A stretch of DNA of 64,000 nucleotides, taken from contig OY282383.1 in assembly GCA_958295855.1 (NCBI GenBank), forward strand, positions 1,964,481-2,028,480. The letters run 5' to 3'. This document shows positions 1-64,000 of this stretch, piece by piece. The DNA is from an uncultured Poribacteria bacterium (GTDB lineage: Bacteria > Poribacteria > WGA-4E > WGA-3G). Numbering within the stretch: the stretch's first letter is position 1; each line of letters opens with the position of its first letter. The position numbers were made by a program, and so were the translations under genes. The notes beneath the pieces were generated by a model. That model worked only from the letters and a program-made list of their open reading frames with translations. It had not been told where the DNA came from and did not search any database.

Positions 1-258
1 GCCAACCAGTTTTGCGTAGCCTCTTGCAGCACCCTTTACAACGTGGAGGTTAGTCACAATCTGGCCGTCTCCGACGAAGAACCCGCTCCCCAATGAAAGG
101 GGTTGGCCTTTGGCATCTTCCATTACGAGGAGTACTGTAGATCGAAAGGCTTTTTGAGCGATTTGTTGAGGAGTCTGTGCAGTTACCGCAGTTACTACAC
201 AGAACAAGAGAAGTACCAAAGACGTAAAACCCAATAGTGAATTTTTCTTATAAGCCAT
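1..258 (-). CDS. Trypsin-like serine protease, N-terminal part (runs off window start)
   Basis: Eighty-six codons are visible from an ATG at 258; the C-terminal part lies outside the window. The first 28 residues (MAYKKNSLLGFTSLVLLLFC, then a stretch ending AVTAQ) are a typical Sec signal peptide. After it comes GSGFFVGDGQIVTNLHVV, the pattern of S1-type (trypsin/HtrA-like) proteases around the catalytic histidine (TNLHVV). The Asp and Ser of the triad would lie beyond the edge. The protein is therefore probably exported and periplasmic or extracellular. A decayed copy of the same N-terminal region lies just upstream at 927-1094, so the protease gene was duplicated here. Family assignment is fairly sure; substrate unknown. 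Confidence 0.75.
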   Translation of the reverse strand, partial: MAYKKNSLLGFTSLVLLLFCVVTAVTAQTPQQIAQKAFRSTVLLVMEDAKGQPLSLGSGFFVGDGQIVTNLHVVKGAARGYAKLVG

Positions 259-347
259 AATGTTATCCTTTCTCTCGGCGAACAATTATGCTAACGGGCG
301 GCGATAGAACTTCTAAACCATCGGCCTGTTAAACATGTTGTTCATTG

Positions 348-926
348 CTATATTCCAGCCCTTAAATAGACAGGAACCGTGTCATCTGCCTGTATGTCCC
401 AGTACTGTGGATACTTCGGGTTAAGTCTTCCTTCGACAAGGTCACCTCCAAAAACTTCGCGCTCTACCACAGCAAGGTTATGGATATTCTTTTTTGCCAA
501 TTTAGGAAAGTCAATATCGATGACCTTTGGATTCATGTGGTGGACATCATTCCGGAAACTCTTCCAGATTTGTTTGGAAGCATCCAGGCAAAACTGGGGA
601 AGGATACCGTGTGAAGCGAGAGTTGTTAACAAGTCACAATAGTTACCCAGATGGATGTTGTTTCGACGAGCGACAAATTTGAAAATGCCTTCATTAACCG
701 CCTGCGTTGCCATAACAGTAGCAATGAAGTGGCCATCACGGTAGAGATGTATGCATTCCGTAGAAGCACGAGCGAAATAATGGTCACCGATGATTCGCTG
801 CCGATCGACTTCAAGATAACGGTCTACTCGTTCATTACGCGTTCGTTCATCAAGTTGGCGGAAATCCTTAATCAGTTGAAACCGACGCATTTCCTGCCTT
901 GATTTCTCCATATCTATAGTTTTCAT
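348..926 (-). CDS. Uncharacterised protein with HEPN/DUF4145-like motif
   Basis: This 192-residue protein begins at an ATG at 926 preceded by GGAGGTGGAGG, a strong ribosome binding site. The frame stays open upstream into a protease remnant, but the Shine-Dalgarno decides for this start. The N-terminal half is charged and helical, rich in Arg and Glu. Near residue 130 is the segment SFRNDVHHM, an R-x4-H pattern like that of HEPN RNases and DUF4145 proteins, preceded by a LASHGILPQFCLDASKQIW helix. The C-terminus is rich in Pro, Tyr and Asp. No function can be assigned with certainty; a HEPN-type RNase or abortive-infection protein is a guess. The gene sits where the rest of a duplicated protease gene should be, so it probably arrived by insertion. 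Confidence 0.5.
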   Translation of the reverse strand: MKTIDMEKSRQEMRRFQLIKDFRQLDERTRNERVDRYLEVDRQRIIGDHYFARASTECIHLYRDGHFIATVMATQAVNEGIFKFVARRNNIHLGNYCDLLTTLASHGILPQFCLDASKQIWKSFRNDVHHMNPKVIDIDFPKLAKKNIHNLAVVEREVFGGDLVEGRLNPKYPQYWDIQADDTVPVYLRAGI

Positions 927-1094
927 CCTCCACCTCCCGTAAAAATCGATGGTAGCTGCATCTTCGATGATGTGATAATTGGTAGCAATCCGGTTGGGTT
1001 TGACGAAGAAGCCTCCGCCGAATCCGAGGATTTTGCCTGTGCTATCCTTCGTTTCTAGGTACACCGTAGCGGTTAACGCTTTTTCGGCAATATG
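927..1094 (-). pseudogene. Remnant of N-terminal serine protease region
   Basis: The minus strand reads IAEKALTATVYLETKDSTG, then GFGGGFFVKPNRIATNYHII, which aligns well with IAQKAFRSTVLLVMEDAKG and GSGFFVGDGQIVTNLHVV of the protease at 1-258. It has no signal peptide: a TAG stop lies in frame at 1095-1097. The protease similarity ends after about 50 residues, where the next gene begins in the same frame. This is a 5'-truncated and 3'-replaced duplicate, not a functional protease. Confidence 0.65.
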
Positions 1095-1141
1095 CTATTA
1101 TCTAAAGTTTCTGGTACTTTACAGCGAATCGTTATAAGAAT

Positions 1142-1163
1142 AGCGGGAACCGGAGTCCCCGCT
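1142..1163 (-). terminator. Hairpin downstream of PIN copy 1
   Basis: AGCGGG and CCCGCT arms close a GC-rich hairpin on the minus strand, followed by an AT-rich stretch, about 30 nt after the stop codon. The same hairpin recurs at 2004-2025 and 2867-2888 after copies 2 and 3. A Rho-independent terminator fits the position, although the T-run is weak; it may instead be a mobile palindromic repeat. Confidence 0.45.
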
Positions 1164-1195
1164 GGATGCCATTGGCACTTCGTTCCAGATAGGGG

Positions 1196-1927
1196 TTAGG
1201 CCTCGTCATCGGATTTTTCTGGCGGTGTGTGTTTGGACGGATCGAAATACGAGACATATTTGAGGCCGTTCCGCTTGTCCTCTTCCTCGCCCGCTTTCAA
1301 ATACGCGTAGTATTCGTCCAGGGAGTCGTATTTAGCACTTATCTCTGCTTTGATACGATAACATTCTTCGAGGATAGGGTCCGTGTACGTTTCAGGGTCG
1401 AACTCTGGGTGCTTTTCAGGGGTCTCTTTCATCTGAATGTCCTCCATTACTTCTAAAGGTGTGCAGATAGTTATCGGTTGAAAACCTGCCGCTTGGCAAA
1501 CGTGGTTGATATGCTCGCGCTTGTTCTTATTCACAATATGCTTATGGTTCCACGATACCAAGTAGTTAACACCATGAACCGTTGCAATAGCGATATGCTG
1601 TGCATCTTGTTCAGAATTTCCGGGCACTGCACCAGCATCTAGCAATCTTTGTGCAAGCATACCCGCCTCCGGTAACATTTCTAATATCGTTAGAGATGAT
1701 ACAACTTCAAGTCGTCGCTGCGCCGCGGTTGCATCGCCCTGTCGAATCTCGTCGCGAACTATACGTGAAATAACGAACTCAAATCTATTTGCATAGTCCT
1801 CCCACAGCTGCCGACTCGCTCTTTGCCAAGATGCTAAGATTGGATTGTCACTAGGTCACGCCACCAAGTAGCTAACAACGGTTGACTCAAGATAGATTTT
1901 CGACTTTACTGCGATATATTTTAGCAT
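1196..1927 (-). pseudogene. PIN-domain toxin/antitoxin-like fusion, copy 1, disrupted by a stop codon
   Basis: This reading frame has the same length (732 nt) as the intact copy at 2059-2790 and is similar along its whole length. Codon 24 is TGA (1856-1858) where the intact copy has an Arg codon (VARPSN against VA-stop-PSD), consistent with a single CGA to TGA transition. No frameshift is seen after it. Residues 25-243 keep the PIN core (DAQHIAIATVHGVNYLVSWN) and the C-terminal partner segment. An internal start with a GGAGG site near the C-terminal segment could still give the antitoxin-like part. Translation of the toxin from the normal start would stop at 23 residues. Confidence 0.85.
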
Positions 1928-2003
1928 AAGATTCTGTTTCTTTCAAATTAAATCTCGCGCATTGGAAACTTCTAGGACTTTACAAGTGACTGTTCACAAA
2001 AAT

Positions 2004-2025
2004 AGCGGGAACCGGAGTCCCCGCT
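2004..2025 (-). terminator. Hairpin downstream of PIN copy 2
   Basis: Same 22-nt AGCGGG/CCCGCT hairpin as after copy 1, lying about 35 nt after the stop codon of the intact PIN gene and before the start of copy 1. Confidence 0.45.
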
Positions 2026-2058
2026 GGATGCCATTGGCACTTCGTTCCCGATTGTGGG

Positions 2059-2790
2059 CTAGGCCTCGTCATCGGATTTTTCTGGCGGTGTGTGTTTGGA
2101 CGGATCGAAATACGAGACATATTTGATGCCGTTCCGCTTGTCCTCTTCCTCGCCGGCTCTCAAATACGCAAAGAATTCGTCCAAAGTCTCGAATTCAGCA
2201 CTTATCTCTGCTTTGATACGATAGCATTCTTCGAGAATGGGATTCGTGTACGTTTCAGGATCGTACTCCAGACGTTTTTCAGGGGTTTCTTTCATCTGAA
2301 TGTCCTCCATCAATTCTATAGGTGTGCAGATGGTTATTGGTTGAAAACCTGCCTCTCGGCAAACGCGGTTGATATGCTCGCGCTTGTTTTCGTTGACGAT
2401 ATGTTTATGGTTCCACGATACTAAATATTCAACCCCGTGTACCGTTGCAACAGCAATATGCTGTGCATCAGGCACAGAATTTCGCGGCACTGCGCCAGTA
2501 TCAAGCAGCTTTTGCACGAGCGTATCCATCTTAGGTGAACTGTCTAATACCGTTAACTGTGACACTGCTTCAAGTCGTTGCCGCGCCGCGGTTGCGTTGC
2601 CCCGCTGGATTTCGGCAAGAACTATGCGTGAAATAATGAACTCAAATCTATCCGCATAGTCCTCCCACAGCTGCCGGCTTGCTCTTTGCCAAGATGCTAA
2701 TATGGCATCATTACTAGGTCGCGCAACCAGGTGGCTAACAACGGTTGACTCAAGATAGATTTTCGGCTTTACTGTGATATATTTTAGCAT
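2059..2790 (-). CDS. VapC-like PIN-domain toxin fused to its antitoxin-like partner (intact copy)
   Basis: The protein has 243 residues. Residues 1-155 form a PIN domain of the type that begins KIYLESTVVSHL, continues with acidic segment IVLAEIQRG, and ends DAQHIAVATVHGVEYLVSWN with its conserved Asp and W-N. PIN proteins of toxin-antitoxin systems are usually Mg-dependent RNases. Residues 165-243 (from about KETPEK) resemble the small protein usually encoded by a separate gene just after such PIN genes (TNPILEECYRIKAEISAEF pattern). Here the two are one frame. An internal ATG (MKETPEK) is preceded by GGAGG at 8-nt distance, so the tail may also be made alone. It is the only complete copy of the triplication. 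RNase activity is inferred from the family. Confidence 0.8.
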   Translation of the reverse strand: MLKYITVKPKIYLESTVVSHLVARPSNDAILASWQRASRQLWEDYADRFEFIISRIVLAEIQRGNATAARQRLEAVSQLTVLDSSPKMDTLVQKLLDTGAVPRNSVPDAQHIAVATVHGVEYLVSWNHKHIVNENKREHINRVCREAGFQPITICTPIELMEDIQMKETPEKRLEYDPETYTNPILEECYRIKAEISAEFETLDEFFAYLRAGEEEDKRNGIKYVSYFDPSKHTPPEKSDDEA

Positions 2791-2866
2791 GAAATTCTGT
2801 TTCTTTCAAATTAAATTTCGCGCATTGGAAACTTCTAGGACTTTACAAGTGAATGTTCACAAAAAT

Positions 2867-2888
2867 AGCGGGAACCGGAGCCCCCGCT
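2867..2888 (-). terminator. Hairpin downstream of PIN copy 3
   Basis: Third example of the AGCGGG/CCCGCT hairpin, with a slightly changed loop, after the truncated third copy. Confidence 0.45.
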
Positions 2889-2921
2889 GGATGCCATTGG
2901 CACTTCGTTCCCGATCGTGGG

Positions 2922-3158
2922 CTAGGCCTCGTCATCGGATTTTTCCGGTGGGGTGTGTTTGGACGGATCGAAATACGAAACATATTTGATGCCGTTCCGT
3001 TTGTCCTTTTCCTCTTCCGCTTTCAAATACGCGTAGTATTCGTCCAGGGAGTCGTATTTAGCACTTATCTCTGCTTTGATACGATAGCATTCTTCGAGGA
3101 TAGGGTCCGTGTACGTTTCAGGGTCGAACTCTGGGTGCTTTTCAGGGGTCTCTTTCAT
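2922..3158 (-). CDS. Orphan antitoxin-like C-terminal segment (third copy, truncated)
   Basis: Only the C-terminal part of the PIN fusion is kept here: 78 residues from MKETPEK to the common end KSDDEA. The GGAGG site 8 nt before the ATG is the same as in the two other copies, so the product can plausibly be translated alone. Homology to the other copies extends a little further upstream (CTPIELMEDIQ) and then stops at about 3195. A longer open frame to 3554 exists, but its first half runs through the neighbouring gene in another frame and is not real. It could act as an antitoxin to the intact PIN protein, which is inference. Confidence 0.55.
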   Translation of the reverse strand: MKETPEKHPEFDPETYTDPILEECYRIKAEISAKYDSLDEYYAYLKAEEEKDKRNGIKYVSYFDPSKHTPPEKSDDEA

Positions 3159-3297
3159 CTGAATGTCCTCCATCAATTCTATAGGGGTGCAGAGTTTCGC
3201 GAGGCACAAGACCCCGCAATACACAAGAACGAAAGGCTCCTGCCAAATTATCTGCATTGAGGCATAACGCGGGAACCGTGCCCGCGTCAAGTCTTGT

Positions 3298-3906
3298 TCA
3301 CTTGCTGGCGGCTTCCGTTGCGGCTTTGAACACCACGTTAATTGCCCCAAAAAGTGATGGCAAATGCACCGATAGGAACGGAGTGATGTTTTGGGTAAAC
3401 GTGTCACCGGCAAGCCGCCCAAATTGCCACGATTCTCCATCAGTGACAATACCATAGACCGGCAAATCTGCAGTGTCATTGATTTTCTGCGCCGCAACCA
3501 ACTCTGCGAGGCATTGCCCCCAGCCGCTCTCAAAGTCGTTCCTTTTCGCCTCAACTAGCATTATCAGTGGACTTCCGACAATACGCAGACTCAATTTGGA
3601 GCGCGTCGCGACGAAATAATCTGGCGTACCGCTCAAAGTGTCATCATAAGCGATGGATTTCTCTATCCAGAGCACGTAGCCCTCGGCGTATGTCTTGTAG
3701 ACCTCCCGTAAAATCGGATAGATCAGTGCCTGACACCTCGCTGCCTCGGATGCCAACACATCAATGTGCTGCCTTGTAAACGCGAGTTCTTGCAGGAAAT
3801 GCGCCGACGGGTTTAAGGGTTTACCGTTGACGAAGTCAGTTTGCACGTGGGTAATCTGAAACCGTTCTATCACTTCAGGAACTTCCTTGAAATCGCGAAA
3901 TGCCAT
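3298..3906 (-). CDS. PD-(D/E)XK nuclease-like protein (HsdR_N type)
   Basis: The start at 3906 (MAFRDFKEVPE) has a GGAGGTG site 8 nt upstream; a longer frame to 4056 has no such site. In the 202-residue product the segment GTPDYFVATRSKL supplies the Asp, LIMLVEAKRNDF the E-x-K, and GWGQCLAELVAAQ the following Gln helix. This order is that of PD-(D/E)XK domains, as in type I restriction subunit N-termini. The protein has no helicase part. It lies between the truncated PIN copy and the sialidase, all on one strand. A nuclease-like fold is likely; whether it cuts DNA is not known. Confidence 0.6.
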   Translation of the reverse strand: MAFRDFKEVPEVIERFQITHVQTDFVNGKPLNPSAHFLQELAFTRQHIDVLASEAARCQALIYPILREVYKTYAEGYVLWIEKSIAYDDTLSGTPDYFVATRSKLSLRIVGSPLIMLVEAKRNDFESGWGQCLAELVAAQKINDTADLPVYGIVTDGESWQFGRLAGDTFTQNITPFLSVHLPSLFGAINVVFKAATEAASK

Positions 3907-4056
3907 GGGTTTCCACCTCCTGCCAAATAGGATACCACGTTTTTCTCGCGAAATCAACAAATCTACCACAACACAGTGCCCTTTAGTTTTTCGTTTCACC
4001 CATGCAGGACAAGTGCTGGCGATTTTGACAGACGCTGTGGAAATGGCGTATTTCAA

Positions 4057-5121
4057 TTAGGCCAATGCATCCGCCCCATCCGTCACCCACGCCAAATCAA
4101 ACTTTGCGAACGACAACGTCTCGTAAGGGCTATTCTCACCGCGTTCATAGAGACAACAGATTGTCAGGTCAGGGGCGATACAGAGGTCCGAATAGGCAGC
4201 GGGCCCGGCGTGCAGGACTTTGCCGCTGCTCCAACTCCGACACTCGTCGTAGCTGATGCGAACTGTCATCCGTTCTCGATTTTGGCTTGCCGGGTTAGAA
4301 AAGAGGACGCGGTTTTTGTCGTGGGAATAGATGTCCGTATAGCGCAGCATGCTGGCTTGACAGATCGGCTCGACCAGGTCTTCCGCATAACCGAATTCGG
4401 TGAATGTGTCGCCGCCATCGCTGCTCCACGCGTAGGCACGCCGCTTCGGGGCAACGTAGTTCCGGCAGTTGAAATAGAGCTCGCCTTTTACCGTTTCCAC
4501 TACAACCGATTCATTGGTGCCGGGTTGCGCCTTTCCAGCCATCTGCCACGTTTCGCCGTGGTCGTCGCTGACAATCAGATGTGAGTAGCCGTATTCCGCG
4601 TAGTTTCGGCTGTTCCCAAGCACATGGTCGCACGGAATCACCAATCTGCCGCTTGCCAACTGGATTCCGTGGCATGGCCCAGTGGCATACCACGTCCAGG
4701 CATCGGCTTTGGTAGTGTCTGTAATTTCTCTCGGTTCTGCCCAAGTCTTCCCATCGTCAACGCTGGAGGTTACCCACACCGTGCGGGGTGCTTCTCCGGC
4801 AACGATCTTCCCTTCTGCCCCATCAGCGAGATTCTTGCAGAAAAGGAGCCATATCGTGCCTGTCTCCCGGTCTACAACTGGGGCAGGGTTTCCATCTGTA
4901 TCGCTACCTGTGGAAACAGCGATTTGCATCGGGCACCAATTAACACCGTCAAAGCTGCGTTTTAGCACAATATCGATATCACCTGAGTCGCCGCCGGTGT
5001 TTCGTCGCCCCTCGCAGAAAGCCAGTAGGGTTCCCTCATTTGAAACCGCCATTGCCGGAATTCGGAACGTGTGATACCCCTCGTTACCCGCTGTGAAAAG
5101 CGATATCTCTCTTTTCTCCAT
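4057..5121 (-). CDS. Exo-alpha-sialidase family protein (BNR/Asp-box)
   Basis: Sialidases (EC 3.2.1.18) release terminal sialic acids from glycans. The roughly 354-residue protein has the FRIPAM motif, with its catalytic-triad Arg, near residue 22, and Asp boxes SSVDDGKTW, SDDHGETW and SSDGGDTF spaced as in a six-bladed propeller. An early segment GRRNTGGDSGDIDIVLKRS fits the family. The preferred ATG is the second of two at 5127 and 5121, since GAGG lies 8 nt before it. No signal peptide is seen, so the enzyme appears cytoplasmic unless exported otherwise. The role would be in scavenging host or environmental glycans, which fits the other glycan-binding genes nearby. Exact substrate not determined. 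Confidence 0.85.
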   Translation of the reverse strand: MEKREISLFTAGNEGYHTFRIPAMAVSNEGTLLAFCEGRRNTGGDSGDIDIVLKRSFDGVNWCPMQIAVSTGSDTDGNPAPVVDRETGTIWLLFCKNLADGAEGKIVAGEAPRTVWVTSSVDDGKTWAEPREITDTTKADAWTWYATGPCHGIQLASGRLVIPCDHVLGNSRNYAEYGYSHLIVSDDHGETWQMAGKAQPGTNESVVVETVKGELYFNCRNYVAPKRRAYAWSSDGGDTFTEFGYAEDLVEPICQASMLRYTDIYSHDKNRVLFSNPASQNRERMTVRISYDECRSWSSGKVLHAGPAAYSDLCIAPDLTICCLYERGENSPYETLSFAKFDLAWVTDGADALA

Positions 5122-5211
5122 TATCATTTCCTCAGTAGTATGGGGCGAACAAGGTTGTCCGCCCGTGCTATAATTATACCAAACCGCGATTCGTCTTGTT
5201 TTTCATGCCAC

Positions 5212-5250
5212 GAAGGCAGGCGGAGACAGGGCTCCGCCCTTACAAGTCAA
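5212..5250. repeat. Intergenic repeat of the GGAGACAGGGCTCCGCCCTTACAAG family
   Basis: The segment contains GCGGAGACAGGGCTCCGC, an imperfect hairpin, followed by CCTTACAAGTC. Related copies occur at 8583-8650 (degenerate) and 30793-30830. All lie between genes. It looks like a non-autonomous palindromic repeat of this genome. Confidence 0.5.
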
Positions 5251-5262
5251 AGCAATCTGATA

Positions 5263-5985
5263 TTATCTGTTTCCAACTTTAAGCTGAGCCCAGGTTGTGG
5301 TAACTTTTCCGCCCGGTTCGACCGGCGCGGGATCGTCGAGCACCAATTCATCAACATCCTTTTGGTGGTCGGAAATCCGAAGTCCATCAACAACGCAATT
5401 CGTTGGGAACTTGGGATCAGGTGGCGACGCATTGTTAATCTCAAAGGTTTCGGCAAAAACAGTCGGTCCCTCTTTGGAGTCATCCTCTCCTTCAAGCTTG
5501 CCATCTAAATACAATTTCAAGCCTGCCGGTCCCCACGTTCCTGCCATGTGGTGATGTTCACCCTCTTTCCAATTGAGCGGAGAGCTATCTGCATTGAACC
5601 AAGAGCCGGCACTTTTAATCCGCATGCGTGCGATTCCCCCACCGTCAAATTGCAGGAAAACTGCATCGGTGCCGCGCTTATAGGTCATGAACAAAAAAAG
5701 TTCGCCGTTGACATCTTTCACATCAAGGCCCATGGTTACCCATAACTCAACGCTACCTTCATCAAGGTTGACAAACCGATCCTCTACAGGAAAGTGGATG
5801 ACATCCCCAGCTGCTTCGCTGACAAAACCGTTGCCAAATTTACCGGGGACGAAACTTCCTCCATCAACGGTACCGCCCTCTTTTTCGACTTCTGCTTTGC
5901 TTTCCAAGGCGGAAAAGAAGGTTTCTTCGGCTGTGGCAACGGAAACACACAGCAATGTGATTGTTAAAACATACAACATTTTCAT
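5263..5985 (-). CDS. Secreted LamG/concanavalin-A-like domain protein
   Basis: The 240-residue protein begins with a clear signal peptide (MKMLYVLTITLLCVSVATA). The remainder has a LamG-like jelly roll: a V(N)LDEGSVELWVT strand, WKEGEHHHMAGTW, GLKLYLDGKLEG and CVVDGLRIS, in the usual order. Such domains bind carbohydrates or form part of larger secreted enzymes. The C-terminus TTTWAQLKVGNR matches a short motif found at the end of other secreted proteins in this window (43159 and 46872), so it may be a sorting or anchoring signal. No catalytic domain is present. Transcribed with its own leader downstream of a repeat-rich spacer. Confidence 0.8.
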   Translation of the reverse strand: MKMLYVLTITLLCVSVATAEETFFSALESKAEVEKEGGTVDGGSFVPGKFGNGFVSEAAGDVIHFPVEDRFVNLDEGSVELWVTMGLDVKDVNGELFLFMTYKRGTDAVFLQFDGGGIARMRIKSAGSWFNADSSPLNWKEGEHHHMAGTWGPAGLKLYLDGKLEGEDDSKEGPTVFAETFEINNASPPDPKFPTNCVVDGLRISDHQKDVDELVLDDPAPVEPGGKVTTTWAQLKVGNR

Positions 5986-6256
5986 GAGAGATTCTCCTAT
6001 TTATTTGAGGGTGGTTCATAAATATTAGTTGCAGCACCGCAATCCGCAATGAATTGTGCGACTACAAACCTCGTGTTATCTGTGATTCAGACAACAATTG
6101 TGTACCATCCTCATTTATTTTTGTTAGCTTGTGGGAGCGAGCGTTTCGCTTGCCCCGCAGCTTATGAAACAAACAAATTTGCAACGTGCATTAAAGCTAA
6201 AATGTTGCAACGGCATCACCATTTAGGTAATGTATAAAATCAAAAAATTGCGCGAA
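5986..6256. other. Intergenic spacer with REP-like sequence
   Basis: A stretch of 271 bases without a gene. It contains GAGGGTGGTTCATAA near 6008 followed by a segment with AATGAATTGTGCGACTAC near 6047-6065. Similar sequences occur at 46793-46860, 10090-10134 and in part at 61275-61310, so this is a dispersed repeat. The promoter of the LamG gene must be here, but no convincing -35/-10 pair was found. Confidence 0.4.
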
Positions 6257-7060
6257 TCATTCGCAACTTGGCTTTGTGCAGAGCGCATACACATAAGGCG
6301 ATGTCAACTGCTGGTTTGGCACGCGAAGCCCTGCCAGAAAATTGCCAACCACAATATCTGTTAGATTGACACACTTACAGAGCACTTCATGCCCCCACCT
6401 GCCGATGACTGCCCGCCACGGGGAATAATCGACGACGCTCAATTTTAAGGGACCGCCTGTATATCCGAATTCAGTGACGTGAAATCCAACGTCTCGCAAC
6501 GCTGTGGCAAGCACTATCGGCGTGAGCACCCGATGCGTCGCGAGGAGTTTCGGGCTTGCGACGCGCGCTATCGGCGTATACATGCCCCGCAGATTCGGCG
6601 TTATCGCGAGCATTGTCCCGGCAGGTTTAAGAAGACTATACATCACTTCCAAAACCGCTTGTGGCGTAGTGAAATGTTCAATCAGTCCCATTGAATAAAC
6701 AAAGTCGAATGTCACGCCCTTCTTTTTGGCAAACGCGAACAGATCTTCATAGATAATCGTGCCTTCTACACCTGCAAGTGCAAGGTTCCGCTGTGCAAGC
6801 CGGCATCCCAGTTCTGAGAAATCGACACCGTAGCACTCGCTTTCATAGTTCCGAGCAAGATAGGGTAACCACAACGAATCTGCACACCCTAACTCAATGA
6901 GCATCGGATGTTCAAAGCCGTCCAGGGCACGGTGGAACAAGGTGGCGAGTTGACGGTTCGCTACATAAGCCCATCGCAGATGCCGCACCTTATGCTGCTG
7001 CCCGTCCCAAAGCGTTGTCCAATAGGATTCGTCAGTTAGGGGCGAAGCGTGCAAGCCCAT
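6257..7060 (-). CDS. Class I SAM-dependent methyltransferase
   Basis: The protein is taken to start at MGLHASPL (7060), because GGAGG lies 9 nt upstream and the start follows the stop of the preceding gene by one base; it has 267 residues. Motif I is MLIELGCADSLWLPYLAR, followed by YGVDFSELG (acidic ribose-binding loop region), FDFVYSMGLIEHF (motif post-II) and LLKPAGTMLAITPN. This is the Methyltransf_11/25 pattern of small-molecule or lipid methylases. The stop-start arrangement TAATATG with the DUF2851 gene implies translational coupling. Substrate unknown. Confidence 0.8.
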   Translation of the reverse strand: MGLHASPLTDESYWTTLWDGQQHKVRHLRWAYVANRQLATLFHRALDGFEHPMLIELGCADSLWLPYLARNYESECYGVDFSELGCRLAQRNLALAGVEGTIIYEDLFAFAKKKGVTFDFVYSMGLIEHFTTPQAVLEVMYSLLKPAGTMLAITPNLRGMYTPIARVASPKLLATHRVLTPIVLATALRDVGFHVTEFGYTGGPLKLSVVDYSPWRAVIGRWGHEVLCKCVNLTDIVVGNFLAGLRVPNQQLTSPYVYALCTKPSCE

Positions 7061-7061
7061 A

Positions 7062-8528
7062 TTACCCGTCCTCCGGGAAAATCGCATTGTGCTCTAAGAT
7101 AGGACACAGATCACAGAGCCGGTCAGCGCAATAGTTTCTATGAAGCCGAATTGTGCCCTGCTGGATTTTAGCAGTAGACTTAAGCAGTGCTATCGGCTGT
7201 ACTTCAGTAAAAATCTGTTTCTTAATCTGGCGGATGTCGGTGTTGTCTTGCGTTTTGGTGCAATTACTATAAAGCTGCAGAATTGCGTCCTGCAATTGCC
7301 GGCTATCCGCTTCAACTGCCCAAATATAGGCAACCGGCAGGATTTTGTTGATTATGATTTCCAAGGCTCGATGGGAGCCAATGAGTGCGGCTTTGCGGGT
7401 TCCCTCTTTCCCAAAATTGTAACGCGTTTGCCAGTAGCCAGTAGGTTCAAACATGAGCAGTGCGAGCAGTTCATTTTGGATAGCTCGCCACAGTTTTGGC
7501 GTATTTGCAGTCGCTGCCTTTTCACAGATAGGCAAAAAGTACATCATCAAACTCCCTTGACAGTGATGAATCAACTGACTCATTGCGGCAATGCGCCGGG
7601 TTGGGTAGTTAAAAGGACGAACTCTGCCAAAACGCCACCGTGCTGCTGTCATGTGATCTGGGCGTGAGGCATGCTCCGAAGCACGCCATCGGCTCTCTAA
7701 CGCCACAATAAACGGGTTGTCTACTACCTCGACTGGCAAAGGTTTCTCCCGCTGCGAGGGGAGCAGCCCGGCCACCCCGAAGAGAATAGTTTGAATCTCT
7801 AACTCCGATTTTTGATCGAAATTTTCAAAAGGCACACGTTGTGCCAACTCGCGCAACGGCGTGCTGTTGTGTCTGTACCCCAGTGCCTCCATTATGCCTT
7901 CATAGAGAATTTGCTCAAAATTGAGGCGTGTTCTAAACAAGCGTATCGCATCGGCTTTCTCTAAAAACCGTTCACTGCCCAACGACTCAAAGACACCTCG
8001 GAGGACTTGGAGGTTCAAGCGGTTTCCTGTCACCCTACAGAAACGGGTTGCATCCGCCTCTGTTTTCTTGGTTTCGTCAAACACGTCACCGATAGGCACG
8101 TCAATCCATCGGAGGAGTTCCAGCGTCGGAACCCGCTTGCCATTCTGTAGGCGTGTCCGCAGGTTGATATCGTCGTCAAAGAAAACAGCATGCAGGATGA
8201 CGCGGTTATACCGAGAATTGAGATAATGTCTATGTGCATACCAATCTGAAGCTTTGACATGGATTTCAACATCTCCCACCAGTAATTGTCCATCAATCTC
8301 AATTTCTGCGTGCATAAAATCCGGTCCTTCGTCGTGGTTCCAGACCCCGGGCTTTAGCACGCGAATTGCTCGTCTATCAATTGCCTCCATATTCGTGCTG
8401 AAAAAGCGTTGCCCCTGCCATAATTGCTGAACAAACGCTTCATCAATCTTATCCAAATCCGGCGCATAAGTCTTGTCAATTTCCCTGAGCCGCTTCGCGA
8501 AGGCCTTAACATTCTCTATATCACTCAT
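7062..8528 (-). CDS. DUF2851 family protein
   Basis: The 488-residue protein shows the signature of DUF2851: GPDFMHAEIEIDGQLLVGDV, then EIHVKASDWYAHRHYLNSRY and NRVILHAVFFDDD near residues 70-120. The acidic and His residues there look like a nuclease-like active site, but the family has no established activity. The C-terminus holds a cysteine cluster, NYCADRLCDLCPI, possibly a metal site. It is the first gene of a pair with the methyltransferase and begins at an ATG after a Shine-Dalgarno-poor leader. Function is not known. Confidence 0.85.
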   Translation of the reverse strand: MSDIENVKAFAKRLREIDKTYAPDLDKIDEAFVQQLWQGQRFFSTNMEAIDRRAIRVLKPGVWNHDEGPDFMHAEIEIDGQLLVGDVEIHVKASDWYAHRHYLNSRYNRVILHAVFFDDDINLRTRLQNGKRVPTLELLRWIDVPIGDVFDETKKTEADATRFCRVTGNRLNLQVLRGVFESLGSERFLEKADAIRLFRTRLNFEQILYEGIMEALGYRHNSTPLRELAQRVPFENFDQKSELEIQTILFGVAGLLPSQREKPLPVEVVDNPFIVALESRWRASEHASRPDHMTAARWRFGRVRPFNYPTRRIAAMSQLIHHCQGSLMMYFLPICEKAATANTPKLWRAIQNELLALLMFEPTGYWQTRYNFGKEGTRKAALIGSHRALEIIINKILPVAYIWAVEADSRQLQDAILQLYSNCTKTQDNTDIRQIKKQIFTEVQPIALLKSTAKIQQGTIRLHRNYCADRLCDLCPILEHNAIFPEDG

Positions 8529-8582
8529 ATTTTTTCACCTAGGTAGTTATCGAAGTCATCTGGGTTATACCCAATTCATGCC

Positions 8583-8650
8583 ATAATGGACAGATACAGG
8601 GTTATGTCCTTACAAGCCACACAACGGCAGCAACAGGGCTCCGCACTGAC
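8583..8650. repeat. Degenerate copies of the intergenic GGCTCCGC repeat
   Basis: Two partial copies lie in tandem, one with GTCCTTACAAGCCACAC and one with CAACAGGGCTCCGCACTGAC. They resemble the elements at 5212 and 30793. The spacer between DUF2851 and thiE holds nothing else recognised. Confidence 0.35.
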
Positions 8651-8654
8651 AATA

Positions 8655-9290
8655 TTAGCGATGCTTCGCACTGTGAATTTCGTTGATAAGTGCCTGCGTT
8701 GCTAAGCGTGGTTCAGGATGGGCACAAACAGCAGAGATAACGGCAATGCCGTGTGCTCCTGCTCGAATCACATCAGCCGCCGTTTGCACAGTAATGCCGC
8801 CAATTGCGATAACCGGGCACGCCGCGATGTCACACATTCGGCGAAGCCGCTCTAACCCCTTCGCTGTTTCCGCATCCGGTTTTGAGGATGTACCATAAAT
8901 AGGGCCAAACCCGATGTAGTCAGCACCTTCTGAAATGGCAGCGAGTATCTTCTCCTCAGTTCGGGCAGATGCGCCAAGGATGGCTTCTGAGGAGAGAATT
9001 CGTCTCGCGATGGAGACAGGCATGTCGTCTTGTCCAAAATGTGCCCCCATCGCACCAACAGCGAGCGCGATGTCCGCCCTATCGTTTACGAGCAACGGTA
9101 CGTTGTGCCGCGCGCATACCGCCTGCATCTCCTTTGCCATCTCTACTAATTCGCGCGTAGCGCCCTGTTTATGCCGAAATTGCACCGTATCCGCACCACC
9201 CTCAATTGCAAGCTCAGCCAGTTCGGCGTGCGTAAATCGGGATTGAAGTGTTGTGTCCGTGATGACGTGGCAAACGCCGATGTTTTTCAT
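8655..9290 (-). CDS. thiE: Thiamine-phosphate synthase
   Basis: ThiE joins 4-amino-2-methyl-5-hydroxymethylpyrimidine diphosphate and carboxythiazole phosphate (or thiazole phosphate) to give thiamine phosphate (EC 2.5.1.3). The 211 residues match the usual length. Motifs in order: TVQFRHKQGATRELV (substrate lysine and Arg region), PLLVNDRADIALAVGAMGAHFGQDD with the N-D-R metal and pyrophosphate site, DYIGFGPIYGTSSKP, and PVIAIGGIT plus AHGIAVISAVCA for the phosphate loops of the TIM barrel. No other thi gene is in the window, so the gene stands alone here. Confidence 0.92.
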   Translation of the reverse strand: MKNIGVCHVITDTTLQSRFTHAELAELAIEGGADTVQFRHKQGATRELVEMAKEMQAVCARHNVPLLVNDRADIALAVGAMGAHFGQDDMPVSIARRILSSEAILGASARTEEKILAAISEGADYIGFGPIYGTSSKPDAETAKGLERLRRMCDIAACPVIAIGGITVQTAADVIRAGAHGIAVISAVCAHPEPRLATQALINEIHSAKHR

Positions 9291-9423
9291 GTTGGCATTC
9301 CGCTGAAAATGTGATAAATTAATAGGGACATTCGGTTTTCAGGTTAACACGCGTACCCAAACACCTGTTTTTACGGAAAACGGAATATCCATAATTTAGT
9401 ATACCATATAAAGGAGATACTTT

Positions 9424-10059
9424 GTGAATAATTTATTATTTCAATCTGGAGATAAGGTGCTTTTCATTGGGGATAGCATTACAGATTGCGGCCGGCGAGA
9501 TGCACACGCGCCTTTAGGGCATGGATACGTCCGCAAAATAACCGAGTTAATCACTGCCAAATACCCTGAGCGCGACATCGCTTACGTGAACAAAGGGATT
9601 GGTGGGGATATCGTTGAGGGCTTAGAAAGCCGGTGGGACACCGATGTTATCGCCGAAAAACCGGGGTGGCTCTCGGTGAAAATCGGTATCAACAATGCGA
9701 GCCGTCAGTTGGCATCGGATATGTCGACTGAAGACTACCTGCCGAACTGGGAGGCGTGCTACCGGCGCATTCTCACGCGTGTGAAAACCGAATTGGATGC
9801 CCCTCTTTTTCTGTTTGAAATTTTCTATATTGAAGAGGATGTTGAGATGCCGCGCCCATTAGCAGTGGATGCCTACAACACAAGCATCCACAGGTTGGCT
9901 GAAGAGTTTGATGCACGCCTTATTCGGACAAGTGCTGCGTTTAGCAGTGCAGTTGCAGCACGCCCCGGTGCCCTATGGACAACCCAAGATGGTGTTCATC
10001 CAAACGCGGAAGGACATACATTAATGGCATTAGAATTCCTCAAATTAGCAGGGTGGTAG
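9424..10059 (+). CDS. SGNH/GDSL-family hydrolase
   Basis: The protein begins at a GTG codon (9424) with AAAGGAGA 7 nt upstream, which decides this unusual start. It has 211 residues. Block I is FIGDSITDCG with the nucleophilic Ser, block II has the Gly in NKGIGGD, block III the Asn in KIGINN, and block V is DGVHPN with Asp and His. This is the full SGNH catalytic set. Such enzymes are esterases or acetylhydrolases acting on lipids or acetylated sugars. No signal peptide is seen. It is a single-gene unit facing the minus-strand operon downstream. Confidence 0.88.
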   Translation: MNNLLFQSGDKVLFIGDSITDCGRRDAHAPLGHGYVRKITELITAKYPERDIAYVNKGIGGDIVEGLESRWDTDVIAEKPGWLSVKIGINNASRQLASDMSTEDYLPNWEACYRRILTRVKTELDAPLFLFEIFYIEEDVEMPRPLAVDAYNTSIHRLAEEFDARLIRTSAAFSSAVAARPGALWTTQDGVHPNAEGHTLMALEFLKLAGW

Positions 10060-10089
10060 TTCAGAGATGTTCAATTAAGTGAGTTCGTC

Positions 10090-10134
10090 GTAGTACAATT
10101 CATTGTCGTCTCCATGCACAATAAATTGTGCTAC
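10090..10134. repeat. REP-like imperfect palindrome between convergent genes
   Basis: Arms GTAGTACAATTCATTGT (10090-10106) and ACAATAAATTGTGCTAC (10118-10134) pair with two mismatches. It lies between the stop codons of the SGNH hydrolase and the TPR operon, so it could act as a bidirectional terminator. It also belongs to the dispersed sequence family seen at 6040 and 46830. Confidence 0.5.
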
Positions 10135-10195
10135 TACTCACCTGCAATTTTGAGGTGAACAACGCACTCACACGCTTTTTAAAAAGCGCGCCCTA

Positions 10196-11131
10196 CTACT
10201 GTCTAACACTTGCCGCTTGGTGTTTCAGGGTTTGAATCAATTCCTGCTCACGATGTCTGTTATATTCTGATGCCAATCGCCGCGCTTCGGTGCGGTTTCC
10301 CCAATAAAACCGCCATCCAACCAGGGAAATGCCAACACAGTCAACATATCGGCGTTCACGTATTGCATCTGCGGCGAGGTAGATGAATGTTCCGCTGACA
10401 GCAGTCGCGATAAGCCCTTCTTTAAGGTTACCAACATAGAACTGCCCACTGCCGGGGACGAATGTAGAGAGCCACGCTGCCATTTGTGGGGATTTGACAG
10501 ACAAGGGTGTTTCAGCGAGGAGCGTACCTGCCACCCGCTGTGCTTTTTCCATGAGAATTGCGTCGGCTTCTGGGACATCCACCCGCCGCAATTCGGCTAT
10601 CGCCTTGTTCCAGTCGGTGGTATGGATGTAGCACCACCCTCGCAGGTAGTGTGCCATCGCGGCTACAGCCGCGTCATCGCTCATGTGCAGAAGTTCAAAG
10701 AGCGTAGTCCGTGCTATGGAATACGCCCCTGCATCAAAATAGAGTTGCCCAAGCATCAACTGGCTCTGAAATCGAAAAGGCGACCTCGGGTGAATCGCTG
10801 CAAATTCCTTAAACAGAAGTTGTGCAAGCTCACCTTTGTCCTGGTAGTAATAGCTTTGGGCAATCCGGTAATCTGCCAAATCCTTCAATTCTGTATCAGG
10901 TTGCTCAAAGAGAAGGCGTTTATATTCAAGTCGCGCGGCTTGGTAATCGCCCGTTTGAAAAAGCTGTTCTGCATAGCGGTGTTGTAAGCGTGAAACCTGA
11001 CGCTTTCTGCCTGCCTCGCCAATTAGCGTTGATTTGGACGCTTTCACGAACTGTAAGGGCAACCCTTCAGCGTTCCCGCCCATTGCAAAAACGAGTAGCG
11101 GCATTAAAAGACACACAACTGTCATCATCAA
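10196..11131 (-). CDS. TPR membrane protein (tandem paralog, copy B)
   Basis: The 311-residue protein has a signal peptide or N-terminal membrane helix (MMMTVVCLLMPLLVFAMG), then several tetratricopeptide-like helices (HRYAEQLFQTGDYQAARLEY). The C-terminal third has AAWLSTFVPGSGQFYVGNLK and two membrane segments, a P-G-S-G-Q-x-Y pattern seen in DUF5683-like proteins. It is clearly paralogous to the next gene upstream, whose stop codon it overlaps by 4 nt (ATGA). Last gene of the operon beginning at or above 13665. Function unknown, probably envelope-associated. Confidence 0.7.
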   Translation of the reverse strand: MMMTVVCLLMPLLVFAMGGNAEGLPLQFVKASKSTLIGEAGRKRQVSRLQHRYAEQLFQTGDYQAARLEYKRLLFEQPDTELKDLADYRIAQSYYYQDKGELAQLLFKEFAAIHPRSPFRFQSQLMLGQLYFDAGAYSIARTTLFELLHMSDDAAVAAMAHYLRGWCYIHTTDWNKAIAELRRVDVPEADAILMEKAQRVAGTLLAETPLSVKSPQMAAWLSTFVPGSGQFYVGNLKEGLIATAVSGTFIYLAADAIRERRYVDCVGISLVGWRFYWGNRTEARRLASEYNRHREQELIQTLKHQAASVRQ

Positions 11132-12057
11132 AACCTAGCTCTCCACAGCACCAGTTGCACATCGTCCGCGACTGGTGCTAGTGCGCCGAAGAGCCCGGAC
11201 TCCCGAATTTGCCGTTGGATGCGGGTGCGAAAACGCGCTTCGTGCTGCGTACTAAACGCCTCTGCGGCGCGGATGCCCCTATAGATACTATCCCCATAGA
11301 AAAATAGCCCGAGTAATCCCACAGGCACAGCGACTTCATAGCGTCCCCGGTCTGCGTAATAGATGCTCGCGCTGCTCAGCAAAGTCACAGTAACGAAGGC
11401 GTAAAGCCCTTCCGTTGTGCGCCCACTATAAATCTGTCCACTTCCGGGTATAACTGCCGAGAGCATTCCTGCAACCGCCGGTGAGAGGCGCGGCAAGGTG
11501 TCAACGGTTTTCACTGCACGTGCCAGTCTATCGCTTACATCGGCAAAAGGGCTTTCTGGGTAGGTTACAAAAACATCATGCCACACCGTTCCTGCTTGCA
11601 TCCACTGCCCCTTATTCATGTGGAGCATCCCAATCGTAAAGTGGGCAAGCGGTGCCAAATCACTGTCGCTGTAATCGGAGAGAAATCGCTCTAATGAGGC
11701 AATGCCCTGCTCGTTATCGTCCAACAAGATTTGACACTGCGCGATGTTGTTTGTAGCTCGTTCAACCAAGATGCTTTTCGGATAGGTGTCAAGCAAAAGC
11801 CGGTAGGCACGAATCGCATGTTCTAATTTACCTGCGTTCTGGTAGGACGCTGCAACGCGGAATGCTATGAAATCGCTTCGTGGTGCATGGGGATGCTGAA
11901 AAAGGAGGCGTTTATACTCGCGAGCGGCATTGAGGTAATCGCCTTCTTGGAATAGTGAATCAGCAAAAGCAGCCTGCACCCTTTCCGGGGATGGCTGTGC
12001 ACACAACGGAATGGCATATAACAGAGCAAAAACTGAAACGGAGAGAACAGTTTTCAT
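11128..12057 (-). CDS. TPR membrane protein (tandem paralog, copy A)
   Basis: The 309-residue protein has a signal peptide (MKTVLSVSVFALLYAIPLCA) and TPR-like repeats such as EYKRLLFQHP and AIRAYRLLLDTYPKS. The C-terminal part carries LSAVIPGSGQIYSGRTTEG and two hydrophobic helices. It is the same layout as the 10196 protein, so the two arose by gene duplication. It overlaps the CvpA-like gene by 4 nt at its start and the next copy by 4 nt at its end, giving tight coupling. Envelope function is likely but unproven. Confidence 0.7.
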   Translation of the reverse strand: MKTVLSVSVFALLYAIPLCAQPSPERVQAAFADSLFQEGDYLNAAREYKRLLFQHPHAPRSDFIAFRVAASYQNAGKLEHAIRAYRLLLDTYPKSILVERATNNIAQCQILLDDNEQGIASLERFLSDYSDSDLAPLAHFTIGMLHMNKGQWMQAGTVWHDVFVTYPESPFADVSDRLARAVKTVDTLPRLSPAVAGMLSAVIPGSGQIYSGRTTEGLYAFVTVTLLSSASIYYADRGRYEVAVPVGLLGLFFYGDSIYRGIRAAEAFSTQHEARFRTRIQRQIRESGLFGALAPVADDVQLVLWRARF

Positions 12058-12548
12058 TCGATTTCGAGTTGCCTTTGTATCTGCTCTTTGCTAACTGTCC
12101 AAACGTGATTACCGATATCCATGAGTTGTGGGGCAAAGCGAGAATTCGCAATTTCAGTTTTAAATCCATCGCTTCCGTACGTGTCTAAGAGGATGAGTGC
12201 AAACGCAATTAAGAGTCCACATGACGCAATCCCAAAGCCAAGTCCAAGTAGCCGGTTCAGCCAGCCCAAAACTCCTTTTTCAATAACGCGCTGGATACGC
12301 TCAAAGAGGGTATCAATTATAATAGCGGTAAAAATAATAAGCACGACAATGCTCAGCCATTTGGCGAAAGTCGGATTCCCTATGAACTTCTGAACCAATG
12401 TCGCGAGGGAGGGCCAAAAGTAACTTGCAGTAAAACAGCCTGCACCAAGCGCGAACACGCCCCAAACACTCCGAGTGAAACCCGCACGGAAACAACTCAG
12501 TCCCGCTAAAGCAACAAGAATAAGAATACCGATATCCAATTTGGTCAT
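12054..12548 (-). CDS. CvpA family membrane protein
   Basis: The 164-residue protein has four hydrophobic segments: DIGILILVALAGLSCFRAGF, VWGVFALGAGCFTASYFW, WLSIVVLIIFTAIIIDTLFE and LLGLGFGIASCGLLIAFALI. The pattern D-x-G-x-L near the N-terminus followed by a G-F-x-R-S-x-x-G-x-F segment is that of CvpA/colicin V production proteins. These are inner membrane proteins of general envelope importance, with no clear biochemical role. It is the middle gene of the operon with the TPR proteins. The Shine-Dalgarno is weak. Confidence 0.75.
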   Translation of the reverse strand: MTKLDIGILILVALAGLSCFRAGFTRSVWGVFALGAGCFTASYFWPSLATLVQKFIGNPTFAKWLSIVVLIIFTAIIIDTLFERIQRVIEKGVLGWLNRLLGLGFGIASCGLLIAFALILLDTYGSDGFKTEIANSRFAPQLMDIGNHVWTVSKEQIQRQLEIE

Positions 12549-12621
12549 CGTTCAGATGGGAACTTGTTCTGACAGATACCCTATAAGGCTGAAGCCTGCT
12601 GCGCCTGTTACCGCATCCATA

Positions 12622-13665
12622 TCACTGAGAGGGCACACCTGCCAAAAGAATCTCTATGAAACTACACTTGAACGTCTGCTCAATGGCGCTTTCAGCCGGG
12701 ATACCGTTGCCTAACCGATGAAGCAACTGGCGAATTAAGGGAAAACCGAATTGCTGAATGAGAAATTCCACAATTGCCGCAGATTGAATATACGCCAATT
12801 TCCGCTGTTTCGTAGGGAAGTGGCTGAACGGTTTGCTAAGCCCCAAAAAGGAAAGCAGGTGCCCTTTCCGAGCTGCTTGTTGCAAATAGAGGCGTTCAGA
12901 GGGAAACATCGGACGTGCAATGCTTTGCGCCAGTCCTTCGTTAAGCCATGCGGGGCAACGCTCCTGCACGAGATGGTGAATCAACAGATGCACCCACTCG
13001 TGCCGAATCAAGGCGTATAAAATGCTTAAGACAGGTTCCCCATCCGCACAATATGCAACGCGAATGCTACCATCGTAGCAACCGCTTGCCCACTTTGGCA
13101 GCGCATGCTGTGAAGCAGCGGAACCATTTGTATTTATAAGCGAGATAGAAACCGCCTCGGTAGGATAACACCCTAACATTTCGCCGACTTCCGCGTAGGT
13201 GCGATGAATCAGTTGGTAAATGTTCCACACCGTTTGTGGGTGCATCGCCGAATCACAAGTCAGCGTGAAAAATTCTTCCGTTATAACCGGGCCCCGGGTC
13301 TCTGCACTCTCCCGCTGCAGCCGGTCGAGGAAGTCTTGAGAGGGCGGTTCTTGTAAATCTCGCTCACAAATCAACGCGTCATAGCACGCTTTTTCCTCAA
13401 GGATACGTGCTTTCCGCCTGAGCACTGTGGGTGAATCCGGGCATAACCGGAGTGCTATCTCTAAGTAGGCTAATGCCCTATCCCACTGCCCAACCATCTC
13501 GTACGCTTTCGCTAAATCCGCGTAGATATGGGGCTGCCGAGTCACGTCTAATTTTAATCCAGCAAGATAGTGCTGAATGGATTCAACGTAGTACGCCTGC
13601 CCATAACAGATTGCTGCGTGTTGGAAATAAGATAATGCCAATGAAGTGGTATAACGTCTAGACAC
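12622..13665 (-). CDS. TPR protein with peptidase-MA-like metalloprotease domain
   Basis: The 347-residue protein is read from a GTG at 13665. Residues 10-95 contain TPR-like helices (QHYLAGLKLD, LAKAYEMVGQWDRALAYLEI). The C-terminal half holds LIRHEWVHLLIHHL, a HExxH zinc motif at residues 222-226, with the third ligand candidate in CPAWLNEGLAQ (E243). This is the gluzincin layout of peptidase-MA-like proteins. No signal peptide is seen. It precedes the CvpA-like gene by about 70 nt and probably shares its operon. Proteolysis is inferred from the motif. Confidence 0.75.
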   Translation of the reverse strand: MSRRYTTSLALSYFQHAAICYGQAYYVESIQHYLAGLKLDVTRQPHIYADLAKAYEMVGQWDRALAYLEIALRLCPDSPTVLRRKARILEEKACYDALICERDLQEPPSQDFLDRLQRESAETRGPVITEEFFTLTCDSAMHPQTVWNIYQLIHRTYAEVGEMLGCYPTEAVSISLINTNGSAASQHALPKWASGCYDGSIRVAYCADGEPVLSILYALIRHEWVHLLIHHLVQERCPAWLNEGLAQSIARPMFPSERLYLQQAARKGHLLSFLGLSKPFSHFPTKQRKLAYIQSAAIVEFLIQQFGFPLIRQLLHRLGNGIPAESAIEQTFKCSFIEILLAGVPSQ

Positions 13666-13734
13666 GGGACACCAGGATTAGCGTGCATGGTAGACGACTG
13701 CCCCCAATGTGCACGCAATCCTGCCTTTGCTTAA

Positions 13735-14394
13735 TTATGAACGGTCGATATCATCAATTTTTAAACGAACTTTCCCACACTTAAGGGTCGCGCCGTCTTG
13801 GACTCGCGTGGCTTCTCCAGCGTGTTCGCCATCAACATAAGTTGCCTCCGAACCGCCCAAATCGGTGACGTACACGTCGTCATCTTTTAGTTCAAACCGC
13901 ACATGAAAACGGGAAAGGGTACGAATAGCGTTGTAACGTTGCAACACCTCAGAAGAGGCAGCTGGCTTTTCAACATCCCACGACGGAGGCTGGGCATCTT
14001 CAATTGGGGCATCGGCGGCCATTGGCAACACATCTGTGTCAACATTGCCCATGGCCTGCGGACTATACCCCGGTTGCAGCTGCAATATTTCTGATGCTTC
14101 CGGCTCCGATTGTGTTGTCTCGCCTCTGATTTTCGCAAACAGCCGGGTTTTCGCTAACTGTACACCGAGCCGCGGCTCAACGTGTTCCCCCTCTTCAAAT
14201 CTATAGTGCGTGAAATCAATTAACTGTTTCAACGCCTGCAAATCAGCAAAACTATGAATCTCTTTCAGATGCCGTTTCTGTTTACGTGATAACTTCTCGT
14301 TTTTCAGCCAGCACGTATAAGCCTCCAGCCTCTCCGAATTCTTCAACTCCTCGGTAGAAACACCAAGAGACTTAAGTTTCTTCCAAAAGCGCAT
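13735..14394 (-). CDS. FHA-domain protein, putative regulator of the adjacent sigma factor
   Basis: The start at 14394 has GGAGG 8 nt upstream and lies 15 nt after the sigma factor stop codon. The C-terminal 70 residues form an FHA-like domain (SRFHVRFELKDDDVYVTDLG, GSEATYVDGEHAG), which in the family binds phosphothreonine. The usual final N-G-T before the V-x-G is replaced by E-A-T, so binding may be changed. The N-terminal part, LEAYTCWLKNEKLSRKQKRH followed by L-x-x-L segments, resembles the helix of anti-sigma zf-HC2 domains without the H-x3-C-x2-C ligands. A role as anti-sigma or signal sensor is inferred from this and from the operon. Confidence 0.65.
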   Translation of the reverse strand: MRFWKKLKSLGVSTEELKNSERLEAYTCWLKNEKLSRKQKRHLKEIHSFADLQALKQLIDFTHYRFEEGEHVEPRLGVQLAKTRLFAKIRGETTQSEPEASEILQLQPGYSPQAMGNVDTDVLPMAADAPIEDAQPPSWDVEKPAASSEVLQRYNAIRTLSRFHVRFELKDDDVYVTDLGGSEATYVDGEHAGEATRVQDGATLKCGKVRLKIDDIDRS

Positions 14395-14409
14395 AAGTTA
14401 ATCCTCCAA

Positions 14410-15024
14410 TTAGTATATCCATTGAATGCCCTTCTTTTTCATAATTTCCCGCAATTCTTTCATACACCGAAAAATCCAGATTTTCACAGTGCCTTCTTTC
14501 CGGTCAAGAATGCGAGCAATCTCTGCTATACTGTACCCCTCTAAGTGACGCAAAATCCATGCAATGCGATGGTTCGGTTTGGTTACCAGTTGAAGCGAAC
14601 TCTCTATAAGTTCTCTAGCTTCTTGTGCCTCAAGCTGCTTTTCCGGACCCGGGCGCGGATCTTCGTGCTCTGTCAAAGGTCGTTCATCATCTTCAGGTGA
14701 GCTATCAAACGATACTATCGGATCCCGGTTACGTTTCCGGATTGCATCAATAATTGTATTCCGGGCCACCGTATTTAGCCATGCCTGAAAACTACCCTGC
14801 TCTGTGTCCCACTTGCTTAGCTTCTGCCAAACTTTAATGAACACATCCTGAGCCACTTCTTCAGCATCACGGTAGTCGCCAAGCATCCGATAGGCTTTGT
14901 TGTAAACCCATTTATAGTGTTTATCAAACAATTGGCCAAATGCTACTTCATCGCCTTCTTTGGCTAACGTCGCAAGATAGGTATCTTCAACAGCAGATAA
15001 TTCGTTAGGTGTTTGGCGCGCCAT
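14410..15024 (-). CDS. ECF-type RNA polymerase sigma factor
   Basis: The 204-residue protein is an extracytoplasmic-function sigma factor. Region 2 has FGQLFDKHYKWVYNKAYRML and DAEEVAQDVFIKVWQ, the core- and -10-binding helix. Region 4 has YSIAEIARILDRKEGTVKIW, a helix-turn-helix for the -35 element. The linker between them is acidic and Pro-rich. The ATG has AAAGGAG at about 9 nt. It is the first gene of an operon with the FHA protein, its likely regulator. A 15-bp perfect palindrome lies in its leader. Confidence 0.92.
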   Translation of the reverse strand: MARQTPNELSAVEDTYLATLAKEGDEVAFGQLFDKHYKWVYNKAYRMLGDYRDAEEVAQDVFIKVWQKLSKWDTEQGSFQAWLNTVARNTIIDAIRKRNRDPIVSFDSSPEDDERPLTEHEDPRPGPEKQLEAQEARELIESSLQLVTKPNHRIAWILRHLEGYSIAEIARILDRKEGTVKIWIFRCMKELREIMKKKGIQWIY

Positions 15025-15052
15025 AAAAACCTGCTCCTTTGTCTATAAAAGG

Positions 15053-15067
15053 ACCTTACAGTAAGGT
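15053..15067 (-). promoter_or_regulatory. Palindrome in the leader of the sigma factor gene
   Basis: ACCTTACAGTAAGGT is a perfect inverted repeat with a one-base centre, 29-43 nt before the sigma factor ATG. It could be an operator or mRNA hairpin. No binding protein can be named. Confidence 0.4.
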
Positions 15068-15313
15068 AAATAATATAACGCAAACGCAATCAATTGGGTT
15101 TCAAAAATTAAGAAAATAGTGGCACGCCAAGCAAATCAACGCGCAATGGATATCTTTAATTAAAAAGGATATGTTGTAATTTACCAATTAACACGAAACC
15201 TGTCAACTTAAAAATCATTAAAATTATGAAATATTTTCAATTGTCGTCGTTTTTTCGCTATATATCGTATTTGCTTGTGTTTTCCCAGTACCTCGCCAAA
15301 GCGAATTTTCACA

Positions 15314-15342
15314 TTGACATCTCCCAAAATAAATGCTAATAT
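15314..15342 (+). promoter_or_regulatory. Sigma-70 promoter of the first Mod gene
   Basis: TTGACA (15314-15319), 17 nt, TAATAT (15337-15342). The Mod start is 52 nt after the -10 box. The remaining spacer from 15068 is AT-rich and otherwise featureless; it also must hold the sigma operon promoter, which could not be placed. Confidence 0.7.
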
Positions 15343-15393
15343 TTAACGTGAGTTCAATTCCATATCCGGAGGGATACCGAGGCCAGCGCATAT

Positions 15394-17037
15394 ATGCCAA
15401 CACTCAATTGGATCGGCAAAGAAGCAGTTATCAACCATCACGATGAGGTGCCAATACACACGCTCACCCACGACAGCGACAGATCTCTCGGCACTGAGAA
15501 CGAACCCCTCGGCACTGGCAATCTCCTCATTGAAGGTGATAACCTCATCGCGCTCAAAGCACTCCTCCCCTACTACACCGGTAAAGTCAAATGCATCTTC
15601 ATCGATCCGCCCTATAATACAGGCAACGAAAACTGGGTTTACAACGACAACGTCAATAATCCAACCATCCAGAAATGGCTCGGAAAAACGGTAGGGGCCC
15701 TCGCCGCAGATCTCTCCCGACACGATAAGTGGCTCTGCATGATGTTCCCACGCCTCTGTCTCCTCCATCAACTCCTCCGAGACGATGGTGCAATCTTCAT
15801 CACTATTGACGATAATGAGGTTCATCACCTCCGCCTCCTTATGGACGAAATCTTCGGAGAAGAAAACTTTGTCGCTAACATTGCATGGGAAAAACGCTAT
15901 AGCCGCAATAATGATGCGAAACTTTTTTATTCTAAAAAGGATGCGGTGCTCGTTTTCAGAAAGAGCAAAGCCCTCGAAATGCTACGGGAGATGCGAACCG
16001 ATGAGGCGAACTCGCTATATAAGAACCCGGATAATGATCCACGCGGTCCATGGATGACTACTCCTTATGCTAGAAAAAGTAGCAAAAAGCATGATAATCT
16101 GGTTTATCCAATCACCAATCCAAATACAGGTGAGACTGTGATTCATCCAGACTATGCATGGAGATGCACGAAAGAACAGCACGAAATTGACGTGAAGGAA
16201 AACAGGCTTTGGTGGGGCAAAAATGGTAGAGCGAAATACCCTAGACTGAAACGCTTTCTTTCAGAAGTCTCTGGCGGAATGGTCCCTATAGATATATGGT
16301 TTCATAAAGAAAGTGGTACCTCAGATGAAGGGACAAAAGAGGTCAAACAGATATTTAACACCGAGAATACCGTATTTGACTACCCGAAACCTACGCGGCT
16401 TATCCGGCGGATTATCAACCTTGTCACAACGCCCGATGGAAATGATATTGTGCTAGACTCCTTTGCTGGCAGCGGCACGACCGGTCACGCTGTCCTTGCC
16501 CAAAACCGTGAAGATAGGGGCAATCGCCAATTCATTTTAGTGGAATTGGAGCCGAAGATAGCCCGCAAAATTACAGTGACACGTCTCAAGCGCGTCAGTG
16601 AGGGCTACACCTTTGAAAACAACGGTAAACAACAGCACGAGTTCGGCACTGGTGGTACATTCTCTTATTACCACGTCAGTGACACCTTCTTGGAAAAATC
16701 GGAAATTCCCTTTCATGAGATGGCGCAGTACCTCTTTTTCAAGGAGACAGGTGTCCCGATGGCGACAGACACCGCGCTTGCCCTTGTAGAATCGGATAGA
16801 CCTTCGTATGCTTCTTGCACTACCCGTGAAAAACGCCACCGCGCCTTTTTAGGGAGTGCAGACGGTGTGGGTGTCTATCTGCTCAACAACGACGATGTCC
16901 TCACCGAGGAGCTCATAAGCCGCTTACCGCGCCATGATGGCAGAAAGATAATCCATTGTGGTGGCACCCAACTCACCGATGCTTTTTTAAAGCAGTTGGG
17001 CATAACCTTTCGCCAAATGCCGTATAACCTCGTATAG
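15394..17037 (+). CDS. Type III Mod-like adenine DNA methyltransferase, copy 1
   Basis: Mod subunits methylate adenine N6 at asymmetric sites and guide the Res subunit. The 547-residue protein has motif IV DPPYNTG at residues 71-77 and motif I DSFAGSGTTGHAV from residue 355, the circularly permuted beta-class order of type III Mods. Between them lies the target recognition region. Residues 1-130 and from about 350 to the end are almost identical to copy 2 at 17218, but about 220 central residues differ almost completely. So the two copies likely recognise different DNA sequences. The last 190 residues, rich in shared text, are probably the dimerisation and Res contact part. A small upstream element GGAGGGATACCGAGG, seen in both copies, includes a Shine-Dalgarno-like site. 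Confidence 0.88.
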   Translation: MPTLNWIGKEAVINHHDEVPIHTLTHDSDRSLGTENEPLGTGNLLIEGDNLIALKALLPYYTGKVKCIFIDPPYNTGNENWVYNDNVNNPTIQKWLGKTVGALAADLSRHDKWLCMMFPRLCLLHQLLRDDGAIFITIDDNEVHHLRLLMDEIFGEENFVANIAWEKRYSRNNDAKLFYSKKDAVLVFRKSKALEMLREMRTDEANSLYKNPDNDPRGPWMTTPYARKSSKKHDNLVYPITNPNTGETVIHPDYAWRCTKEQHEIDVKENRLWWGKNGRAKYPRLKRFLSEVSGGMVPIDIWFHKESGTSDEGTKEVKQIFNTENTVFDYPKPTRLIRRIINLVTTPDGNDIVLDSFAGSGTTGHAVLAQNREDRGNRQFILVELEPKIARKITVTRLKRVSEGYTFENNGKQQHEFGTGGTFSYYHVSDTFLEKSEIPFHEMAQYLFFKETGVPMATDTALALVESDRPSYASCTTREKRHRAFLGSADGVGVYLLNNDDVLTEELISRLPRHDGRKIIHCGGTQLTDAFLKQLGITFRQMPYNLV

Positions 17038-17061
17038 CAGCGTACGGTAGTAAGCACACGC

Positions 17062-17078
17062 CGTGTGCTGTCAAGTAT
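17062..17078 (+). terminator. Hairpin after Mod copy 1
   Basis: AGCACAC and GTGTGCT form a perfect 7-bp stem with a 3-nt loop about 25 nt after the stop codon. A run of seven T follows later. The same structure, slightly degenerate, occurs after copy 2. Terminator or attenuator is likely. Confidence 0.45.
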
Positions 17079-17093
17079 GCAGGTACAATTTTT

Positions 17094-17122
17094 TTGACAA
17101 ATTTGGTTGGATGTTTTATAAT
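17094..17122 (+). promoter_or_regulatory. Consensus sigma-70 promoter of the second Mod gene
   Basis: TTGACA (17094-17099), 17 nt, TATAAT (17117-17122): both boxes match consensus. It lies in sequence duplicated after copy 2 as well (18912-18940). Confidence 0.8.
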
Positions 17123-17217
17123 ATCGTAGAATTTATTCCTCGTCAAAGGAGTAGCGGATATCCAGGCTTATAGAATTTCTATCCCACATCCGGAAGGATA
17201 TCGAGGGCACCGCATAC

Positions 17218-18855
17218 ATGCCAACACTTAATTGGATCGGCAAAGAAGCAGTTATTAACCATCACGATGAGGTGCCAATACACACGCTCACCCACGACAG
17301 CGACAGATCTCTCGGTGCTGAGAACGAACCTCTCGGCACTGGCAATCTCCTCATTGAAGGTGATAACCTCATCGCGCTCAAAGCACTCCTCCCCTACTAC
17401 ACCGGTAAAGTCAAATGCATTTTCATCGATCCACCCTATAATACAGGCAACGAAAACTGGGTTTACAACGACAACGTCAACAATCCAACCATCCAGAAAT
17501 GGCTCGGAAAAACGGTAGGGGCCCTCGCTGCAGATCTCTCCCGGCACGATAAGTGGCTCTGCATGATGTTCCCACGCCTCTGTCTCCTCCATCAACTCCT
17601 CCGAGACGATGGAGTCATTTTCGTTACACTTGACGATAACGAACAACCGAACCTGCGTTTACTGATGAACGAGATTTTCGGTGAGACAAATTTTGTTGCC
17701 AATCTCATCTGGAGAAAAAAGGCGGGTGGCGGACAAGACTCTGAATACTATGCCAGAGAGCATGAATACATCCTCTGCTACCGGAAAAGTGATGCCTATA
17801 CTATGAAGTTCAGGACCTCAGAGAGAACTCAAACTGAATTTCCTAAAGTCAAGAATGGGCGAAAATGTAAATTCGTGAAACTCGAAAAATGGGGATCCAA
17901 CGCATATAGGGAAGACAGACCCACAATGTTTTATCCAATTGAAGATCCGGATGGAAACCCCTTCTTTCCGCAAGCTCCAGATGGAAACGATGGAAATTGG
18001 AGAACTCGCCCTACAGCTTTGGATCAAGACCATATTCATTGGATAAAAAGAAGAGGGCGCTGGACACCCTACGAAGTTATCTATTTTGACGAGAAACAAG
18101 ACAAAGCGAAAGTTCTTAAAGAGCGCAGCATCTATTACGATATTGCAACAACGACAGATGCTACAAACGAGCAAAAATCCATTTTTGGCAAAAAGGTTTT
18201 TGACAATAGCAAACCCCTTGAGCTCATAAAGCGGTTGATTCTATTGTCTACCGAACCTGATTCAATTGTGCTAGACTCCTTTGCTGGCAGCGGCACGACC
18301 GGCCACGCTGTCCTTGCCCAAAACCGTGAAGATAGGGGCAATCGCCAATTCATTTTAGTGGAATTGGAGCCGAAGATAGCCCGTGAAATTACAGTGACAC
18401 GTCTCAAGCGCGTCAGTGAGGGTTACACCTTTGAGAACAACGGTAAACAACAACACGAGTTCGGCACTGGTGGCACCTTCTCCTATTACCACGTCAGTGA
18501 CACCTTCTTGGAAAAATCGGAAATTCCCTTTCATGAGATGGCGCAGTACCTCTTTTTCAAGGAGACAGGTGTCCCGATGGCGACAGACACCGCGCTTGCC
18601 CTTGTAGAATCGGATAGACCTTCGTATGCCTCTTGCACTACCCGTGAAAAACGCCACCGCGCCTTTTTAGGGAGCGCGGACGGTGTGGGTGTCTATCTGC
18701 TCAACAACGACGATGTCCTCACTGAGGAGCTCATAAATCGCTTACCGCGCCATGATGGCAGAAAGATAATCCATTGTGGTGGCACCCAACTCACCGATGC
18801 TTTTTTAAAGCAGTTGGGCATAACCTTTCGCCAAATGCCGTATAACCTCGTATAG
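17218..18855 (+). CDS. Type III Mod-like adenine DNA methyltransferase, copy 2
   Basis: The 545-residue protein is a tandem paralog of the 15394 gene. Motif IV DPPYNTG and motif I DSFAGSGTTGHAV are the same. The N-terminal region to about residue 130 and the C-terminal 195 residues are nearly identical at DNA level, with only scattered silent or single changes. The centre (starting near GVIFVTLDDNEQ, ending before the DSFAGSG motif) is unrelated except for short structural matches such as NFVAN. This is what one expects after exchange of the target-recognition region. The sequence upstream and about 130 bp downstream is also duplicated. Two Mods with one Res could give two specificities to one restriction system. 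Confidence 0.88.
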   Translation: MPTLNWIGKEAVINHHDEVPIHTLTHDSDRSLGAENEPLGTGNLLIEGDNLIALKALLPYYTGKVKCIFIDPPYNTGNENWVYNDNVNNPTIQKWLGKTVGALAADLSRHDKWLCMMFPRLCLLHQLLRDDGVIFVTLDDNEQPNLRLLMNEIFGETNFVANLIWRKKAGGGQDSEYYAREHEYILCYRKSDAYTMKFRTSERTQTEFPKVKNGRKCKFVKLEKWGSNAYREDRPTMFYPIEDPDGNPFFPQAPDGNDGNWRTRPTALDQDHIHWIKRRGRWTPYEVIYFDEKQDKAKVLKERSIYYDIATTTDATNEQKSIFGKKVFDNSKPLELIKRLILLSTEPDSIVLDSFAGSGTTGHAVLAQNREDRGNRQFILVELEPKIAREITVTRLKRVSEGYTFENNGKQQHEFGTGGTFSYYHVSDTFLEKSEIPFHEMAQYLFFKETGVPMATDTALALVESDRPSYASCTTREKRHRAFLGSADGVGVYLLNNDDVLTEELINRLPRHDGRKIIHCGGTQLTDAFLKQLGITFRQMPYNLV

Positions 18856-18911
18856 CAGCGTACGGTAGTAAGCACACGTCGTGTGCGGTCAAGTATGCAG
18901 GTACAATTTTT

Positions 18912-18940
18912 TTGACAAATTTGGTTAGATGTCTTATAAT
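18912..18940 (+). promoter_or_regulatory. Consensus sigma-70 promoter of the AAA ATPase gene
   Basis: TTGACA (18912-18917), 17 nt, TATAAT (18935-18940). It is the copy of the promoter at 17094, carried along with the duplicated 3' flank of the Mod gene, and now precedes the ATPase gene. Confidence 0.75.
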
Positions 18941-19042
18941 ATTGTAGGATTTATTCGTCAGATTGAATTGAGGGTAGTTCCTAACTTGCCGCGAGCACAA
19001 TGTTGAGAGAATCCACGGATGCCTCTTTTTGTAGCGACATCT

Positions 19043-19074
19043 GTTAGTTTGTGTCCAATGGTACGCAAACTAAC
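19043..19074. promoter_or_regulatory. Inverted repeat in the leader of the AAA ATPase gene
   Basis: Arms GTTAGTTTG (19043-19051) and CAAACTAAC (19066-19074) are perfectly complementary with a 14-nt loop. It lies between the promoter and the start at 19151. It may be an operator or leader hairpin. Confidence 0.45.
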
Positions 19075-19150
19075 ATTTTGTGCTATGGAACCGCCGGAAC
19101 AACGAACTATCCTCAAAAGCGCGGCACAAAGGATGATTAGGAGAAGTCTG

Positions 19151-20755
19151 ATGCTTCACGCACTGGAATTAGAGAATTTCAAAGCCTTCGGGGAACGCGC
19201 GCGTATTCCGTTTGCGCCGATAACGCTCATTTTCGGCGAAAACAGCGCGGGAAAGAGCACAATCCTGCAAGCACTTAATTTGCTCAAGCAGACACGGGAA
19301 AGCCGGGAGACTGGGGTTTTGCTGCTGCCGCGAGTTGAGAATGGCATTGTCGATCTTGGCAGCTTTCAGGATATGCTTTTCGACCATGATTTGGAACGGA
19401 CGCTTTCGATTCGTGTTGAAACTACAGTAGGTAGAAGATACCGGTTTCGACCATCATTCAGCGGAGACAAAATAGCTATTGAACTTCGTTTCAAAAGACC
19501 CTCCCTTGAGGAAGAAGTCCTTTTAGATGAAATTGGTATTTACAATGGGAAATCTGCTAAGTGTATTGCCAAATTTCAGCCATTGGATCGAACTGAAATA
19601 TCAAGGGAATTTCGGGGGCGGTTAGGCTTTTTCCGTGATTCGCGTGGGTTGCCAGTTTCAATTTCAAAATTAGGGGCGGCAAAGTGCGTTTGGTTAACAG
19701 AGGAGCCAGAGCATTGGAAGCTGGAGTTTGAGTGGCGTTTGAGGAATAACGAGGAGGAACTTCGCGAACTCAAGGAAATATTAACTGAATTTGAGCATGC
19801 TAACGAAGCTCGCCAGGAAGACAATAATAGGCTTAGGGAAGGGTTGAAATCCTTAAACGACGAGATTAAATTCTTATCATCGGATTTTGATTTGAAAACC
19901 TACATTTCCAGGAGGCACCAGGAAAAGATGAACACGGTCCTAGGGATGCAGGGTTTTCTGCCAGTTGGAGCCATGCATGGTGAAAGAAGTTCTTGGAGAG
20001 GAGTACGCCGCTCATTATTACGCCGGCGACCTGATGATGCGGTGTTTGATGTCGCTCGACTCGCTACCATAGCAGGCTATGCTTTGGAGCAAACTTTGGA
20101 ATCTCTTTTCCCAATGAGCCCTTTTCGGAGACCTCCGGAAAGATGGTACATCTTTAGGGGTACCAGCCCCCAAAATGTGGGATATCGCGGAGATTTGCTT
20201 CCAGATTTACTCTTCCGTCGTCCTGAGCTAGTGCAAGACACAAACGAATGGCTCAAACGACTTGACATCGGCTACGAGCTTGAGGTAAAACCGGTGGGGA
20301 CTGAGGCACGCGATCTATTTGAGGTCAGGCTCATAGATACCCGTCGAAAAGAACGCGTAAGTGTAGCACTGCCAGATGTCGGTTTCGGTATTAGTCAACT
20401 CCTCCCCTTCGTTGTTCAGAGTTTGGTTTCAGAGGAACAAATTATTTCTATTGAGCAACCTGAAGTTCACGTGCATCCGAGATTGCAAGCAGATCTCGGT
20501 GACCTGTTAGCGGAAGCCATTAAAAAACCACGCCGGAGCCAATTCATCGTTGAAACCCACAGTGAGCATCTGATTTTACGTCTGCAACGCCTCGTCTATA
20601 AAAATCGCATTAAGCCAGAAGATGTCTCGGTTATCTACGTCAGTCGAGGCCCTGAAGGGGCGGAGGCCCAACGTTTACATCTTGATGAGGAAGGCGATTT
20701 TATTGATGAATGGCCCAACGGGTTTTTCCTGGAACGTCTCCGGGAATTGAGATAA
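19151..20755 (+). CDS. AAA/OLD-like ATPase with DUF3696 C-terminus
   Basis: The 534-residue protein starts at 19151 (MLHALELENFKAFG), with AGGAG 7 nt upstream; a longer frame from 19019 includes the leader. Walker A is GENSAGKST at residues 29-37. Signature-like VGFGISQLLP and Walker B ISIEQPEVHVHPRL (E435) follow, then the H-loop ETHSEHLILRL. The C-terminus GDFIDEWPNGFFLERLREL is the DUF3696 pattern. This is an ABC/SMC-like ATPase of the type common in phage defence. A charged helical region near 200-260 may form a coiled coil. The next gene starts 17 nt after the stop, so the two are an operon. Confidence 0.85.
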   Translation: MLHALELENFKAFGERARIPFAPITLIFGENSAGKSTILQALNLLKQTRESRETGVLLLPRVENGIVDLGSFQDMLFDHDLERTLSIRVETTVGRRYRFRPSFSGDKIAIELRFKRPSLEEEVLLDEIGIYNGKSAKCIAKFQPLDRTEISREFRGRLGFFRDSRGLPVSISKLGAAKCVWLTEEPEHWKLEFEWRLRNNEEELRELKEILTEFEHANEARQEDNNRLREGLKSLNDEIKFLSSDFDLKTYISRRHQEKMNTVLGMQGFLPVGAMHGERSSWRGVRRSLLRRRPDDAVFDVARLATIAGYALEQTLESLFPMSPFRRPPERWYIFRGTSPQNVGYRGDLLPDLLFRRPELVQDTNEWLKRLDIGYELEVKPVGTEARDLFEVRLIDTRRKERVSVALPDVGFGISQLLPFVVQSLVSEEQIISIEQPEVHVHPRLQADLGDLLAEAIKKPRRSQFIVETHSEHLILRLQRLVYKNRIKPEDVSVIYVSRGPEGAEAQRLHLDEEGDFIDEWPNGFFLERLRELR

Positions 20756-20772
20756 CAGAAGGAGCTAAGTCA

Positions 20773-21738
20773 ATGCTAGTCAGTGCAGTGCTTGATCCTG
20801 CTGCGTTTGATTCAGATTATTTTGATGCACTTTATACGATTCAGGCGGTAGATTTCTTAAAGGGTATCCAGAGAAACGGACTACTAATTGTTGATTCGGA
20901 AAATAGACTGCGAGATGCCCTCGTTAAACAAATTAAATCCCTTCCAATCAAGCCTCAGCAGCGATTGCGATCTTTGATTGAAGAACTCGTCCTGAAAAAG
21001 AGATCCAAGCGAGTCATTGCGTGTTTTGTCTCCCTAAATGATACATCATCGGTGAGTCTTTTGGACTTAGCATATCACTTGAAAACGGGTACCAAAGCCG
21101 ATGCCTTAATTGTTGGAAAGAAAAGCCTGGAAACACTAAAATCGGACCGAAGGTTTAGTGAGTGCATGGTTCCATTATCAGAATACCGCGATAGCAATTT
21201 TGAGAAAGACCGCCAGCAGTATGAGAACCAATTTGGCCCCATAGACACGCTGCCTAAATCGGAAGTGGAAGACATCATCATCCGTTCAGTCCGTTTCTCG
21301 AAATGGCTGCGGTTTTATGACCCATACATTGGGAGAAGAAAAAATACACCTGATTTCCAAAAAGGTATTAAATATATTCTATCGCTTTGGAATCAACCCG
21401 GTTCTTTTGCATCTCAGCAGGGCGTTAGAAGTGTGGAGATATTTACGTGTAGTCATCGAGATGTCCAGACTCACGTTCAACACCAAAGAATCACTCAAAA
21501 GCTCATAGAACCGCTAACGCGCCGATTTCCTCTTCCTATACATTTCTCGATAAAGGACGATGCTGATGGTATCTTTCATGCGAGGTATTTGGAAACGCAA
21601 CACGCGATTATCCGAGTCGATCGTGGTTTTGACCTCTTCAAGCGAAACGGCGAGTTTCGGCGGAACTTCTTTACGCTACATAAGGCGGAAAGTTCGCACT
21701 TGAGAGAGTGTCGCGATTTACCGAACGCAGCCCTTTGA
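20773..21738 (+). CDS. Phospholipase-D-like (MIT-C type) protein paired with the ATPase
   Basis: The 321-residue protein starts at 20773 with AAGGAG 8 nt upstream, 17 nt after the ATPase. The C-terminal half has RFYDPYIGRRKNTPDFQKGI, then VEIFTCSHRDV, and finally FHARYLETQHAII plus RVDRGFDLF. This is the pattern of one PLD/MIT-C-like unit: D-P-Y-I-x-N-F, an F-T strand, and a final (H-x-R)-x-L-x-T with a following G-x-D. The H-x-K of true PLD nucleases is H-x-R here, so activity is uncertain. The N-terminal half is helical with no recognised domain. With the ATPase it probably forms a two-gene defence module; that is inference. Confidence 0.65.
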   Translation: MLVSAVLDPAAFDSDYFDALYTIQAVDFLKGIQRNGLLIVDSENRLRDALVKQIKSLPIKPQQRLRSLIEELVLKKRSKRVIACFVSLNDTSSVSLLDLAYHLKTGTKADALIVGKKSLETLKSDRRFSECMVPLSEYRDSNFEKDRQQYENQFGPIDTLPKSEVEDIIIRSVRFSKWLRFYDPYIGRRKNTPDFQKGIKYILSLWNQPGSFASQQGVRSVEIFTCSHRDVQTHVQHQRITQKLIEPLTRRFPLPIHFSIKDDADGIFHARYLETQHAIIRVDRGFDLFKRNGEFRRNFFTLHKAESSHLRECRDLPNAAL

Positions 21739-21753
21739 GGCGGCGTTCTAGCG

Positions 21754-21818
21754 ATATGTATAGAAATTATACATATTGACCTTGATATGTATAGAAATTG
21801 CCAAAAACTATACATATC
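21754..21818. promoter_or_regulatory. Double-palindrome operator upstream of the Fic gene
   Basis: Two inverted repeats lie in tandem: ATATGTATA/TATACATAT (21754-21776, 5-nt centre) and GATATGTATAG/CTATACATATC (21784-21818, 13-nt centre). The same 65 bp with few changes is present upstream of the toxin-antitoxin genes at 23173-23237. The palindromes are typical of autoregulated operators; the Fic protein has a C-terminal winged helix that could bind here. Confidence 0.7.
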
Positions 21819-21840
21819 CAATTGTTGAAAGCGGTGGAAC

Positions 21841-22938
21841 ATGACGACAAAGGCTCAATTCAATCAAAATATCCCGTGGAACCACATTCCGGAACTTCCG
21901 CCTAGAGTGGACATTGATTCGCGCGATATACTTAGAGCGTGCATCTCGGCGATGACTGAGCTTGCTAGGGCAAACGCCTTGGTGAAGATGCTGCCAAACG
22001 AAGGAGTTCTGGTTGACACCTTACCACTTCAGGAGGCACGCATGAGTTCGGAAATCGAAAATATCGTCACCACAAACGATGAACTGTATCGAGCTATGAC
22101 CTCTGAAAACCACCAAATTTCCCCGAGTACCAAAGAAGTGCTGCGCTACCGCGAGGCATTATGGACAGGTGTGAGTAGTCTGCGCGCCCGCCCCACTCTG
22201 AACATGTCACTCTTTGAGCAGATTTGTTCGCGTATTCTTGATATGGAGATGAGTGTTCGGGATGACGGGGTCGTGATTGTAAACAAGGCCACACAGCAGG
22301 TTATCTACACGCCTCCCATCGGATACAAGAAGATCATAAAGTTGTTAACCAACCTTGAGCACTTCATCAACGACAACAACAATGGATTCCAACCACTTGT
22401 CAAAATGGCCGTGATGCACTACCAGTTTGAAGCGATACACCCCTTCGCGGATGGCAATGGGCGGACGGGCCGCATACTCAACATTCTCTATCTTATACAT
22501 CAAGGGCTGCTTGATGTCCCGATACTTTACCTCAGTCGTTTCTTTATCCAGAATAGGTCTGACTATTACCGTTACCTGCGTGAAGTTACAGAAGATGGAA
22601 AATGGCAGCAGTGGATACTCTACGTGTTAGAGGCAGTGGAACAGACATCACGAGACACTGCACGCACGATAGAGGCAATCAATACCCTTATTGACAACCT
22701 AATTACGCGAGCACAAGGCAAAACGAAAGCCGTTGAGCGCGAAGGGTTTGTAGAGCTACTGTTCAAGTGGCCTTACTGTAAGATTAATATTGTTGAGAGA
22801 GAACTGAAGTGTAGTCGCGTTACAGCCACAAAATACCTGAACGAAATAGCAGATCTTGGGTTGCTTGAGCGCGTGAAGATCGGACGAGAATCCTATTACA
22901 TCAACAGGAATCTTATGGAATTGCTCTCAAACGTGTAG
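21841..22938 (+). CDS. Fic-domain AMPylase with C-terminal winged-helix domain
   Basis: Fic proteins transfer AMP or similar groups to hydroxyl side chains. The 365-residue protein has the Fic motif HPFADGNGRTGR from residue 200, complete with the catalytic His. Residues 69-74 (SSEIEN) fit the inhibitory helix [S/T]xxxE[G/N], so this is a class II, self-inhibited Fic protein. The N-terminal domain is the Fic_N type. Residues 300-365 form a winged-helix domain (IVERELKCSRVTATKYLNEI), probably DNA-binding. The operator before the gene is likely its own target. Such genes are common in defence islands and are thought to regulate or stop cell growth. Confidence 0.88.
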   Translation: MTTKAQFNQNIPWNHIPELPPRVDIDSRDILRACISAMTELARANALVKMLPNEGVLVDTLPLQEARMSSEIENIVTTNDELYRAMTSENHQISPSTKEVLRYREALWTGVSSLRARPTLNMSLFEQICSRILDMEMSVRDDGVVIVNKATQQVIYTPPIGYKKIIKLLTNLEHFINDNNNGFQPLVKMAVMHYQFEAIHPFADGNGRTGRILNILYLIHQGLLDVPILYLSRFFIQNRSDYYRYLREVTEDGKWQQWILYVLEAVEQTSRDTARTIEAINTLIDNLITRAQGKTKAVEREGFVELLFKWPYCKINIVERELKCSRVTATKYLNEIADLGLLERVKIGRESYYINRNLMELLSNV

Positions 22939-23306
22939 ACGCAAACCCTGATCCGCGAGTGTTGTAACCTTGTTGGGAATAAATGTTTATAGGACACCAC
23001 GTGTGCAAACCTATAAACCCTGTCAGGGGGAAATATTTATAGAGTAGAAGCACAAACACTCGCATAGCGAATAACAATTGAACGTCCCGGTGCATCGGCG
23101 CAATTTTTGTTGCGCAGCCGATTTCTGTATGGTATCATAAATTAAGTGAGAAGAGGGCTTATCCAAGTCTTAATATGTATAGAAATTATACATATTCACC
23201 CTGATATGTATAGAAATTGCCAAAAACTATACATATCCAATTGTTGAATATCCCGGTGCATCGGCGCGATTTTTGTTGCTAACCAGAATTCTAGAAGGTG
23301 AACGTA
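22939..23306. other. Intergenic region with duplicated operator and repeat
   Basis: 368 bases without a gene. The first part has TTTATAG segments (22985, 23036) that are partial inverted repeats. The sequence CCCGGTGCATCGGCGC followed by a TTTTTGTTG stretch occurs twice, near 23086 and 23252. The operator described at 21754 is repeated at 23173-23237. So this region was probably built by duplication of the Fic gene upstream sequence. Confidence 0.6.
23173..23237. promoter_or_regulatory. Double-palindrome operator upstream of the toxin-antitoxin pair
   Basis: ATATGTATA/TATACATAT (23173-23195) and GATATGTATAG/CTATACATATC (23203-23237). Both palindromes and the sequence between are nearly identical to the Fic operator at 21754-21818, with the same order and spacing. 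A shared repressor would control both units. Confidence 0.7.
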
Positions 23307-24005
23307 ATGACACCCACTATTACAGACGACATCACCTCCCAACAGTTATGCGATTGGCTTGCGCCAATTGTAGATAGTGAGATATTTGCATCACGTGAAA
23401 AACTTATCGCGCTTCTTGCAAAGCATAGCCCCCACGAGGCCCTGGAACAAGAGTTCCGTGAGTTCTTCAACGGCTACTACGCCCTTGCCTTAGAACTTGA
23501 AGCGTACGAAACATCTGTCCTTACGCTCATAGAGGCATCCGACGCGTTTGCACACCTGAAACACTGTGTCTCTATAGTTGAAGCCAAGCGGAAGAGCTCG
23601 CCTTTGGGACGCGAAGTACGGCGGATGGGAATGTCCATACACCGAGATGCTGTGCCATCGATAAAGGTAACAGCACTATCCCCTGATGAATTCCGGGCGT
23701 TGATGCGGACACTTGGAGATTGGCGACTTTTTGCATTGCGGGAACGTCTCGTTGCGTTAATGGAAATGGAACGTTCCGTTGAGATAGTGCCGCGGCTTCG
23801 CGCCGAGTTCTACGAGTTTTTTGTCTCCTATTTGGAACTGGAACTGTTCCTTGAGAATTATGATTACGACCCGGACGAAGGGCTGGCATTGCGTCCAGAA
23901 TTCATTGAAGAACTAGAACGTGAAGATGAATATATCAAGTCTGGTGGCAAAATGTTTACGCTTGAGGAGGTCGCCGAAGAGTTAGGGGTCAAGTTGAATG
24001 TATGA
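23307..24005 (+). CDS. Antitoxin-like protein with internal repeat, partner of RelE-type toxin
   Basis: The ATG at 23307 is preceded by AAGGTG at 6 nt; a GTG at 23298 is also in frame. The 232-residue protein has two similar 60-70-residue blocks, REKLIALLAKHSPHEALEQE with FREFFNGYY, and RERLVALMEMERSVEIVPRL with RAEFYEFFVSY, so it contains an internal duplication. The C-terminal part, EDEYIKSGGKMFTLEEVAEE, is acidic and similar to the tail of many antitoxins that bind RelE/ParE proteins. The next gene overlaps its end by 8 nt. No DNA-binding domain is evident, so repression of the operator may be done by another protein. Confidence 0.6.
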   Translation: MTPTITDDITSQQLCDWLAPIVDSEIFASREKLIALLAKHSPHEALEQEFREFFNGYYALALELEAYETSVLTLIEASDAFAHLKHCVSIVEAKRKSSPLGREVRRMGMSIHRDAVPSIKVTALSPDEFRALMRTLGDWRLFALRERLVALMEMERSVEIVPRLRAEFYEFFVSYLELELFLENYDYDPDEGLALRPEFIEELEREDEYIKSGGKMFTLEEVAEELGVKLNV

Positions 24006-24255
24006 ATTGATATTGACTCGAAACGCCGAGGGGGATTTGCGGCGTTTGGATGCCAAAATCCGAAAGCAAGTTATCAGAAAACTTCAACGGCTATGTGAAA
24101 ATTGTGACGAATACGCCCATAAGGCACTGAAGGGCAAATATAGTGGACAGTTCAAGTTACCTTCTGGAGACTATCGAGCGATTTATACTTACGATAAACA
24201 AACTGAGACAGTTACAGTCTCCCGAATTAGGCATCGTTCATCTGTCTATGAATGA
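23998..24255 (+). CDS. RelE/ParE-family toxin
   Basis: The 85-residue protein is RelE/ParE-like in length and pattern: YELILTRNAEGDLRRLDAKI at the start, the basic core LKGKYSGQFKLPSGDYRAIY and the C-terminal VTVSRIRHRSSVYE with the H-R-x-x-V-Y end. RelE-like toxins cut mRNA at the ribosome, ParE-like ones inhibit gyrase; which applies cannot be told. It overlaps the antitoxin gene by 8 nt (ATGTATGA), so it is translationally coupled to it. The order is antitoxin first. Confidence 0.82.
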   Translation: MYELILTRNAEGDLRRLDAKIRKQVIRKLQRLCENCDEYAHKALKGKYSGQFKLPSGDYRAIYTYDKQTETVTVSRIRHRSSVYE

Positions 24256-24294
24256 ATAAATCTAATACTTTTTTAACCTCGAAAAACTAAAAAA

Positions 24295-26697
24295 ATGCAC
24301 CTACCCCTCAAAGAATACCAAGAGCGCACCCTTGAAACGCTGACAGCCTACTACCAAAACTGCCTGCATTTCAAGAATGCCAACACCGCATTCTACGATT
24401 TCACCCAGAGGCCGTATGCCGACGTTGAATCCTTACCCGGCATGCCTTATGTCTGTCTCCGCCTCCCAACAGGTGGGGGCAAAACCTTCGTGGCGTGTCA
24501 CACTGTGGGCATCACGGCATCTGAACTCTTAAAAACCGAGAGCCCGCTCGTCCTTTGGCTTACGCCTTCAAATGCCATCCGAGATCAGACGCTCAATGCC
24601 CTTAAAAATCCAGACCATCCGTACAGAGATGCTTTTAAATCCGCAGGGCACAATGTGGAGATCCGCACTATCGGCGAGGCACTCTATCTCTCTCCGTATA
24701 TTCTCAACACGAAAACGACGATTATTGTCTCTACGATGCAAGCGTTCCGCGTTGAGGACACCGATGGACGCAAGGTCTACGAACCCTCAGGCGCGCTGAT
24801 GGGACATTTCACACATCTGCCCGACGAAACCCTTTCGGAGATGGAGCGTGATGAAAGCGGCAAGCCGATCTATTCCCTCGCGAATCTCTTATGCGTTAAA
24901 CGTCCCCTCGTCATCGTGGATGAAGCACACAACGCCCGAACCGCACTCTCTTTTGATACGCTTGCCCGGTTCAACCCCGCTGCAATCATTGAATTCACTG
25001 CCACCCCGGATACCGTCAAAAATCCTTCCAATGTCCTCTATACCGTCTCTGCCGCCGAGCTCCAAGCGGAAGACATGATCAAGATGCCGATTCAGTTGGA
25101 AACCACGCCAGCGTGGAAACAGCTGCTCACCGCCGCTATTGCACAGCGCAACACGCTTGAAATTGATGCACAGAAGGAACAGGAAGAGACAGGTGAATAC
25201 ATCCGTCCCATCATGCTCATTCAGGCGCAGCCAAGACGCAAAAGCCAAGAGACATTGACTGTCGAAGTCGTTGAGAAATGTCTGCTTGAAGAACACGAAA
25301 TTCCCGAAGAGCAGATCGCGCGTGCCACAGGCGAGGACAGAGGCCTTGACAATGTCGACCTTAACCACCCGGGGTGTCACATTCGTTATGTCATCACCGT
25401 GCAGGCGTTGCGAGAAGGATGGGATTGCCCGTTCGCCTACGTCCTCTGCTCGGTCGCCGAAATGAAATCCTCCACGGCTGTTGAACAGATATTGGGCAGA
25501 GTCATGCGACTCCCAAAGGCACAGCGAAAGAAACAGGAATCACTGAACAGGGCTTATGCTTTCGTTGCGTCCCGCAACTTCTACGATGCGGCATCCGCCT
25601 TGACCGATGGGCTCGTCCAAAACGGGTTTGAAAAGCAGGCAGCCGCTGAACTCATCCGCGCTACAGGCGACTGTCAACCCATTTTGTCACTCTTTGCAGG
25701 CATGACACCACCGAGCACCGAGCCTACACCCGCAGAACGCGGGGAAGTTTTTAAAGTACCGAAGTTAGCAGTGCAACGCGGGCAAACACACCTTGATTTT
25801 GAGGGAACGCGATTTCGAGAAACCCCATGGCGGCTGTCCGAATGCGATGCTGAACTCTCTGAAGAAGAATTTCCATCCGAATTTAACACGGGAGACCGGG
25901 GCGAAATCGGGCTTTCTCGCGAGGGACGATTAGAGATGCGATTCTTGGGGGAACTCCATCAACAGATGACTCTCCTCGCGCCGGATAAAAACTGGGATGC
26001 AGCACGGCTCGCCGATTGGCTGGACAGAACCATTAAACATCTGGACATCCTGCGCCGTGAGTCCCTCCCTTTCCTACAGCGATTAGTCAAACATCTGATT
26101 GAAGTGCGAGATATCCCAATAGAGATGCTCATCCGCAACAAGTACGCCCTCAAGGATGCTGCTGCGGCGAAGATTGATAGCCATCGCCAAACCGCGCACC
26201 GCGGTGCCTATCAAAACCTTCTCTTGCCCGAATGTGAAACGCCGGTTGTTGTATCACCGGAACACTGCTTCTCCTTCGACGCACACCGTTATCCCTACAA
26301 CACTCGTTATGCGGGTGCCTATCAATTCCAGAAACATTACTACCCACACGTCGGCACTCTGAAGGCAGATGGCGAAGAATTCCGATGCGCGCAGTTCATT
26401 GACACGTTGCCTGAAGTTAAATATTGGGTACGGAACCTTGAACGCCAACCGCTTTATTCCTTTTGGCTTCAAACCTTAACCGACAAGTTTTACCCTGATT
26501 TTGTCTGCCTCTTAACCGATGGACGCTATTTAGTGGTTGAGTACAAAGGCGAGCACCTCTGGTCTGCCGACGATGCGAAAGAAAAGCGCGACATCGGTGA
26601 ATTGTGGGAGGCGCGTAGCAAAGGGAAGTGCCTCTTCATCATGCCCAAAGGCACAGATTTTGAGGCAATCCGCGCCAAGATGGCCTCAAAATTCTGA
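24295..26697 (+). CDS. Type III restriction Res-like helicase-nuclease
   Basis: Res subunits translocate or scan DNA with ATP and cut it together with Mod. The 800-residue protein has the superfamily 2 Walker A PTGGGKT at residues 58-64, DEAH at 209-212, TATPD soon after, and a motif VI-like QILGRVMRLP. The C-terminal YPDFVCLLTDGRYLVVEYKG gives D735, E749 and K751, the PD-(D/E)XK nuclease. It comes 39 nt after the RelE-type toxin gene, so the toxin-antitoxin pair lies between it and the Mods at 15394 and 17218. The two Mods and this Res would make a full type III system, split by about 5.4 kb of other modules. Confidence 0.87.
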   Translation: MHLPLKEYQERTLETLTAYYQNCLHFKNANTAFYDFTQRPYADVESLPGMPYVCLRLPTGGGKTFVACHTVGITASELLKTESPLVLWLTPSNAIRDQTLNALKNPDHPYRDAFKSAGHNVEIRTIGEALYLSPYILNTKTTIIVSTMQAFRVEDTDGRKVYEPSGALMGHFTHLPDETLSEMERDESGKPIYSLANLLCVKRPLVIVDEAHNARTALSFDTLARFNPAAIIEFTATPDTVKNPSNVLYTVSAAELQAEDMIKMPIQLETTPAWKQLLTAAIAQRNTLEIDAQKEQEETGEYIRPIMLIQAQPRRKSQETLTVEVVEKCLLEEHEIPEEQIARATGEDRGLDNVDLNHPGCHIRYVITVQALREGWDCPFAYVLCSVAEMKSSTAVEQILGRVMRLPKAQRKKQESLNRAYAFVASRNFYDAASALTDGLVQNGFEKQAAAELIRATGDCQPILSLFAGMTPPSTEPTPAERGEVFKVPKLAVQRGQTHLDFEGTRFRETPWRLSECDAELSEEEFPSEFNTGDRGEIGLSREGRLEMRFLGELHQQMTLLAPDKNWDAARLADWLDRTIKHLDILRRESLPFLQRLVKHLIEVRDIPIEMLIRNKYALKDAAAAKIDSHRQTAHRGAYQNLLLPECETPVVVSPEHCFSFDAHRYPYNTRYAGAYQFQKHYYPHVGTLKADGEEFRCAQFIDTLPEVKYWVRNLERQPLYSFWLQTLTDKFYPDFVCLLTDGRYLVVEYKGEHLWSADDAKEKRDIGELWEARSKGKCLFIMPKGTDFEAIRAKMASKF

Positions 26698-26714
26698 GTT
26701 CGACAAGGGCACGG

Positions 26715-27809
26715 TTAGAAACCCCGCCTACAAGAAGCAGGCAGTAACCCTGTGAGTTCGTCTAATACCACTGTCGCGTACCCACCCGCTGGCAACGTAA
26801 AATTGAGCCGCACCCCTACCGCAACGGATGCAATTTGATGTAATTCCATTGGCATCCGCAACGGGCGGCGCGTCCCCGGCAACCGTATCCCTGCCACCTT
26901 GCGAAACGTTTCAGGTTTAACGCCTTCCGCCGCGAGGAGTTCCGCCTCCACTGCCTGCACTGTGCCAGCAGGCTGACGCATCTTGTAGCCGAAGATCGGC
27001 CCCGAGGGACTAATCTCAAACGCATCTGCGCGCGGTTGCTCAAGCGTCGCGTTCTCAACGAGGAACGGGGCCCCGTTGCTATGCTTCACCGCAACATCGC
27101 CATCCAGAAGTCTCCCCAAATCCGGCAATCGCTCCTCCAGAATGCAGTTAAACAGATATGCCTGATACGCCGACAAAAACAATTTCCGAAGCCGATGTGG
27201 GATGCACGCTACGGCTCTCTCCACAGTACCCTTTTCCGCCTCTCGTTGCACCCGTTGTCCCAACTTGCTGAAACGTGTCTCCTCATCCACAAGCAGGGAA
27301 CGCACCGCCGTTTCCCAGTCCGCTTTCACCAATGCCTTCCCGAGCAGATGCGAATCGCTGTTGTTCCCAAACCGTTGCACGCCAAACCGATTCGGTGCCC
27401 CTTCAGTTGCCAACCGCGCCATTATTTCTTCAACGAGAGGCAGTGCTGTCGGAGAGACATCGCGCACCGTTATCTCAAACCGATTACCTCGGAGGTGCCC
27501 AACACGCAACTTATGCGCGTGCCGTTTTGCCCATAAAACCTCAATAGCCGGCACTGCCATCTCCAAAACCTGTTCGGGCGGAACACCTTCTACCGACAAC
27601 ACCTGCGTTGTCACCGCCCGTTTATCCTTCAACCCTGCATAACCGAGGTCCCGCGCATTCACCTGTAGTGCCCGTGCAATCCGGTTAATCGCCTCCAACG
27701 TACTGAGATGCCGTTTTCGGATACCAAAAAACGTATGGGTACCCACTCCGGATGGTTCATAAAGCGGCAGCTCTTCAACAATGAAATCTTCAGATTCTAT
27801 TTTTATCAT
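26715..27809 (-). CDS. truD: tRNA pseudouridine(13) synthase
   Basis: TruD makes pseudouridine 13 in tRNA-Glu (EC 5.4.99.27). The 364-residue protein has the TruD catalytic motif GYAGLKDKRAVT with the Asp at residue 62, followed by HLRGNRFEITVRD and RFGVQRFGNN in the family order. Length fits. The last residues (ELTGLLPASCRRGF) extend past the family core into a palindromic repeat that spans 26710-26745, so the C-terminal tail was made by the repeat. The gene faces the Res gene, with 17 bases between the stop codons, and has its own consensus promoter. Confidence 0.92.
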   Translation of the reverse strand: MIKIESEDFIVEELPLYEPSGVGTHTFFGIRKRHLSTLEAINRIARALQVNARDLGYAGLKDKRAVTTQVLSVEGVPPEQVLEMAVPAIEVLWAKRHAHKLRVGHLRGNRFEITVRDVSPTALPLVEEIMARLATEGAPNRFGVQRFGNNSDSHLLGKALVKADWETAVRSLLVDEETRFSKLGQRVQREAEKGTVERAVACIPHRLRKLFLSAYQAYLFNCILEERLPDLGRLLDGDVAVKHSNGAPFLVENATLEQPRADAFEISPSGPIFGYKMRQPAGTVQAVEAELLAAEGVKPETFRKVAGIRLPGTRRPLRMPMELHQIASVAVGVRLNFTLPAGGYATVVLDELTGLLPASCRRGF

Positions 27810-27841
27810 ATTATTTTCCTATGCCTTTTGGTGTTATGAGA

Positions 27842-27870
27842 ATTATAGACGCTATCGTTCGGTTTGTCAA
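27842..27870 (-). promoter_or_regulatory. Consensus sigma-70 promoter of truD
   Basis: On the minus strand TTGACA (27870-27865), 17 nt, TATAAT (27847-27842), 33 nt before the ATG at 27809. Both boxes match consensus. Confidence 0.8.
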
Positions 27871-27929
27871 AAATAGCGAGGCGACAAAGGGAAAGAGGGT
27901 GCATCTACAAGCGTAATAGAAATATTTTC

Positions 27930-27958
27930 TTGCCACACGCAATCAATTGTGGTATACT
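27930..27958 (+). promoter_or_regulatory. Sigma-70 promoter of the ferredoxin-membrane fusion gene
   Basis: TTGCCA (27930-27935), 17 nt, TATACT (27953-27958), about 48 nt before the ATG at 28007. The leader carries AGGAGG. Confidence 0.7.
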
Positions 27959-28006
27959 TAATAGCAAGGCATCTGCAACATCTACAAAAAGGAGGCGAAA
28001 AATAAG

Positions 28007-29296
28007 ATGGCTTACATAATTTGTGAACCGTGTGTTGACGTGATGGATACCGCCTGCGTTGATGTGTGCCCCGTGGACTGTATCCATACCAGCGAAGGCG
28101 AAAACCAGCTCTATATCGATCCAGATGTATGTATTGACTGTGCCGCGTGCGAACCTGCATGTCCCGTTGACGCAATTTCTATGCAAAGTGATGTTCCCAG
28201 CGAATGGGAATCCTACATTGAGCTAAATCGTAAATTTTTTGAGACATTTGTTAAACCTGAAGCAACAGATGAGTCAACCGGCGACACAGGGAAGGCAAAA
28301 GGGAAAGAACAGGGTATTCCCGAAGAATTTGTGCAAATACCCGCTGCGCCCGCGTCATCGCTTCGTCCCCCCTTGGGGTTATTAACAATGTTGTCACAAC
28401 CTCTCCTCGGTGCTTTCTCTGCCAAGTTTAAAAGTCGACTTGAGGAGATGGCAGGAAACCCACGTATCTTCAGTGCGGCTGTGTCAACCGGTATCAATAG
28501 CCTGGTGAATCTGACGCTCTATCCGCTCGTTCTTTTCCTCATCGGTGTCAAGGGGCGAGGCATAAGCCTTTTCACAAATGAAAGCAATATGATGATTTTT
28601 TTGGGGATAGTTGTTGCAATCGTTGAGGGCATCTACCGTTTTAAAGATGAGTTTATCTCTACCGTCGAAACTGAGCAGCCCCGCTACGGGGCAGCATTTT
28701 ACGGATGGATAGTATCACTCATCGCGACACCGATTCTCACTGTCTTCCGCTCTGTTTTAGTTGTTGAACCAAGTGCGCAGCGTACAACGATGCCCGGGGC
28801 AGTTCAGACTGACGGTGTAATCTACGCCGATGACCTGAAGGAGCGATATCGCCGCTACGGCATGGTGAATCGGGTTTCAGAAATGGCAGATTACTACCGT
28901 ATTGAAATTGAGTTCCCGCGATGGGTGCCCAATTCTGCCGTGAAAAAAGCGTACGACCTGCCGGACAGAATGCCAGACTACGCCTATGAAATCTATCTGA
29001 GCACACCTTATTCTCAAGACACTGGGCTGGCACCAGAAACCGTTGTGACTGTGCAGACGCAGCTCCCCGTAAACCCGAAAACTGGCCAATTGGAAGATGC
29101 GCGGTTTGAGAAGGTGCTTGGACGGACGAGTTCCTTCCCAAACGGTTTCCGGAATATATTTCCCATTCAGTGCCAACCGGAGGATTTCCGCGCGAATTAC
29201 CGGAATAGGATGCTTGAGATTATCGTGCCGAAGTCAGGTACGTACGAGGAACTTGCCTTGGAACCGCCAATTCACTACGCGAAACTCAAGGGATAG
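28007..29296 (+). CDS. 7Fe-ferredoxin (FdxA-like) fused to a membrane domain
   Basis: Residues 1-85 are a typical FdxA ferredoxin: C9, C17, C21, C25 in CVDVMDTACVDVCPVDC and C42, C45, C48, C52 in CIDCAACEPACPVDAI, followed by DVPSEWESYIELNRKFFETF. Such proteins carry one 3Fe and one 4Fe cluster. The remaining 340 residues are not part of the family: a linker, then hydrophobic segments at about 160-180, 195-212 and 235-253, and a large C-terminal domain with no recognised motif. AGGAGG lies 11 nt before the ATG. The fusion suggests an electron-transfer protein at the membrane. Function not known. Confidence 0.8.
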   Translation: MAYIICEPCVDVMDTACVDVCPVDCIHTSEGENQLYIDPDVCIDCAACEPACPVDAISMQSDVPSEWESYIELNRKFFETFVKPEATDESTGDTGKAKGKEQGIPEEFVQIPAAPASSLRPPLGLLTMLSQPLLGAFSAKFKSRLEEMAGNPRIFSAAVSTGINSLVNLTLYPLVLFLIGVKGRGISLFTNESNMMIFLGIVVAIVEGIYRFKDEFISTVETEQPRYGAAFYGWIVSLIATPILTVFRSVLVVEPSAQRTTMPGAVQTDGVIYADDLKERYRRYGMVNRVSEMADYYRIEIEFPRWVPNSAVKKAYDLPDRMPDYAYEIYLSTPYSQDTGLAPETVVTVQTQLPVNPKTGQLEDARFEKVLGRTSSFPNGFRNIFPIQCQPEDFRANYRNRMLEIIVPKSGTYEELALEPPIHYAKLKG

Positions 29297-29412
29297 GGAG
29301 CAATAGTTTCGCGAGAACTAAACGAACTGCAACACGCATCTTTGATGCGTGTTCTACTAGTTGGCGCGCTGCGGAAACATCGCCTCTACAGAAAAACGGG
29401 TGGGTAAACGTT

Positions 29413-30756
29413 ATGTTGGATAAAGAGATGCTTACTGCCTGGGACAAACGTTACCTCTGGCACCCGTTCACGCAGATGCGCGACTGGATTGAAGAAGAAC
29501 CGGTTATTATTGAACGCGGGGAAGGGAGTTACCTCATCGATATTGAGGGGCATCGTTACATAGATGGCACAGCCTCTATGTGGACTAATGTCCACGGGCA
29601 CAATCGCGCGGAACTCAACGCCGCGCTTAAAACGCAGGTAGATAAGATTGCACATGCCACGTTGCTCGGGTACAGCAACATCCCTGCGATTTACCTGGCG
29701 AAAAAACTGGTGGAACTTACGCCAGCAGGGCTCAACAAGGTTTTTTACTCGGATAACGGTTCAACCGCCGTTGAAGTTGCGCTGAAGATGGCGTATCAGT
29801 ACTGGCAACACAAAGGGCAGCCACAACGTAAACTGTTTATCCACTTTGATAAAGCCTACCACGGGGACACGGTAGGTGCGATGAGTGTGGGAGGCATAGA
29901 TAGCTTCCATACTACCTTTGATTCCCTTCTTTTCAAGGGTATCCGCGTGTCTGCCCCGGAAATCTATCGTTCCCTCGATGCGCCTGAAACGGTGAAGGCA
30001 CGGTGTCTCAAGGACATCAAGCGCGCACTCGTCCAACATACGCAACAGATTGCGGGAATTATCTTAGAGCCGCTGATTCAGGGGGCGGGTGGCATGCTCG
30101 TTGCGCCGAAAGGATTGCTAAAGGACATCGCGACGCTGGCAAAACGCTCGGAAACGCTCCTCATCGTCGATGAGGTGATGACAGGTTTCGGGCGCACTGG
30201 AAAAATGTGGGCGTGTGAACATGAGAACGTTACGCCAGATCTTTTATGCACAGCGAAAGGGCTCGCCGGAGGCTACCTGCCGCTCGCAGCAACATTAAGT
30301 ACCGATAAAATCTATAACGCCTTCCTCGGCGAATATCGCGACCGCAAGACATTTTTCCACGGGCACACCTTCACAGGCAACCCGCTGGCATGTGCCGTGG
30401 CGTTAGAAAATATCGCAATTTTCGAGCGTGAGAATCTCCTCACCCAACTCCAAACAACTATCAGTCATTTCAAAACTCGGCTTCAGGAATTCTATGCGCT
30501 GCCACACGTCGGCGATGTGCGCGTGTGTGGATTGGCTGCCGGCGTGGAATTGGTAAAAAACCCGGAGAACCAAACCCCGTATCCGTTGGCAGAGAAGGTA
30601 GGTACCCGGGTCTGTAAGGAAGCACTCATCCGCGGTGCGATGCTCCGGCCGCTTGTCAACACCGTGGTAGTGATGCCGCCGTTGCAAATTTCAATTTCAG
30701 AACTAGACACTTTGCTTGACATCCTCTATGGTTCAATTGCAATGGTGACAGGATAA
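29413..30756 (+). CDS. bioA: Adenosylmethionine-8-amino-7-oxononanoate aminotransferase
   Basis: BioA converts 7-keto-8-aminopelargonate to 7,8-diaminopelargonate in biotin synthesis, with SAM as amino donor (EC 2.6.1.62). The 447-residue protein has the family start WHPFTQMRDW, the substrate segment DGTASMWTNVHGHNRAELNA, YSDNGSTAVEVALKMA, and the PLP lysine in LLCTAKGLAGGYLP (K282). The GHTFTGNPLACAVAL segment follows, as in class III aminotransferases. Length matches. No other bio gene lies in the window. The gene stands alone, about 115 nt after the ferredoxin fusion. Confidence 0.92.
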   Translation: MLDKEMLTAWDKRYLWHPFTQMRDWIEEEPVIIERGEGSYLIDIEGHRYIDGTASMWTNVHGHNRAELNAALKTQVDKIAHATLLGYSNIPAIYLAKKLVELTPAGLNKVFYSDNGSTAVEVALKMAYQYWQHKGQPQRKLFIHFDKAYHGDTVGAMSVGGIDSFHTTFDSLLFKGIRVSAPEIYRSLDAPETVKARCLKDIKRALVQHTQQIAGIILEPLIQGAGGMLVAPKGLLKDIATLAKRSETLLIVDEVMTGFGRTGKMWACEHENVTPDLLCTAKGLAGGYLPLAATLSTDKIYNAFLGEYRDRKTFFHGHTFTGNPLACAVALENIAIFERENLLTQLQTTISHFKTRLQEFYALPHVGDVRVCGLAAGVELVKNPENQTPYPLAEKVGTRVCKEALIRGAMLRPLVNTVVVMPPLQISISELDTLLDILYGSIAMVTG

Positions 30757-31071
30757 AGATTGTTAAACACTCCACCCGTTTATGTCAAACAAAGACAGGC
30801 AGAGACAGAATTCCGCCCTTACAAATCAGAGTCACTTGGTGTCCTCATAATATAGCGGTGCACGCTTACATGCAGTTTTAAAAATTGTTTCAGTAATGCT
30901 GTAGACGCGGTTTCTTTAGCACATGTGATAAAGCGTGCGGTTGGAAACCGCGCCTACAAAAAGAGGGAGTCGGGGGTTACAAACCCCTCCCATAGGGTTT
31001 CCGGCTCTACATGCCCCAATGAAATTCTTAAGCCTCATCAAGGTGTGCCCACCCGTGTTTATGAGCGGGGA
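30757..31071. other. Intergenic region with several palindromic repeats
   Basis: 315 bases between bioA and the convergent beta-propeller gene. It contains the CAGAGACAGAATTCCGCC repeat (near 30793), then GCGGTTGGAAACCGCGCCTAC (30938-30957) and GGGGGTTACAAACCCCTCCC (30973-30992), two hairpins that resemble the GGTTAGAAACCCCGCCTAC element at 26715. A Rho-independent type of function as terminator is possible for the hairpins. No gene is seen. Confidence 0.5.
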
Positions 31072-33210
31072 CTAGAAACTGGCGCGCCCTACTGTCATGT
31101 TTTGGGCCCTATCTGTCACCTGAATTGTAATAGTATGCGCGCCTTCAGGCAGTTCCCCTGTTTCCAATACGAGTTGTTCCTGTTTGGAATCGAAGATGCC
31201 ATCGTCAGGGAAAATAACTCTCCAGTGTTCGTCATTGTCAATCTTATAGACCGCTTTCTGGACATGACTCATCGTATCCATCACGTCACAGGTAATTTTA
31301 TAGCTGCCATCGCCATTGGCAGTGACTTGGATTGCGCCAACAGCCGGTTGGGTGTTGTCAACGTCAAACGGCGTACTAACCTTCTCAGCCGATTTTGCCC
31401 ATCCTACCGGATTGCTCAATTTGTCGGTTGCGACTACCTTTACAGTATATCTTCCATCTGCGATGGCGGTGATGTCCCATTCATAGTTCGCCTTTGACAA
31501 TTCCTTTTTCAGGAGCCGCCAGTTGGTTTCGCCAACAGTTTTATAGTAGAGGGTATACTGCAAGGTATCCTGATTGGTATCCTCAACCTTCCACTCAATC
31601 TTCCATTTTTTGGAAGGTGCTTCAGCTGTACTATTCGACCTGCCGCCATCGCCGCCGCTGCGCATTCCTGGAGGGGGCAATCCACCGCCTGGGGAACGTC
31701 GTCCTGTGTCTTTGCCGGTGCTGCGCCCGTCATTAACGGAAATGCTGGTAAACCGCGGCTCAATGTTCGTCTGAACAGAAGCGAGCGTAACCTTTTTCAG
31801 CATAGGTGTTTGCGTTGTGTCGCCGGTCGTGAACTTTGCGCGCCACTGAATGTACTGTCCATCTGCATTTGGGACCTGTGAGCCTTCCGCGGTAGTCAGT
31901 TCATCGGACCAGTCGCTCCACGTATCATCAGGCTTCCTGGTTTTTCCCGAGCGGGTTGAAAAAGTGATTGCCGTGCCTGCTGCTATCTCAGATTCCCAAG
32001 AGAGTTTTCCCCAGCGTGAAAGGCTTTGCGTATCGTGGACATCTGACTGAAGCGTGCCTTCTTCAACATAGGTGGCTGTCAAAGTAAAGAGTTTACCCGG
32101 GTTGCCGGTCGCGAGGAGCGTTCGCGTGCTTCCCTCAACCTCTTTCTGATGTATCGCCAGCACCTGATTTGCATCGCATTTCCCGAGTTCAACCGAATCA
32201 CCAGTCAGTGGGTTAACACGGTAGAGTTTCCCTTCATCACCGGTACCAATCAAGATTTGTGAGTCACTTTCCATCACGATTGCAAGGATAAGCGGTTCTG
32301 GCGAATTCCAAATTGGCATAGCGGTGCCATCCGGCCGAACTTTGTAGATGTTGGATTTGTTCTCTTCAGGGGGCCCTCCACCCGGGGGCGGCGGCCCGGT
32401 GGGAGCCGGTGGCCCGCCTGAGCGCCGTCCTCTCGCGGGCTCTGCAGGAGCAGATGTAACCACTGCAGCATACAAGTTCCCTTGGCTATCCATTGCCAGT
32501 GCACGAACCTCTTTCTCTTTGGCTTGGTAGATAACGTTTGCTGTGCCGTCGTCCATAATTCGGTAGATAATGCCGTTGTCACTACTACCTGCGTAAAACC
32601 CGTTTTCCTGCGCAAGCAACGTCATGATATTTTTCTCTTCCGCATCAAAAAACACACTAGATTCGCCTTCAGGTGTAATTTTGTAAATTTTGCCATCGGT
32701 ACCTGTTGCAGCGTAGAGGTTACCAGCATCGTCAAATTGCAACGCCCACACATATTTGTCACCTTCACTCAAAATAGTTTGTGGCGGGGTGCTTGCATCG
32801 GTGAGCTTGTAAATTAATCCATCAGGCCCGGTGCCGGCGTAAAGCGTATCGTCTGCCCCGATAGCCAGGCTATAAATCGTAACTTCGGGTGAATCGTAAA
32901 AGAGCTCGGCATCTTCGCCATCCGCGCTAATTTTATAGATTTTCCCTTCATTCCCGGTAGCAGCATAGATGTTGCCTTGTGAATCCTCAACGAGGGCCCA
33001 AACTTGCGTCTCCTTCAGTTTGGTGAAGGAATCAATCTTGGGAGATAACATAACCTCTCCTTGGCTTGTAAGTGAGAGGTGTTTCGGTTTGCCAGCTTCA
33101 AAATCCTCATATTGTTGCTGTTCCCATAACGATGTTTTCACAGCAGATGCGACGCTGGCGTAAATAAGGACAATTAAAGTAAGACTCCAAAAGGAGATGC
33201 CACGGTGCAT
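31072..33210 (-). CDS. Secreted beta-propeller protein with Pro-rich linkers
   Basis: The 712-residue protein has a signal peptide (MHRGISFWSLTLIVLIYASV). Residues 60-370 contain repeats of the form NLYAATGxxGKIYKI, at least six, as in a WD40/NHL-like propeller. Two linkers, near 270 and 515, are rich in Gly, Pro and Arg (PPAPTGPPPPGGGPP). The C-terminal 180 residues look like Ig/fibronectin-type beta domains (YTLYYKTVGETNWRLLKKEL; ADGRYTVKVVATDK). An extracellular binding or structural role is inferred. AGGAGGGTA 7-9 nt before the ATG supports the start. Confidence 0.75.
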   Translation of the reverse strand: MHRGISFWSLTLIVLIYASVASAVKTSLWEQQQYEDFEAGKPKHLSLTSQGEVMLSPKIDSFTKLKETQVWALVEDSQGNIYAATGNEGKIYKISADGEDAELFYDSPEVTIYSLAIGADDTLYAGTGPDGLIYKLTDASTPPQTILSEGDKYVWALQFDDAGNLYAATGTDGKIYKITPEGESSVFFDAEEKNIMTLLAQENGFYAGSSDNGIIYRIMDDGTANVIYQAKEKEVRALAMDSQGNLYAAVVTSAPAEPARGRRSGGPPAPTGPPPPGGGPPEENKSNIYKVRPDGTAMPIWNSPEPLILAIVMESDSQILIGTGDEGKLYRVNPLTGDSVELGKCDANQVLAIHQKEVEGSTRTLLATGNPGKLFTLTATYVEEGTLQSDVHDTQSLSRWGKLSWESEIAAGTAITFSTRSGKTRKPDDTWSDWSDELTTAEGSQVPNADGQYIQWRAKFTTGDTTQTPMLKKVTLASVQTNIEPRFTSISVNDGRSTGKDTGRRSPGGGLPPPGMRSGGDGGRSNSTAEAPSKKWKIEWKVEDTNQDTLQYTLYYKTVGETNWRLLKKELSKANYEWDITAIADGRYTVKVVATDKLSNPVGWAKSAEKVSTPFDVDNTQPAVGAIQVTANGDGSYKITCDVMDTMSHVQKAVYKIDNDEHWRVIFPDDGIFDSKQEQLVLETGELPEGAHTITIQVTDRAQNMTVGRASF

Positions 33211-33342
33211 TAGAAAATACCCTCCTGTAGATAATTATCGCCAAAATCCAATTTTTTGTATATTCAGTCTCAATAGGTTTCTGAGGCGATGCAAATCAAG
33301 CGAAAAATCAAGTTCCTCACATGCGTTTTCGGTGTGCACTGT

Positions 33343-35244
33343 TTATGGCGCATTTCTATCTACCACAAAGCGCATGATTCCACTTCCAAAGATAACATAA
33401 TCTGTCGACACTTTATCAAGGTGCAATGTAGTGCCCATAGTGTATCCACTTTCGCCTACCTGCTTCGCGGTGTTCATCACGGACATCACAGAGAGGGGGA
33501 GATTCGAGAATTCCTTCCCCTGAACGGTTAACCCTGGTCGCGGGACAAAGAGTTCTAGGATAATCTCGGCGTTGTTTTCCCCCCGTTGCAACAACTCAAC
33601 TAACTGGTTAATGTTCTTGGGTCGAAAATTAAGCGGGGCGCGTGAACGTTGCCAGGCTTCGTGAAAGCTTGCATTGGTGGCAATGAGCATGATTTGTCCC
33701 TCGGGAGTATCCTTGGGAATCGTAATCGTCCCCGTTTGCATAATCGGCGTTTCGAGGTAGGGCCGCAACATCAGTTCTACTTCAACGGTTTCCCCGGGGC
33801 GATACCGAAGTTTATCTACCCGGAGGCTATCAATCGTCGCTGTTCGCCGTTTATCCTCTATCTTTACATCGAGAGAGATATCCTCTACCTGAACCTTCGT
33901 ATACGGATTGCTAGTCAACTGCATCATGGGTGTCCTAAGTGTCTGCATCGCACGCAACCCTGGTGAACCGCTAGAAGAATAGACATTTTTGTAAACGAGT
34001 TCACGTGAAGTGAGGACAGGCTGTTCTTTCAGGTTAATAGTTGCTTCGACATTAAGCGTGTGGTCATTCCCCCAGAATTCAAGCGCATCTAAGATAAACC
34101 AGGCACCCATCCCTACAAATGTTGGAGACATCCCTTTATGGCGGATGACTTCATAGTACATGTTGTGCTGTTCGCCATAACTCGTTGCCACGTTGACATT
34201 CACAGGAATGTAGCTAGGGTGCTTCCCAATGATGCCGGCAATAGTAGCTTCGTGGTCTTGCACGAGGGTGCCGATGGGTTGTGTAGGGGATGCCTGTTTG
34301 AACGAGCGCGCGCTGCTGGGAAAAACAAGATGGACATACCCACCAGATATTGGCATGTTAACATTGCCTTCTTGAGACATACCATGTCCATACGCGAGTA
34401 ACTCATCACCCTCCACATAGGTGATAGTGCCGTAGCCAAAAGCGGAGAAATCACCTCGTGCCATCTCTGTCCCGATTGTCTGTCCGTTTTCAACAGGCGA
34501 ATTTTTAACAGGGCTGCCGCCACCTACAGCTCGGAGTGGCATCAAATTCAACTGCTCAAAAAATGGCTTGAAAATCCCCATGGCTTCGGTAGTGAGCGGA
34601 GGAAGCGCAACAGGCATCGTCAGCTGCGTCGAATCCACGCGCGGTGTTGATTCCATGAGAGGCGCTATCTGAGAATCGAAGGGGCGTTGCGGTTGAAGGC
34701 TATTGCCATTCGCATAAAACGATGGTAGCATGTTAATACCTTGTCCCACCGTTTCTGAACCCAAGTTAAAAAGTTGAGTGCCTTCATAACTCAAATTGGG
34801 CTCCATGCCGCGTTTCGTAACATTAACCATCGATTCGATAGGTGTCACAAGAAACAGATTGGACTTCTCCCGCTGGTTGAAATAACCCCGTGAGAGTGCC
34901 CCCATGAGCCGCCCATCAATATACATGGGGCTCCCACTCATGCCGCCTGCAACACCGGTACGCTTAAAATTCTCACTCAGTCCCTCAACCCATATCAAAT
35001 CCAATCGCGGAAAAAAGTTATATTCAATACTCACAACCTCAAAATCGAATTCTTCAACCGTTGTCCCGGAAAATACGGTGTAGCCTTTCCCTTTCATCCC
35101 CGGTTTCACTTCGGATAACGGCACAAACTTCTCAACGTCCCACTTAATCTCTGCATGGCTGTGATAGGCAGTCAAGCAGAACAACACAAGGACGTAAAGC
35201 CAAGCTTTAAGGCGCAGCTTGCAAGCCCATATTGCAAATGTCAC
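33343..35244 (-). CDS. SpoIVB-like peptidase S55 family protein
   Basis: The start is put at a GTG at 35244, where AGGAG lies 8 nt upstream; another GTG at 35253 is too close to the Shine-Dalgarno. A signal peptide precedes the mature part (LYVLVLFCLTAYHSHA). Residues 45-145 match the S55 domain of SpoIVB: KPGMKGKGYTVFSGTTVEEF, then GVAGGMSGSPMYIDGRLMGA with the catalytic Ser near residue 105, and LFLVTPIESM. SpoIVB is a signalling protease of Bacillus sporulation, but such proteins also occur in non-sporing bacteria. The long C-terminal part (400 residues) is beta-rich with no known domain. Extracytoplasmic. Confidence 0.8.
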   Translation of the reverse strand: MTFAIWACKLRLKAWLYVLVLFCLTAYHSHAEIKWDVEKFVPLSEVKPGMKGKGYTVFSGTTVEEFDFEVVSIEYNFFPRLDLIWVEGLSENFKRTGVAGGMSGSPMYIDGRLMGALSRGYFNQREKSNLFLVTPIESMVNVTKRGMEPNLSYEGTQLFNLGSETVGQGINMLPSFYANGNSLQPQRPFDSQIAPLMESTPRVDSTQLTMPVALPPLTTEAMGIFKPFFEQLNLMPLRAVGGGSPVKNSPVENGQTIGTEMARGDFSAFGYGTITYVEGDELLAYGHGMSQEGNVNMPISGGYVHLVFPSSARSFKQASPTQPIGTLVQDHEATIAGIIGKHPSYIPVNVNVATSYGEQHNMYYEVIRHKGMSPTFVGMGAWFILDALEFWGNDHTLNVEATINLKEQPVLTSRELVYKNVYSSSGSPGLRAMQTLRTPMMQLTSNPYTKVQVEDISLDVKIEDKRRTATIDSLRVDKLRYRPGETVEVELMLRPYLETPIMQTGTITIPKDTPEGQIMLIATNASFHEAWQRSRAPLNFRPKNINQLVELLQRGENNAEIILELFVPRPGLTVQGKEFSNLPLSVMSVMNTAKQVGESGYTMGTTLHLDKVSTDYVIFGSGIMRFVVDRNAP

Positions 35245-35253
35245 AACGTTCAC

Positions 35254-35736
35254 TCCTCTTCTCGTCTCCCACTCTGCTACTTTCGCAATTCAACATGGAC
35301 TTGGAAACTACGTCCTTAAAACCGTCGGAACATGTGACCGGTTTGATGTTCTTTGCAATGCCAGAGTAGGATACAAATATTGAAAATCTATTATCATATT
35401 TCAGATTCACATCGACGCATCTATCTCTTACAATCGTATTCGCAAAATCGTCGGACGTCCATAGGATTTAGGCGAACCTCGCCCTGTAGCGGTGAAACTT
35501 CTGCATCGCGGAATAACTGCCCTTACATAAATCCGAGTAACGTCCCTGAAGACCGGGCATAATACTATATAATACCAAGTTAAGACATCAGATGTCAACC
35601 TAAATTTTGAAAAAATCATTCGCATTTATCAATATCATACGCTTGAAATTTAAAAAAGCTGCGTTTTTGCTTGATTCCTTTGAAAATCCATGCTATGCTT
35701 TTGGAAAAATTGAACTTGGGAGATGAGTGCTATAGC
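35254..35736. other. Intergenic region between divergent genes
   Basis: 483 bases with no gene. It should hold the promoter of the S55 gene on the minus strand, which was not placed. Near the + end is the promoter of glpK: TTGATT (35671-35676), 17 nt, TATGCT (35694-35699). The middle contains short repeats such as GCGGAATAACTGCCCTTACA that resemble the dispersed intergenic element at 5212 and 30793. Confidence 0.45.
35671..35699 (+). promoter_or_regulatory. Sigma-70 promoter of the glpK operon
   Basis: TTGATT (35671-35676), 17 nt, TATGCT (35694-35699), 37 nt before the chosen glpK ATG. The open frame begins inside this -35 box, another reason to take the later start. Confidence 0.6.
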
Positions 35737-37218
35737 ATGTCCAACCCCACTTATATCCTCTCAATCGACCAGGGTACAACAGGCACAACAGTCCTTCTTG
35801 TTGATGCGCAGGGCAATATCGTTGCACAAGGGTACCGTGAATTTACCCAGTATTACCCAAAGCCAGGCTGGGTGGCGCATGACCCGGGCGAGATCTGGGC
35901 GGTTACACAACAAGCGATAGCAGATGTGCTGGGCCACTCCGGGATTAAAAAGGATATTGTTGCAATCGGGATTGCTAACCAACGAGAAACCACCGTCGTA
36001 TGGGAACGGAAGACCGGGAACCCGATTTATCCGGCGATTGTCTGGCAGTGCCGCCGCACAGCAGATATTTGCACAGCTCTGAAGCAACGGGGAGTTGAGG
36101 AACAGGTAAAGACAAAGACAGGATTGGTGCTTGATGCTTACTTTTCCGGAACAAAAATAGCGTGGATTCTTGATCGAGTTGAGGGGGCGCGGGAACAGGC
36201 AGAACGTGGCGAACTTGCCTTCGGCACCATTGATACGTGGCTGCTGTGGAAATTAACAGATGGCAGAGTGCATAAAACTGACTACACAAATGCCTCGCGA
36301 ACGCTGCTGCTTAACATCAATACGCTTTCTTGGGATGAAACGCTTTTAGAGATTTTCAATGTGCCAAAGGCGATTTTACCCGAAGTGTGTCCATCGGCAA
36401 GCCTCTTCGGAGAAGCGAAAATTCCGCTCCTCGCTGGCATTCCTATTGCAGGGATTGCCGGAGACCAGCAATCTGCTATGTTTGGCCAATTGTGCATGAA
36501 ACCTGGCATGGCGAAGAATACTTATGGTACCGGCTGCTTCCTCATGCTAAATACAGGCCCTCAGCCTGTGTATTCAGAAACAGGTTTGTTGACAACGCTC
36601 GCTTGTAGTTTAGATGAAACCGCTGTCTACGCGCTGGAGGGAAGTGTGTTCGTCGCGGGTGCTGCAGTTCAGTGGCTTCGAGATGGCATCCAGATTATCG
36701 ATACAGCCGCAGAAACGGAACACGTGGCGAGCCTGATTTCGGATTCAGGGGGGGTTTTCGTTGTCCCAGCCTTTACTGGCCTTGGTGCGCCGTACTGGGA
36801 CGCTGAGGCAAGGGGTGCTATCTTGGGCTTAACGCGAGGCACGACGCGCGAACATATTATTCGCGCCACTTTGGAGGCCATCGCCTTTCAATCCGTGGAT
36901 GTTGTCACCGCGATGTTAGCACATGCAGACGTAACGCTTGAAAGATTGCGCGTTGATGGTGGGGCCGCTCAGAACAACTTCCTGATGCAGTTTCAAGCAG
37001 ATATTTTGGGCATAGATGTAGAACGCCCAAAGCAAATTGAAACGACAGGGCTTGGTGCCGCGTACCTCGCCGGCATTGCGACCGGTGTCTGGGCCAGCGT
37101 TGAGAAACTTGAAGCCTACCGAAAAATTGACCGCGTGTTTTCATCACAGATTACAGCGAACCAACGCGATGAAAAACTGGCAGGGTGGAAAAACGCAGTA
37201 CAACGGGTAATGGGCTAA
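35737..37218 (+). CDS. glpK: Glycerol kinase
   Basis: GlpK phosphorylates glycerol to sn-glycerol 3-phosphate (EC 2.7.1.30). The start at 35737 (MSNPTYILSIDQGTTGTTVL) aligns with the family; upstream residues belong to the leader. The 493-residue protein has the phosphate-1 motif SIDQGTTGTT, the substrate region NQRETTVVWERKTG and WQCRRTADIC, GDQQSAMFGQLC, KNTYGTGCFLMLNTG and VDGGAAQNNFLMQFQADILG. Length and order fit. The next gene, a histidine kinase, starts one base after the stop, so they are an operon; control of the kinase by glycerol metabolism is not implied by sequence. Confidence 0.93.
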   Translation: MSNPTYILSIDQGTTGTTVLLVDAQGNIVAQGYREFTQYYPKPGWVAHDPGEIWAVTQQAIADVLGHSGIKKDIVAIGIANQRETTVVWERKTGNPIYPAIVWQCRRTADICTALKQRGVEEQVKTKTGLVLDAYFSGTKIAWILDRVEGAREQAERGELAFGTIDTWLLWKLTDGRVHKTDYTNASRTLLLNINTLSWDETLLEIFNVPKAILPEVCPSASLFGEAKIPLLAGIPIAGIAGDQQSAMFGQLCMKPGMAKNTYGTGCFLMLNTGPQPVYSETGLLTTLACSLDETAVYALEGSVFVAGAAVQWLRDGIQIIDTAAETEHVASLISDSGGVFVVPAFTGLGAPYWDAEARGAILGLTRGTTREHIIRATLEAIAFQSVDVVTAMLAHADVTLERLRVDGGAAQNNFLMQFQADILGIDVERPKQIETTGLGAAYLAGIATGVWASVEKLEAYRKIDRVFSSQITANQRDEKLAGWKNAVQRVMG

Positions 37219-37219
37219 A

Positions 37220-38920
37220 ATGCGACTCCAATGGAAATACTCACTCGTTATTAACCTCTCCGTCATGGCGGTATTGGTCGCGTTTTATTTTTTTGATAGT
37301 ATCCGGGTGCGGCGGGAAATGAATGCCCTCCATGCCTTGGGTGCTGAGCGAGGGGCTGAACTGAAAAAAATCGCTGAAAACACTATACTCCATGCTGTTG
37401 TGACAGAACTCGAAACCTCAAAAGTATTTGATGCAGACCGGCTTGATAGGGTGCTAGATCGACTCAAGCGAGAGCATCCAGATATGCAGGATGTACTAAA
37501 CATTCATGTTTCCTTAGACGATACCCGCATTCGTTCCAGTCTGCTGACACGCAAAGATACCGCCGAGATTAATCTGGATGCGGCAGATCTGGCGCAAATT
37601 GAGACAAAAGGCGCGACGATAGACACGGTAGAAGGCCAGAACGCAACCGCCATTGTTATTAAATATTTAGTTTCACTGGTAACACCAAAGCAGATAAAGC
37701 CCTCTGAGGTTGTGGATGAAACTACCTTAGACAGTGGACGTATCTCTTTGCCATTGTGGAAAGCCCTTGTGGCGCAAGGTATCTATGTGCTAGATGCCAC
37801 AGTGACAATCGAGGAGAAAGGGGAGCAATGGCGGATTACGAATAAGAAACTCGGGAGTCTCTATACCTTACGGAAGGAGACGGACACCTTATGGATTCAA
37901 AAAACACAAAGCGGATATATCCAGGTGCTTTTTGATGTACCAGATATTGGCAAATCGATTCGATATGCTTTGCTAATACACGCGGCACTCATCATGATTG
38001 TCGGTGCTCTACTCGTTATTCTCATTAACCTGACGACGAATTATCTCATCATGAAACCGCTAGAACGAATGACAGGCATTATTCAGAGTGCCGAAAGTGG
38101 AGAGTTGGCTTCACTCCGGCGGACTTATTCATCCGATGAAATTGGGAAGGCAACCTATAACCTAGTACGTATGCTATGGCAGCTGCGGGAATCTCACTCG
38201 AAACGGATTGATGCTTTAGGGCAGTTTGCTGCTGGCATTGCCCATGAAATTCGGAATCCGCTGAATTCCATCGGAATGACTGCCCAGCACCTTAAGTCGG
38301 TTTTTTCGCAACAAAAAGTGGAACCCGAGGATATTGAGGAAGCAAAAGAACTTTTGGATATCGTTAACCAAAAAATTGGAGAACTGAAGCAGATTTCGGA
38401 ACAGTTTCTCACACTAAACCGCCCACGGAAACTGAACATGGAACCTGTAAATTTCAACGCGCTCGTGGAGCAGGTTGTATTGGAATTTGCGCTCATGGCG
38501 GAAGAAGCAAAGGTGCAGATAGTCAAAAACTACGATACCAACCTGCCGAATGTAACGCTAGATGCAGGGTTAATGCGGCAGACGCTCTTCAACTTTCTGC
38601 AAAATAGCATTCAAGCGATGCCCAAGGGCGGAAGCATCTATATCACAACGACGCTTGAACAGACAGAATCAGGGCGACAGGCAATACTCGACATTCGGGA
38701 TACAGGTATCGGCATCCCAGAGGAAATTCAGGAACAGATTTATGATGCCTATTTCACGACAAAGGAGGCATCTGGCGGCACGGGCCTTGGACTTGCCATC
38801 TCACATCAGATTATCACTGCTCACCAAGGCAAGATTGAAATGAAAAGCAAAATGGGGATGGGAACCGCTTTTAAAATTAGCTTGCCGTTCAACCGTAGGC
38901 AGGCTTTAGAAATGCACTAA
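37220..38920 (+). CDS. Membrane sensor histidine kinase
   Basis: The 566-residue protein has an N-terminal membrane helix (LVINLSVMAVLVAFYFF), a periplasmic sensor region of about 220 residues, a second helix (LLIHAALIMIVGALLVILIN), a HAMP-like region, and HisKA with the phosphorylated His at 342 in AAGIAHEIRNPLNS. The HATPase domain has N-box LFNFLQNSIQAMP, G1 DTGIGIPEEI and G2 GGTGLGLAIS. The sensor part has no recognised ligand-binding fold. It starts 2 nt after the glpK stop and is followed by its response regulator, so the operon holds glycerol kinase and a two-component pair. Confidence 0.88.
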   Translation: MRLQWKYSLVINLSVMAVLVAFYFFDSIRVRREMNALHALGAERGAELKKIAENTILHAVVTELETSKVFDADRLDRVLDRLKREHPDMQDVLNIHVSLDDTRIRSSLLTRKDTAEINLDAADLAQIETKGATIDTVEGQNATAIVIKYLVSLVTPKQIKPSEVVDETTLDSGRISLPLWKALVAQGIYVLDATVTIEEKGEQWRITNKKLGSLYTLRKETDTLWIQKTQSGYIQVLFDVPDIGKSIRYALLIHAALIMIVGALLVILINLTTNYLIMKPLERMTGIIQSAESGELASLRRTYSSDEIGKATYNLVRMLWQLRESHSKRIDALGQFAAGIAHEIRNPLNSIGMTAQHLKSVFSQQKVEPEDIEEAKELLDIVNQKIGELKQISEQFLTLNRPRKLNMEPVNFNALVEQVVLEFALMAEEAKVQIVKNYDTNLPNVTLDAGLMRQTLFNFLQNSIQAMPKGGSIYITTTLEQTESGRQAILDIRDTGIGIPEEIQEQIYDAYFTTKEASGGTGLGLAISHQIITAHQGKIEMKSKMGMGTAFKISLPFNRRQALEMH

Positions 38921-38941
38921 ACCCTAGAGGAGATAAACCCA

Positions 38942-40330
38942 ATGCCATCAATACTAATTGTAGACGATGACCCGGCGCAGCTCACAATTTTACAGCGTAT
39001 ATTGGCACGCGAAGGCTACACTGTTGAAACGGCTGGCGACAGCAAGGCTGCGCTCGCTCATATAGAAGAGCGGATGTTCGACCTGGTTATCAGCGACATG
39101 TGGATGTCGTCACGCTTTGAGGGACGCGACCTGCTCCGAGAGATAAAACGCACAGACCCGGACCTGCCAGTGCTCATCATGACAGCGTTCGCGGAGCTGA
39201 ACGATGCTGTGAACCTTGTCGCACATGAAGGCGCGTTTTACTATCTTGAGAAACCCATCCAGATAGAGGTTCTCAAACGGGAGGTAAAGCATGCTTTGCA
39301 AACCCGCGGCGCGCTTGACGAAAATGAATCTAATGGCGATGAGTCTACACCGGAGCTCCGCATTGATGACATCGTTGGCGAAAGCGATAGAATGCAACAA
39401 CTTTTCAAAAATATATCCCGAATCGTTCACCGAGGGGTCACGCAGGTGCTCATCACAGGAGAAACGGGGACCGGGAAGAGCTTGATTGCGCGCGCACTTC
39501 ATAAACACGGCCCCCGAAAAAACAAGCCGTTTGTTACCATTAACTGTGGTGCAATCCCGGATGCACTAATTGAGAGCGAACTATTTGGCCACGAAAGGGG
39601 AGCGTTTACAGATGCTGTCCAGCAGAAAAAAGGACTTTTCGAGGTTGCAGATGAGGGGATACTCTTTTTGGATGAAATCGGAGATTTGCCTATTCAAACG
39701 CAGAGCAAACTCCTGCACGTGTTAGAAGAACGCGAAATACGGCGAATCGGGGGCACCCAGAACATTAAAGTGGACGTGTGCGTCATCGCAGCCACGAACA
39801 AAAACCTGATTGAGGCCATCAGAGAAGGAGTTTTCCGCGATGACCTTTATTTTCGTTTGAACGTCATTCCCCTTCACGTTCCGCCGCTCCGAGAACGCCC
39901 CGAGGACATTCCATTGCTCGTGAATTTTCTAATTCAGAAATTCAGCAACGAGTACGCCGAGGCGCAGCCTAAGCAACTCACACCGCGGGCGATGTCTGCC
40001 CTTAGACGCTATCAGTGGCCTGGCAACATACGTCAACTGGAAAACTATCTCCGCCGTATTTTTGTGCTCTCGGAAAATGAGGTTATTGACAAAGACGACT
40101 TGCCACCGGAGATTTTGGATACCTCACTCCCCTCAACCGACGTTGAATTTGATATTCCAGAGGAAGGGGTTTCACTGGAGGAGATTATCAAGGAATATGT
40201 GAGTAGCGCACTGGCGAAAAGCAACGGCACACAAATCAAAGCGGCACAGTTGTTGGGAATTTCGCGACGTAAACTGCAACACCGGATGCAGAAATATGGG
40301 CTCCAGAGCCAAGATTTCAAAAGCGAATAG
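38942..40330 (+). CDS. NtrC-type sigma-54-dependent response regulator
   Basis: The 462-residue protein has a receiver domain with phosphorylated D52 in DLVISDMWM and a YYLEKPI lysine. The AAA+ domain has Walker A GETGTGKS, GESDRMQQLF at its start and Walker B GILFLDEIGDLP. The sigma-54 contact loop reads GAFTDA (residues 220-225) where most family members have GAFTGA. The C-terminal Fis-type helix-turn-helix is SNGTQIKAAQLLGISRRKLQ. It is the last gene of the glpK operon, 21 nt after the kinase. It would activate sigma-54 promoters in response to the kinase. Confidence 0.92.
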   Translation: MPSILIVDDDPAQLTILQRILAREGYTVETAGDSKAALAHIEERMFDLVISDMWMSSRFEGRDLLREIKRTDPDLPVLIMTAFAELNDAVNLVAHEGAFYYLEKPIQIEVLKREVKHALQTRGALDENESNGDESTPELRIDDIVGESDRMQQLFKNISRIVHRGVTQVLITGETGTGKSLIARALHKHGPRKNKPFVTINCGAIPDALIESELFGHERGAFTDAVQQKKGLFEVADEGILFLDEIGDLPIQTQSKLLHVLEEREIRRIGGTQNIKVDVCVIAATNKNLIEAIREGVFRDDLYFRLNVIPLHVPPLRERPEDIPLLVNFLIQKFSNEYAEAQPKQLTPRAMSALRRYQWPGNIRQLENYLRRIFVLSENEVIDKDDLPPEILDTSLPSTDVEFDIPEEGVSLEEIIKEYVSSALAKSNGTQIKAAQLLGISRRKLQHRMQKYGLQSQDFKSE

Positions 40331-40378
40331 GCGGAGCACTTCGCAACCGAATGCAAGCAAGCTTTTTACCCGCACATG

Positions 40379-40822
40379 TTAATACCGCTGGAGGGTGCTG
40401 TCAATTTCCTGTGCCCACCTATCAATGCCCCCTGTTAAACTCTTAACCGATTTAAAACCCAGTTGCCGTAATAGCCCCGCCGCATCAAGGCTCCGCATGC
40501 CTCGATGGCAGTAAATGACAATTTCAACACCCCGTGTGAGCTCTGTAAACCGCCTGGGGAGGTTGCCTAAGGGAATCAACACTGCGCCTTCAAGATGAAC
40601 TACCTGATATTCCCATTCCTCCCGTACATCTAGCAAAATGAACCGCTTTCCCTCGTCCATCATCTGTTTGAGATGTTTCGGTGCAACAGTGTACGTCTCT
40701 GGATCGAACGGAAGAATAGCCTCCTCTACGCTTGGCGCAGCCCGCGGCAACCTACGCTCCAGTGAATTGTTGATGTAGCGCGCTCGGATTTTCTTCAGTA
40801 CTTTTTTGATATGTTTGAACAT
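40379..40822 (-). CDS. Rhodanese-domain protein
   Basis: The 147-residue protein has a basic N-terminus and a rhodanese domain: FILLDVREEWEYQVVHLEGA, LIPLGNLPRRF, and the active-site loop IVIYCHRGMRSLDAA with the Cys at 105, then KSLTGGIDRWAQ. The C-R-x-G-x-R-S loop is the pattern of single-domain sulfurtransferases. The first 45 residues are not part of the domain. No partner gene is linked. It has a good promoter at 40881-40909. Confidence 0.87.
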   Translation of the reverse strand: MFKHIKKVLKKIRARYINNSLERRLPRAAPSVEEAILPFDPETYTVAPKHLKQMMDEGKRFILLDVREEWEYQVVHLEGAVLIPLGNLPRRFTELTRGVEIVIYCHRGMRSLDAAGLLRQLGFKSVKSLTGGIDRWAQEIDSTLQRY

Positions 40823-40880
40823 TCCTATTTTCGTTCCGTCCCAAATGCTTTTGACCCATCAGGTTTAACAAACAATTCCA

Positions 40881-40909
40881 ATTATAGCCAAATTCCGCTA
40901 AAATGCCAA
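40881..40909 (-). promoter_or_regulatory. Sigma-70 promoter of the rhodanese gene
   Basis: On the minus strand TTGGCA (40909-40904), 17 nt, TATAAT (40886-40881), 59 nt before the start at 40822. Confidence 0.65.
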
Positions 40910-40952
40910 CTGTGCAAAAGTGGTTCATAGGGCATTTCGTTTGCGGAAACTT

Positions 40953-42971
40953 CTAAAATACCACCGTAATTCCTAACGTAGGAACAATTGGAAAAAGCGG
41001 TTCTTCCTCAATTTCACAAGCGATAATAGCACGCGTCTTTTCATCGCGAATTTCACTAAATGCATACTGATCTACATTTGTGTGGTTATATAAGTTTAAG
41101 ATTTGGAAATACCATGTCATTTCCCACCGCCTATAGGGGCTCCGTTTTGTAATCCGAAAATCGAGGCTATGATACGCCGGCAGCCGCTCCGAATGTGTAT
41201 CCCCAAACTGCCTGTCACAGGCGAGCCCCTCCTCTGCCAACTGCACCTCCCTGTGAGTTAACGGTGTTTTCGGTTCACCCGTATGGAAACGCCAACTGAG
41301 ATAGAGATGCCACGTAGGCGACAGTTGATGACTACTGCTCAAAGCGAGAGAATGTCGCCGATCATACTGTCGAAAAATTGTTGTGCCGCCCGCCTTTTCC
41401 TCCGCGATACCGTAAGCATAACCGACAGTCCACGTCAAACGATGCGACACTACATGCGTCACGAACACATCCACACCTTTTGCATTCCCTGATTCGGGTG
41501 AGGCGAAAATCTGGTTCTGCCGTCCAAACTCCCTCAGCCGTCCCGCAAGATTGGTAAAGGTATTGTAATACCCTTCGGCACGCACCAAGAAATTATCGGT
41601 TGGTGTGTATTCTACACCGAAAATGTAATGGGCTGCTTGCTCAGCGCGGCCCACCGTTTTAATGCCATCCTCCACAGGAAGCCCCATCAGGTGAATCGGT
41701 TGGTGATAGATGCCCCATGCGCCGCGCAACACGAGGTTTTCCGCCGGTTGTAATGCAAGCGCGACGCGAGGCCCAATCTCATAACTCTGGATGCCTGCCT
41801 CCCGGTAACCTTGAACTACGTAACGCCCGCCTACATTGAGTGCGGCTTTTGGGTGCAGCTGCCACTCATCTTGCACAAACGCTTTGATTTCGTTACCACT
41901 GTTATCAATATCCGCGAGCATCGGCTTATACACATTTATGCCTGCCTGCCGTTCCTGAACGTTATATTGGTATTGCGCCGCAAGCCAACGCCACGCAATA
42001 CCGCTACGGAAGGTGTGTTTGTCAAAAAAGTTTGATGTGAATTCCGCTTTTGTGCCGAAGAACCGGAAATCACGATTGTCAAAATCAGCCTTCCCCGTTG
42101 TTCTCTCCTGACGCGATGTGCCAGCAAAAACAAAGACATCCGTCCAGTTTGACGTGCCGAACGCATGCCGCCACTTACTCCACACCGTTGAATTGTCATA
42201 GCGGGAATCCAAGTTGTTATCCACATCCTCCACGCGGATTCGATTCTTATCCCAACCGTACAAGCCATTGAACGTCAGCGTATCTGCGTCTGTCAACTGA
42301 TACGTCAACTTCCCATAGACATCAGCGTATTGTGGTTTATATTGTTCATCAACATCCATGAGCGCGAGAATCACATCTACATAACCGCGGCGTGCTGACA
42401 GAAGCCACCCTCCCTTTTCAGAGAGGGGGCCCTCCACCATAGCCGTCGCGTTAATGAGGTCCAATCCGAAATTTGCAGAGACTGTCTCGGTATTCGCGGC
42501 CCTTGTGGTGATGTCAAAAACACCAGACATCTTTTCGCCGTATTCTGCTGGAAATCCGCCCATTAGCAGCTCAGCGCGCTGGATTAAACCGAGCCCCACC
42601 AGCGAGACTGCCCCGCCGAAGTCCTGAAGATGATACGGATTGTAGAGCTCCATCCCGTCTAATCTGACAGAAATATCATCCTTTTCACCGCCCCGCACGC
42701 TGAACCGCGCACTGTAATCACTTGAAATCACACCGGGAAAGATATGCCCTGCCCGCATCACATCGTTATCAATCAAAGGGAAACGTTCAATCTCCTGCTT
42801 AGAAAGCGATAGCCTTGCAGCCGCGCCATCGTAAATCGTGAACCGACCGGGTGTTACAACAATCTTTTTGAGTTGGATGGGTTCAGTTTCCTCTTGCGCT
42901 AAACTGGTTGCCCCAAAAAACAGGATGTGAAGAATAAGACACATCAGATACCGAAAACTGGCAGTGGACAT
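40953..42971 (-). CDS. TonB-dependent outer membrane receptor
   Basis: The 672-residue protein has a signal peptide (RYLMCLILHILFFGATSLAQ). The plug follows: LKKIVVTPGRFTIYDGAAAR (a TonB-box-like strand), FSVRGGEKDDISVRLDGMEL, GGFPAEYGEKMSGVFDITTR. The rest is a beta-barrel of about 530 residues with alternating aromatic strands and a final strand ending in VPTLGITVVF, a C-terminal aromatic residue as in outer-membrane barrels. Such receptors import siderophores, cobalamin or glycans. The substrate cannot be told. No tonB or exbBD gene is in the window. A consensus promoter precedes it. Confidence 0.87.
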   Translation of the reverse strand: MSTASFRYLMCLILHILFFGATSLAQEETEPIQLKKIVVTPGRFTIYDGAAARLSLSKQEIERFPLIDNDVMRAGHIFPGVISSDYSARFSVRGGEKDDISVRLDGMELYNPYHLQDFGGAVSLVGLGLIQRAELLMGGFPAEYGEKMSGVFDITTRAANTETVSANFGLDLINATAMVEGPLSEKGGWLLSARRGYVDVILALMDVDEQYKPQYADVYGKLTYQLTDADTLTFNGLYGWDKNRIRVEDVDNNLDSRYDNSTVWSKWRHAFGTSNWTDVFVFAGTSRQERTTGKADFDNRDFRFFGTKAEFTSNFFDKHTFRSGIAWRWLAAQYQYNVQERQAGINVYKPMLADIDNSGNEIKAFVQDEWQLHPKAALNVGGRYVVQGYREAGIQSYEIGPRVALALQPAENLVLRGAWGIYHQPIHLMGLPVEDGIKTVGRAEQAAHYIFGVEYTPTDNFLVRAEGYYNTFTNLAGRLREFGRQNQIFASPESGNAKGVDVFVTHVVSHRLTWTVGYAYGIAEEKAGGTTIFRQYDRRHSLALSSSHQLSPTWHLYLSWRFHTGEPKTPLTHREVQLAEEGLACDRQFGDTHSERLPAYHSLDFRITKRSPYRRWEMTWYFQILNLYNHTNVDQYAFSEIRDEKTRAIIACEIEEEPLFPIVPTLGITVVF

Positions 42972-43016
42972 TCACCTGTACCTCAAGATTTTACGTTGTC
43001 ATCTACTAATACAGCA

Positions 43017-43046
43017 ATTATAGCATGCCACAGAGAAACCTGTCAA
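43017..43046 (-). promoter_or_regulatory. Sigma-70 promoter of the TonB receptor gene
   Basis: On the minus strand TTGACA (43046-43041), 18 nt, TATAAT (43022-43017), 46 nt before the start at 42971. Confidence 0.7.
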
Positions 43047-43083
43047 CATGGTTACCGGATGTGCTGTGTTTTGCGTCTTGCAT

Positions 43084-43112
43084 TTGCTCAATTCTCTGAA
43101 ATATGTTATACT
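43084..43112 (+). promoter_or_regulatory. Sigma-70 promoter of the second LamG gene
   Basis: TTGCTC (43084-43089), 17 nt, TATACT (43107-43112), 47 nt before the ATG at 43159. Confidence 0.65.
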
Positions 43113-43158
43113 TTTTCCACATCTTAATAGATTCTGATGTCTAAAAGGAAAATGAGAT

Positions 43159-43938
43159 ATGCGTTCTACAAAATGGATGTATGTGCTCTCATGTGTATGG
43201 CTTCTTTTTTCAACAATTGCTGCCAGTTTCGGCGCGGAAGGATTCGACTACCTGCCAGACGAAGACACGCTCGGCCTTTGGCACTTCGATGGAGCCGAGG
43301 TAACGGATGTCTCCGAAAACGGAGTGAAGGCAGATGTAGAAGGGAAAGCAGCATGGGACGCAAACCAAGACTGGAACCAAGAGGATAAAGCTGGAAAATC
43401 GTTCCGCTTTGATGGGAACACGGTGATTTCCCTCGGTGAAGCGGAAGTGCTTATCCCCAAAACCGCCATCACGATTGAAGCCTGGCTCTACCCTGAAGAC
43501 CTGAGCGGTTGGCGACTTATCTTCACAAACTGGGATGGTGCGCCCGGTGCCTACCACTTAGGTGTTGAGAACGGTATCGCTAAATTTCATATCAATACGG
43601 AAGAAGGCGTCGCCTTCGCTGGTGCCGCAAAACCGCTCGAATTGGAGGCGTGGCAACACGTCGCTGGCACCTACGATTCCAATGAGATCAAACTCTACAT
43701 CAATGGCAAAGAGGTGGGCGCGACAAACCACGGGGGCAAACTGGTTGGTGGAGGGTATGATGTAATCATTGGCAGCAAGAACACGCGGCAATTCAAATGG
43801 AAAGGTTTGATAGACGAGGTGCGGATAAGTGGTATCGCGAGGGAAGCGGACGTACTGAGTCCGAACTTGGATGCACCGCAGGCAGTCGAATTCACAGCAC
43901 TGACACTACCGCTGTTATGGGGCTCTCTCAAGAAGTGA
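43159..43938 (+). CDS. Secreted LamG-domain protein
   Basis: The 259-residue protein has a signal peptide (LSCVWLLFSTIAASFGAEGF near the start). The LamG/concanavalin-A-like fold is complete: LGLWHFDGAEVTDVSENG, FDGNTVISLGEAEVLIPKTA, ITIEAWLYPEDLSGWRLIF, WQHVAGTYDSNEIKLYINGK, WKGLIDEVRISGIAREADVL. These domains bind glycans or proteins on surfaces. The C-terminus LPLLWGSLKK carries the W-G-x-x-K motif seen at the end of other secreted proteins here. AAGGA lies 9 nt before the ATG. It is a single-gene unit. Confidence 0.85.
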   Translation: MRSTKWMYVLSCVWLLFSTIAASFGAEGFDYLPDEDTLGLWHFDGAEVTDVSENGVKADVEGKAAWDANQDWNQEDKAGKSFRFDGNTVISLGEAEVLIPKTAITIEAWLYPEDLSGWRLIFTNWDGAPGAYHLGVENGIAKFHINTEEGVAFAGAAKPLELEAWQHVAGTYDSNEIKLYINGKEVGATNHGGKLVGGGYDVIIGSKNTRQFKWKGLIDEVRISGIAREADVLSPNLDAPQAVEFTALTLPLLWGSLKK

Positions 43939-43990
43939 GGAACTAGCACCATTCTGTTTTCGGTTTTCTGTCTGTCCTATCGGGGGAGTC

Positions 43991-44014
43991 TCGATTCGGA
44001 GATGGCTCCTACCT
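43991..44014 (+). repeat. Dispersed GATTCGGAGATGGCTCCTACC repeat, left of the cyclase gene
   Basis: The sequence occurs four times in the window: here, inverted at 45865-45890, at 48533-48556 and, degenerate, at 61319-61342. With the copy at 45865 it makes an inverted pair that encloses the squalene-hopene cyclase gene. Confidence 0.6.
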
Positions 44015-44091
44015 TATCTCTCCCTGGAGCCAAACATTGCCCCAAGGGAGAACGGAAAGCCTCTGGTGAGGGACAATTGGACACTGCAAAA

Positions 44092-45828
44092 ATGAAAGAA
44101 CAGGTTAGAGCTGCCTTAACTCGTGGCACCACTTTTTTACTGACACAACAGCGCGAAGACGGAAAATTTGAGGGACAACTCTCCTCAAGTACCTTTCCCT
44201 CCTGCGCGTATGCCTGGATTCAACTCGCCCGAGGCGAAACTCCGGACGCTGCTCTCATCAAGTGGTTTCGGGAGAATCAGAACGAAGATAATGCCTGGGG
44301 GTTGGATAGTGCTAACCTGTCAAATCCAGAGGCAACGCTGTTTGTTCAGTTGATTCTGGAGCAAACCCTCCAACGGGCACCACATCCCCACCTTCAAGAA
44401 CTGCTGGAATCAATTCCGAAGCACCCGCTGAATCTGGCACTCATCAAATTGGCTTACGCCGCTTTTAATCAGTTTGATTGGAACGAACTCACACTATCAG
44501 AAAAAGCTTTACCGTTGATGAAATTAGCCAAACAACTCACTAAGGTTCCGATTCTCCAACGTCGGTTGAAACCGCCGAGGCACCGATTGCCACCTGTCAC
44601 ATTGTTCAACATGCCGATGTTTGACGAGTTGTTCATTGCCGAACAACATACCCTTGTGCCAGTTTTTATCCTAATTGAACTGAATACGACTAAACGCCCC
44701 CAAATGATTGCGTCGCTGGTGGCATGGCTGAAAGCACACGTGCTCAGCGACGGCAGTTGGTTTCGGGTCAACTATATTACGGCTCTATCTGTATTGGCAC
44801 TCATTGAACTGCAAGAAAAGTGGACTGCCGATGAAGACATTGCAGTGCTGATTGAACGCGGCATCGCTTGGCTCCGCAGCACGCGAAACCCGGATGGCGG
44901 GTGTCGCGAAGCGTTAAATCTCAACGTATGGGATACCGCGCTGAGCACCATCACTCTCACAGAGCTTGACAGCGTCCCTGGATTCCCCAACGTATCGGGA
45001 ACACCGGATACCATTCGCTTGGCCGCGCAGTGGCTGACGCTTCACCAAAATGCCGATGGCGGTTGGGCATTTTCCGGGTTGCGCGATAGCACGCTTCCAA
45101 GCGACGCGGACGATACCGCGTTGTCAACGCTTGCTCTTATCCGAGCAATGCTTGCGGGCCTGGCTTCGTCGGACAGCGATGCCGTAGCCGAATCAATTCA
45201 CCGTGGCATCGCCTGGTTAGAAACGGAACAGGGGAGCGATGGTAGTTGGAGCACATATCAACCCGGGCAGGGGGATGTTGGGTGCGTCAGCATCACAGCA
45301 CATGCAATTGAGACACTGCTTGCATTCAGTAGGGGGGATTTCCCGAAGGGGCGTGCCCTCCAAGGAGCGATAACGCGCGGGATTGCCTGGTTGCGCGGGC
45401 AAATACACCGAGAGGGCTATTGGCGAGATCTTTGGTTGGCAAAAAACACCTACGGCACTGCGTGTGCTATTATCGCGCTTGTCAAAGCCGGCATGAAAGA
45501 TGTCCCCGAAGTCGCCCGCGGTGTGCAATGGCTGGAACGCACACAAAACGAGGATGGCGGTTGGGGGGAAGATATGTTCGGCAACCCCACAGATAGTACG
45601 GTAGAACAGACAGCATGGTGTACCCATGCCCTGCTCCTGGCGAGTCGAGAAAATAGGGCTACCCAGGACAGCATAGCGTTTCTGCTCACGCATCAACAAG
45701 AGGATGGTTCATGGCAAGAGAGCTGCGTCGGCATCTACTGGGAGGTTATCGGTGGGTATGCGGATGCGATTAATGCATCTGTTTTTCCGCTACTTGCCCT
45801 GAATCAGTACCAAAATTTGGGCCGATAA
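44092..45828 (+). CDS. Squalene-hopene cyclase-like terpene cyclase
   Basis: The start is put at 44092 (MKEQVRAALTRGTTFLLTQQ), since the longer frame from 44002 begins in the dispersed repeat. The 578-residue protein is built of prenyltransferase/squalene-oxidase repeats: TQQREDGKFEGQLS, RNPDGGCREAL, HQNADGGWAFSGL, TEQGSDGSWSTY, TQNEDGGWGED, HQQEDGSWQESCVG. The class II cyclase motif DADDTA stands at residues 338-343 (D-x-D-D-T-A). Squalene-hopene cyclase makes the pentacyclic skeleton of hopanoids, which stabilise membranes. The length is somewhat below the usual 630. It is followed by a glycosyltransferase. Hopene synthesis is likely but another terpene product is possible. Confidence 0.85.
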   Translation: MKEQVRAALTRGTTFLLTQQREDGKFEGQLSSSTFPSCAYAWIQLARGETPDAALIKWFRENQNEDNAWGLDSANLSNPEATLFVQLILEQTLQRAPHPHLQELLESIPKHPLNLALIKLAYAAFNQFDWNELTLSEKALPLMKLAKQLTKVPILQRRLKPPRHRLPPVTLFNMPMFDELFIAEQHTLVPVFILIELNTTKRPQMIASLVAWLKAHVLSDGSWFRVNYITALSVLALIELQEKWTADEDIAVLIERGIAWLRSTRNPDGGCREALNLNVWDTALSTITLTELDSVPGFPNVSGTPDTIRLAAQWLTLHQNADGGWAFSGLRDSTLPSDADDTALSTLALIRAMLAGLASSDSDAVAESIHRGIAWLETEQGSDGSWSTYQPGQGDVGCVSITAHAIETLLAFSRGDFPKGRALQGAITRGIAWLRGQIHREGYWRDLWLAKNTYGTACAIIALVKAGMKDVPEVARGVQWLERTQNEDGGWGEDMFGNPTDSTVEQTAWCTHALLLASRENRATQDSIAFLLTHQQEDGSWQESCVGIYWEVIGGYADAINASVFPLLALNQYQNLGR

Positions 45829-45864
45829 TGAATTAACCCACGACAAGCAGGAACGCGATGGGTT

Positions 45865-45890
45865 AGGTAGGAGCCATCTCCGAATCGCGA
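45865..45890 (-). repeat. Dispersed repeat, inverted copy right of the cyclase gene
   Basis: On the minus strand this reads TCGCGATTCGGAGATGGCTC followed by CTACCT, almost the same as 43991-44014 and 48533-48556. It lies between the cyclase stop and the glycosyltransferase start, 10 nt from the latter. Confidence 0.6.
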
Positions 45891-45899
45891 GCGCAGAAC

Positions 45900-46571
45900 A
45901 TGCTATCCATCATCGTCCCAATTCTGAACGAAGCAAAAATTTTAGAAAAAATGCTCTCTCGGCTTCAGCCCGAATTGGCAAACCATGAACTTATCATTGT
46001 AGATGGCGGCAGTAGCGACGCGTCGGTTTGTATTGCAAAAAAATATGGAAGGGTGCTCACATCGGCACGCGGGCGGGCAAAACAGCTCAATGCAGGTGCA
46101 GCGGCAGCAACTGGGGACACCCTCCTCTTCTTACACGCGGATATTTGGCTTGAACCCGGGGCACTCTCGGCTATGGAACGCGCGCTTTCATCCGGCTACG
46201 TCGGGGGCGGGTTTCGTCAAAAAATTGATGGTAAGAACTTGCTATATCGCGTAATTGAGATGACAGCAAACCTACGTGGTGAATATCTGAAGGTATTTTA
46301 TGGGGATAGTGGCATTTTTCTGGCGCGAAGTGATTTCCAGAAAATAGGCGGGTTCCCGGACGTTCCCATCCTGGAAGAGATGGGGTTTTCCAAGAAACTG
46401 CGCAGCCTCGGCCAAACAACGCTAGTCCACCCTGGCATCCATCTATCCGCGCGGCGTTGGGAAGCAAACGGTATTGTCCGAACAACGCTAAACAACTGGC
46501 TCATCACCTTGCTCTATTTTCTCGGGGTTTCGCCAGAGAAACTCGCGCGGCTCTATAACCATATTCGATAG
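45900..46571 (+). CDS. TIGR04283-like family 2 glycosyltransferase
   Basis: The 223-residue protein is a GT-A fold enzyme: MLSIIVPILNEAKILEKML, HELIIVDGGSSDAS, ARGRAKQLNAGAAAATGDTL, LFLHADIWLEPG (the D-x-D-like metal site is H-A-D here), GGFRQKIDGKNLLYR and GDSGIFLARSDFQKIGGFPD. This matches the TIGR04283 group, some members of which were linked to arsenosugar synthesis. A C-terminal hydrophobic segment (NNWLITLLYFLGVSPEKL) may sit on the membrane. Because it follows the hopene cyclase, glycosylation of a hopanoid or other lipid is possible, but that is inference. Confidence 0.8.
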   Translation: MLSIIVPILNEAKILEKMLSRLQPELANHELIIVDGGSSDASVCIAKKYGRVLTSARGRAKQLNAGAAAATGDTLLFLHADIWLEPGALSAMERALSSGYVGGGFRQKIDGKNLLYRVIEMTANLRGEYLKVFYGDSGIFLARSDFQKIGGFPDVPILEEMGFSKKLRSLGQTTLVHPGIHLSARRWEANGIVRTTLNNWLITLLYFLGVSPEKLARLYNHIR

Positions 46572-46871
46572 CAGCAACCACTTTCTACCAAGTAACAGGG
46601 AATGTTGGAAATCCGCTTTGTGAACTTGAACTTTGGCGGTATTTATTATGAAAGTAGTGCTTGAACCCGAATTAGCGGCGGTTGGTAAGAGAGAGGGAAT
46701 GCCCCTGCGATGCTTCGGGCAGCACAGCGGCAATTCCCTATAGAAGATGTCAAGACAACTCAATGCTGTCCTGGCAACAAAATGTGTTAAATTGAGGGTG
46801 GTTATAGACAATAGCTGCAGCGTCGCAATGCGTAATGAAGGACACTGCTACAAACAGCACTTATGCCTAAA
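46572..46871. other. Intergenic region with REP-like repeat
   Basis: 300 bases with no gene. Near 46793-46860 it holds GAGGGTGGTTATAGACAATA followed by GCGTAATGAAGGACACTGCT and ACAAAC, a copy of the dispersed repeat seen at 6008-6070. No other structure was found. Confidence 0.4.
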
Positions 46872-47738
46872 TTAGCGAACTTGCTTGATTGTCCCCCAAG
46901 TGGTTGCTAACTTGTTCTTGGCTTCAACATCAAATGCCCCATTTTCGGCGAGCCAGTTGTTGATGAATTCGGCGACACCGATACCGCGGATATCTGGTTC
47001 GTCTGGCCAAACAGCGTGGGCTACCTGCCACATTGCCGCAATCATACCGGTCCCGTCTTTGCCGGGCGTTTTGCTAACTGCGACCGCTGGATCTGCTGTG
47101 TCTTTATCTGCTTCGGCAAAAGTAACCACATCCCAATCTGATCCCTCAAAATGCTCAAGACGCCACGGACGGGTAGAGTTAAACTCCTTGAATGAGGGGA
47201 TAGCCTTTTTTCCGATATCAGTCGCTTTAAAGTTGGCACCCCGGGCATCCCAATTTAACCCAGGGATGTCAAAGACGTTGGCAGCCCCACCGGCAGCGTT
47301 CTCCGCACTCCGAACACCGCCCTCGTAGCTCATGTAGAAGATCCAGTCTGCCACGTTAATGACGACATTGCCTTCTTCAATGAAGTTCTCTACATTGGAG
47401 CCATCCGGCTTTTTGTTTGGGAACGGATAAAGCGCGCTCGGTGTGGTACCACAAGCAAGGATAATAACATCTTGTTGTCCATTGCCGGTATGCTCTATAC
47501 ACCACTTCGCGAGAGGGGAATTGTCACCTACTTCATCGCCGTCACCAAAGTCTTCAATGCTGTTAAACAGTGCTTTGACACCGGCATCGTTACTAATCAC
47601 TTTGACATTTTCGGCAACTGCCCCGCCGGAAATCCAATCCGGATTGGTGGGACCTGAGTAAAACGCCAAATCGTTTGCTGAAATTGTAGCCACACTGCTC
47701 AAGAGAGCAAAGAGGGCTATACTTACATAGAGTTTCAT
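46872..47738 (-). CDS. Secreted protein, GATase-like fold suspected
   Basis: The start at 47738 (MKLYVSIALFALLSSVATIS) has GGAGGTA 9 nt upstream and gives a proper signal peptide. The mature part (about 260 residues) has DVIILACGTTPSALYPFPNK, IEEGNVVINVADWIFYMSYE and GAANVFDIPGLNWDARG, a pattern like class I glutamine-amidotransferase or DUF4350 folds, but no catalytic triad was found. The C-terminus LATTWGTIKQVR has the shared T-x-W-x-x-I-K motif. A decayed paralog lies just upstream at 47846-47987. Function unknown. Confidence 0.6.
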   Translation of the reverse strand: MKLYVSIALFALLSSVATISANDLAFYSGPTNPDWISGGAVAENVKVISNDAGVKALFNSIEDFGDGDEVGDNSPLAKWCIEHTGNGQQDVIILACGTTPSALYPFPNKKPDGSNVENFIEEGNVVINVADWIFYMSYEGGVRSAENAAGGAANVFDIPGLNWDARGANFKATDIGKKAIPSFKEFNSTRPWRLEHFEGSDWDVVTFAEADKDTADPAVAVSKTPGKDGTGMIAAMWQVAHAVWPDEPDIRGIGVAEFINNWLAENGAFDVEAKNKLATTWGTIKQVR

Positions 47739-47845
47739 GATGTGCAATACCTCCTTTTTGGTTGCCATCAGTCTATTTTGGTTTGTTGGGGTGGCATGTT
47801 AAGGTGCCGCCCCAGACATTCGTAGTGGAGTTGTCAAAAAGACAA

Positions 47846-47987
47846 CTAGCGACTCGTTTTGATTTTCGCCCAAGTTGTCGCTGCTTTGTCCTGGGCATCT
47901 GCTGAAGTTAAGCCTAGGAATGTCAAAAACATTCGCGGCCCCATCCGCGCCATTATCAGCACTTAGCACGCCCGCTTCGTAACTCAT
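47846..47987 (-). pseudogene. Internally deleted paralog of the 46872 secreted protein
   Basis: The minus strand reads MSYEAGVLSADNGADGAANV, FDIPRLN and then, one base out of frame, AQDKAATTWAKIKTSR and a stop at 47846. Compared with the neighbour, the first part aligns with MSYEGGVRSAENAAGGAANV and FDIPGLN and the second with the last 15 residues, ATTWGTIKQVR. About 100 residues between are missing. The upstream coding sequence (signal peptide and first half) is gone. A GTTGTC/GACAAC hairpin directly after the stop may be a terminator. Confidence 0.75.
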
Positions 47988-48686
47988 GCATCTGATGTCC
48001 TTGCAAGCAAAATAGCCCGCGACAGAATCCGCCGAGTAAACGGGAGCGCGCAGGCGCGAAAACAGAACGGCACTTATTGCCTAAACTGTGTTGTTGGGAA
48101 ATATAAAACTTCTTAAATGTGAAATTAGCGGGGGGGGTAATTAACAAATAGTTAAGATAGCCGAGAGCACAGGCTGACGAGGCGCACGTGAATGCCCACC
48201 AAGAGCGGCACCTGTCAAGACATCTTGCCCCCTGCGTGTTAATTTTTTTTACCGCGGTTTTAAGGAATCGGTTTTTCACTATCGTTACCTGTTAAAAGGT
48301 TTTGAAGATGCTTACTTCTAGGGATGGAGGCGATGTTCATGCCTACCACACTTCAATATAAAGTATACCTAAAATGCAAAGCACTGTCAACTTTTTTTCA
48401 GACAACCGTTACCTCTGTCTGCATAAAAGTCTTTTTTAATTATACTCTATTTTGTTGGCGTTTGTCAAGCATTATTTCGAGATTTTATCTCTTGAAAATG
48501 AATGAAAATTCCCCTATTGCTATGCAGAGCGTCGCGATTCGGAGATTGCTCCTACCTGACAGGTCGTTGGCGGCAAACATGAAACCTCCACGGGAAAACG
48601 GAATGCTTCTGATTGCTATGCTTCGAACTTGACCCCGCGCAGATTCTGTGCTACACTTTGCGTATACAAAAAAAGGCGAGTGAAAA
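47988..48686. other. Intergenic region with repeat and promoter
   Basis: About 700 bases with no gene. A copy of the dispersed GATTCGGAGATTGCTCCTACC sequence is at 48533-48556. The FGE-like gene promoter is at 48629-48657. The part from 47988 to 48300 shows GC-rich segments without a coding frame longer than about 100 codons; these are judged shadows. Confidence 0.5.
48629..48657 (+). promoter_or_regulatory. Sigma-70 promoter of the SUMF1-like gene
   Basis: TTGACC (48629-48634), 17 nt, TACACT (48652-48657), 30 nt before the ATG at 48687. Confidence 0.65.
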
Positions 48687-49595
48687 ATGAATCTCAAACA
48701 CAAAACAGTTCGTCAATGGATCGAAAACAGGCTCATTTTCGTGCTTCTCAGCGTCTGTTTTCTCATCCGTACTCATACAGCGTTCACCGAGTTCTCTCCT
48801 GTCATCATCAATGAAATTGATGGAAGTGAGATGGTTCTGATTCCTTCGGGGCCCTATCTTATGGGAAGTACATCGGCACAAACTGCCGCTTTGATCGAAA
48901 AGGACGCACGGCTCTCCGAGGATTTTTTTGAGGCAGAACATCCACAACATGCTGTGTCGCTATCCGCCTTCTACATCGACAGCTACCCCGTGAGTAACGC
49001 GCAATATGCCGCTTTTATTGCAGCAACGGGACATTCGACACCGAAATATTGGACACACGTTCCACAGATGGGGGGAGAAGAATCCTTTCCTGTCGGTTCT
49101 AAACACGGCACACATCCTGTTGTTGGAGTCTCTTACGCTGATGCCATGGCGTATTGCGAATGGACAGGAAAACGGATGCCTACAGAAGCTGAATGGGAAA
49201 AGGCGGCACGCGGTGGGCTCGTTAATCAGAACTATCCGTGGGGAAACGAAGCCTCTCGACATCATGCAAATACTGTTGGTATTTGGGGAAAAGACAAGTG
49301 GTTCTGGTCCTCGCCTATCGGCAGTTTTCCTCGTAACGGATACGAGTTGTATGACATGGCAGGCAACGTGTTTGAATGGTGTGCTGACTGGTACGCGCCG
49401 GATTACTATCAGCATAGCCAACACCGAAATCCGAAAGGGCCTGAAACAGGGCAGACCCGGGTGCTGCGCGGCGGCTCGTGGAGCAACAATCTCTTCGGTA
49501 TTTATCAGATGCGGTGTGCCTATCGATTTCACGCGCGTCCAGAAACTCGCAATCTAATCATCGGTTTTCGATGTGCTGCAACACCAACCCCGTAG
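48687..49595 (+). CDS. Formylglycine-generating-enzyme-like (SUMF1) protein
   Basis: The 302-residue protein has a signal peptide-like start (LIFVLLSVCFLIRTHTAF) and the SUMF1/EgtB-type fold: GSEMVLIPSGPYLMGSTSA, DSYPVSNAQYAAFIAATGHS, GVSYADAMAYCEWTGKRMPT, EAEWEKAARGG, YELYDMAGNVFEWCADWYAP, RVLRGGSWSNN and a final FRCA. Active enzymes of the family have two cysteines close together near the C-terminus. Here only the C of QMRCAYRFHARP is found, and the other position is not Cys. Formylglycine formation is therefore doubtful; a related fold with other use is more likely. Extracytoplasmic. Confidence 0.8.
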   Translation: MNLKHKTVRQWIENRLIFVLLSVCFLIRTHTAFTEFSPVIINEIDGSEMVLIPSGPYLMGSTSAQTAALIEKDARLSEDFFEAEHPQHAVSLSAFYIDSYPVSNAQYAAFIAATGHSTPKYWTHVPQMGGEESFPVGSKHGTHPVVGVSYADAMAYCEWTGKRMPTEAEWEKAARGGLVNQNYPWGNEASRHHANTVGIWGKDKWFWSSPIGSFPRNGYELYDMAGNVFEWCADWYAPDYYQHSQHRNPKGPETGQTRVLRGGSWSNNLFGIYQMRCAYRFHARPETRNLIIGFRCAATPTP

Positions 49596-49601
49596 TACAG
49601 T

Positions 49602-51260
49602 TCAATTAAGCAATTCCAATTGCTCATCCCCCTCCACAATTTTCAGAAACCGATTCACTGGTACCTCTGAAAATTTCTGAACGGTTCCGCTTTGCCATCG
49701 AATCTCCAGTTCCACCCTTTCTTGTGTCCCAACCCCAAAATGTATACGCAAATCGTTTTGTGATAGGTAGCTTGAACCGCTCCGCACCTCTCGTACTTGA
49801 GTGTGCTCGCCTGCTTTGATAAGTGCTCGCGCGCCAATAGCAGCGCGGTTGGAAACGGTGCCTATCAACTTAAGATTTATCCAATTTCCCGAACGATGCC
49901 CGCCATCGTTCCATAGAATATCCACGCCTTCTCCGACGTTTGACACTACCAGATCCAGAGCGCCATCATTATCCAGATCACCGACAGCACTGCCGCGGCT
50001 GGAACGTTGCAACGCAAGTCCTGAACCGCTTTCTGTTGTGACATCAATAAAGGTACCATCTCCCTTATTCCAAAACAGGTGATTCGGTTGGCCGTAAGTG
50101 GTTGAATTATCGATGAGCGTTACGTTGTCGTGGATATGCCCATTCGCGATGAAGATATCCTGAAATCCATCATGGTCGAAATCAAAGAAATTCACACCCC
50201 ACGCTAAATATGGTAAGCTGATATTTCCGGTACCGGACGCATAGGTGCGATCTGTGAAGAACTCACCTTTATCGCTATGATAGAGCGTATTCGTCTGATG
50301 CTGAAAGTTGGTAACAACGAGGTCCAACCATGTATCGTTGTCGTAATCACCAAAAGCAACGCCCATGCCGTTTTCAACTAATCCGTGTTCGCTAAGTGCC
50401 ACGCCAGCAAATTGGCTCTGTTCCTGAAACCGCCCACTTCCATCGTTGTTATAGAGGAAGTTCGCGTCTGCATCGTTTGCGACGTAGAGATCTGTGTCGC
50501 CATCCGCGTCATAATCTGCGAAGGTAACGCCCAGTCCCCGCGCAGCGAAGTTGTCAAAGCCCGCATTCCGCGTATCATCTGTAAAGGTGCCGTTGCCATT
50601 GTTGCGAAAAAAAATGTCTTTCACGCCATCATAAACTCGAGGACTACAGTAAACCAAGATGCCATTGACTCGGCACGGCGTGTGCGTCTCCACAGAGAAA
50701 TTGACGTAGTTAGCAACGTAGAGGTCCACATCGCCATCTGCATCCACATCCGCAAATGCACATCCCGCGCTCCAGTCAAGCACTTGGACTCCCGCTTCTG
50801 CTGTACGGTCTGTGAAAGTTCCATTGCCGTTATTTCGGTAAAGTACGTTGGAACTAAAGTTGGTTACGTACAGATCAAGCCAACCGTCGTTATCGTAGTC
50901 ACCGACACAAACGCCGGCACCGTAGCCTCGGTCTCCAACCCCGCTTGCTTCGGTTACATCGACGAAATATCCCGTACCATCGTTTCGATAAAGGCGATTC
51001 ATTGCATCCCTAACGGTATCAGATAAATCCAAATTGGTACCGTTGACGAAGTAGATATCTACATCGTCGTCGTTGTCATAATCAAACAGTGCTACTCCAG
51101 AGCCGAGCGTTTCGACAAAATACTTCTTGTAACTGCGGCCATCCTCATGCCGGAATGTAACCCCGCTCTTCTCTGTCACCTCTGTAAACGGAATACTTGG
51201 TTGTCCACTTCCATTGGAGATAATGAGAAAGCTCAGGAGAAGTGGGAATGCAAACTTCAT
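49602..51260 (-). CDS. CRTAC1/ASPIC-UnbV family secreted FG-GAP repeat protein
   Basis: The 552-residue protein has a signal peptide (MKFAFPLLLSFLIISNGSGQ). It has many FG-GAP/VCBS repeats with Ca-binding loops D-x-D-N-D-x-x-x-D, for example DYDNDDDVDIYFVNG, DYDNDGWLDLYVTNF and DVDADGDVDLYVANY. These build an integrin-like propeller. The C-terminal 90 residues form the ASPIC/UnbV domain (GARALIKAGEHTQVREVRSG, SYLSQNDLRIHFGVGTQERV). Such proteins are frequent in surface and matrix functions. The gene faces the SUMF1-like gene, with 6 bases between their stop codons. Confidence 0.88.
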   Translation of the reverse strand: MKFAFPLLLSFLIISNGSGQPSIPFTEVTEKSGVTFRHEDGRSYKKYFVETLGSGVALFDYDNDDDVDIYFVNGTNLDLSDTVRDAMNRLYRNDGTGYFVDVTEASGVGDRGYGAGVCVGDYDNDGWLDLYVTNFSSNVLYRNNGNGTFTDRTAEAGVQVLDWSAGCAFADVDADGDVDLYVANYVNFSVETHTPCRVNGILVYCSPRVYDGVKDIFFRNNGNGTFTDDTRNAGFDNFAARGLGVTFADYDADGDTDLYVANDADANFLYNNDGSGRFQEQSQFAGVALSEHGLVENGMGVAFGDYDNDTWLDLVVTNFQHQTNTLYHSDKGEFFTDRTYASGTGNISLPYLAWGVNFFDFDHDGFQDIFIANGHIHDNVTLIDNSTTYGQPNHLFWNKGDGTFIDVTTESGSGLALQRSSRGSAVGDLDNDGALDLVVSNVGEGVDILWNDGGHRSGNWINLKLIGTVSNRAAIGARALIKAGEHTQVREVRSGSSYLSQNDLRIHFGVGTQERVELEIRWQSGTVQKFSEVPVNRFLKIVEGDEQLELLN

Positions 51261-51409
51261 GAAAAAATACCTGTGGATGCGACGGTTCGTCAGGGTTTGC
51301 TCTCGTAATTTTCACGAGAGACGATTCAAGGGTCTTTACATAGACAAGGGTATTATATCGCAGCTAGGCGTAGAAATCTATCATCTTTCGGTGCTCTCCC
51401 ACCGTCAAG

Positions 51410-51438
51410 TTGCAATAAAACGGTAAGATTGCTACAAT
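51410..51438 (+). promoter_or_regulatory. Sigma-70 promoter of the TPR gene
   Basis: TTGCAA (51410-51415), 17 nt, TACAAT (51433-51438), 56 nt before the ATG at 51494. Confidence 0.6.
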
Positions 51439-51493
51439 ATGGGAAGATTCAATCGGTAAGCCTGTTTTTCAAACGTGCTTGGGAGAAAAATCG

Positions 51494-53368
51494 ATGTCCC
51501 CCTGTCCACCTATAATTGGGATTTGTGTCCTTCTCATCGCTATCGGGAATACGACTGTCGCAAGCGAAGAGGCAATGTCCCTGTTTTCACAAGGCATCAA
51601 AGAATTAAACGCAGGTGAGTTGGACGCTGCCCTCGAAACATTCAGACAGGTTACAACAACCGCGCCTGACTTCGCAGATGCACACTATCACATGGGGTTA
51701 GCTTACTACCAAAAGGCAGAGTTCCGAAAAGCGATTGAGGCATTTACGCAAACGTTAAAACGCCTCCCCCGTGACATAGATGCGCTTATCAAACTCGGAC
51801 TGGCTTCACACAAAGCAGGTGATACAGATGCCACAGGCCGCGTTGCTAAGCGCGCCTTCTACGAACAGGCAGTCAAAGCATATCAGACCGCGCTTGAAAT
51901 TCAACCGCATAACGTAGAGGCACTTAACAATTTAGGGCTTGCTTACAAGGAATTAGGTCGGTTTGACGACGCAGTTGCAGCATATCAGGAAGGATTAACC
52001 CTCAGCCCAGAGCTGCCCCAGCTGCATGCCAATCTCGCAACTGCCCGCGACTTACAGATTGGAATTTATTCGCTTGCTGCCCATCGGCACTATCAAGTAG
52101 GAGCACGAGCTAAACGTGCAGGGCGAACAGAAGCAGCAATAGCTGCTTGGAAACAGGCAATTGCCGAAAGCCCCAAGTATTTACAGGTCTATCCGCAGTT
52201 GGCTGCCCTCTACTTTCAGAGAAGTGAATATGAGTTGGCAATTCGTACTTACCTTTCGGCAATCGCGTTGGTATCCGAAGGTGAACTTTCTCACCCTGCA
52301 GGCACAGCAGACCTTTTCTATAACCTGGGTAACAGCTATCTATCCGTACAGCAATTGGCATCCGCAATTTCTGCCTACCAACGAGCAGTAGATATAAACC
52401 CAGAAATGGTAAGTGCTTGGGCAAACATGGCCACAGCACTGCTCGAAATGGAACAGTTTGATCTTGCTATTGCGGCATGTCAGTCAGCATTAAAGCCGCA
52501 TACCACCGCGCCTTCTTTGGGCGAAAGTTCGCGTGTTTCGCCGTCGGAACTAAGTATCATTGAATTCACCCTCAAGACCGCTCAAGAGCTAAAAGCAGGC
52601 AAATACACAATGCAGGCTTATCGCGTATGGAGAAGCGGGGTTGCTGCAGGAAACCGTGGGGATACGCTGACTGCACTTAAATTGTGGAAGCAGGCGAGCA
52701 CGCTGAGCCCACGTTACGCGACAGCACACGAAAACTTAGCGTGGACATACTTCAACCTAAAACGATTTGACGATGCAATCCAAGCGTGTCAGACTGTTCA
52801 AACCATTCGTCCGAGCCCACAGGTCGCACAGTTGATGGCATTCGCTAGCGAACTTAAAGCAGGAAAATATCCGTTTAAAGCCTACCAACTGTGGGAACAA
52901 GGCCGACGCGCCAGTGCAGCAGGCAATATGGAGGCCGCAGTTGAACTGCTTTCTCAGGCAATTGCGGCAGGCCCCGAATTTGCGGCGGCATACAATACAC
53001 TGGCATGGCTCTACGCCGATAAATTGGGGACGAATTTAGCAGAAGCAGAAAAGCTGGCAAGACGCGCTTACGAACTTGCCCCGGATGCAACGCATATTTA
53101 CGATACGCTTGGATGGATACTGTATAAACAGGGACGCTACACGGAAGCCCTTAATGCCTTTGAACAGGCACTCGTGCACACTCCCAACAATGCCGAATAC
53201 CTATATCATGCCAGTTTAGCGGCGATGGAAAACGGACAACCCGCCCAAGCGTTGAAATACCTAACCCAAGCTATTGCCCAAGATAAGCGACTCATCCAGA
53301 AGGCGCGAACTCAAAGTGAGTTTGATGCTATCCGTTTTACCTCGGCATTCCGGGCACTTGTGCCCTAA
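51494..53368 (+). CDS. Exported TPR repeat protein
   Basis: The ATG at 51494 has GGGAG 8 nt upstream; a TTG at 51479 is in frame. The 624-residue protein begins with a signal peptide (IGICVLLIAIGNTTVASEEA). It consists of at least ten tetratricopeptide repeats, such as ELDAALETFRQVTTTAPDFA, HYHMGLAYYQKAEFRKAIEA, and ALNNLGLAYKELGRFDDAVA. Two regions near 190-230 and 360-395 have a variant with Y-x-x-Y-R-V/H-x-x-G. TPR proteins serve as protein-binding scaffolds. The target is not known; it precedes the type II secretion genes on the opposite strand, without clear link. Confidence 0.82.
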   Translation: MSPCPPIIGICVLLIAIGNTTVASEEAMSLFSQGIKELNAGELDAALETFRQVTTTAPDFADAHYHMGLAYYQKAEFRKAIEAFTQTLKRLPRDIDALIKLGLASHKAGDTDATGRVAKRAFYEQAVKAYQTALEIQPHNVEALNNLGLAYKELGRFDDAVAAYQEGLTLSPELPQLHANLATARDLQIGIYSLAAHRHYQVGARAKRAGRTEAAIAAWKQAIAESPKYLQVYPQLAALYFQRSEYELAIRTYLSAIALVSEGELSHPAGTADLFYNLGNSYLSVQQLASAISAYQRAVDINPEMVSAWANMATALLEMEQFDLAIAACQSALKPHTTAPSLGESSRVSPSELSIIEFTLKTAQELKAGKYTMQAYRVWRSGVAAGNRGDTLTALKLWKQASTLSPRYATAHENLAWTYFNLKRFDDAIQACQTVQTIRPSPQVAQLMAFASELKAGKYPFKAYQLWEQGRRASAAGNMEAAVELLSQAIAAGPEFAAAYNTLAWLYADKLGTNLAEAEKLARRAYELAPDATHIYDTLGWILYKQGRYTEALNAFEQALVHTPNNAEYLYHASLAAMENGQPAQALKYLTQAIAQDKRLIQKARTQSEFDAIRFTSAFRALVP

Positions 53369-53414
53369 CTATAATCTTCAGCTCTCCTGCTTTATCGGAC
53401 GGTTTCTGCAGCGT

Positions 53415-56348
53415 CTATTCTTCTGTAGCCTCTGTCTCCGTTTGCCTTATGCCATTATTTTGCCAATTTTCCGCCTTTTCCTTAAGCTTCTCAAGGTCAC
53501 CGGGGGTCTTGAGGTCCACGATGTGTGGGGTAATAATAATAACAATCTCGGCATCCTTAATGACAGTTGCTGTCTTTTTGAAGAGCCGCCCGAGCCATGG
53601 AATATCACCTAAAATCGGGAGTTTGTTTTCCTCTTGCTGCTGTTTCCTGCGGATGATGCCCCCAACGACAATCTGCTGTCCATCTTCAACGTCAATATAG
53701 ACACTGATCGAGTTGTCATCGGTGATAGGCGCGTTGAATTCGGTAAACTCAATGAAATTACTGGCACTAATGTTCTCAATATCCAAGCCGATAGTGCGTT
53801 TTCCATCTTGTCCTGCTTGCGATTTGGCAATATAGGGCGTGAGCGAGATGTTGATGCCGACCGGCGGATCGATGAAGTCATAGTTGAAGAGCGGCTGTGT
53901 AACAGTATCCCCCAAGATGCTGTTGGTATCAACGCTCTGGAGGTATGGGATGCGGCGGCCGCTACTCCAGGTGGCGTTCCAACTATCGCGTGTTAACAGC
54001 GATGGCGTTGAGAGGGTTCGCACCTTATTTTCCCGGATCAGCGTATGGAGGAATGCCATATACTCTTTAGTTGCCAGGCTGAGGTTAAACCCGGAGATTT
54101 CTTGTTCAAGCCCTAATTGGCTACCAAGCTCGCCGACAAGTGGGTTACCGGGCCGCGATGAAACCCCAAAGATTCTGTTCTCCTGTGCTGTCAATTCAAT
54201 ACCGAGTTTAGTGGTTTCATCGAGGGTGACTTCGAGAATCTGAATATCGATCCAGACTTGCCCGCGGACGAAGTCTAACTTCTTAATGAGAGTTCTGACA
54301 TCCGGAAGGTATCGCTGAAGCGTGGTGATGATAAGGGAATTCGTGTCCGCATCGGCGAAGACGGTGACTTTGCCGCGCAAAGAGTTGATGTCCTGCTGCT
54401 CCTGCCTTCCGCCGGAGGCAAAGAAGGATCTAAAACTGAATCCGCCAGATTCTTCACCTTCCCACACCTGTCCGAGGACAGTTGCGAGCTGCTCTGCGTT
54501 TCCATACTCCAGCCGGATTGTCTCTGTAACCTCTTTTCGGCCTTCAGGTGTGGGAGTATCCATGGAGTTGATAAACTCTGTGATGAGATCAAAATTGCGT
54601 TGTGTAGCGGTTGAGACGATGACAGCATTGAGCGTGGGATAAGGTTCAGCAGTGACGTTGCCTGCCAATGAACCTTGCGTCTGATTGCGTTGGCGTTCAG
54701 CAAGGAAAAAGAAGAAGTTCCCTGAGTTGTTGGAGCTGCCTTGATAGACATTATTGATGATAGCCGCGACATTCTCCGCATCGGCATAGTTGAGTTTATA
54801 CATGCGGGTGCCCCATTCCTGGTCGGGCATGTTGACATCAAGTTTTTCGATAAGTCCGTCAATTGTCTCAAAGTTTTGTGCACTCGTAGAGATAAGGATT
54901 GCGTTGAGCCGCAGGTCGGCAACGAGGTGGACTTCACCTTGCACACCGAATCCCCCACCGTCTTCAGTGGATCTTCGTTCTCTGCGGTCCCACCACGGTC
55001 GATCTCTATCACGCCCTGCACTGCCGCCTTCAAAGAGATCTTGTAGACTGGGCACGATGGTTTCGGCATTAGCGAACTTAAGAAAATAGAGTCTAATTTC
55101 TTCTTGTGTCTGCTCCTGGTCGAGTTCGTTGATAACCTTTTCGATGATGGAAAAGTTACGAGGATCTGAGGAGACAACGATGATGTTGAGCCTGTCGTTG
55201 TGAGAGACGTTGACATTGCCGATGATGCCTTGGGATTGGTCGAGTCCCTGTTCGCGTTGCCAGTTTCTTAATTTTGCTCGATCCCAAGCGTCCATTCTGC
55301 GGCGGCCTTCGCTACGCTCACCGGTGAGTACTTCTTGGAGCGTTGTCGCGACATCCTCGGCGGCTGCGTAGTTAAGTTGGAAGGTACGTATCCGGACTTG
55401 TAAACTGGGTGCGACATCAAGTTCCTTGATGAGCTCTTGGAGGAAAACCAGGTTTGCCTCAGAGGCTTTGAGCACAAGTGAATTGGAGCTGGTTTCGGCA
55501 ACAATCTTGATTGTGCCATCAAGGATTTCGTAACCGGTGCCGTCAGTTTTCATTTGGGCAGCTGCCGTTTTTGCTTGTTCTGCACTCATACCGGGGCCGC
55601 TGCTTTTTTCCTGCCTGTCATCGCGGCCTTCTGCTTGCTGGAAAATGTTGGTGAGTGTCTGCGCCAATGAAGCGGCTTCAGCATAAGCGAGCGGGACGAT
55701 GAGAATCTTTAAGGGAAACTGTTCACCTTCATCGGCGACCCGCAGAATAGAAACAATCCGGTGGATGTTGGACGCAACATCAGTAATAACGAGTGAATTG
55801 GTTGATGTATCAGCGAAGATATTCGCCTGTTTATTGAGTAGTGGTTTGAGAGATTCTACCTGTTCCGCGGCAGTGATATTTTCTAATTGAACGATATAGG
55901 TCTGGATTTCGTCAGTGAGATCCACTTGCTCCGGGTCGGGCGGAATGTTCTTGACTATACCCTTGGTCACCATGGCCCGCTCAAACGTTGTCACCAACAA
56001 TGTGCTATCAGTCCGGATAAGGGCGAGATCATATTGCGCGAGGACGGTTTTGATTTTTTCAACTACCTCGTCAATTGTTACATTCCTGAGATTAATTAGG
56101 GAAAACTTTTTATTTTGAATGTCCTCTTCACTCGCGATAATGGTGAGGTCCGCTTCGCGTGACAACCACTCGAAGAGCCCCTTAAGCTCTTGGCTCGTAA
56201 AGTTAAAGTCGAAACGTATCGCGCGGCCTTCTTCATCCGTTTCGGCGACACGCATAGGCGGTTGCTGCTGGGCAGAGAGCTCCAGAAGCAGACTTGTCAG
56301 CAATCCTACACAAATAAATGAAATCCATAAAAGCCGGGAAATCTTCAT
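53415..56348 (-). CDS. gspD: Type II secretion secretin with expanded N-domain array
   Basis: GspD forms the outer-membrane channel of type II secretion. The start at 56348 (MKISRLLWISFICVG) has GAGGAG 9 nt upstream and gives a signal peptide; 977 residues against about 650 usual. The N0 domain is RFDFNFTSQELKGLFEWLSR. Then come six N1-like blocks, e.g. IVPLAYAEAASLAQTLTNIF, FQLNYAAAEDVATTLQEVL, YFLKFANAETIVPSLQDLF, YKLNYADAENVAAIINNVY and IRLEYGNAEQLATVLGQVW, with charged linkers (RDRDRPWWDRRERR). The secretin core ends with PILGDIPWLGRLFKK. The operon from gspG downwards ends here. Confidence 0.9.
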   Translation of the reverse strand: MKISRLLWISFICVGLLTSLLLELSAQQQPPMRVAETDEEGRAIRFDFNFTSQELKGLFEWLSREADLTIIASEEDIQNKKFSLINLRNVTIDEVVEKIKTVLAQYDLALIRTDSTLLVTTFERAMVTKGIVKNIPPDPEQVDLTDEIQTYIVQLENITAAEQVESLKPLLNKQANIFADTSTNSLVITDVASNIHRIVSILRVADEGEQFPLKILIVPLAYAEAASLAQTLTNIFQQAEGRDDRQEKSSGPGMSAEQAKTAAAQMKTDGTGYEILDGTIKIVAETSSNSLVLKASEANLVFLQELIKELDVAPSLQVRIRTFQLNYAAAEDVATTLQEVLTGERSEGRRRMDAWDRAKLRNWQREQGLDQSQGIIGNVNVSHNDRLNIIVVSSDPRNFSIIEKVINELDQEQTQEEIRLYFLKFANAETIVPSLQDLFEGGSAGRDRDRPWWDRRERRSTEDGGGFGVQGEVHLVADLRLNAILISTSAQNFETIDGLIEKLDVNMPDQEWGTRMYKLNYADAENVAAIINNVYQGSSNNSGNFFFFLAERQRNQTQGSLAGNVTAEPYPTLNAVIVSTATQRNFDLITEFINSMDTPTPEGRKEVTETIRLEYGNAEQLATVLGQVWEGEESGGFSFRSFFASGGRQEQQDINSLRGKVTVFADADTNSLIITTLQRYLPDVRTLIKKLDFVRGQVWIDIQILEVTLDETTKLGIELTAQENRIFGVSSRPGNPLVGELGSQLGLEQEISGFNLSLATKEYMAFLHTLIRENKVRTLSTPSLLTRDSWNATWSSGRRIPYLQSVDTNSILGDTVTQPLFNYDFIDPPVGINISLTPYIAKSQAGQDGKRTIGLDIENISASNFIEFTEFNAPITDDNSISVYIDVEDGQQIVVGGIIRRKQQQEENKLPILGDIPWLGRLFKKTATVIKDAEIVIIITPHIVDLKTPGDLEKLKEKAENWQNNGIRQTETEATEE

Positions 56349-56500
56349 AAAAGTGTTCTCCTCAGTTAATGTTGTTGTTTTTTTTAACGTAGTTGCATTT
56401 TGTAAGCAGAGATTTATTCGTCCTGGCACCAAGCGTGTGTGAACATTCTCTGTGGCAAAGGCAGTTTTGACACCCTCGTCAAAACTTGATGCATTTTTGT

Positions 56501-57790
56501 CTAAAAGATTTGTGCAATCATAAGCACATCAACATTCAAACTCGTTGTACGTCCAGCGTTCTGCCCGCGGCCTCCCATTTCTCTGGCACGCGCGTTTGCC
56601 TGCGTATCTGCAGAAATTCTCAAATCCCTGACTGTTAACCATTTAGTACTCGTTTCAATTAGGTGATTTAAGTTAACCAGTTTTTCCATGTCAGTTTTGA
56701 ATTTCATTTCAACGATGTAAACTTCGGGCTGATACGTCGACGGTGCTAAAGCCAACTGCTCAAAAAGTGCTGTCCGTTGTTGCAAAATCTTCTCAATGTA
56801 TTCGACTAACGCTAAAATAAGTTCATTGTCCTGTTGATGCAGGTCTTCTTCTTGCTGTAGCGACACTTCATAAGCGCGCATAGCCTGTGTGAAAAGGTCC
56901 AAGAGTATGCTATCCTGCCTAAATCGGATTTCGACAGCTGCTGGCTTCGTCCCGATGCCGAAGATGCCGGGGCTGGAGGCTTTTGTCACCCTGTGAACCT
57001 GCGCCTCAAAAAAGCCCTGCCTGAAATCTGTTGCCCCCAATAACTGTTGCGAAATCATTGACTTGATAAAGGCGGCAAGTTCTACACGGACAGGCATCGG
57101 GATTGCCTCAGGCAGTGATGCAAATTTCCAATTCTCATCCGCATCTATTGTCGGAGCAGACCGGTCCCCATCCGTAGTTTGGGATGTCCCGCCATGTTGC
57201 GCGGTGTCTGCACCATCCGCTTCTTCATCTTCCGGTGGTTCATCTCCGTGCAGCCATGCATCCAGCAAATTGGCATAAGTGTCATCCTCGTTTTCCTGTG
57301 CTACTAACGCTTCAAGTTCCTTATGTTCCGATTCTAAATGTTTCATATAGAGATAAAGCACAAGATTTTTCTGTGTCTGCACGGTAAGCTTTTCGGTCTG
57401 TTTGCCGGGCGCAGACTTAGTGAGGAGTTGATAATTTTGCTGGATACCGGAGCGTTTCACCAACGCATCGATGCGCGCCCTAATTACTGTTTCAGGGTGT
57501 TCCCGATCAAAAATTGTGGGCGTGCTTTTTAAGCGTGCAATTGGCTGCTGCTCTGCTGTTGCTAAACCGGTGTCTTTGTAAATCTCGGATTCAACAGGTT
57601 TTAGAATATCCGCCACCTGCACTAAATTTTCAGTTTTCGTTAACTGTTCTTGTTTCGCTTCAATGTCTTGATTGGCAAGCAAGCCGTGGAAGGCAGGAAC
57701 CACTTGTATCGCAAGTAAAATGAGGAGAACAACTCCTAAAATTCCTAGCAATACTCGGCTCCGCGGCGTTAATTGGAGATTTAGTTCCAT
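56501..57790 (-). CDS. GspM-position inner membrane protein of type II secretion
   Basis: The 429-residue protein has one N-terminal membrane helix (RVLLGILGVVLLILLAIQVV) and then a long charged region, as in GspM or PilO. Its position, between the PilM/PilN-like protein and gspD, is that of gspM. It has an acidic stretch near residue 185-205 and is twice the length of a usual GspM (about 160-200), so the periplasmic part is enlarged. No sequence motif of GspM was found. It probably links the cytoplasmic ATPase platform to the pseudopilus. The role rests on context. Confidence 0.55.
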   Translation of the reverse strand: MELNLQLTPRSRVLLGILGVVLLILLAIQVVPAFHGLLANQDIEAKQEQLTKTENLVQVADILKPVESEIYKDTGLATAEQQPIARLKSTPTIFDREHPETVIRARIDALVKRSGIQQNYQLLTKSAPGKQTEKLTVQTQKNLVLYLYMKHLESEHKELEALVAQENEDDTYANLLDAWLHGDEPPEDEEADGADTAQHGGTSQTTDGDRSAPTIDADENWKFASLPEAIPMPVRVELAAFIKSMISQQLLGATDFRQGFFEAQVHRVTKASSPGIFGIGTKPAAVEIRFRQDSILLDLFTQAMRAYEVSLQQEEDLHQQDNELILALVEYIEKILQQRTALFEQLALAPSTYQPEVYIVEMKFKTDMEKLVNLNHLIETSTKWLTVRDLRISADTQANARAREMGGRGQNAGRTTSLNVDVLMIAQIF

Positions 57791-57847
57791 TTTTTATCTT
57801 TTTTGCTCCCGTTCGAAATCGCTTTTTTCGCAAAGTTATCCTGAACG

Positions 57848-59728
57848 CTATTTCTTACGCTCGTCCATCGGCGCGTGCTCGGGGGGTATTTCCTCTTCAG
57901 ACGTTTTGGAATCTGACGGAACAGATTTGGGTGCTTCAGGTTCCGTCTCTACCCACTCTCCCTTTCCCTGTTTTTCAAGCGTTTCAGAGGCAGGTGGCGC
58001 GATGTCAGGATTCTTATCCATCTCTATTTCCAGTACGTGATGCTGAGGCATTGGATGCCGTGATTTCGCAAATGTTTCCACGGCTGAAGTTTCAAGGTTA
58101 CAACGCACCTGCACTTGGAAAATTGTTTTTCTATTTTCAGAAATTGTGGTGACTTCGCCCGGTTGCACGTTGGTAAACACCTCTGAACGGTCGAGAGTAC
58201 TCAATAAGGCATTAATTGCCTGATGGGAGGCAGCTTTCAGATTAAACGTAATTTGTGCTTTGGCCGGGTCATCCAAGTTGCTCATATTGAAATTAGCCCA
58301 CGCGACCTGTGTTCTATCGCCGAACAGCTGGCTGAGCATGTGTAAAATATCAAGCGGCGAAATGTGGTGTGTCAACATATCGGTGAGTGCCAATTCGCGT
58401 TCAAGTTGTGCTTTGGCATCTGTGACCTGTTTCGATAAGTTTGCAATTTGGGCATCCAGCGATGCCGCTTTCAACTGATGGGAACGCTGTAAAGTGATGC
58501 CCCCAAAAGCCAGTCCTACAATGAGTAGTCCTCCCAATCCCCCGGCGGTAAGCAGTCGGCGTTGCCGAGCAGATTGCGTGAGCGTTTCCGCTGCCTCCTT
58601 TGGTAAAAGCGAAACGCATTCCGTAGGGTTCAACAGGCCGAGTCCCACACCTAAGGGCACTGCCAAGGTATGGCCCCACTCGTTAAACGTTGCCTGAACT
58701 GTAGGGTTGTCAGCCCGAATTTCCATATCGGTTCGCTGCGCGAAGGTATCAAGCGGATTCCAAAGCCGCGTAGGGATGTTCAGCTGTGCTTCGCACACCT
58801 CTACGAGCTCAGGCACGCGCGAGCCGCCACCACACAACCAGAGTTCTGTCTCTGCATCTTGTAGGGCAGTATTTCCATAGCCGCCTGCGCCTTGCTCTGA
58901 ATCGCCCTTTCCTATTTCGCGACTCGCCGCAGCAATAGAACGCTGGAGTTCACCCAGGAAACGGGTTACCCATTCATTCGTAGGTGCCTCTCGTGCTGAA
59001 AGGTGTCGCTTTTCCTGCTCGGCAGTTTCAAGATCGACGTTTAGGGCTGTCATCACAACTTCAGACAAGTGGCTCCCACCGACGAGAAAACTCCGTGAAA
59101 ACCGCAGCGAACCGTCCTGCAGGAAACAGAAGTCTGTCAACTCAGAACCGATATCGGCGATGATTGTGTTCTTTCCGGTCGCGTTTTTCCCTTCGCTTTC
59201 TAAACGTGCAACTGCTGCAATTGCTACCATTGAAGGTGTCACCGCCGAAGGCGAGACACCTATCTGTTCAAGTATGTCCATGTACAACATCACCGTATCC
59301 CGCCGAGTTGAAACCAACTCCACCGATGTTGATTCGGCTGTTTGCTGTACATCATGATAGGCAAAGATTGCTTCCTCTACTCGAAAGGGGAGCTCTGTTT
59401 CGGCAGCGATCGCAACCACCTCTGTCAACTGTTCCTCGGTCGTCACAGGCAGGTTGGCTAAACGTTTTGTACTGACCAAGAAGCGCGGCAGCGCCACACC
59501 TACGCCAGTCTTATTTCTGTTGAAGATGGAGAGTATACCCGTAGGCGCGCTTCCCATGTCCATCCAGAGTTGCCTCACCAATTCTGTTACCGTCTGCCGG
59601 TCGTCCTTGTCTGGATACGCCACGACGCTCGCATTAACGAGATGTACGGCTGTGGCACTCCGTTCAAGTTGGACTATTTTCGCTGAGTTTGTGCCGATAT
59701 CCATCGCCACTATCCGATTTTTTGCCAT
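57848..59728 (-). CDS. Fused PilM/PilN-type (GspL-like) protein of type II secretion
   Basis: The start at 59728 (MAKNRIVAMDIGTNSAKIV) is 5 nt after the gspK stop. The first 370 residues are a PilM-like actin fold: DIGTNSAKIVQLERSAT (phosphate 1), FAYHDVQ, NTIIADIGSELTDFCFL (phosphate 2) and LWLCGGGSRVPEL (adenosine). A membrane helix follows (TAGGLGGLLIVGLAFGGITL), then a PilN-like periplasmic part with a coiled coil (LDAQIANLSKQVTDAKAQLE) and a Pro/Glu-rich C-terminal tail. PilM and PilN are separate proteins in type IV pilus systems; here one chain takes the place of GspL. It would recruit the ATPase GspE, which is not in this window. Confidence 0.8.
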   Translation of the reverse strand: MAKNRIVAMDIGTNSAKIVQLERSATAVHLVNASVVAYPDKDDRQTVTELVRQLWMDMGSAPTGILSIFNRNKTGVGVALPRFLVSTKRLANLPVTTEEQLTEVVAIAAETELPFRVEEAIFAYHDVQQTAESTSVELVSTRRDTVMLYMDILEQIGVSPSAVTPSMVAIAAVARLESEGKNATGKNTIIADIGSELTDFCFLQDGSLRFSRSFLVGGSHLSEVVMTALNVDLETAEQEKRHLSAREAPTNEWVTRFLGELQRSIAAASREIGKGDSEQGAGGYGNTALQDAETELWLCGGGSRVPELVEVCEAQLNIPTRLWNPLDTFAQRTDMEIRADNPTVQATFNEWGHTLAVPLGVGLGLLNPTECVSLLPKEAAETLTQSARQRRLLTAGGLGGLLIVGLAFGGITLQRSHQLKAASLDAQIANLSKQVTDAKAQLERELALTDMLTHHISPLDILHMLSQLFGDRTQVAWANFNMSNLDDPAKAQITFNLKAASHQAINALLSTLDRSEVFTNVQPGEVTTISENRKTIFQVQVRCNLETSAVETFAKSRHPMPQHHVLEIEMDKNPDIAPPASETLEKQGKGEWVETEPEAPKSVPSDSKTSEEEIPPEHAPMDERKK

Positions 59729-59733
59729 AAAAC

Positions 59734-61248
59734 TTAATCCTGCTGCCAATACTGAACTGTCAACTCATCCCCTGTCCGGTCAATTATGCCGACACACATC
59801 GACACGACTTTGTCATTTGCATCAACGCCAGTCGCTTCAATGCGGAACCCATGTGAGCGATAGGCTACCCAATCCACAACCTCCCGGAAGGTGTCAAAGT
59901 CGATTTCTGCTATATCCAAAAGTTGTGAAATTTCAGTAAACGGATTGCCGCTTATCTCTTTTTGCGTTAAGCTATCTATATGAACAACGTTGGATTGTGA
60001 TTCTTCGCGTCGCCTGACAACCGCTTGTGCCTTCTCTGCATCCATTCCTGGTAACAGTGCCAAGGTTTGCGCCGATGCGGTATTGATGTTGATTAACCCG
60101 TTCCGCGTCTCGCCATCCTTTAACGTAACCTTATCAACAATACCGCGAAATTCCCCCTGTGTCAACATTTTAACCTCTTTAATCGCATCAACGTTCTGGA
60201 AAGTACTAACAGATTCACGATGGTTCACAATCCGTTCAGCAATTCCTTGATCAATGCCTTCTAGCGATTGCAACGTCTCCACATCTGCGGTATTAATATT
60301 AACTTGTTCCCCTTCCTCTTGCGCTGCCCCGTCATTTTCTCTGTTCTCACCCTGTCCCTGCTGAGTGTTCGTTTCTTCTTGTGGCTGGGTATCTTCGACA
60401 GTAATTCTCTCGCGGATTGAATTGAAAAGTTCATCCGAAACGGCTTGTACGTCTACAAGTGCGGCAAACTTTTCAAAATCACGTTGCTGGATGAGCGACT
60501 CCGCCTCGCCTTGCGTGAAGACAGGTTGATTGTTGTTGCCTTGAATCTGCGTTAACTGCCCGGTTTCCGCTGTGTTAACGTTGACCCGGGGTTGTCCGTT
60601 TGCATCTGTGTTCGTGTCGACTGAATAGATAGTTGCCAAAGTAAGCAGGCCCTGCTGCTGTGGCTGATTTTCAGATTTGTCAGCGGATACATCTCCAGCA
60701 CTACCCGCAGATGCAGTTTCCGTTTGCTGTTGCTGCACGCCATAGAGGAGTTGTGCTGTCATTCCCTCAACTCGTGCCAGATCTCGAACGCTACGATACG
60801 GTTGTCCCTCAACAATTCGGTTTGCAAGTTCCTCAGTCGCAGCATCTTCGGGATTTGCCCCTGCTAGAGTTAACAGATTGGTAAGCAGCCCTACATCAGC
60901 CGTATTGACATTAACCTTTGCTGCTTCGTCGGTAGCTGTGACACGATAGTTTAAGAGATTTCCGAGCTGAACTCCATCTTCAATCTGCCCATCGATGGGT
61001 TCACTCCAACTTTCACCGGTGGAGTCAAAAGACGTCCGGTCTGTGCGTAGTACGGCAAGCATCCATTCAAACCCTGCTCTGGCGGCATAGTGATACTTTG
61101 CCCGGTCCAAGAAATTTCGCTGTGCTCGCTGTTCTATGTGGATAGAGTAAAGCAACTGCGTCGCCAAAATAGAAAGGATTGTCAATATCCAGAGCGTTGA
61201 AATCAGGGATAGCCCCTCTTCTTGGAAATGCGGATATCGGTTAGTCAC
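59734..61248 (-). CDS. gspK: Type II secretion minor pseudopilin with ComEA-like repeats
   Basis: GspK is the large minor pseudopilin at the tip. The 504-residue protein begins with a prepilin peptide (QEEG-LSLISTLWILTILSIL), with cleavage expected after the Gly at residue 12. Four segments of the form N-x-N-T-A, typical of ComEA helix-hairpin-helix, are at 112-116, 222-226, 316-321 and 386-391, some followed by a full hairpin (LQSLEGIDQGIAERIVNHRE). A usual GspK has about 320 residues and fewer hairpins. A Gln/Glu/Asn-rich linker lies between residues 288 and 315. Assignment by operon order and prepilin start. Confidence 0.82.
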   Translation of the reverse strand: MTNRYPHFQEEGLSLISTLWILTILSILATQLLYSIHIEQRAQRNFLDRAKYHYAARAGFEWMLAVLRTDRTSFDSTGESWSEPIDGQIEDGVQLGNLLNYRVTATDEAAKVNVNTADVGLLTNLLTLAGANPEDAATEELANRIVEGQPYRSVRDLARVEGMTAQLLYGVQQQQTETASAGSAGDVSADKSENQPQQQGLLTLATIYSVDTNTDANGQPRVNVNTAETGQLTQIQGNNNQPVFTQGEAESLIQQRDFEKFAALVDVQAVSDELFNSIRERITVEDTQPQEETNTQQGQGENRENDGAAQEEGEQVNINTADVETLQSLEGIDQGIAERIVNHRESVSTFQNVDAIKEVKMLTQGEFRGIVDKVTLKDGETRNGLININTASAQTLALLPGMDAEKAQAVVRRREESQSNVVHIDSLTQKEISGNPFTEISQLLDIAEIDFDTFREVVDWVAYRSHGFRIEATGVDANDKVVSMCVGIIDRTGDELTVQYWQQD

Positions 61249-61422
61249 TGTTTTTCACCGTTTTAACTTTGCCTTAAGGACAGAGCACAATCTAACAAAT
61301 CGTGCTACGATTGCCATTGCGATGCGGAGACGGCTCCTACCTCAACTATCACTAGATGTAAACATTACGTATTGTAAGCACATACCGCGCTCGCTATGCC
61401 TGCGGTTCAGTAACCGGCCCAC

Positions 61423-62304
61423 TTACCGAAGAGAAACCATCGTTGATTGTGTCATCACATTTGGCTGCGTTGCAGTTTGCGTCTGTGATGAACTTTGCGA
61501 TGTGCCCACGCTTGAGTCACGCTGTGTTTCACCTTGAACCATAATCAGAATTTGAACGGCACTTGGGATGTTTTCAGTCTCATCCCATGAATCGTACCAG
61601 GTCTCCGACTCTCCATCAAAATACTTCAAATCAAAACTGACAATCCCGGTAACGAGGGTTGCAATTTCGACATGAATAGGTTCACCGTTTGCGTCGGTTT
61701 CCGGCACCGTGCCTCTCTCCAGCAGCGAGCCGATGACTTCTTCAGGATTTAGGTTTGTTGTTGCCACCCGAAAGAGCGCGAACTTCTCAGTTTGGGCATT
61801 AGGTTCAAACTCAAATTCGTTTTGGAATGTAGCTTGGTTTTGTAAGCCTACATTGCCTGGGCTTCCACCTGGCTGCGTATCAGCACCAACGAAGTACGCA
61901 ACCCGCTGCACATCGCTTACAAGCGGCACAGGAACTGCAGATTCTCTTCCTGAATTCAATTGCGAGAGAAACGGATCCGGATCTGTCTTCACCAACGTAA
62001 CGAGACTGAGTATATCTCTATCGCCCGATTCCGAGGGCATATCTTGTGTGTATAGGGACAACTCAGGTTCATCAGTAGCAACTTGTATGTGCTGCAAATC
62101 GGTTACAAGCCGATCCAACGCGACTCGGCACCTTTGTGCTGCCAGCATTTTGGCCTCTGTCTGATAGTAAACATCTATGGCGGTTTTAAAGACGAGATAT
62201 GCGGAACCTCCGATAATCACAAGCACGCTAACGGCTATGAGCATTTCAACAAGCGTCAGCCCGCTCTCAGCAGTGTCAGGGTTTCTCTTTTCTGGATACT
62301 TCAT
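61423..62304 (-). CDS. gspJ: Type II secretion minor pseudopilin, GspJ-like
   Basis: The 293-residue protein has a type IV prepilin signal AESG-LTLVEMLIAVSVLVII, with the +5 Glu after cleavage. The first 40 mature residues form the hydrophobic helix; then VYYQTEAKMLAAQRCRVALD is the conserved GspJ-like amphipathic segment. The mature part is beta-rich with an S-Q-T-rich C-terminus (GTSQSSSQTQTATQPNVMTQ). GspJ caps the pseudopilus with I and K. It is 119 nt upstream of gspK in reading order but separated by a spacer of 174 bases with a dispersed repeat. Confidence 0.78.
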   Translation of the reverse strand: MKYPEKRNPDTAESGLTLVEMLIAVSVLVIIGGSAYLVFKTAIDVYYQTEAKMLAAQRCRVALDRLVTDLQHIQVATDEPELSLYTQDMPSESGDRDILSLVTLVKTDPDPFLSQLNSGRESAVPVPLVSDVQRVAYFVGADTQPGGSPGNVGLQNQATFQNEFEFEPNAQTEKFALFRVATTNLNPEEVIGSLLERGTVPETDANGEPIHVEIATLVTGIVSFDLKYFDGESETWYDSWDETENIPSAVQILIMVQGETQRDSSVGTSQSSSQTQTATQPNVMTQSTMVSLR

Positions 62305-62326
62305 ATTATACTACAAATTGCAGGGT

Positions 62327-62392
62327 GATGCCCGTGCCTCAAATGGACACAAGGCTACCGATGCCCGTGCCTCAAATGGACACAAGGCTACC
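62327..62392. repeat. 33-bp direct repeat, two copies
   Basis: The sequence GATGCCCGTGCCTCAAATGG followed by ACACAAGGCTACC occurs twice head to tail, without change. It lies in the 198-bp spacer between gspI and gspJ. Two units are too few for a CRISPR array; this is a tandem duplication or a small satellite. Confidence 0.75.
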
Positions 62393-62502
62393 GAGTGCCG
62401 CTCCCAGGGTGTTCGCCGCTCTGTGGGACATAGATTATTTGGACTTATCTAGCATAATCTAGTGTTGTCCATCAGCTGCCGCACTTCCTGCTGCACCGAA
62501 CC

Positions 62503-63018
62503 CTATTGTGTTTGTGTCTCCTGAATTTGCCGGTCCGCGATAAAAGTGCTCATAGCCATAGACCTTGCCTTGCCTAGGTGTTGCCATGAAACGGTTACCT
62601 GAACCCGCCGAACCCCTTGAATCTGTTCAGGTTCCATATCCTCAACTACCGAACGCCACTGGTAACGGGAGTTGTCTCCAAATTCGCCGGTTTCCTCACC
62701 CACATCTGGGTAACCGCTCATCTCAATCTCGGCCATCCGAAATTTGAGGAGATAGAGTGCTGTGGTGTTGTCGTCTGCCAGTGCCTGATTGCGTGTAGCT
62801 GAAGCGAAAACCTGCAAAAGCGCAGGCAGGACAGCGGACAAAATCGTCAAAGTTACCAGAATTTCGACGAGTGTGAAGCCTTGCTCACGCTTTGGCTGGA
62901 GGAGTTGTCGGTTGTCGGTTGTCGGTTCTCGGTTACAAGAGGGTTCTGATGCACGCCACACCCCTTTTAACTGACAACTGACAACTGACAGACAACTCCA
63001 ATCTTTATGTTTGCCCAT
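62503..63018 (-). CDS. gspI: Type II secretion minor pseudopilin, GspI-like, with repeat-derived N-terminal extension
   Basis: The 171-residue protein has the prepilin signal REQG-FTLVEILVTLTILSAV, so mature length is about 125, as for GspI. The segment YLLKFRMAEIEMSGYP is the family amphipathic helix. Between the start codon and the cleavage site are 33 extra residues encoded by the palindromic element at 62901-62999. Without it the leader would be MGKHKD plus KREQG, a normal length. The extended leader would be removed by prepilin peptidase, so it may be tolerated. It follows gspH at a distance of 2 nt. Confidence 0.8.
   Translation of the reverse strand: MGKHKDWSCLSVVSCQLKGVWRASEPSCNREPTTDNRQLLQPKREQGFTLVEILVTLTILSAVLPALLQVFASATRNQALADDNTTALYLLKFRMAEIEMSGYPDVGEETGEFGDNSRYQWRSVVEDMEPEQIQGVRRVQVTVSWQHLGKARSMAMSTFIADRQIQETQTQ
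62901..62999. repeat. 99-bp palindromic element inserted in frame in gspI
   Basis: The element begins GGAGTTGTC and ends GACAACTCC, 9-bp perfect terminal inverted repeats. Inside, GGTTGTC is repeated three times on the left and GACAACT three times on the right, so the whole can fold back. Its length, 99 bp, is a multiple of three, and it has no stop codon in the frame of gspI. It resembles in behaviour the palindromic elements of Rickettsia that insert into coding genes. Confidence 0.7.
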
Positions 63019-63020
63019 AT

Positions 63021-63800
63021 CTATAATTCCGTTTCAAAACCTAACATCTCAATGTCTTGCTGCGTGAGTTGTTGGACGCGGATGTGCCCGCTCGCCGCCT
63101 CAACGGTGATAGACATCACTTGATTCCGCTGGTTCTGGAGATACATCAGCGTATGCTCGGAGGTTGAGGTTGGCGAAAAGTAAACATATTCAACCCCCGA
63201 ATCCACTTGCGCGGTCCTGCCACTGTGGTTGGTTACCATCGCGACTAACCTAACATTCTGTTCAAAGACATGGGGTATGCCCATAATGCCCCCGGTACGG
63301 GACAAACCCCGTTGGGTCCCTTCCAAAGCATCTCGCGATTGCGCTCTAGGTTGTGCGGCTATCGCTGTAGAATTCGATGCAGTAATCGCCGAAGTAAGCG
63401 GGTTTCTCGGGTCAAACGTTTCGCTGGAAGCCAACCAATATTGCCCCCTGTCTAAATCGAACACAACGAGGTGAGCATTCCGTCCTGTGATTGCCATATC
63501 ACGTGCAAAGGCAAGCAGATCTCGTACAGTATAGGCTGAAGCCTTTAAGCGGCGTGTGGCAGCAAATCCCTTCAGCACAGGCATTGACACTGAGGAAAGG
63601 ATTGCGATGATTGTCAAAACAAGCAGCAACTCCATAATGGTGAAACCGCGTTTTTCGAGTGGGGGCCAAGCATCGGTGCAAATCACTGAGGTCTCTATTG
63701 TTTTTTGTCGGCCGCGCCTTGCCAACTTGGAAAAGCACGGCAGAATAGTTAATTTACTGGTTCTCTGTGCTTGTTTCCCAATTGGTAATGTCCGTGTCAT
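63021..63800 (-). CDS. gspH: Type II secretion minor pseudopilin, GspH-like
   Basis: The 259-residue reading frame contains a prepilin signal LEKRG-FTIMELLLVLTIIAIL, near residues 49-68. The conserved part continues with RLKASAYTVRDLLAFARDMA, typical of GspH/FimT, and a beta-rich C-terminal domain. The leader is long if the ATG at 63800 is used, and that start overlaps gspG by 47 nt. A GTG codon about 15 residues before the cleavage site (before ICTDAWPPLEKRG) would give a normal leader, but its Shine-Dalgarno is poor. Position next to gspG supports the call. Confidence 0.78.
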   Translation of the reverse strand: MTRTLPIGKQAQRTSKLTILPCFSKLARRGRQKTIETSVICTDAWPPLEKRGFTIMELLLVLTIIAILSSVSMPVLKGFAATRRLKASAYTVRDLLAFARDMAITGRNAHLVVFDLDRGQYWLASSETFDPRNPLTSAITASNSTAIAAQPRAQSRDALEGTQRGLSRTGGIMGIPHVFEQNVRLVAMVTNHSGRTAQVDSGVEYVYFSPTSTSEHTLMYLQNQRNQVMSITVEAASGHIRVQQLTQQDIEMLGFETEL

Positions 63801-64000
63801 AATTTACGCCCCCTACCTTGCCATCCTTGCCTAACGAATAGAGGTCGTAATCGTACCCTTCGTGTGTCCCCGGGGAACGATAGACGTAAGCGTTATTCCA
63901 CGGATCAACAAATGTCTGGCTTTGGATATAAGGCCCGGTCCAATTCTGCGGAATCGGACTGGGTGCGCGCCATAACGCCTCCAAGCCCTGCTCCGTTGTT
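63754..64000 (-). CDS. gspG: Type II secretion major pseudopilin, C-terminal part (runs off window end)
   Basis: The C-terminal 81 residues are visible. TTEQGLEALWRAPS is the conserved GspG segment, then WTGPYIQSQTFVDPWNNAYV, YRSPGTHEGYDYDLYSLGKD and GKVGGVNYDTDITNWE, with the Ca-binding loop of the major pseudopilin. The N-terminal part with the prepilin signal is beyond the window. GspG forms the shaft of the pseudopilus. The operon continues to gspH downstream. The ATPase and platform genes gspE and gspF are not visible and may lie upstream. Confidence 0.9.
   Translation of the reverse strand, partial: TTEQGLEALWRAPSPIPQNWTGPYIQSQTFVDPWNNAYVYRSPGTHEGYDYDLYSLGKDGKVGGVNYDTDITNWETSTENQ

Follow-up and report, generated by a model that had tools for sequence, protein, structure and literature searches.

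The window, the 64,000-nucleotide stretch of DNA analysed here, comes from a member of the Poribacteria, which in this case are sponge-symbiont bacteria. It contains a type III restriction-modification (RM) locus in which other genes stand between the methyltransferases and the restriction subunit, and all genes and features described below lie on the plus strand. Mod1 (15394-17037), an N6-adenine methyltransferase with a variable target-recognition region at about 15800-16440, is followed by Mod2 (17218-18855), a second type III methyltransferase whose target-recognition region (about 17624-18255) is unlike that of Mod1; the two genes otherwise have the same frame, their DNA being about 97% identical towards either end. 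Both match N6_N4_Mtase and the PADLOC model MTase_III (E 5e-172 and 3e-148), keep their catalytic motifs (DPPY...DSFAGSG) and show the type III arrangement, beta-class with DPPY before FxGxG and a variable central recognition domain. Type III Mod alleles with a conserved frame and an exchanged recognition domain are known, and the Mods here resemble them, except that two complete Mods stand in tandem beside one Res, an arrangement with a common frame seen in the window only among the cassettes examined. Res (24295-26697) is intact: it matches ResIII and PADLOC REase_III (E 2e-145), and its motifs (PTGGGKT, DEAH, QILGRVMR, PDF...EYK) are those of a type III subunit with SF2 helicase motifs and a PD-ExK nuclease. 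No tandem repeats able to cause phase variation were found at the locus.

The first inserted gene encodes an OLD-ABC-like ATPase (19019-20755) with AAA_15 and DUF3696 matches. Homologues suggest a true start at 19151, giving 534 aa, and central residues about 140-340 are hypervariable. The protein matches the PADLOC models HEC-03B, PDC-M55A and NsnB (about E 1e-54 to 1e-58), consistent with a HEC-03 or Nsn ATPase component (E 3.5e-58 and 6.1e-54), while AriA models match at E 5e-30; a literature search on DUF3696, NsnB, HEC-03 and PDC-M55 returned nothing relevant. Its partner (20710-21738; start at 20773 and 321 aa suggested, again from homologues) carries an FHARYLET motif and is called PLD-like from a single sub-threshold MIT_C match (18.5 bits; cut-off 25). 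PDB sequence searches gave no credible relative of this partner, tblastn of plasmid and phage collections gave no relative, family scans detected no HNH domain as in the Septu PtuB nuclease, and an AlphaFold model failed (pLDDT 46), yielding nothing usable. The likeness to the HEC-03, NsnB and PDC-M55 candidates lies in the ATPase component, whereas neither the PLD-like partner nor the antitoxin-like protein described below matches any PADLOC model. All 30 full-length ATPase orthologues have intact ATPase motifs and are accompanied by PLD, either complete or as an N-terminal part.

A SoFic-like Fic AMP-transferase (21841-22938) is inserted after this pair. Its Fic_N/Fic/SoFic_C architecture is that of SoFic (PADLOC SoFic E 2e-112), with an intact catalytic motif HPFADGNGRTGR of the form HPFxxGNGR, an N-terminal inhibitory motif (SSEIEN) and a SoFic-type C-terminal domain; it nevertheless scores below the NCBIfam SoFic equivalog cut-off (426.7 against 550 bits). 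SoFic is described as a single-gene defence toxin acting by AMPylation (PMC12249575); the gene here differs in sitting within an RM operon, with REP elements. One of these, a 76-nt element of two palindromes (21754-21829), lies upstream of Fic, and a second copy, 97% identical, lies downstream (23173-23248). REP adjoins Fic at every Fic locus examined except L184, whose contig begins at Fic, and one copy is left at the Fic positions of cassettes without Fic. A role for REP as operator of the toxin-antitoxin pair was rejected, as the element is missing at stand-alone copies of that pair and sits beside Fic.

The antitoxin-like gene, here termed AT (23298-24005), encodes a 235-aa protein, helical in one moderate-confidence model and with an apparent internal duplication by inspection. 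It belongs to a large paralogous family. No family was matched in Pfam, PADLOC or NCBIfam, and no credible relative was found among PDB sequences. Of five structure models the best reached pLDDT 70 and the rest about 42; comparing the AT model with PDB structures gave no convincing match. AT is overlapped by a small RelE/ParE-family toxin gene (23998-24255; ParE_toxin E 1e-12), an upstream antitoxin-like gene with an overlapping toxin being the layout of a type II toxin-antitoxin system, and this linkage supports AT as the predicted antitoxin of RelE. A preliminary description of the locus had placed this gene set between the Mods and Res on one strand, and every open reading frame was present as described, including the 39 nt that separate toxin and Res by their coordinates; the short gaps it reported hold in general, but about 360 nt separate Fic and AT.

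Promoter-like sites at the locus were identified as consensus matches in a sequence scan. P1 (15314-15342; TTGACA-17-TAATAT, 10/12) precedes Mod1, P2 (18912-18940; TTGACA-17-TATAAT, 12/12) precedes the ATPase, and a copy of P2 (17094-17122; TTGACA-17-TATAAT, 12/12) precedes Mod2. P2-like sites of at least 11/12 precede the ATPase in 19 of 31 homologous loci, as against 0.6% of shuffles; in the same scan neither PLD nor RelE nor Res was preceded by a site of this quality. Because P2 is kept and no such promoter stands before RelE or Res, Res is probably co-transcribed with the inserted modules as one unit.

A search of other genomes for the same gene order, proposed in the preliminary description, showed that it recurs. 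Res of the window's kind is carried by 19 of 85 Poribacteria genomes, and in 16 of these 19 (a count that includes the window's genome and one cassette split over two contigs) the ATPase and PLD, whole or as its N-terminal part, stand between Mod and Res. The refuting condition named there, that no two modules accompany Mod and Res in other genomes, fails because the modules recur together, and with the order found in 16 genomes the grouping exceeds chance. The recurrent order is Mod - ATPase - PLD - AT - (RelE) - Res, to which the window adds Fic and a second Mod. Fic, present in 3 of 19 loci, was rejected as a constant part. RelE was likewise rejected as a required part: AT is kept in 14 cassettes, six of which have lost or truncated RelE. 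AT without RelE is frequent and RelE without AT was not seen (one RelE copy is at a contig start); RelE may simply serve for addiction, and the role of AT may be a different one. Mod-Res also occurs without ATPase-PLD, in G017 and G052 at the hotspot described below, the former having intact Mod and Res genes with ATPase, PLD and AT absent from the locus, and since all five plasmid relatives examined are plain Mod-Res without inserts, the inserts look derived.

The modules also occur singly. At one common chromosomal hotspot, with conserved host genes as flanks and variable contents, ATPase-PLD is found alone in six genomes (G001, G006, G010, G055, G057, G084), AT-RelE alone in four (G067, G071, G072, G077) and Fic alone in one (G003), and GmrSD-HNH and PIN genes are found there too; some of these stand-alone modules could be what is left of longer cassettes. 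In the window's genome the whole order lies at another site and the hotspot holds no cassette. AU tests took in 5 of 10 module pairs; in Res/ATPase, Res/PLD, Res/AT and ATPase/PLD the tree of either module is rejected by the data of its counterpart (p <= 1e-4), a conflict that may be exaggerated by rapid evolution and by recombination inside genes. These comparisons do not support the idea that all modules form one composite: Fic and RelE can be missing, both ATPase-PLD and AT-RelE are found where this Mod-Res is not, and the trees disagree. The inserts are gained, lost and recombined independently of one another, and the site looks like a layered, mix-and-match defence site, not one fixed machine.

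Given that the arrangement recurs in a set order with a conserved promoter, and that its modules are gained and lost independently and have incongruent trees, we consider it probable that this is a modular type III RM locus of Poribacteria that houses accessory defence modules between Mod and Res, acting as layers side by side. Mod would be expressed from its own promoter, its exchangeable recognition domain setting the target sequence (two in the window), and the second strong promoter, P2, would drive ATPase - PLD - (Fic) - AT - RelE - Res as a single unit. Mod-Res would cut unmethylated incoming DNA; the OLD-like ATPase would use its hypervariable middle region to detect a signal of infection and would activate the PLD-like partner as a second, nuclease-type line; and AT-RelE and the REP-flanked Fic may add optional layers, either arresting growth or keeping the cassette stable. 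These layers would have expression and inheritance in common, with no module dependent on the others. ATPase-PLD would be an RM-associated backup module, possibly a guard.

The best-surviving alternative, which we nonetheless consider unlikely, is that unrelated selfish or defence genes have merely collected at a passive hotspot of integration or recombination, their position between Mod and Res being functionally meaningless and AT-RelE mainly stabilising the region. The conserved flanks with variable contents, the visits of Fic, GmrSD-HNH and PIN genes to the same site and the paralogous family of AT are as this would predict. The order, however, is preserved inside a single predicted transcription unit, P2 is conserved, and in the window's genome all the genes lie in this order away from the hotspot. 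ATPase-PLD also sits in RM loci of other families: L121, of a second type III family, likewise carries it between Mod and Res, and on two proteobacterial plasmids, from Methylocella and Azotobacter, it directly follows type I HsdS, its partner again having the FHARYL motif.

That a composite system of this sort had not been described before holds only in part, as embedded guards and backup effectors are known in RM and BREX loci (PMC12707154, PMC12839542). PrrC, a toxic effector gene inside the type IC EcoprrI locus that acts upon restriction inhibition, and PARIS are established RM guardians (PMC12707154). The locus resembles EcoprrI in having effector-type genes inside an RM locus, but it is type III, with an ATPase-PLD pair, toxin-antitoxin genes and Fic, and family scans found no PrrC match among the inserts. 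PARIS (AriA/AriB) has an OLD-ABC-type ATPase followed by an effector nuclease gene, and the locus resembles it in an OLD-ABC-like ATPase followed by a putative effector gene, but the partner is PLD-like, PADLOC gave no AriB match next to the ATPase, and the ATPase, which AriA models do match, scores better with the HEC-03B and NsnB models. PMC12839542 describes OLD-ABC ATPase and nuclease dyads, and toxins, embedded as backup effectors in core operons of BREX and BREX-related loci; an ATPase with its partner and a toxin are similarly embedded here, but the host system is type III Mod-Res, and module exchange at one hotspot is documented.

These precedents bear on a doubtful reading in which ATPase-PLD, with or without AT-RelE or Fic, senses restriction inhibition or failure as PrrC or PARIS does and kills or arrests the cell. 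Its presence in two type III families and after HsdS, the probable co-transcription of Res and the lower-scoring AriA matches are consistent with guarding. Against it, at least six genomes have an intact ATPase-PLD but not this Mod-Res, though PARIS, too, is active with no RM system next to it, and defence-island clustering explains the co-localisation equally well. A bolder version, which we regard as a long shot, makes ATPase-PLD a new RM guard that moves among type I and type III systems of different phyla and, in some Poribacteria, is wired to RelE through a fusion joining the N-terminal part of PLD to the antitoxin. Finally, a single integrated restriction complex in which ATPase, PLD and AT are indispensable subunits is highly improbable: ATPase-PLD keeps its place in 16 of 19 cassettes and AT persists in the six with RelE lost or truncated, but G017 has none of the three at the locus beside its intact Mod and Res genes, plasmid relatives are plain Mod-Res, ATPase-PLD occurs without Res and the trees conflict.

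Were the bolder guard reading true, the hypervariable ATPase domain would sense restriction failure and a PLD-type effector would act, and in the Poribacteria subset the antitoxin fusion would replace the effector domain. The locus offers a natural series of deletions and rearrangements (all modules, subsets, singles and fused forms), spread over many related genomes but lying at one site, with former positions of the REP-flanked Fic readable from leftover repeats. The ATPase-PLD pair has repeatedly been joined to unrelated RM systems, and the series allows direct testing of dependence between RM and the modules embedded in it.

Here we report that the embedding of further modules in this type III system recurs in other Poribacteria. 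A Res profile searched against 85 genomes of the phylum Poribacteria recovered 19 full-length orthologues, all of one family, and reading their surroundings placed the ATPase and PLD-like genes between Mod and Res at 16 of the 19 loci. This count accepts the PLD-like protein whole or, in four cases, as its N-terminal part (PLDn) fused to AT, the 235-aa antitoxin-like protein encoded before the RelE toxin, and includes one locus split over two contigs (G074) and one whose Mod is cut by a contig end (G064). AT is found in 14 of the 16 cassettes, of which eight keep an intact or almost intact RelE and six have a truncated RelE or none. Res directly follows Mod in G017 and G052, the latter with a frameshifted or misassembled Res, while in G056 ATPase-PLD precedes Mod and the PLD frame is broken. 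The composite guard proposed in the preliminary description hung on at least two modules recurring with Mod and Res, and on that point it is not refuted, since modules recur between them in 16 of 19 loci.

In the window itself (genome of 5.5 Mb, two contigs), all eight genes described earlier are present on one strand at 15394-26697, with catalytic motifs intact in Mod, Res, ATPase and Fic. Their suggested families hold in general and are weak for two: the PLD-like label derives from an MIT_C match that, at 18.5 bits, misses the cut-off of 25, and searches of Pfam, PADLOC and NCBIfam gave no match for the 235-aa protein. Related PLD loci found in the GTDB collection number 16, every one of them in a record titled as Poribacteria. 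A 56-nt direct repeat, 80% identical and partly palindromic, lies upstream of AT (23078-23133 and 23244-23299). The two Mod genes share about 97% DNA identity at their two ends; between these, over about 15800-16440 (the target-recognition region of Mod1), they are unrelated. Among nine Mods taken from the window and from seven relatives, the frame is shared and several different recognition regions occur. The duplicated block contains a perfect TTGACA-17-TATAAT site (17094 and 18912).

Most relatives carry their cassettes at one site, between two glutamyl-tRNA-synthetase-like genes; a DegT aminotransferase marks one flank, and Peripla_BP/sulfatase genes or a decarboxylase gene mark the other. 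The same hotspot holds ATPase-PLD alone in six genomes, AT-RelE alone in four, Fic alone in G003, Mod-ATPase-PLD without Res in G073, and ATPase-PLD-AT or its fused form with RelE in G011 and G012; GmrSD-HNH or PIN genes sometimes lie upstream of Mod. The window cassette has another location, with a sigma factor/FHA gene on one side and truD on the other, and the synthetase site of the same genome shows no cassette, so the cassette occupies more than one site.

The cassette modules recombine, and their trees (Res, ATPase, PLD and AT) disagree: splits in common number 1/14 (Res/ATPase), 1/14 (Res/PLD), 0/11 (Res/AT) and 1/27 (ATPase/PLD), and AU tests reject the exchanged trees for these pairs (p <= 1e-4). 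Conflict between Res and gltX is less clear (3/9 splits in common; gltX data reject the Res tree at p 0.02, and Res data strongly reject the gltX tree). The PLDn-AT fusion, which joins the ATPase's partner to the antitoxin-like protein, forms a single clade in the PLD tree, and its carriers are scattered over the Res tree. At five loci (L033, L130-L133), the 200 N-terminal PLD residues are fused in frame with AT, always with RelE next. AT is one of a family of paralogues, for which the window genome gave seven matches (L141-L146), only some with a RelE partner.

Only three cassettes include Fic: that of the window, where it lies between PLD and AT, and those of G017 and G056, where it follows Res. 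In the window Fic has on each side a copy of REP, a 76-nt element built of two palindromes (DNA fold z -5.2), and these two copies were all that the window genome yielded at the search depth used. REP lies just upstream in all examined Fic loci with upstream sequence, and also downstream in several. In G016, G074 and G075 a lone REP without Fic sits between PLD and AT, the window's Fic position; in G052 one sits after Res, the Fic position of G017 and G056. The simplest reading is excision or exchange of Fic through recombination between REP copies; REP may also serve as a Fic operator. The Fic tree has two clades, one RM-adjacent or at the hotspot, the other at a different chromosomal site. 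Members adjoin a methyltransferase system (type III, IIG-like or Hma) in 6/8 cases in the first and 0/13 in the second (Fisher p 5e-4, indicative only, as adjacency was scored by inspection and rows are not independent). At L171 (G032, 1308-8739), HmaC-like and HmaB-like genes precede a Fic of the RM-linked clade with REP. At L166, L167, L169 and L180 the chromosomal Fic has Schlafen-like, ATPase and PIN-like genes within a few kb, possibly a separate defence cluster.

Identity between ATPases falls to 25-60% over residues about 140-340, with the nucleotide-binding ends conserved, a sequence pattern compatible with a recognition region. In 19/31 loci the 250 nt before the conserved start of the ATPase contain a promoter-like site with at least 11 of the 12 consensus positions, against 0.6% of shuffles; the same scan never found a comparable site before PLD, RelE or Res. 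Downstream of the ATPase the genes are closely spaced, and in many loci ATPase and PLD overlap, so on sequence grounds Res is probably transcribed together with the inserts.

In G023 the Mod and Res enclosing the same ATPase-PLD pair belong to other PADLOC families than the window's; this type III Mod has 1100 aa and its Res 1004 aa. A related second-family Mod and Res in the window genome have a PLD remnant between them; at L147 (G000:C1:3689000-3708500) the large Mod and Res enclose this remnant and two Transposase_31-like near-copies. On Methylocella and Azotobacter plasmids, a DUF3696-type ATPase directly follows HsdS, and then comes a 300-308-aa protein having the DFHARYL motif in common with the PLD-like protein (hhalign for the Methylocella partner, P 6e-4, probability only 29%). 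DUF3696 ATPases elsewhere among the plasmids are paired with other genes, for instance one of the RNA ligase family. In each of the five plasmid-borne relatives of Res that were examined, the system is a plain Mod-Res; embedding is therefore probably a derived state. Nor is it restricted to the window's type III family, since distant type III loci also carry inserts between Mod and Res: a STAND/TPR protein with PIN in L040 (G027, 3219-9861), and a HicB-like antitoxin in L045 (G022, 15412-15735). The window genome also has a second type III locus (L049, G000:C1:3042000-3061000), where a GHKL-type ATPase and a response-regulator-like gene separate two Mods, and Res comes next.

Embedded guards are known from PrrC in EcoprrI and from PARIS (PMC12707154), BREX loci embed OLD-ABC-nuclease dyads and toxins as backup effectors (PMC12839542), and a RelE homologue is part of a described tripartite operon (PMC11980606). 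New here are a recurrent type III version of such embedding, an ATPase-PLD pair found with several types of RM system, and a record of module exchange. ATPase-PLD may act as a guard; we favour a view of these defences as layered and co-expressed, yet separable.

What the first reader, a model, noticed from the sequence alone, without database searches (positions are those of the whole stretch)
19151..21738. DUF3696 ATPase paired with a PLD/MIT-C-like protein
Two genes 17 nt apart, each with a good ribosome site. The ATPase is of a type known from defence, while the second protein shows a D-P-Y-I...N-F strand and a final H-A-R-Y-L-x-T with G-F-D, like one half of a PLD-type nuclease or a MIT-C domain. 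The pair fits sensor-ATPase plus effector. I do not recognise it as a named system.
Basis: partly seen in the sequence, partly recalled or inferred. Interest (0 to 1): 0.72.

Follow-up and report, generated by a model that had tools for sequence, protein, structure and literature searches.

The report
ATPase-effector pair with swappable toxin module
In the sponge-symbiont phylum Poribacteria, a two-gene module (a molecular-switch ATPase plus an effector protein) sits with its own promoter inside a DNA restriction-modification operon, and related copies replace the effector's output half with the antitoxin of a gyrase-poison-type toxin, which suggests a self-destruct relay whose output can be exchanged.

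Summary
The two genes are real. They are adjacent in all 29 relatives examined, which all come from one Poribacteria family. The second protein has two domains. The C-terminal part (about residues 180-321) is confidently a PLD-fold, MIT_C-like domain (Foldseek best hits MITD1, E 1e-4, then the PLD-type restriction enzyme SauUSI). The catalytic HKD motif is not intact (HxR..E instead). The N-terminal ~180 residues are a domain of unknown fold. In five relatives the same N-domain is fused to the antitoxin of a ParE-type toxin instead of MIT_C, and an intact ParE follows each time. On the ATPase tree these fusions are scattered (at least four forced changes), while their N-domains form one clade, so the output gene is exchanged between ATPases. 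The ATPase has a hypervariable centre and invariant ATP-binding motifs. The pair lies between mod and res of a type III R-M operon in most copies, between those of a second R-M family in one, and alone in others, usually behind its own near-consensus promoter. The closest known kind is PADLOC candidate HEC-03, but no homology to HEC-03A was detectable. Best reading: an ATPase-gated abortive-infection module guarding a type III R-M system, with exchangeable outputs. Function is untested.

The parts
18912..18940 (+). sigma-70 consensus promoter TTGACA-17-TATAAT in front of the ATPase gene
   Evidence: 0 mismatches of 12; most of the 30 upstream regions have at most 1 mismatch, against 5 of 1000 shuffles of the window region; a second copy downstream of MOD1 at 17094-17122
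19151..20755 (+). DUF3696 / AAA_15 ABC-type ATPase, 534 aa (proposed sensor-switch)
   Evidence: Pfam DUF3696, AAA_15, AAA_21; PADLOC HEC-03B E 2.4e-58
19235..19261 (+). Walker A GENSAGKS(T/S)
   Evidence: intact in 30 of 30 (T or S at the last position)
19448..20140 (+). hypervariable central region of the ATPase (residues 100-330), proposed specificity cassette
   Evidence: aa divergence 0.55 against 0.16-0.27 elsewhere at equal 4-fold-site divergence (0.47-0.49)
20453..20569 (+). Walker B/signature EQPE(V/I)H and switch ETHSEH
   Evidence: EQPEVH in 29 and EQPEIH in 1 of 30; ETHSEH in 30 of 30
20760..20764 (+). ribosome site AGGAG of the effector gene
   Evidence: sequence
20773..21312 (+). 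effector N-domain (residues 1-180), the part shared by both effector types; invariant D8, G36, D41, K75, D110; fold unresolved
21313..21738 (+). effector C-domain, PLD-fold / MIT_C-like
   Evidence: AlphaFold block means mostly 72-92 from residue 161, one block 56; Foldseek MITD1 4a5z E 1.2e-4, prob 1.00; weak Pfam MIT_C in 12 of 16
21577..21594 (+). H269-x-R271-x-x-E274, invariant, at the sequence place of a PLD HxK motif (inferred)
   Evidence: 23 of 23 C-domains
15394..17037 (+). type III methyltransferase MOD1 (host operon)
   Evidence: N6_N4_Mtase; PADLOC MTase_III E 5e-172
17218..18855 (+). type III methyltransferase MOD2, tandem copy with a different central region
23298..24005 (+). ParE antitoxin (ANTI), homologous to the C-terminal part of the fused effectors in L025-L028 and L073
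23998..24255 (+). ParE toxin
   Evidence: Pfam ParE_toxin E 1.3e-12
24295..26697 (+). type III restriction subunit RES (host operon)
   Evidence: Pfam ResIII; PADLOC REase_III E 1.6e-144

Best explanation
The pair is one functional module. The ABC-type ATPase acts as sensor and switch. Its variable centre carries specificity, and its conserved core couples to the N-domain of the second protein. The second protein's N-domain is an adaptor, and its C-terminal module is the output: here a PLD-fold MIT_C-like domain, in relatives an antitoxin that holds a ParE toxin. Nested in a type III R-M operon but driven by its own promoter, the module most likely acts as a second line of defence. When a phage trigger appears, plausibly one linked to failure or inhibition of restriction, the ATPase changes state and releases or activates the output, stopping the cell (abortive infection). 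Shown: pairing, domain architecture, predicted fold of the C-domain, module exchange, nesting, promoter-like site, ATPase motifs. Inferred: adaptor role of the N-domain, specificity role of the variable centre, toxicity of the C-domain, trigger, abortive outcome.
For: Adjacent in 29 of 29 relatives, and 30 of 59 family genomes carry it. Invariant ATPase motifs. N-domain shared by two kinds of output. Fused effectors scattered on the ATPase tree (5 changes, at least 4 forced) but one clade on the N-domain tree, 100/100. All 5 fusions are followed by an intact ParE, against 4 of 11 MIT_C operons that carry the antitoxin (Fisher p 0.034). The same antitoxin forms free-standing pairs with ParE elsewhere. 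Central ATPase region hypervariable and exchanged as a cassette (L017/L025: 4-fold divergence 0.10 in the centre, 0.44-0.50 around it). Nesting between mod and res of two different R-M families. The R-M res gene and the module co-occur (17 of 19 against 13 of 39, p 6e-5). Own promoter. The ATPase's best library relatives are defence models. Precedents for guardians of R-M: PrrC and PARIS (PMC12707154).
Against: No experiment exists. The N-domain model is low confidence and no profile links it to a known fold. The PLD HKD motif is incomplete, so the C-domain may not be catalytic. Stand-alone copies without R-M exist (L011, L012, L014, L019, L024, L028, L077), so the trigger need not be restriction failure. 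An intact mod-res operon without the module also exists (L103). The recombination signal at the ATPase 3' end could reflect mere physical linkage.
Confidence: 0.6

Rival explanations
1. The C-domain is an active PLD-type phosphodiesterase/nuclease (HxR variant, perhaps working as a dimer) that destroys phage or host nucleic acid directly, so the pair works like Septu or PARIS with a different nuclease.
For: PLD fold, including matches to the SauUSI restriction enzyme and to PLD3 nucleases; invariant D183, K261, H269, R271, E274, N298.
Against: The canonical HxK(x)4D is absent: R replaces K and Q (or E) stands at the D position. The best structural match, MITD1, is a binding domain reported without catalysis (own knowledge).
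Confidence: 0.3
2. The C-domain is non-catalytic and acts by binding membrane lipid or nucleic acid (as reported for MITD1), placing the ATPase complex or disrupting the membrane.
For: MITD1 is the top structural match and the HKD motif is not intact.
Against: The strictly invariant polar set is more than a general binding surface needs; replacement by a toxin-controlling antitoxin points to a toxic or output role.
Confidence: 0.25
3. The ATPase-effector pair is an accessory subunit or regulator of the type III R-M enzyme (for example gating restriction) rather than a separate defence module.
For: Nested between mod and res in most copies and strongly co-occurring with res.
Against: Own promoter, stand-alone copies, nesting in a second R-M family, and a mod-res operon without it (L103).
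Confidence: 0.12
4. The pair is a member of HEC-03 whose HEC-03A partner has diverged beyond recognition and gained a C-terminal domain.
For: HEC-03B is the best ATPase match (E 2.4e-58); true HEC-03A/B pairs in the same genomes have the same kind of arrangement and also lie near mod/res genes; by eye the N-domain's strand order and D8/D41 resemble HEC-03A.
Against: No HEC-03A hit; profile-profile comparison not significant (P 0.27-0.49) and the global score is below the mean of shuffled controls; ATPase only half as well scored as true HEC-03B (196 against 403 bits).
Confidence: 0.35

Closest known systems
HEC-03 (PADLOC Hma-embedded candidate: HEC-03B DUF3696 ATPase + HEC-03A small partner)
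   Same: DUF3696 ATPase directly followed by its partner; nested beside methylase/helicase genes; both kinds occur in the same genomes
   Different: Partner not recognisable as HEC-03A; it has an extra output domain, PLD/MIT_C or ParE antitoxin; the ATPase has a long hypervariable centre
PARIS (AriA/AriB)
   Same: ABC-type ATPase holding an effector; a guardian of R-M (PMC12707154); ATPase matches AriA E 3.4e-30
   Different: No DUF4435/Toprim AriB; effector unrelated
EcoPrrI-PrrC
   Same: Output gene nested inside an R-M locus, triggered by R-M inhibition (PMC12707154)
   Different: PrrC is a single-chain anticodon nuclease in a type I locus; here two proteins in a type III locus
Menshen (NsnABC)
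   Same: ATPase matches NsnB E 4e-54
   Different: No DUF262 partner and no OLD/Toprim nuclease beside it (PMC10952713)
ParE-type toxin-antitoxin modules
   Same: The exchanged output is a ParE antitoxin with ParE downstream; free-standing pairs occur
   Different: The antitoxin is fused to the adaptor of an ATPase-coupled effector
MIT_C domain (MITD1)
   Same: Predicted fold of the C-domain
   Different: No MIT domain; bacterial; Pfam scores below cut-off

Membership tests
HEC-03 | HEC-03B-type DUF3696 ATPase | tested here: met
   E 2.4e-58, 196 bits, best PADLOC model, in two stretches; true copies in the same genome score 403 bits
HEC-03 | HEC-03A partner | tested here: not met
   No hit at E up to 1; hhalign against 30 HEC-03A-like proteins not significant
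PARIS | AriB DUF4435/Toprim effector | tested here: not met
Menshen | NsnA (DUF262) and NsnC partners | tested here: not met
   Neighbours are MOD and effector; Pfam and PADLOC give no DUF262
MIT_C (PF16565) | Score over the gathering threshold | tested here: not met
   18.7 against 25 bits; 12 of 16 members match weakly
MIT_C / PLD fold | Structural similarity to MITD1 | tested here: met
   Foldseek E 1.2e-4, prob 1.00, TM 0.51 over the target
PLD phosphodiesterases | HxK(x)4D catalytic motif | tested here: not met
   H-x-R-x-x-E invariant, Q or E at the D position
ParE antitoxin fusion | Antitoxin part homologous to a free antitoxin that pairs with ParE | tested here: met
   59-71% identity to the window's ANTI; free ANTI-ParE pairs; Unstab_antitox over cut-off in L092
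R-M guardian system | Activation by R-M inhibition | not testable with these tools
   needs an experiment

The most novel reading that the evidence does not exclude
An ATPase-gated toxin-antitoxin: the adaptor domain of an ABC-ATPase effector has captured the antitoxin of a ParE module, so that phage sensing by the ATPase, rather than antitoxin turnover, releases the toxin. The same chassis carries a PLD-fold output in sister strains and exchanges the two by recombination, with a separately exchanged specificity cassette in the ATPase.
Probability: 0.4. Interest if true: 0.82.

Novelty: new variant of a known kind. Interest (0 to 1): 0.63.

Why it matters
It links two themes that are usually studied apart: ATPase-controlled abortive defence, and type II toxin-antitoxins. 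If the model holds, toxin-antitoxin pairs can be recruited as the output of a dedicated infection sensor, which bears on the open question of how such toxins are triggered by phage. Natural pairs of sister ATPases with different outputs (L017/L025, L026/L070, L011/L028) give ready controls. It also extends MIT_C-like domains to bacterial conflict systems and adds type III R-M to the loci that carry guardians.

Tried and rejected
N-domain as a PIN domain or diverged HEC-03A: attractive by eye (strand order, D8, D41), but Pfam on 16 members, hhalign local and global with shuffles, and a fold search of a low-confidence model gave nothing; left open. Co-variation of the ATPase variable centre with MOD: none (Mantel r -0.12). 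ATPase sequence differing by effector type: no consistent difference except slightly lower divergence among fusion types at the last 60 residues. Relatives on plasmids, in phages or viral contigs: none. MIT_C family search in 60 relatives and controls rang nowhere, so it says nothing about absence. A weak BrxL match of the C-domain (E 6e-4 in 2 of 23) was not followed. Assembly artefact for the fusions: rejected, five genomes share the in-frame fusion.

Full report
What is there. The two genes are at the stated coordinates. The ATPase starts at 19151 and ends at 20755; the second gene runs 20773-21738. The gap is 17 nt and both genes have an AGGAG ribosome site. The ATPase carries AAA_15, AAA_21 and DUF3696. 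The window belongs to a 5.5 Mb genome, and all named relatives are Candidatus Poribacteria (sponge association from own knowledge). A scan of 84,980 bacterial and archaeal species with two conserved peptides found 21 loci, all Poribacteria. Within the phylum, 30 of 59 genomes of one family carry the N-domain, one copy each, and none of 26 outside it do. Plasmids, phages and viral contigs gave none.

Pairing. In 29 relatives where both genes could be read the ATPase is immediately upstream, with a gap of -46 to +21 nt. Walker A, the EQPE(V/I)H signature and the ETHSEH switch are intact in 30 of 30.

Second protein. It has two domains. The AlphaFold model is confident over most of residues 161-321 (10-residue means 72-92, one block at 56) and poor before residue 150. 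Foldseek against the PDB puts MITD1 first (E 1.2e-4, probability 1.00), then the PLD domain of the restriction enzyme SauUSI, a PLD-like human protein, bacterial PLD and PLD3. Pfam MIT_C matches 12 of 16 members, all below the curated cut-off (best E 0.0016). Invariant in 23 of 23 C-domains are R174, K177, D183, K261, H269, R271, E274 and N298. The PLD catalytic HxK(x)4D is therefore altered to HxR..E, and catalysis cannot be assumed. The N-domain keeps D8, G36, D41, K75 and D110 in 30 of 30; its fold is unresolved.

Exchange of the output. In five relatives (L025, L026, L027, L028, L073) residues 1-180 are kept but the C-domain is replaced, in frame, by a protein 59-71% identical to the window's own ORF 23298-24005. 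That ORF is the antitoxin of the ParE toxin at 23998-24255. It has free-standing copies next to or overlapping ParE elsewhere in these genomes (L088, L092, L098-L100 and others) and an Unstab_antitox tail over the Pfam cut-off in L092. Intact ParE follows all five fusions. In MIT_C operons that also hold the antitoxin, ParE is intact in 4 of 11 and decayed or gone in the rest (Fisher p 0.034; one locus that runs off its contig, L076, was left out). On the ATPase tree the fusions are scattered: 5 changes, at least 4 forced by well-supported branches, for example L017/L025, L026/L070 and L011/L028. On the N-domain tree they form one clade, 100/100. The fused gene thus arose once, as far as the unrooted tree shows, and has been passed between ATPases. 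The ATPase C-terminal segment co-varies with the N-domain (Mantel r 0.36, p 0.0002) while the centre varies independently of that C-terminal segment (r 0.05).

Variable ATPase centre. Residues 100-330 diverge at 0.55 per site against 0.16-0.27 elsewhere, although four-fold synonymous sites diverge equally (0.47-0.49). In the pair L017/L025 the centre has synonymous divergence of 0.10 but 0.44-0.50 on either side, which indicates a cassette exchanged by recombination. This resembles the recognition region of MOD, but no co-variation with MOD was found. A sensing role is inference.

Genomic setting. The usual order is MOD, ATPase, effector, (antitoxin, ParE), RES on one strand, in a chromosomal slot whose neighbours include tRNA synthetase and aminotransferase genes on one side and sulfatase and UbiA genes on the other. 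In L015 the pair lies between mod and res of a different, larger R-M family. A remnant of the effector C-domain lies between homologues of the same genes in the window's own genome at 3.69 Mb (L030). Stand-alone pairs exist (L011, L012, L014, L019, L024, L028, L077). Of 19 genomes with this RES, 17 carry the module; of 39 without, 13 do (p 6e-5). A near-perfect sigma-70 promoter precedes the ATPase in most copies, several stand-alone ones included. The module is therefore a unit of its own, repeatedly placed inside R-M operons. Such guilt by embedding is an established discovery principle (PMC12988326), and guardians of R-M such as PrrC and PARIS are described (PMC12707154).

Relation to known systems. 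The ATPase scores best to PADLOC HEC-03B, then PDC-M55A and NsnB. True HEC-03A/HEC-03B pairs exist in the same genomes, sometimes in tandem, beside yet another methylase and RES-like genes. The effector is not recognised as HEC-03A, and profile comparison does not show homology. It is therefore not filed as a HEC-03 member; it works in the same arrangement. PARIS and Menshen are excluded by their missing partners.

Mechanism and confidence. Pairing and architecture: about 0.97. C-domain PLD/MIT_C fold: about 0.85. A defence role: about 0.85. N-domain as ATPase adaptor: about 0.7. C-domain toxic when released: about 0.6; catalytic: about 0.3. Trigger tied to R-M failure: about 0.35. None of the functional steps has been tested.

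Noticed in passing
15353-18855: Tandem type III mod genes nearly identical at both ends (88-100%) but only 19-40% identical over residues ~151-350, the likely recognition region: two specificities apparently sharing one res gene. The duplicated unit also carries the promoter (17094-17122 and 18912-18940).
   Followed up: partly
L107:221-4849, L108:124-5637, L109:950-7489: HEC-03A/HEC-03B pairs, sometimes in tandem, in Poribacteria beside a third kind of methylase (893 aa, in L107 and L109) and, in L108 and L109, a RES-like gene: nesting of DUF3696 ATPase modules in methylase/helicase operons is recurrent in this phylum.
   Followed up: partly
21841-22938: SoFic-type Fic adenylyltransferase inserted between effector and antitoxin in the window; in L010 and L103 a homologue lies downstream of RES instead.
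   Followed up: no
23298-24005: Large (235 aa) ParE antitoxin with an internal repeat (BLAST E 6e-8 between its halves), found in 48 of 58 family genomes, often in several copies; orphaned without ParE in many operons.
   Followed up: partly
L030:3504-16496 (window's genome, 3.69 Mb): Second, different mod/res pair with an effector C-domain remnant 81% identical over 53 residues to the window's and two copies of a YhgA-like transposase-related gene between them.
   Followed up: partly
L015 residues 245-330 of the effector: Weak match of the C-domain to the end (604-687 of 698) of one PADLOC BrxL model (E 0.0018), possibly a PLD/MIT_C-like tail on some BrxL proteins.
   Followed up: no
upstream of the ATPase in L018, L020, L021, L025, L074, L075: TTGTGCATCTACACAA-like short inverted repeat just before the ribosome site of the ATPase gene, possibly an operator or hairpin.
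   Followed up: no
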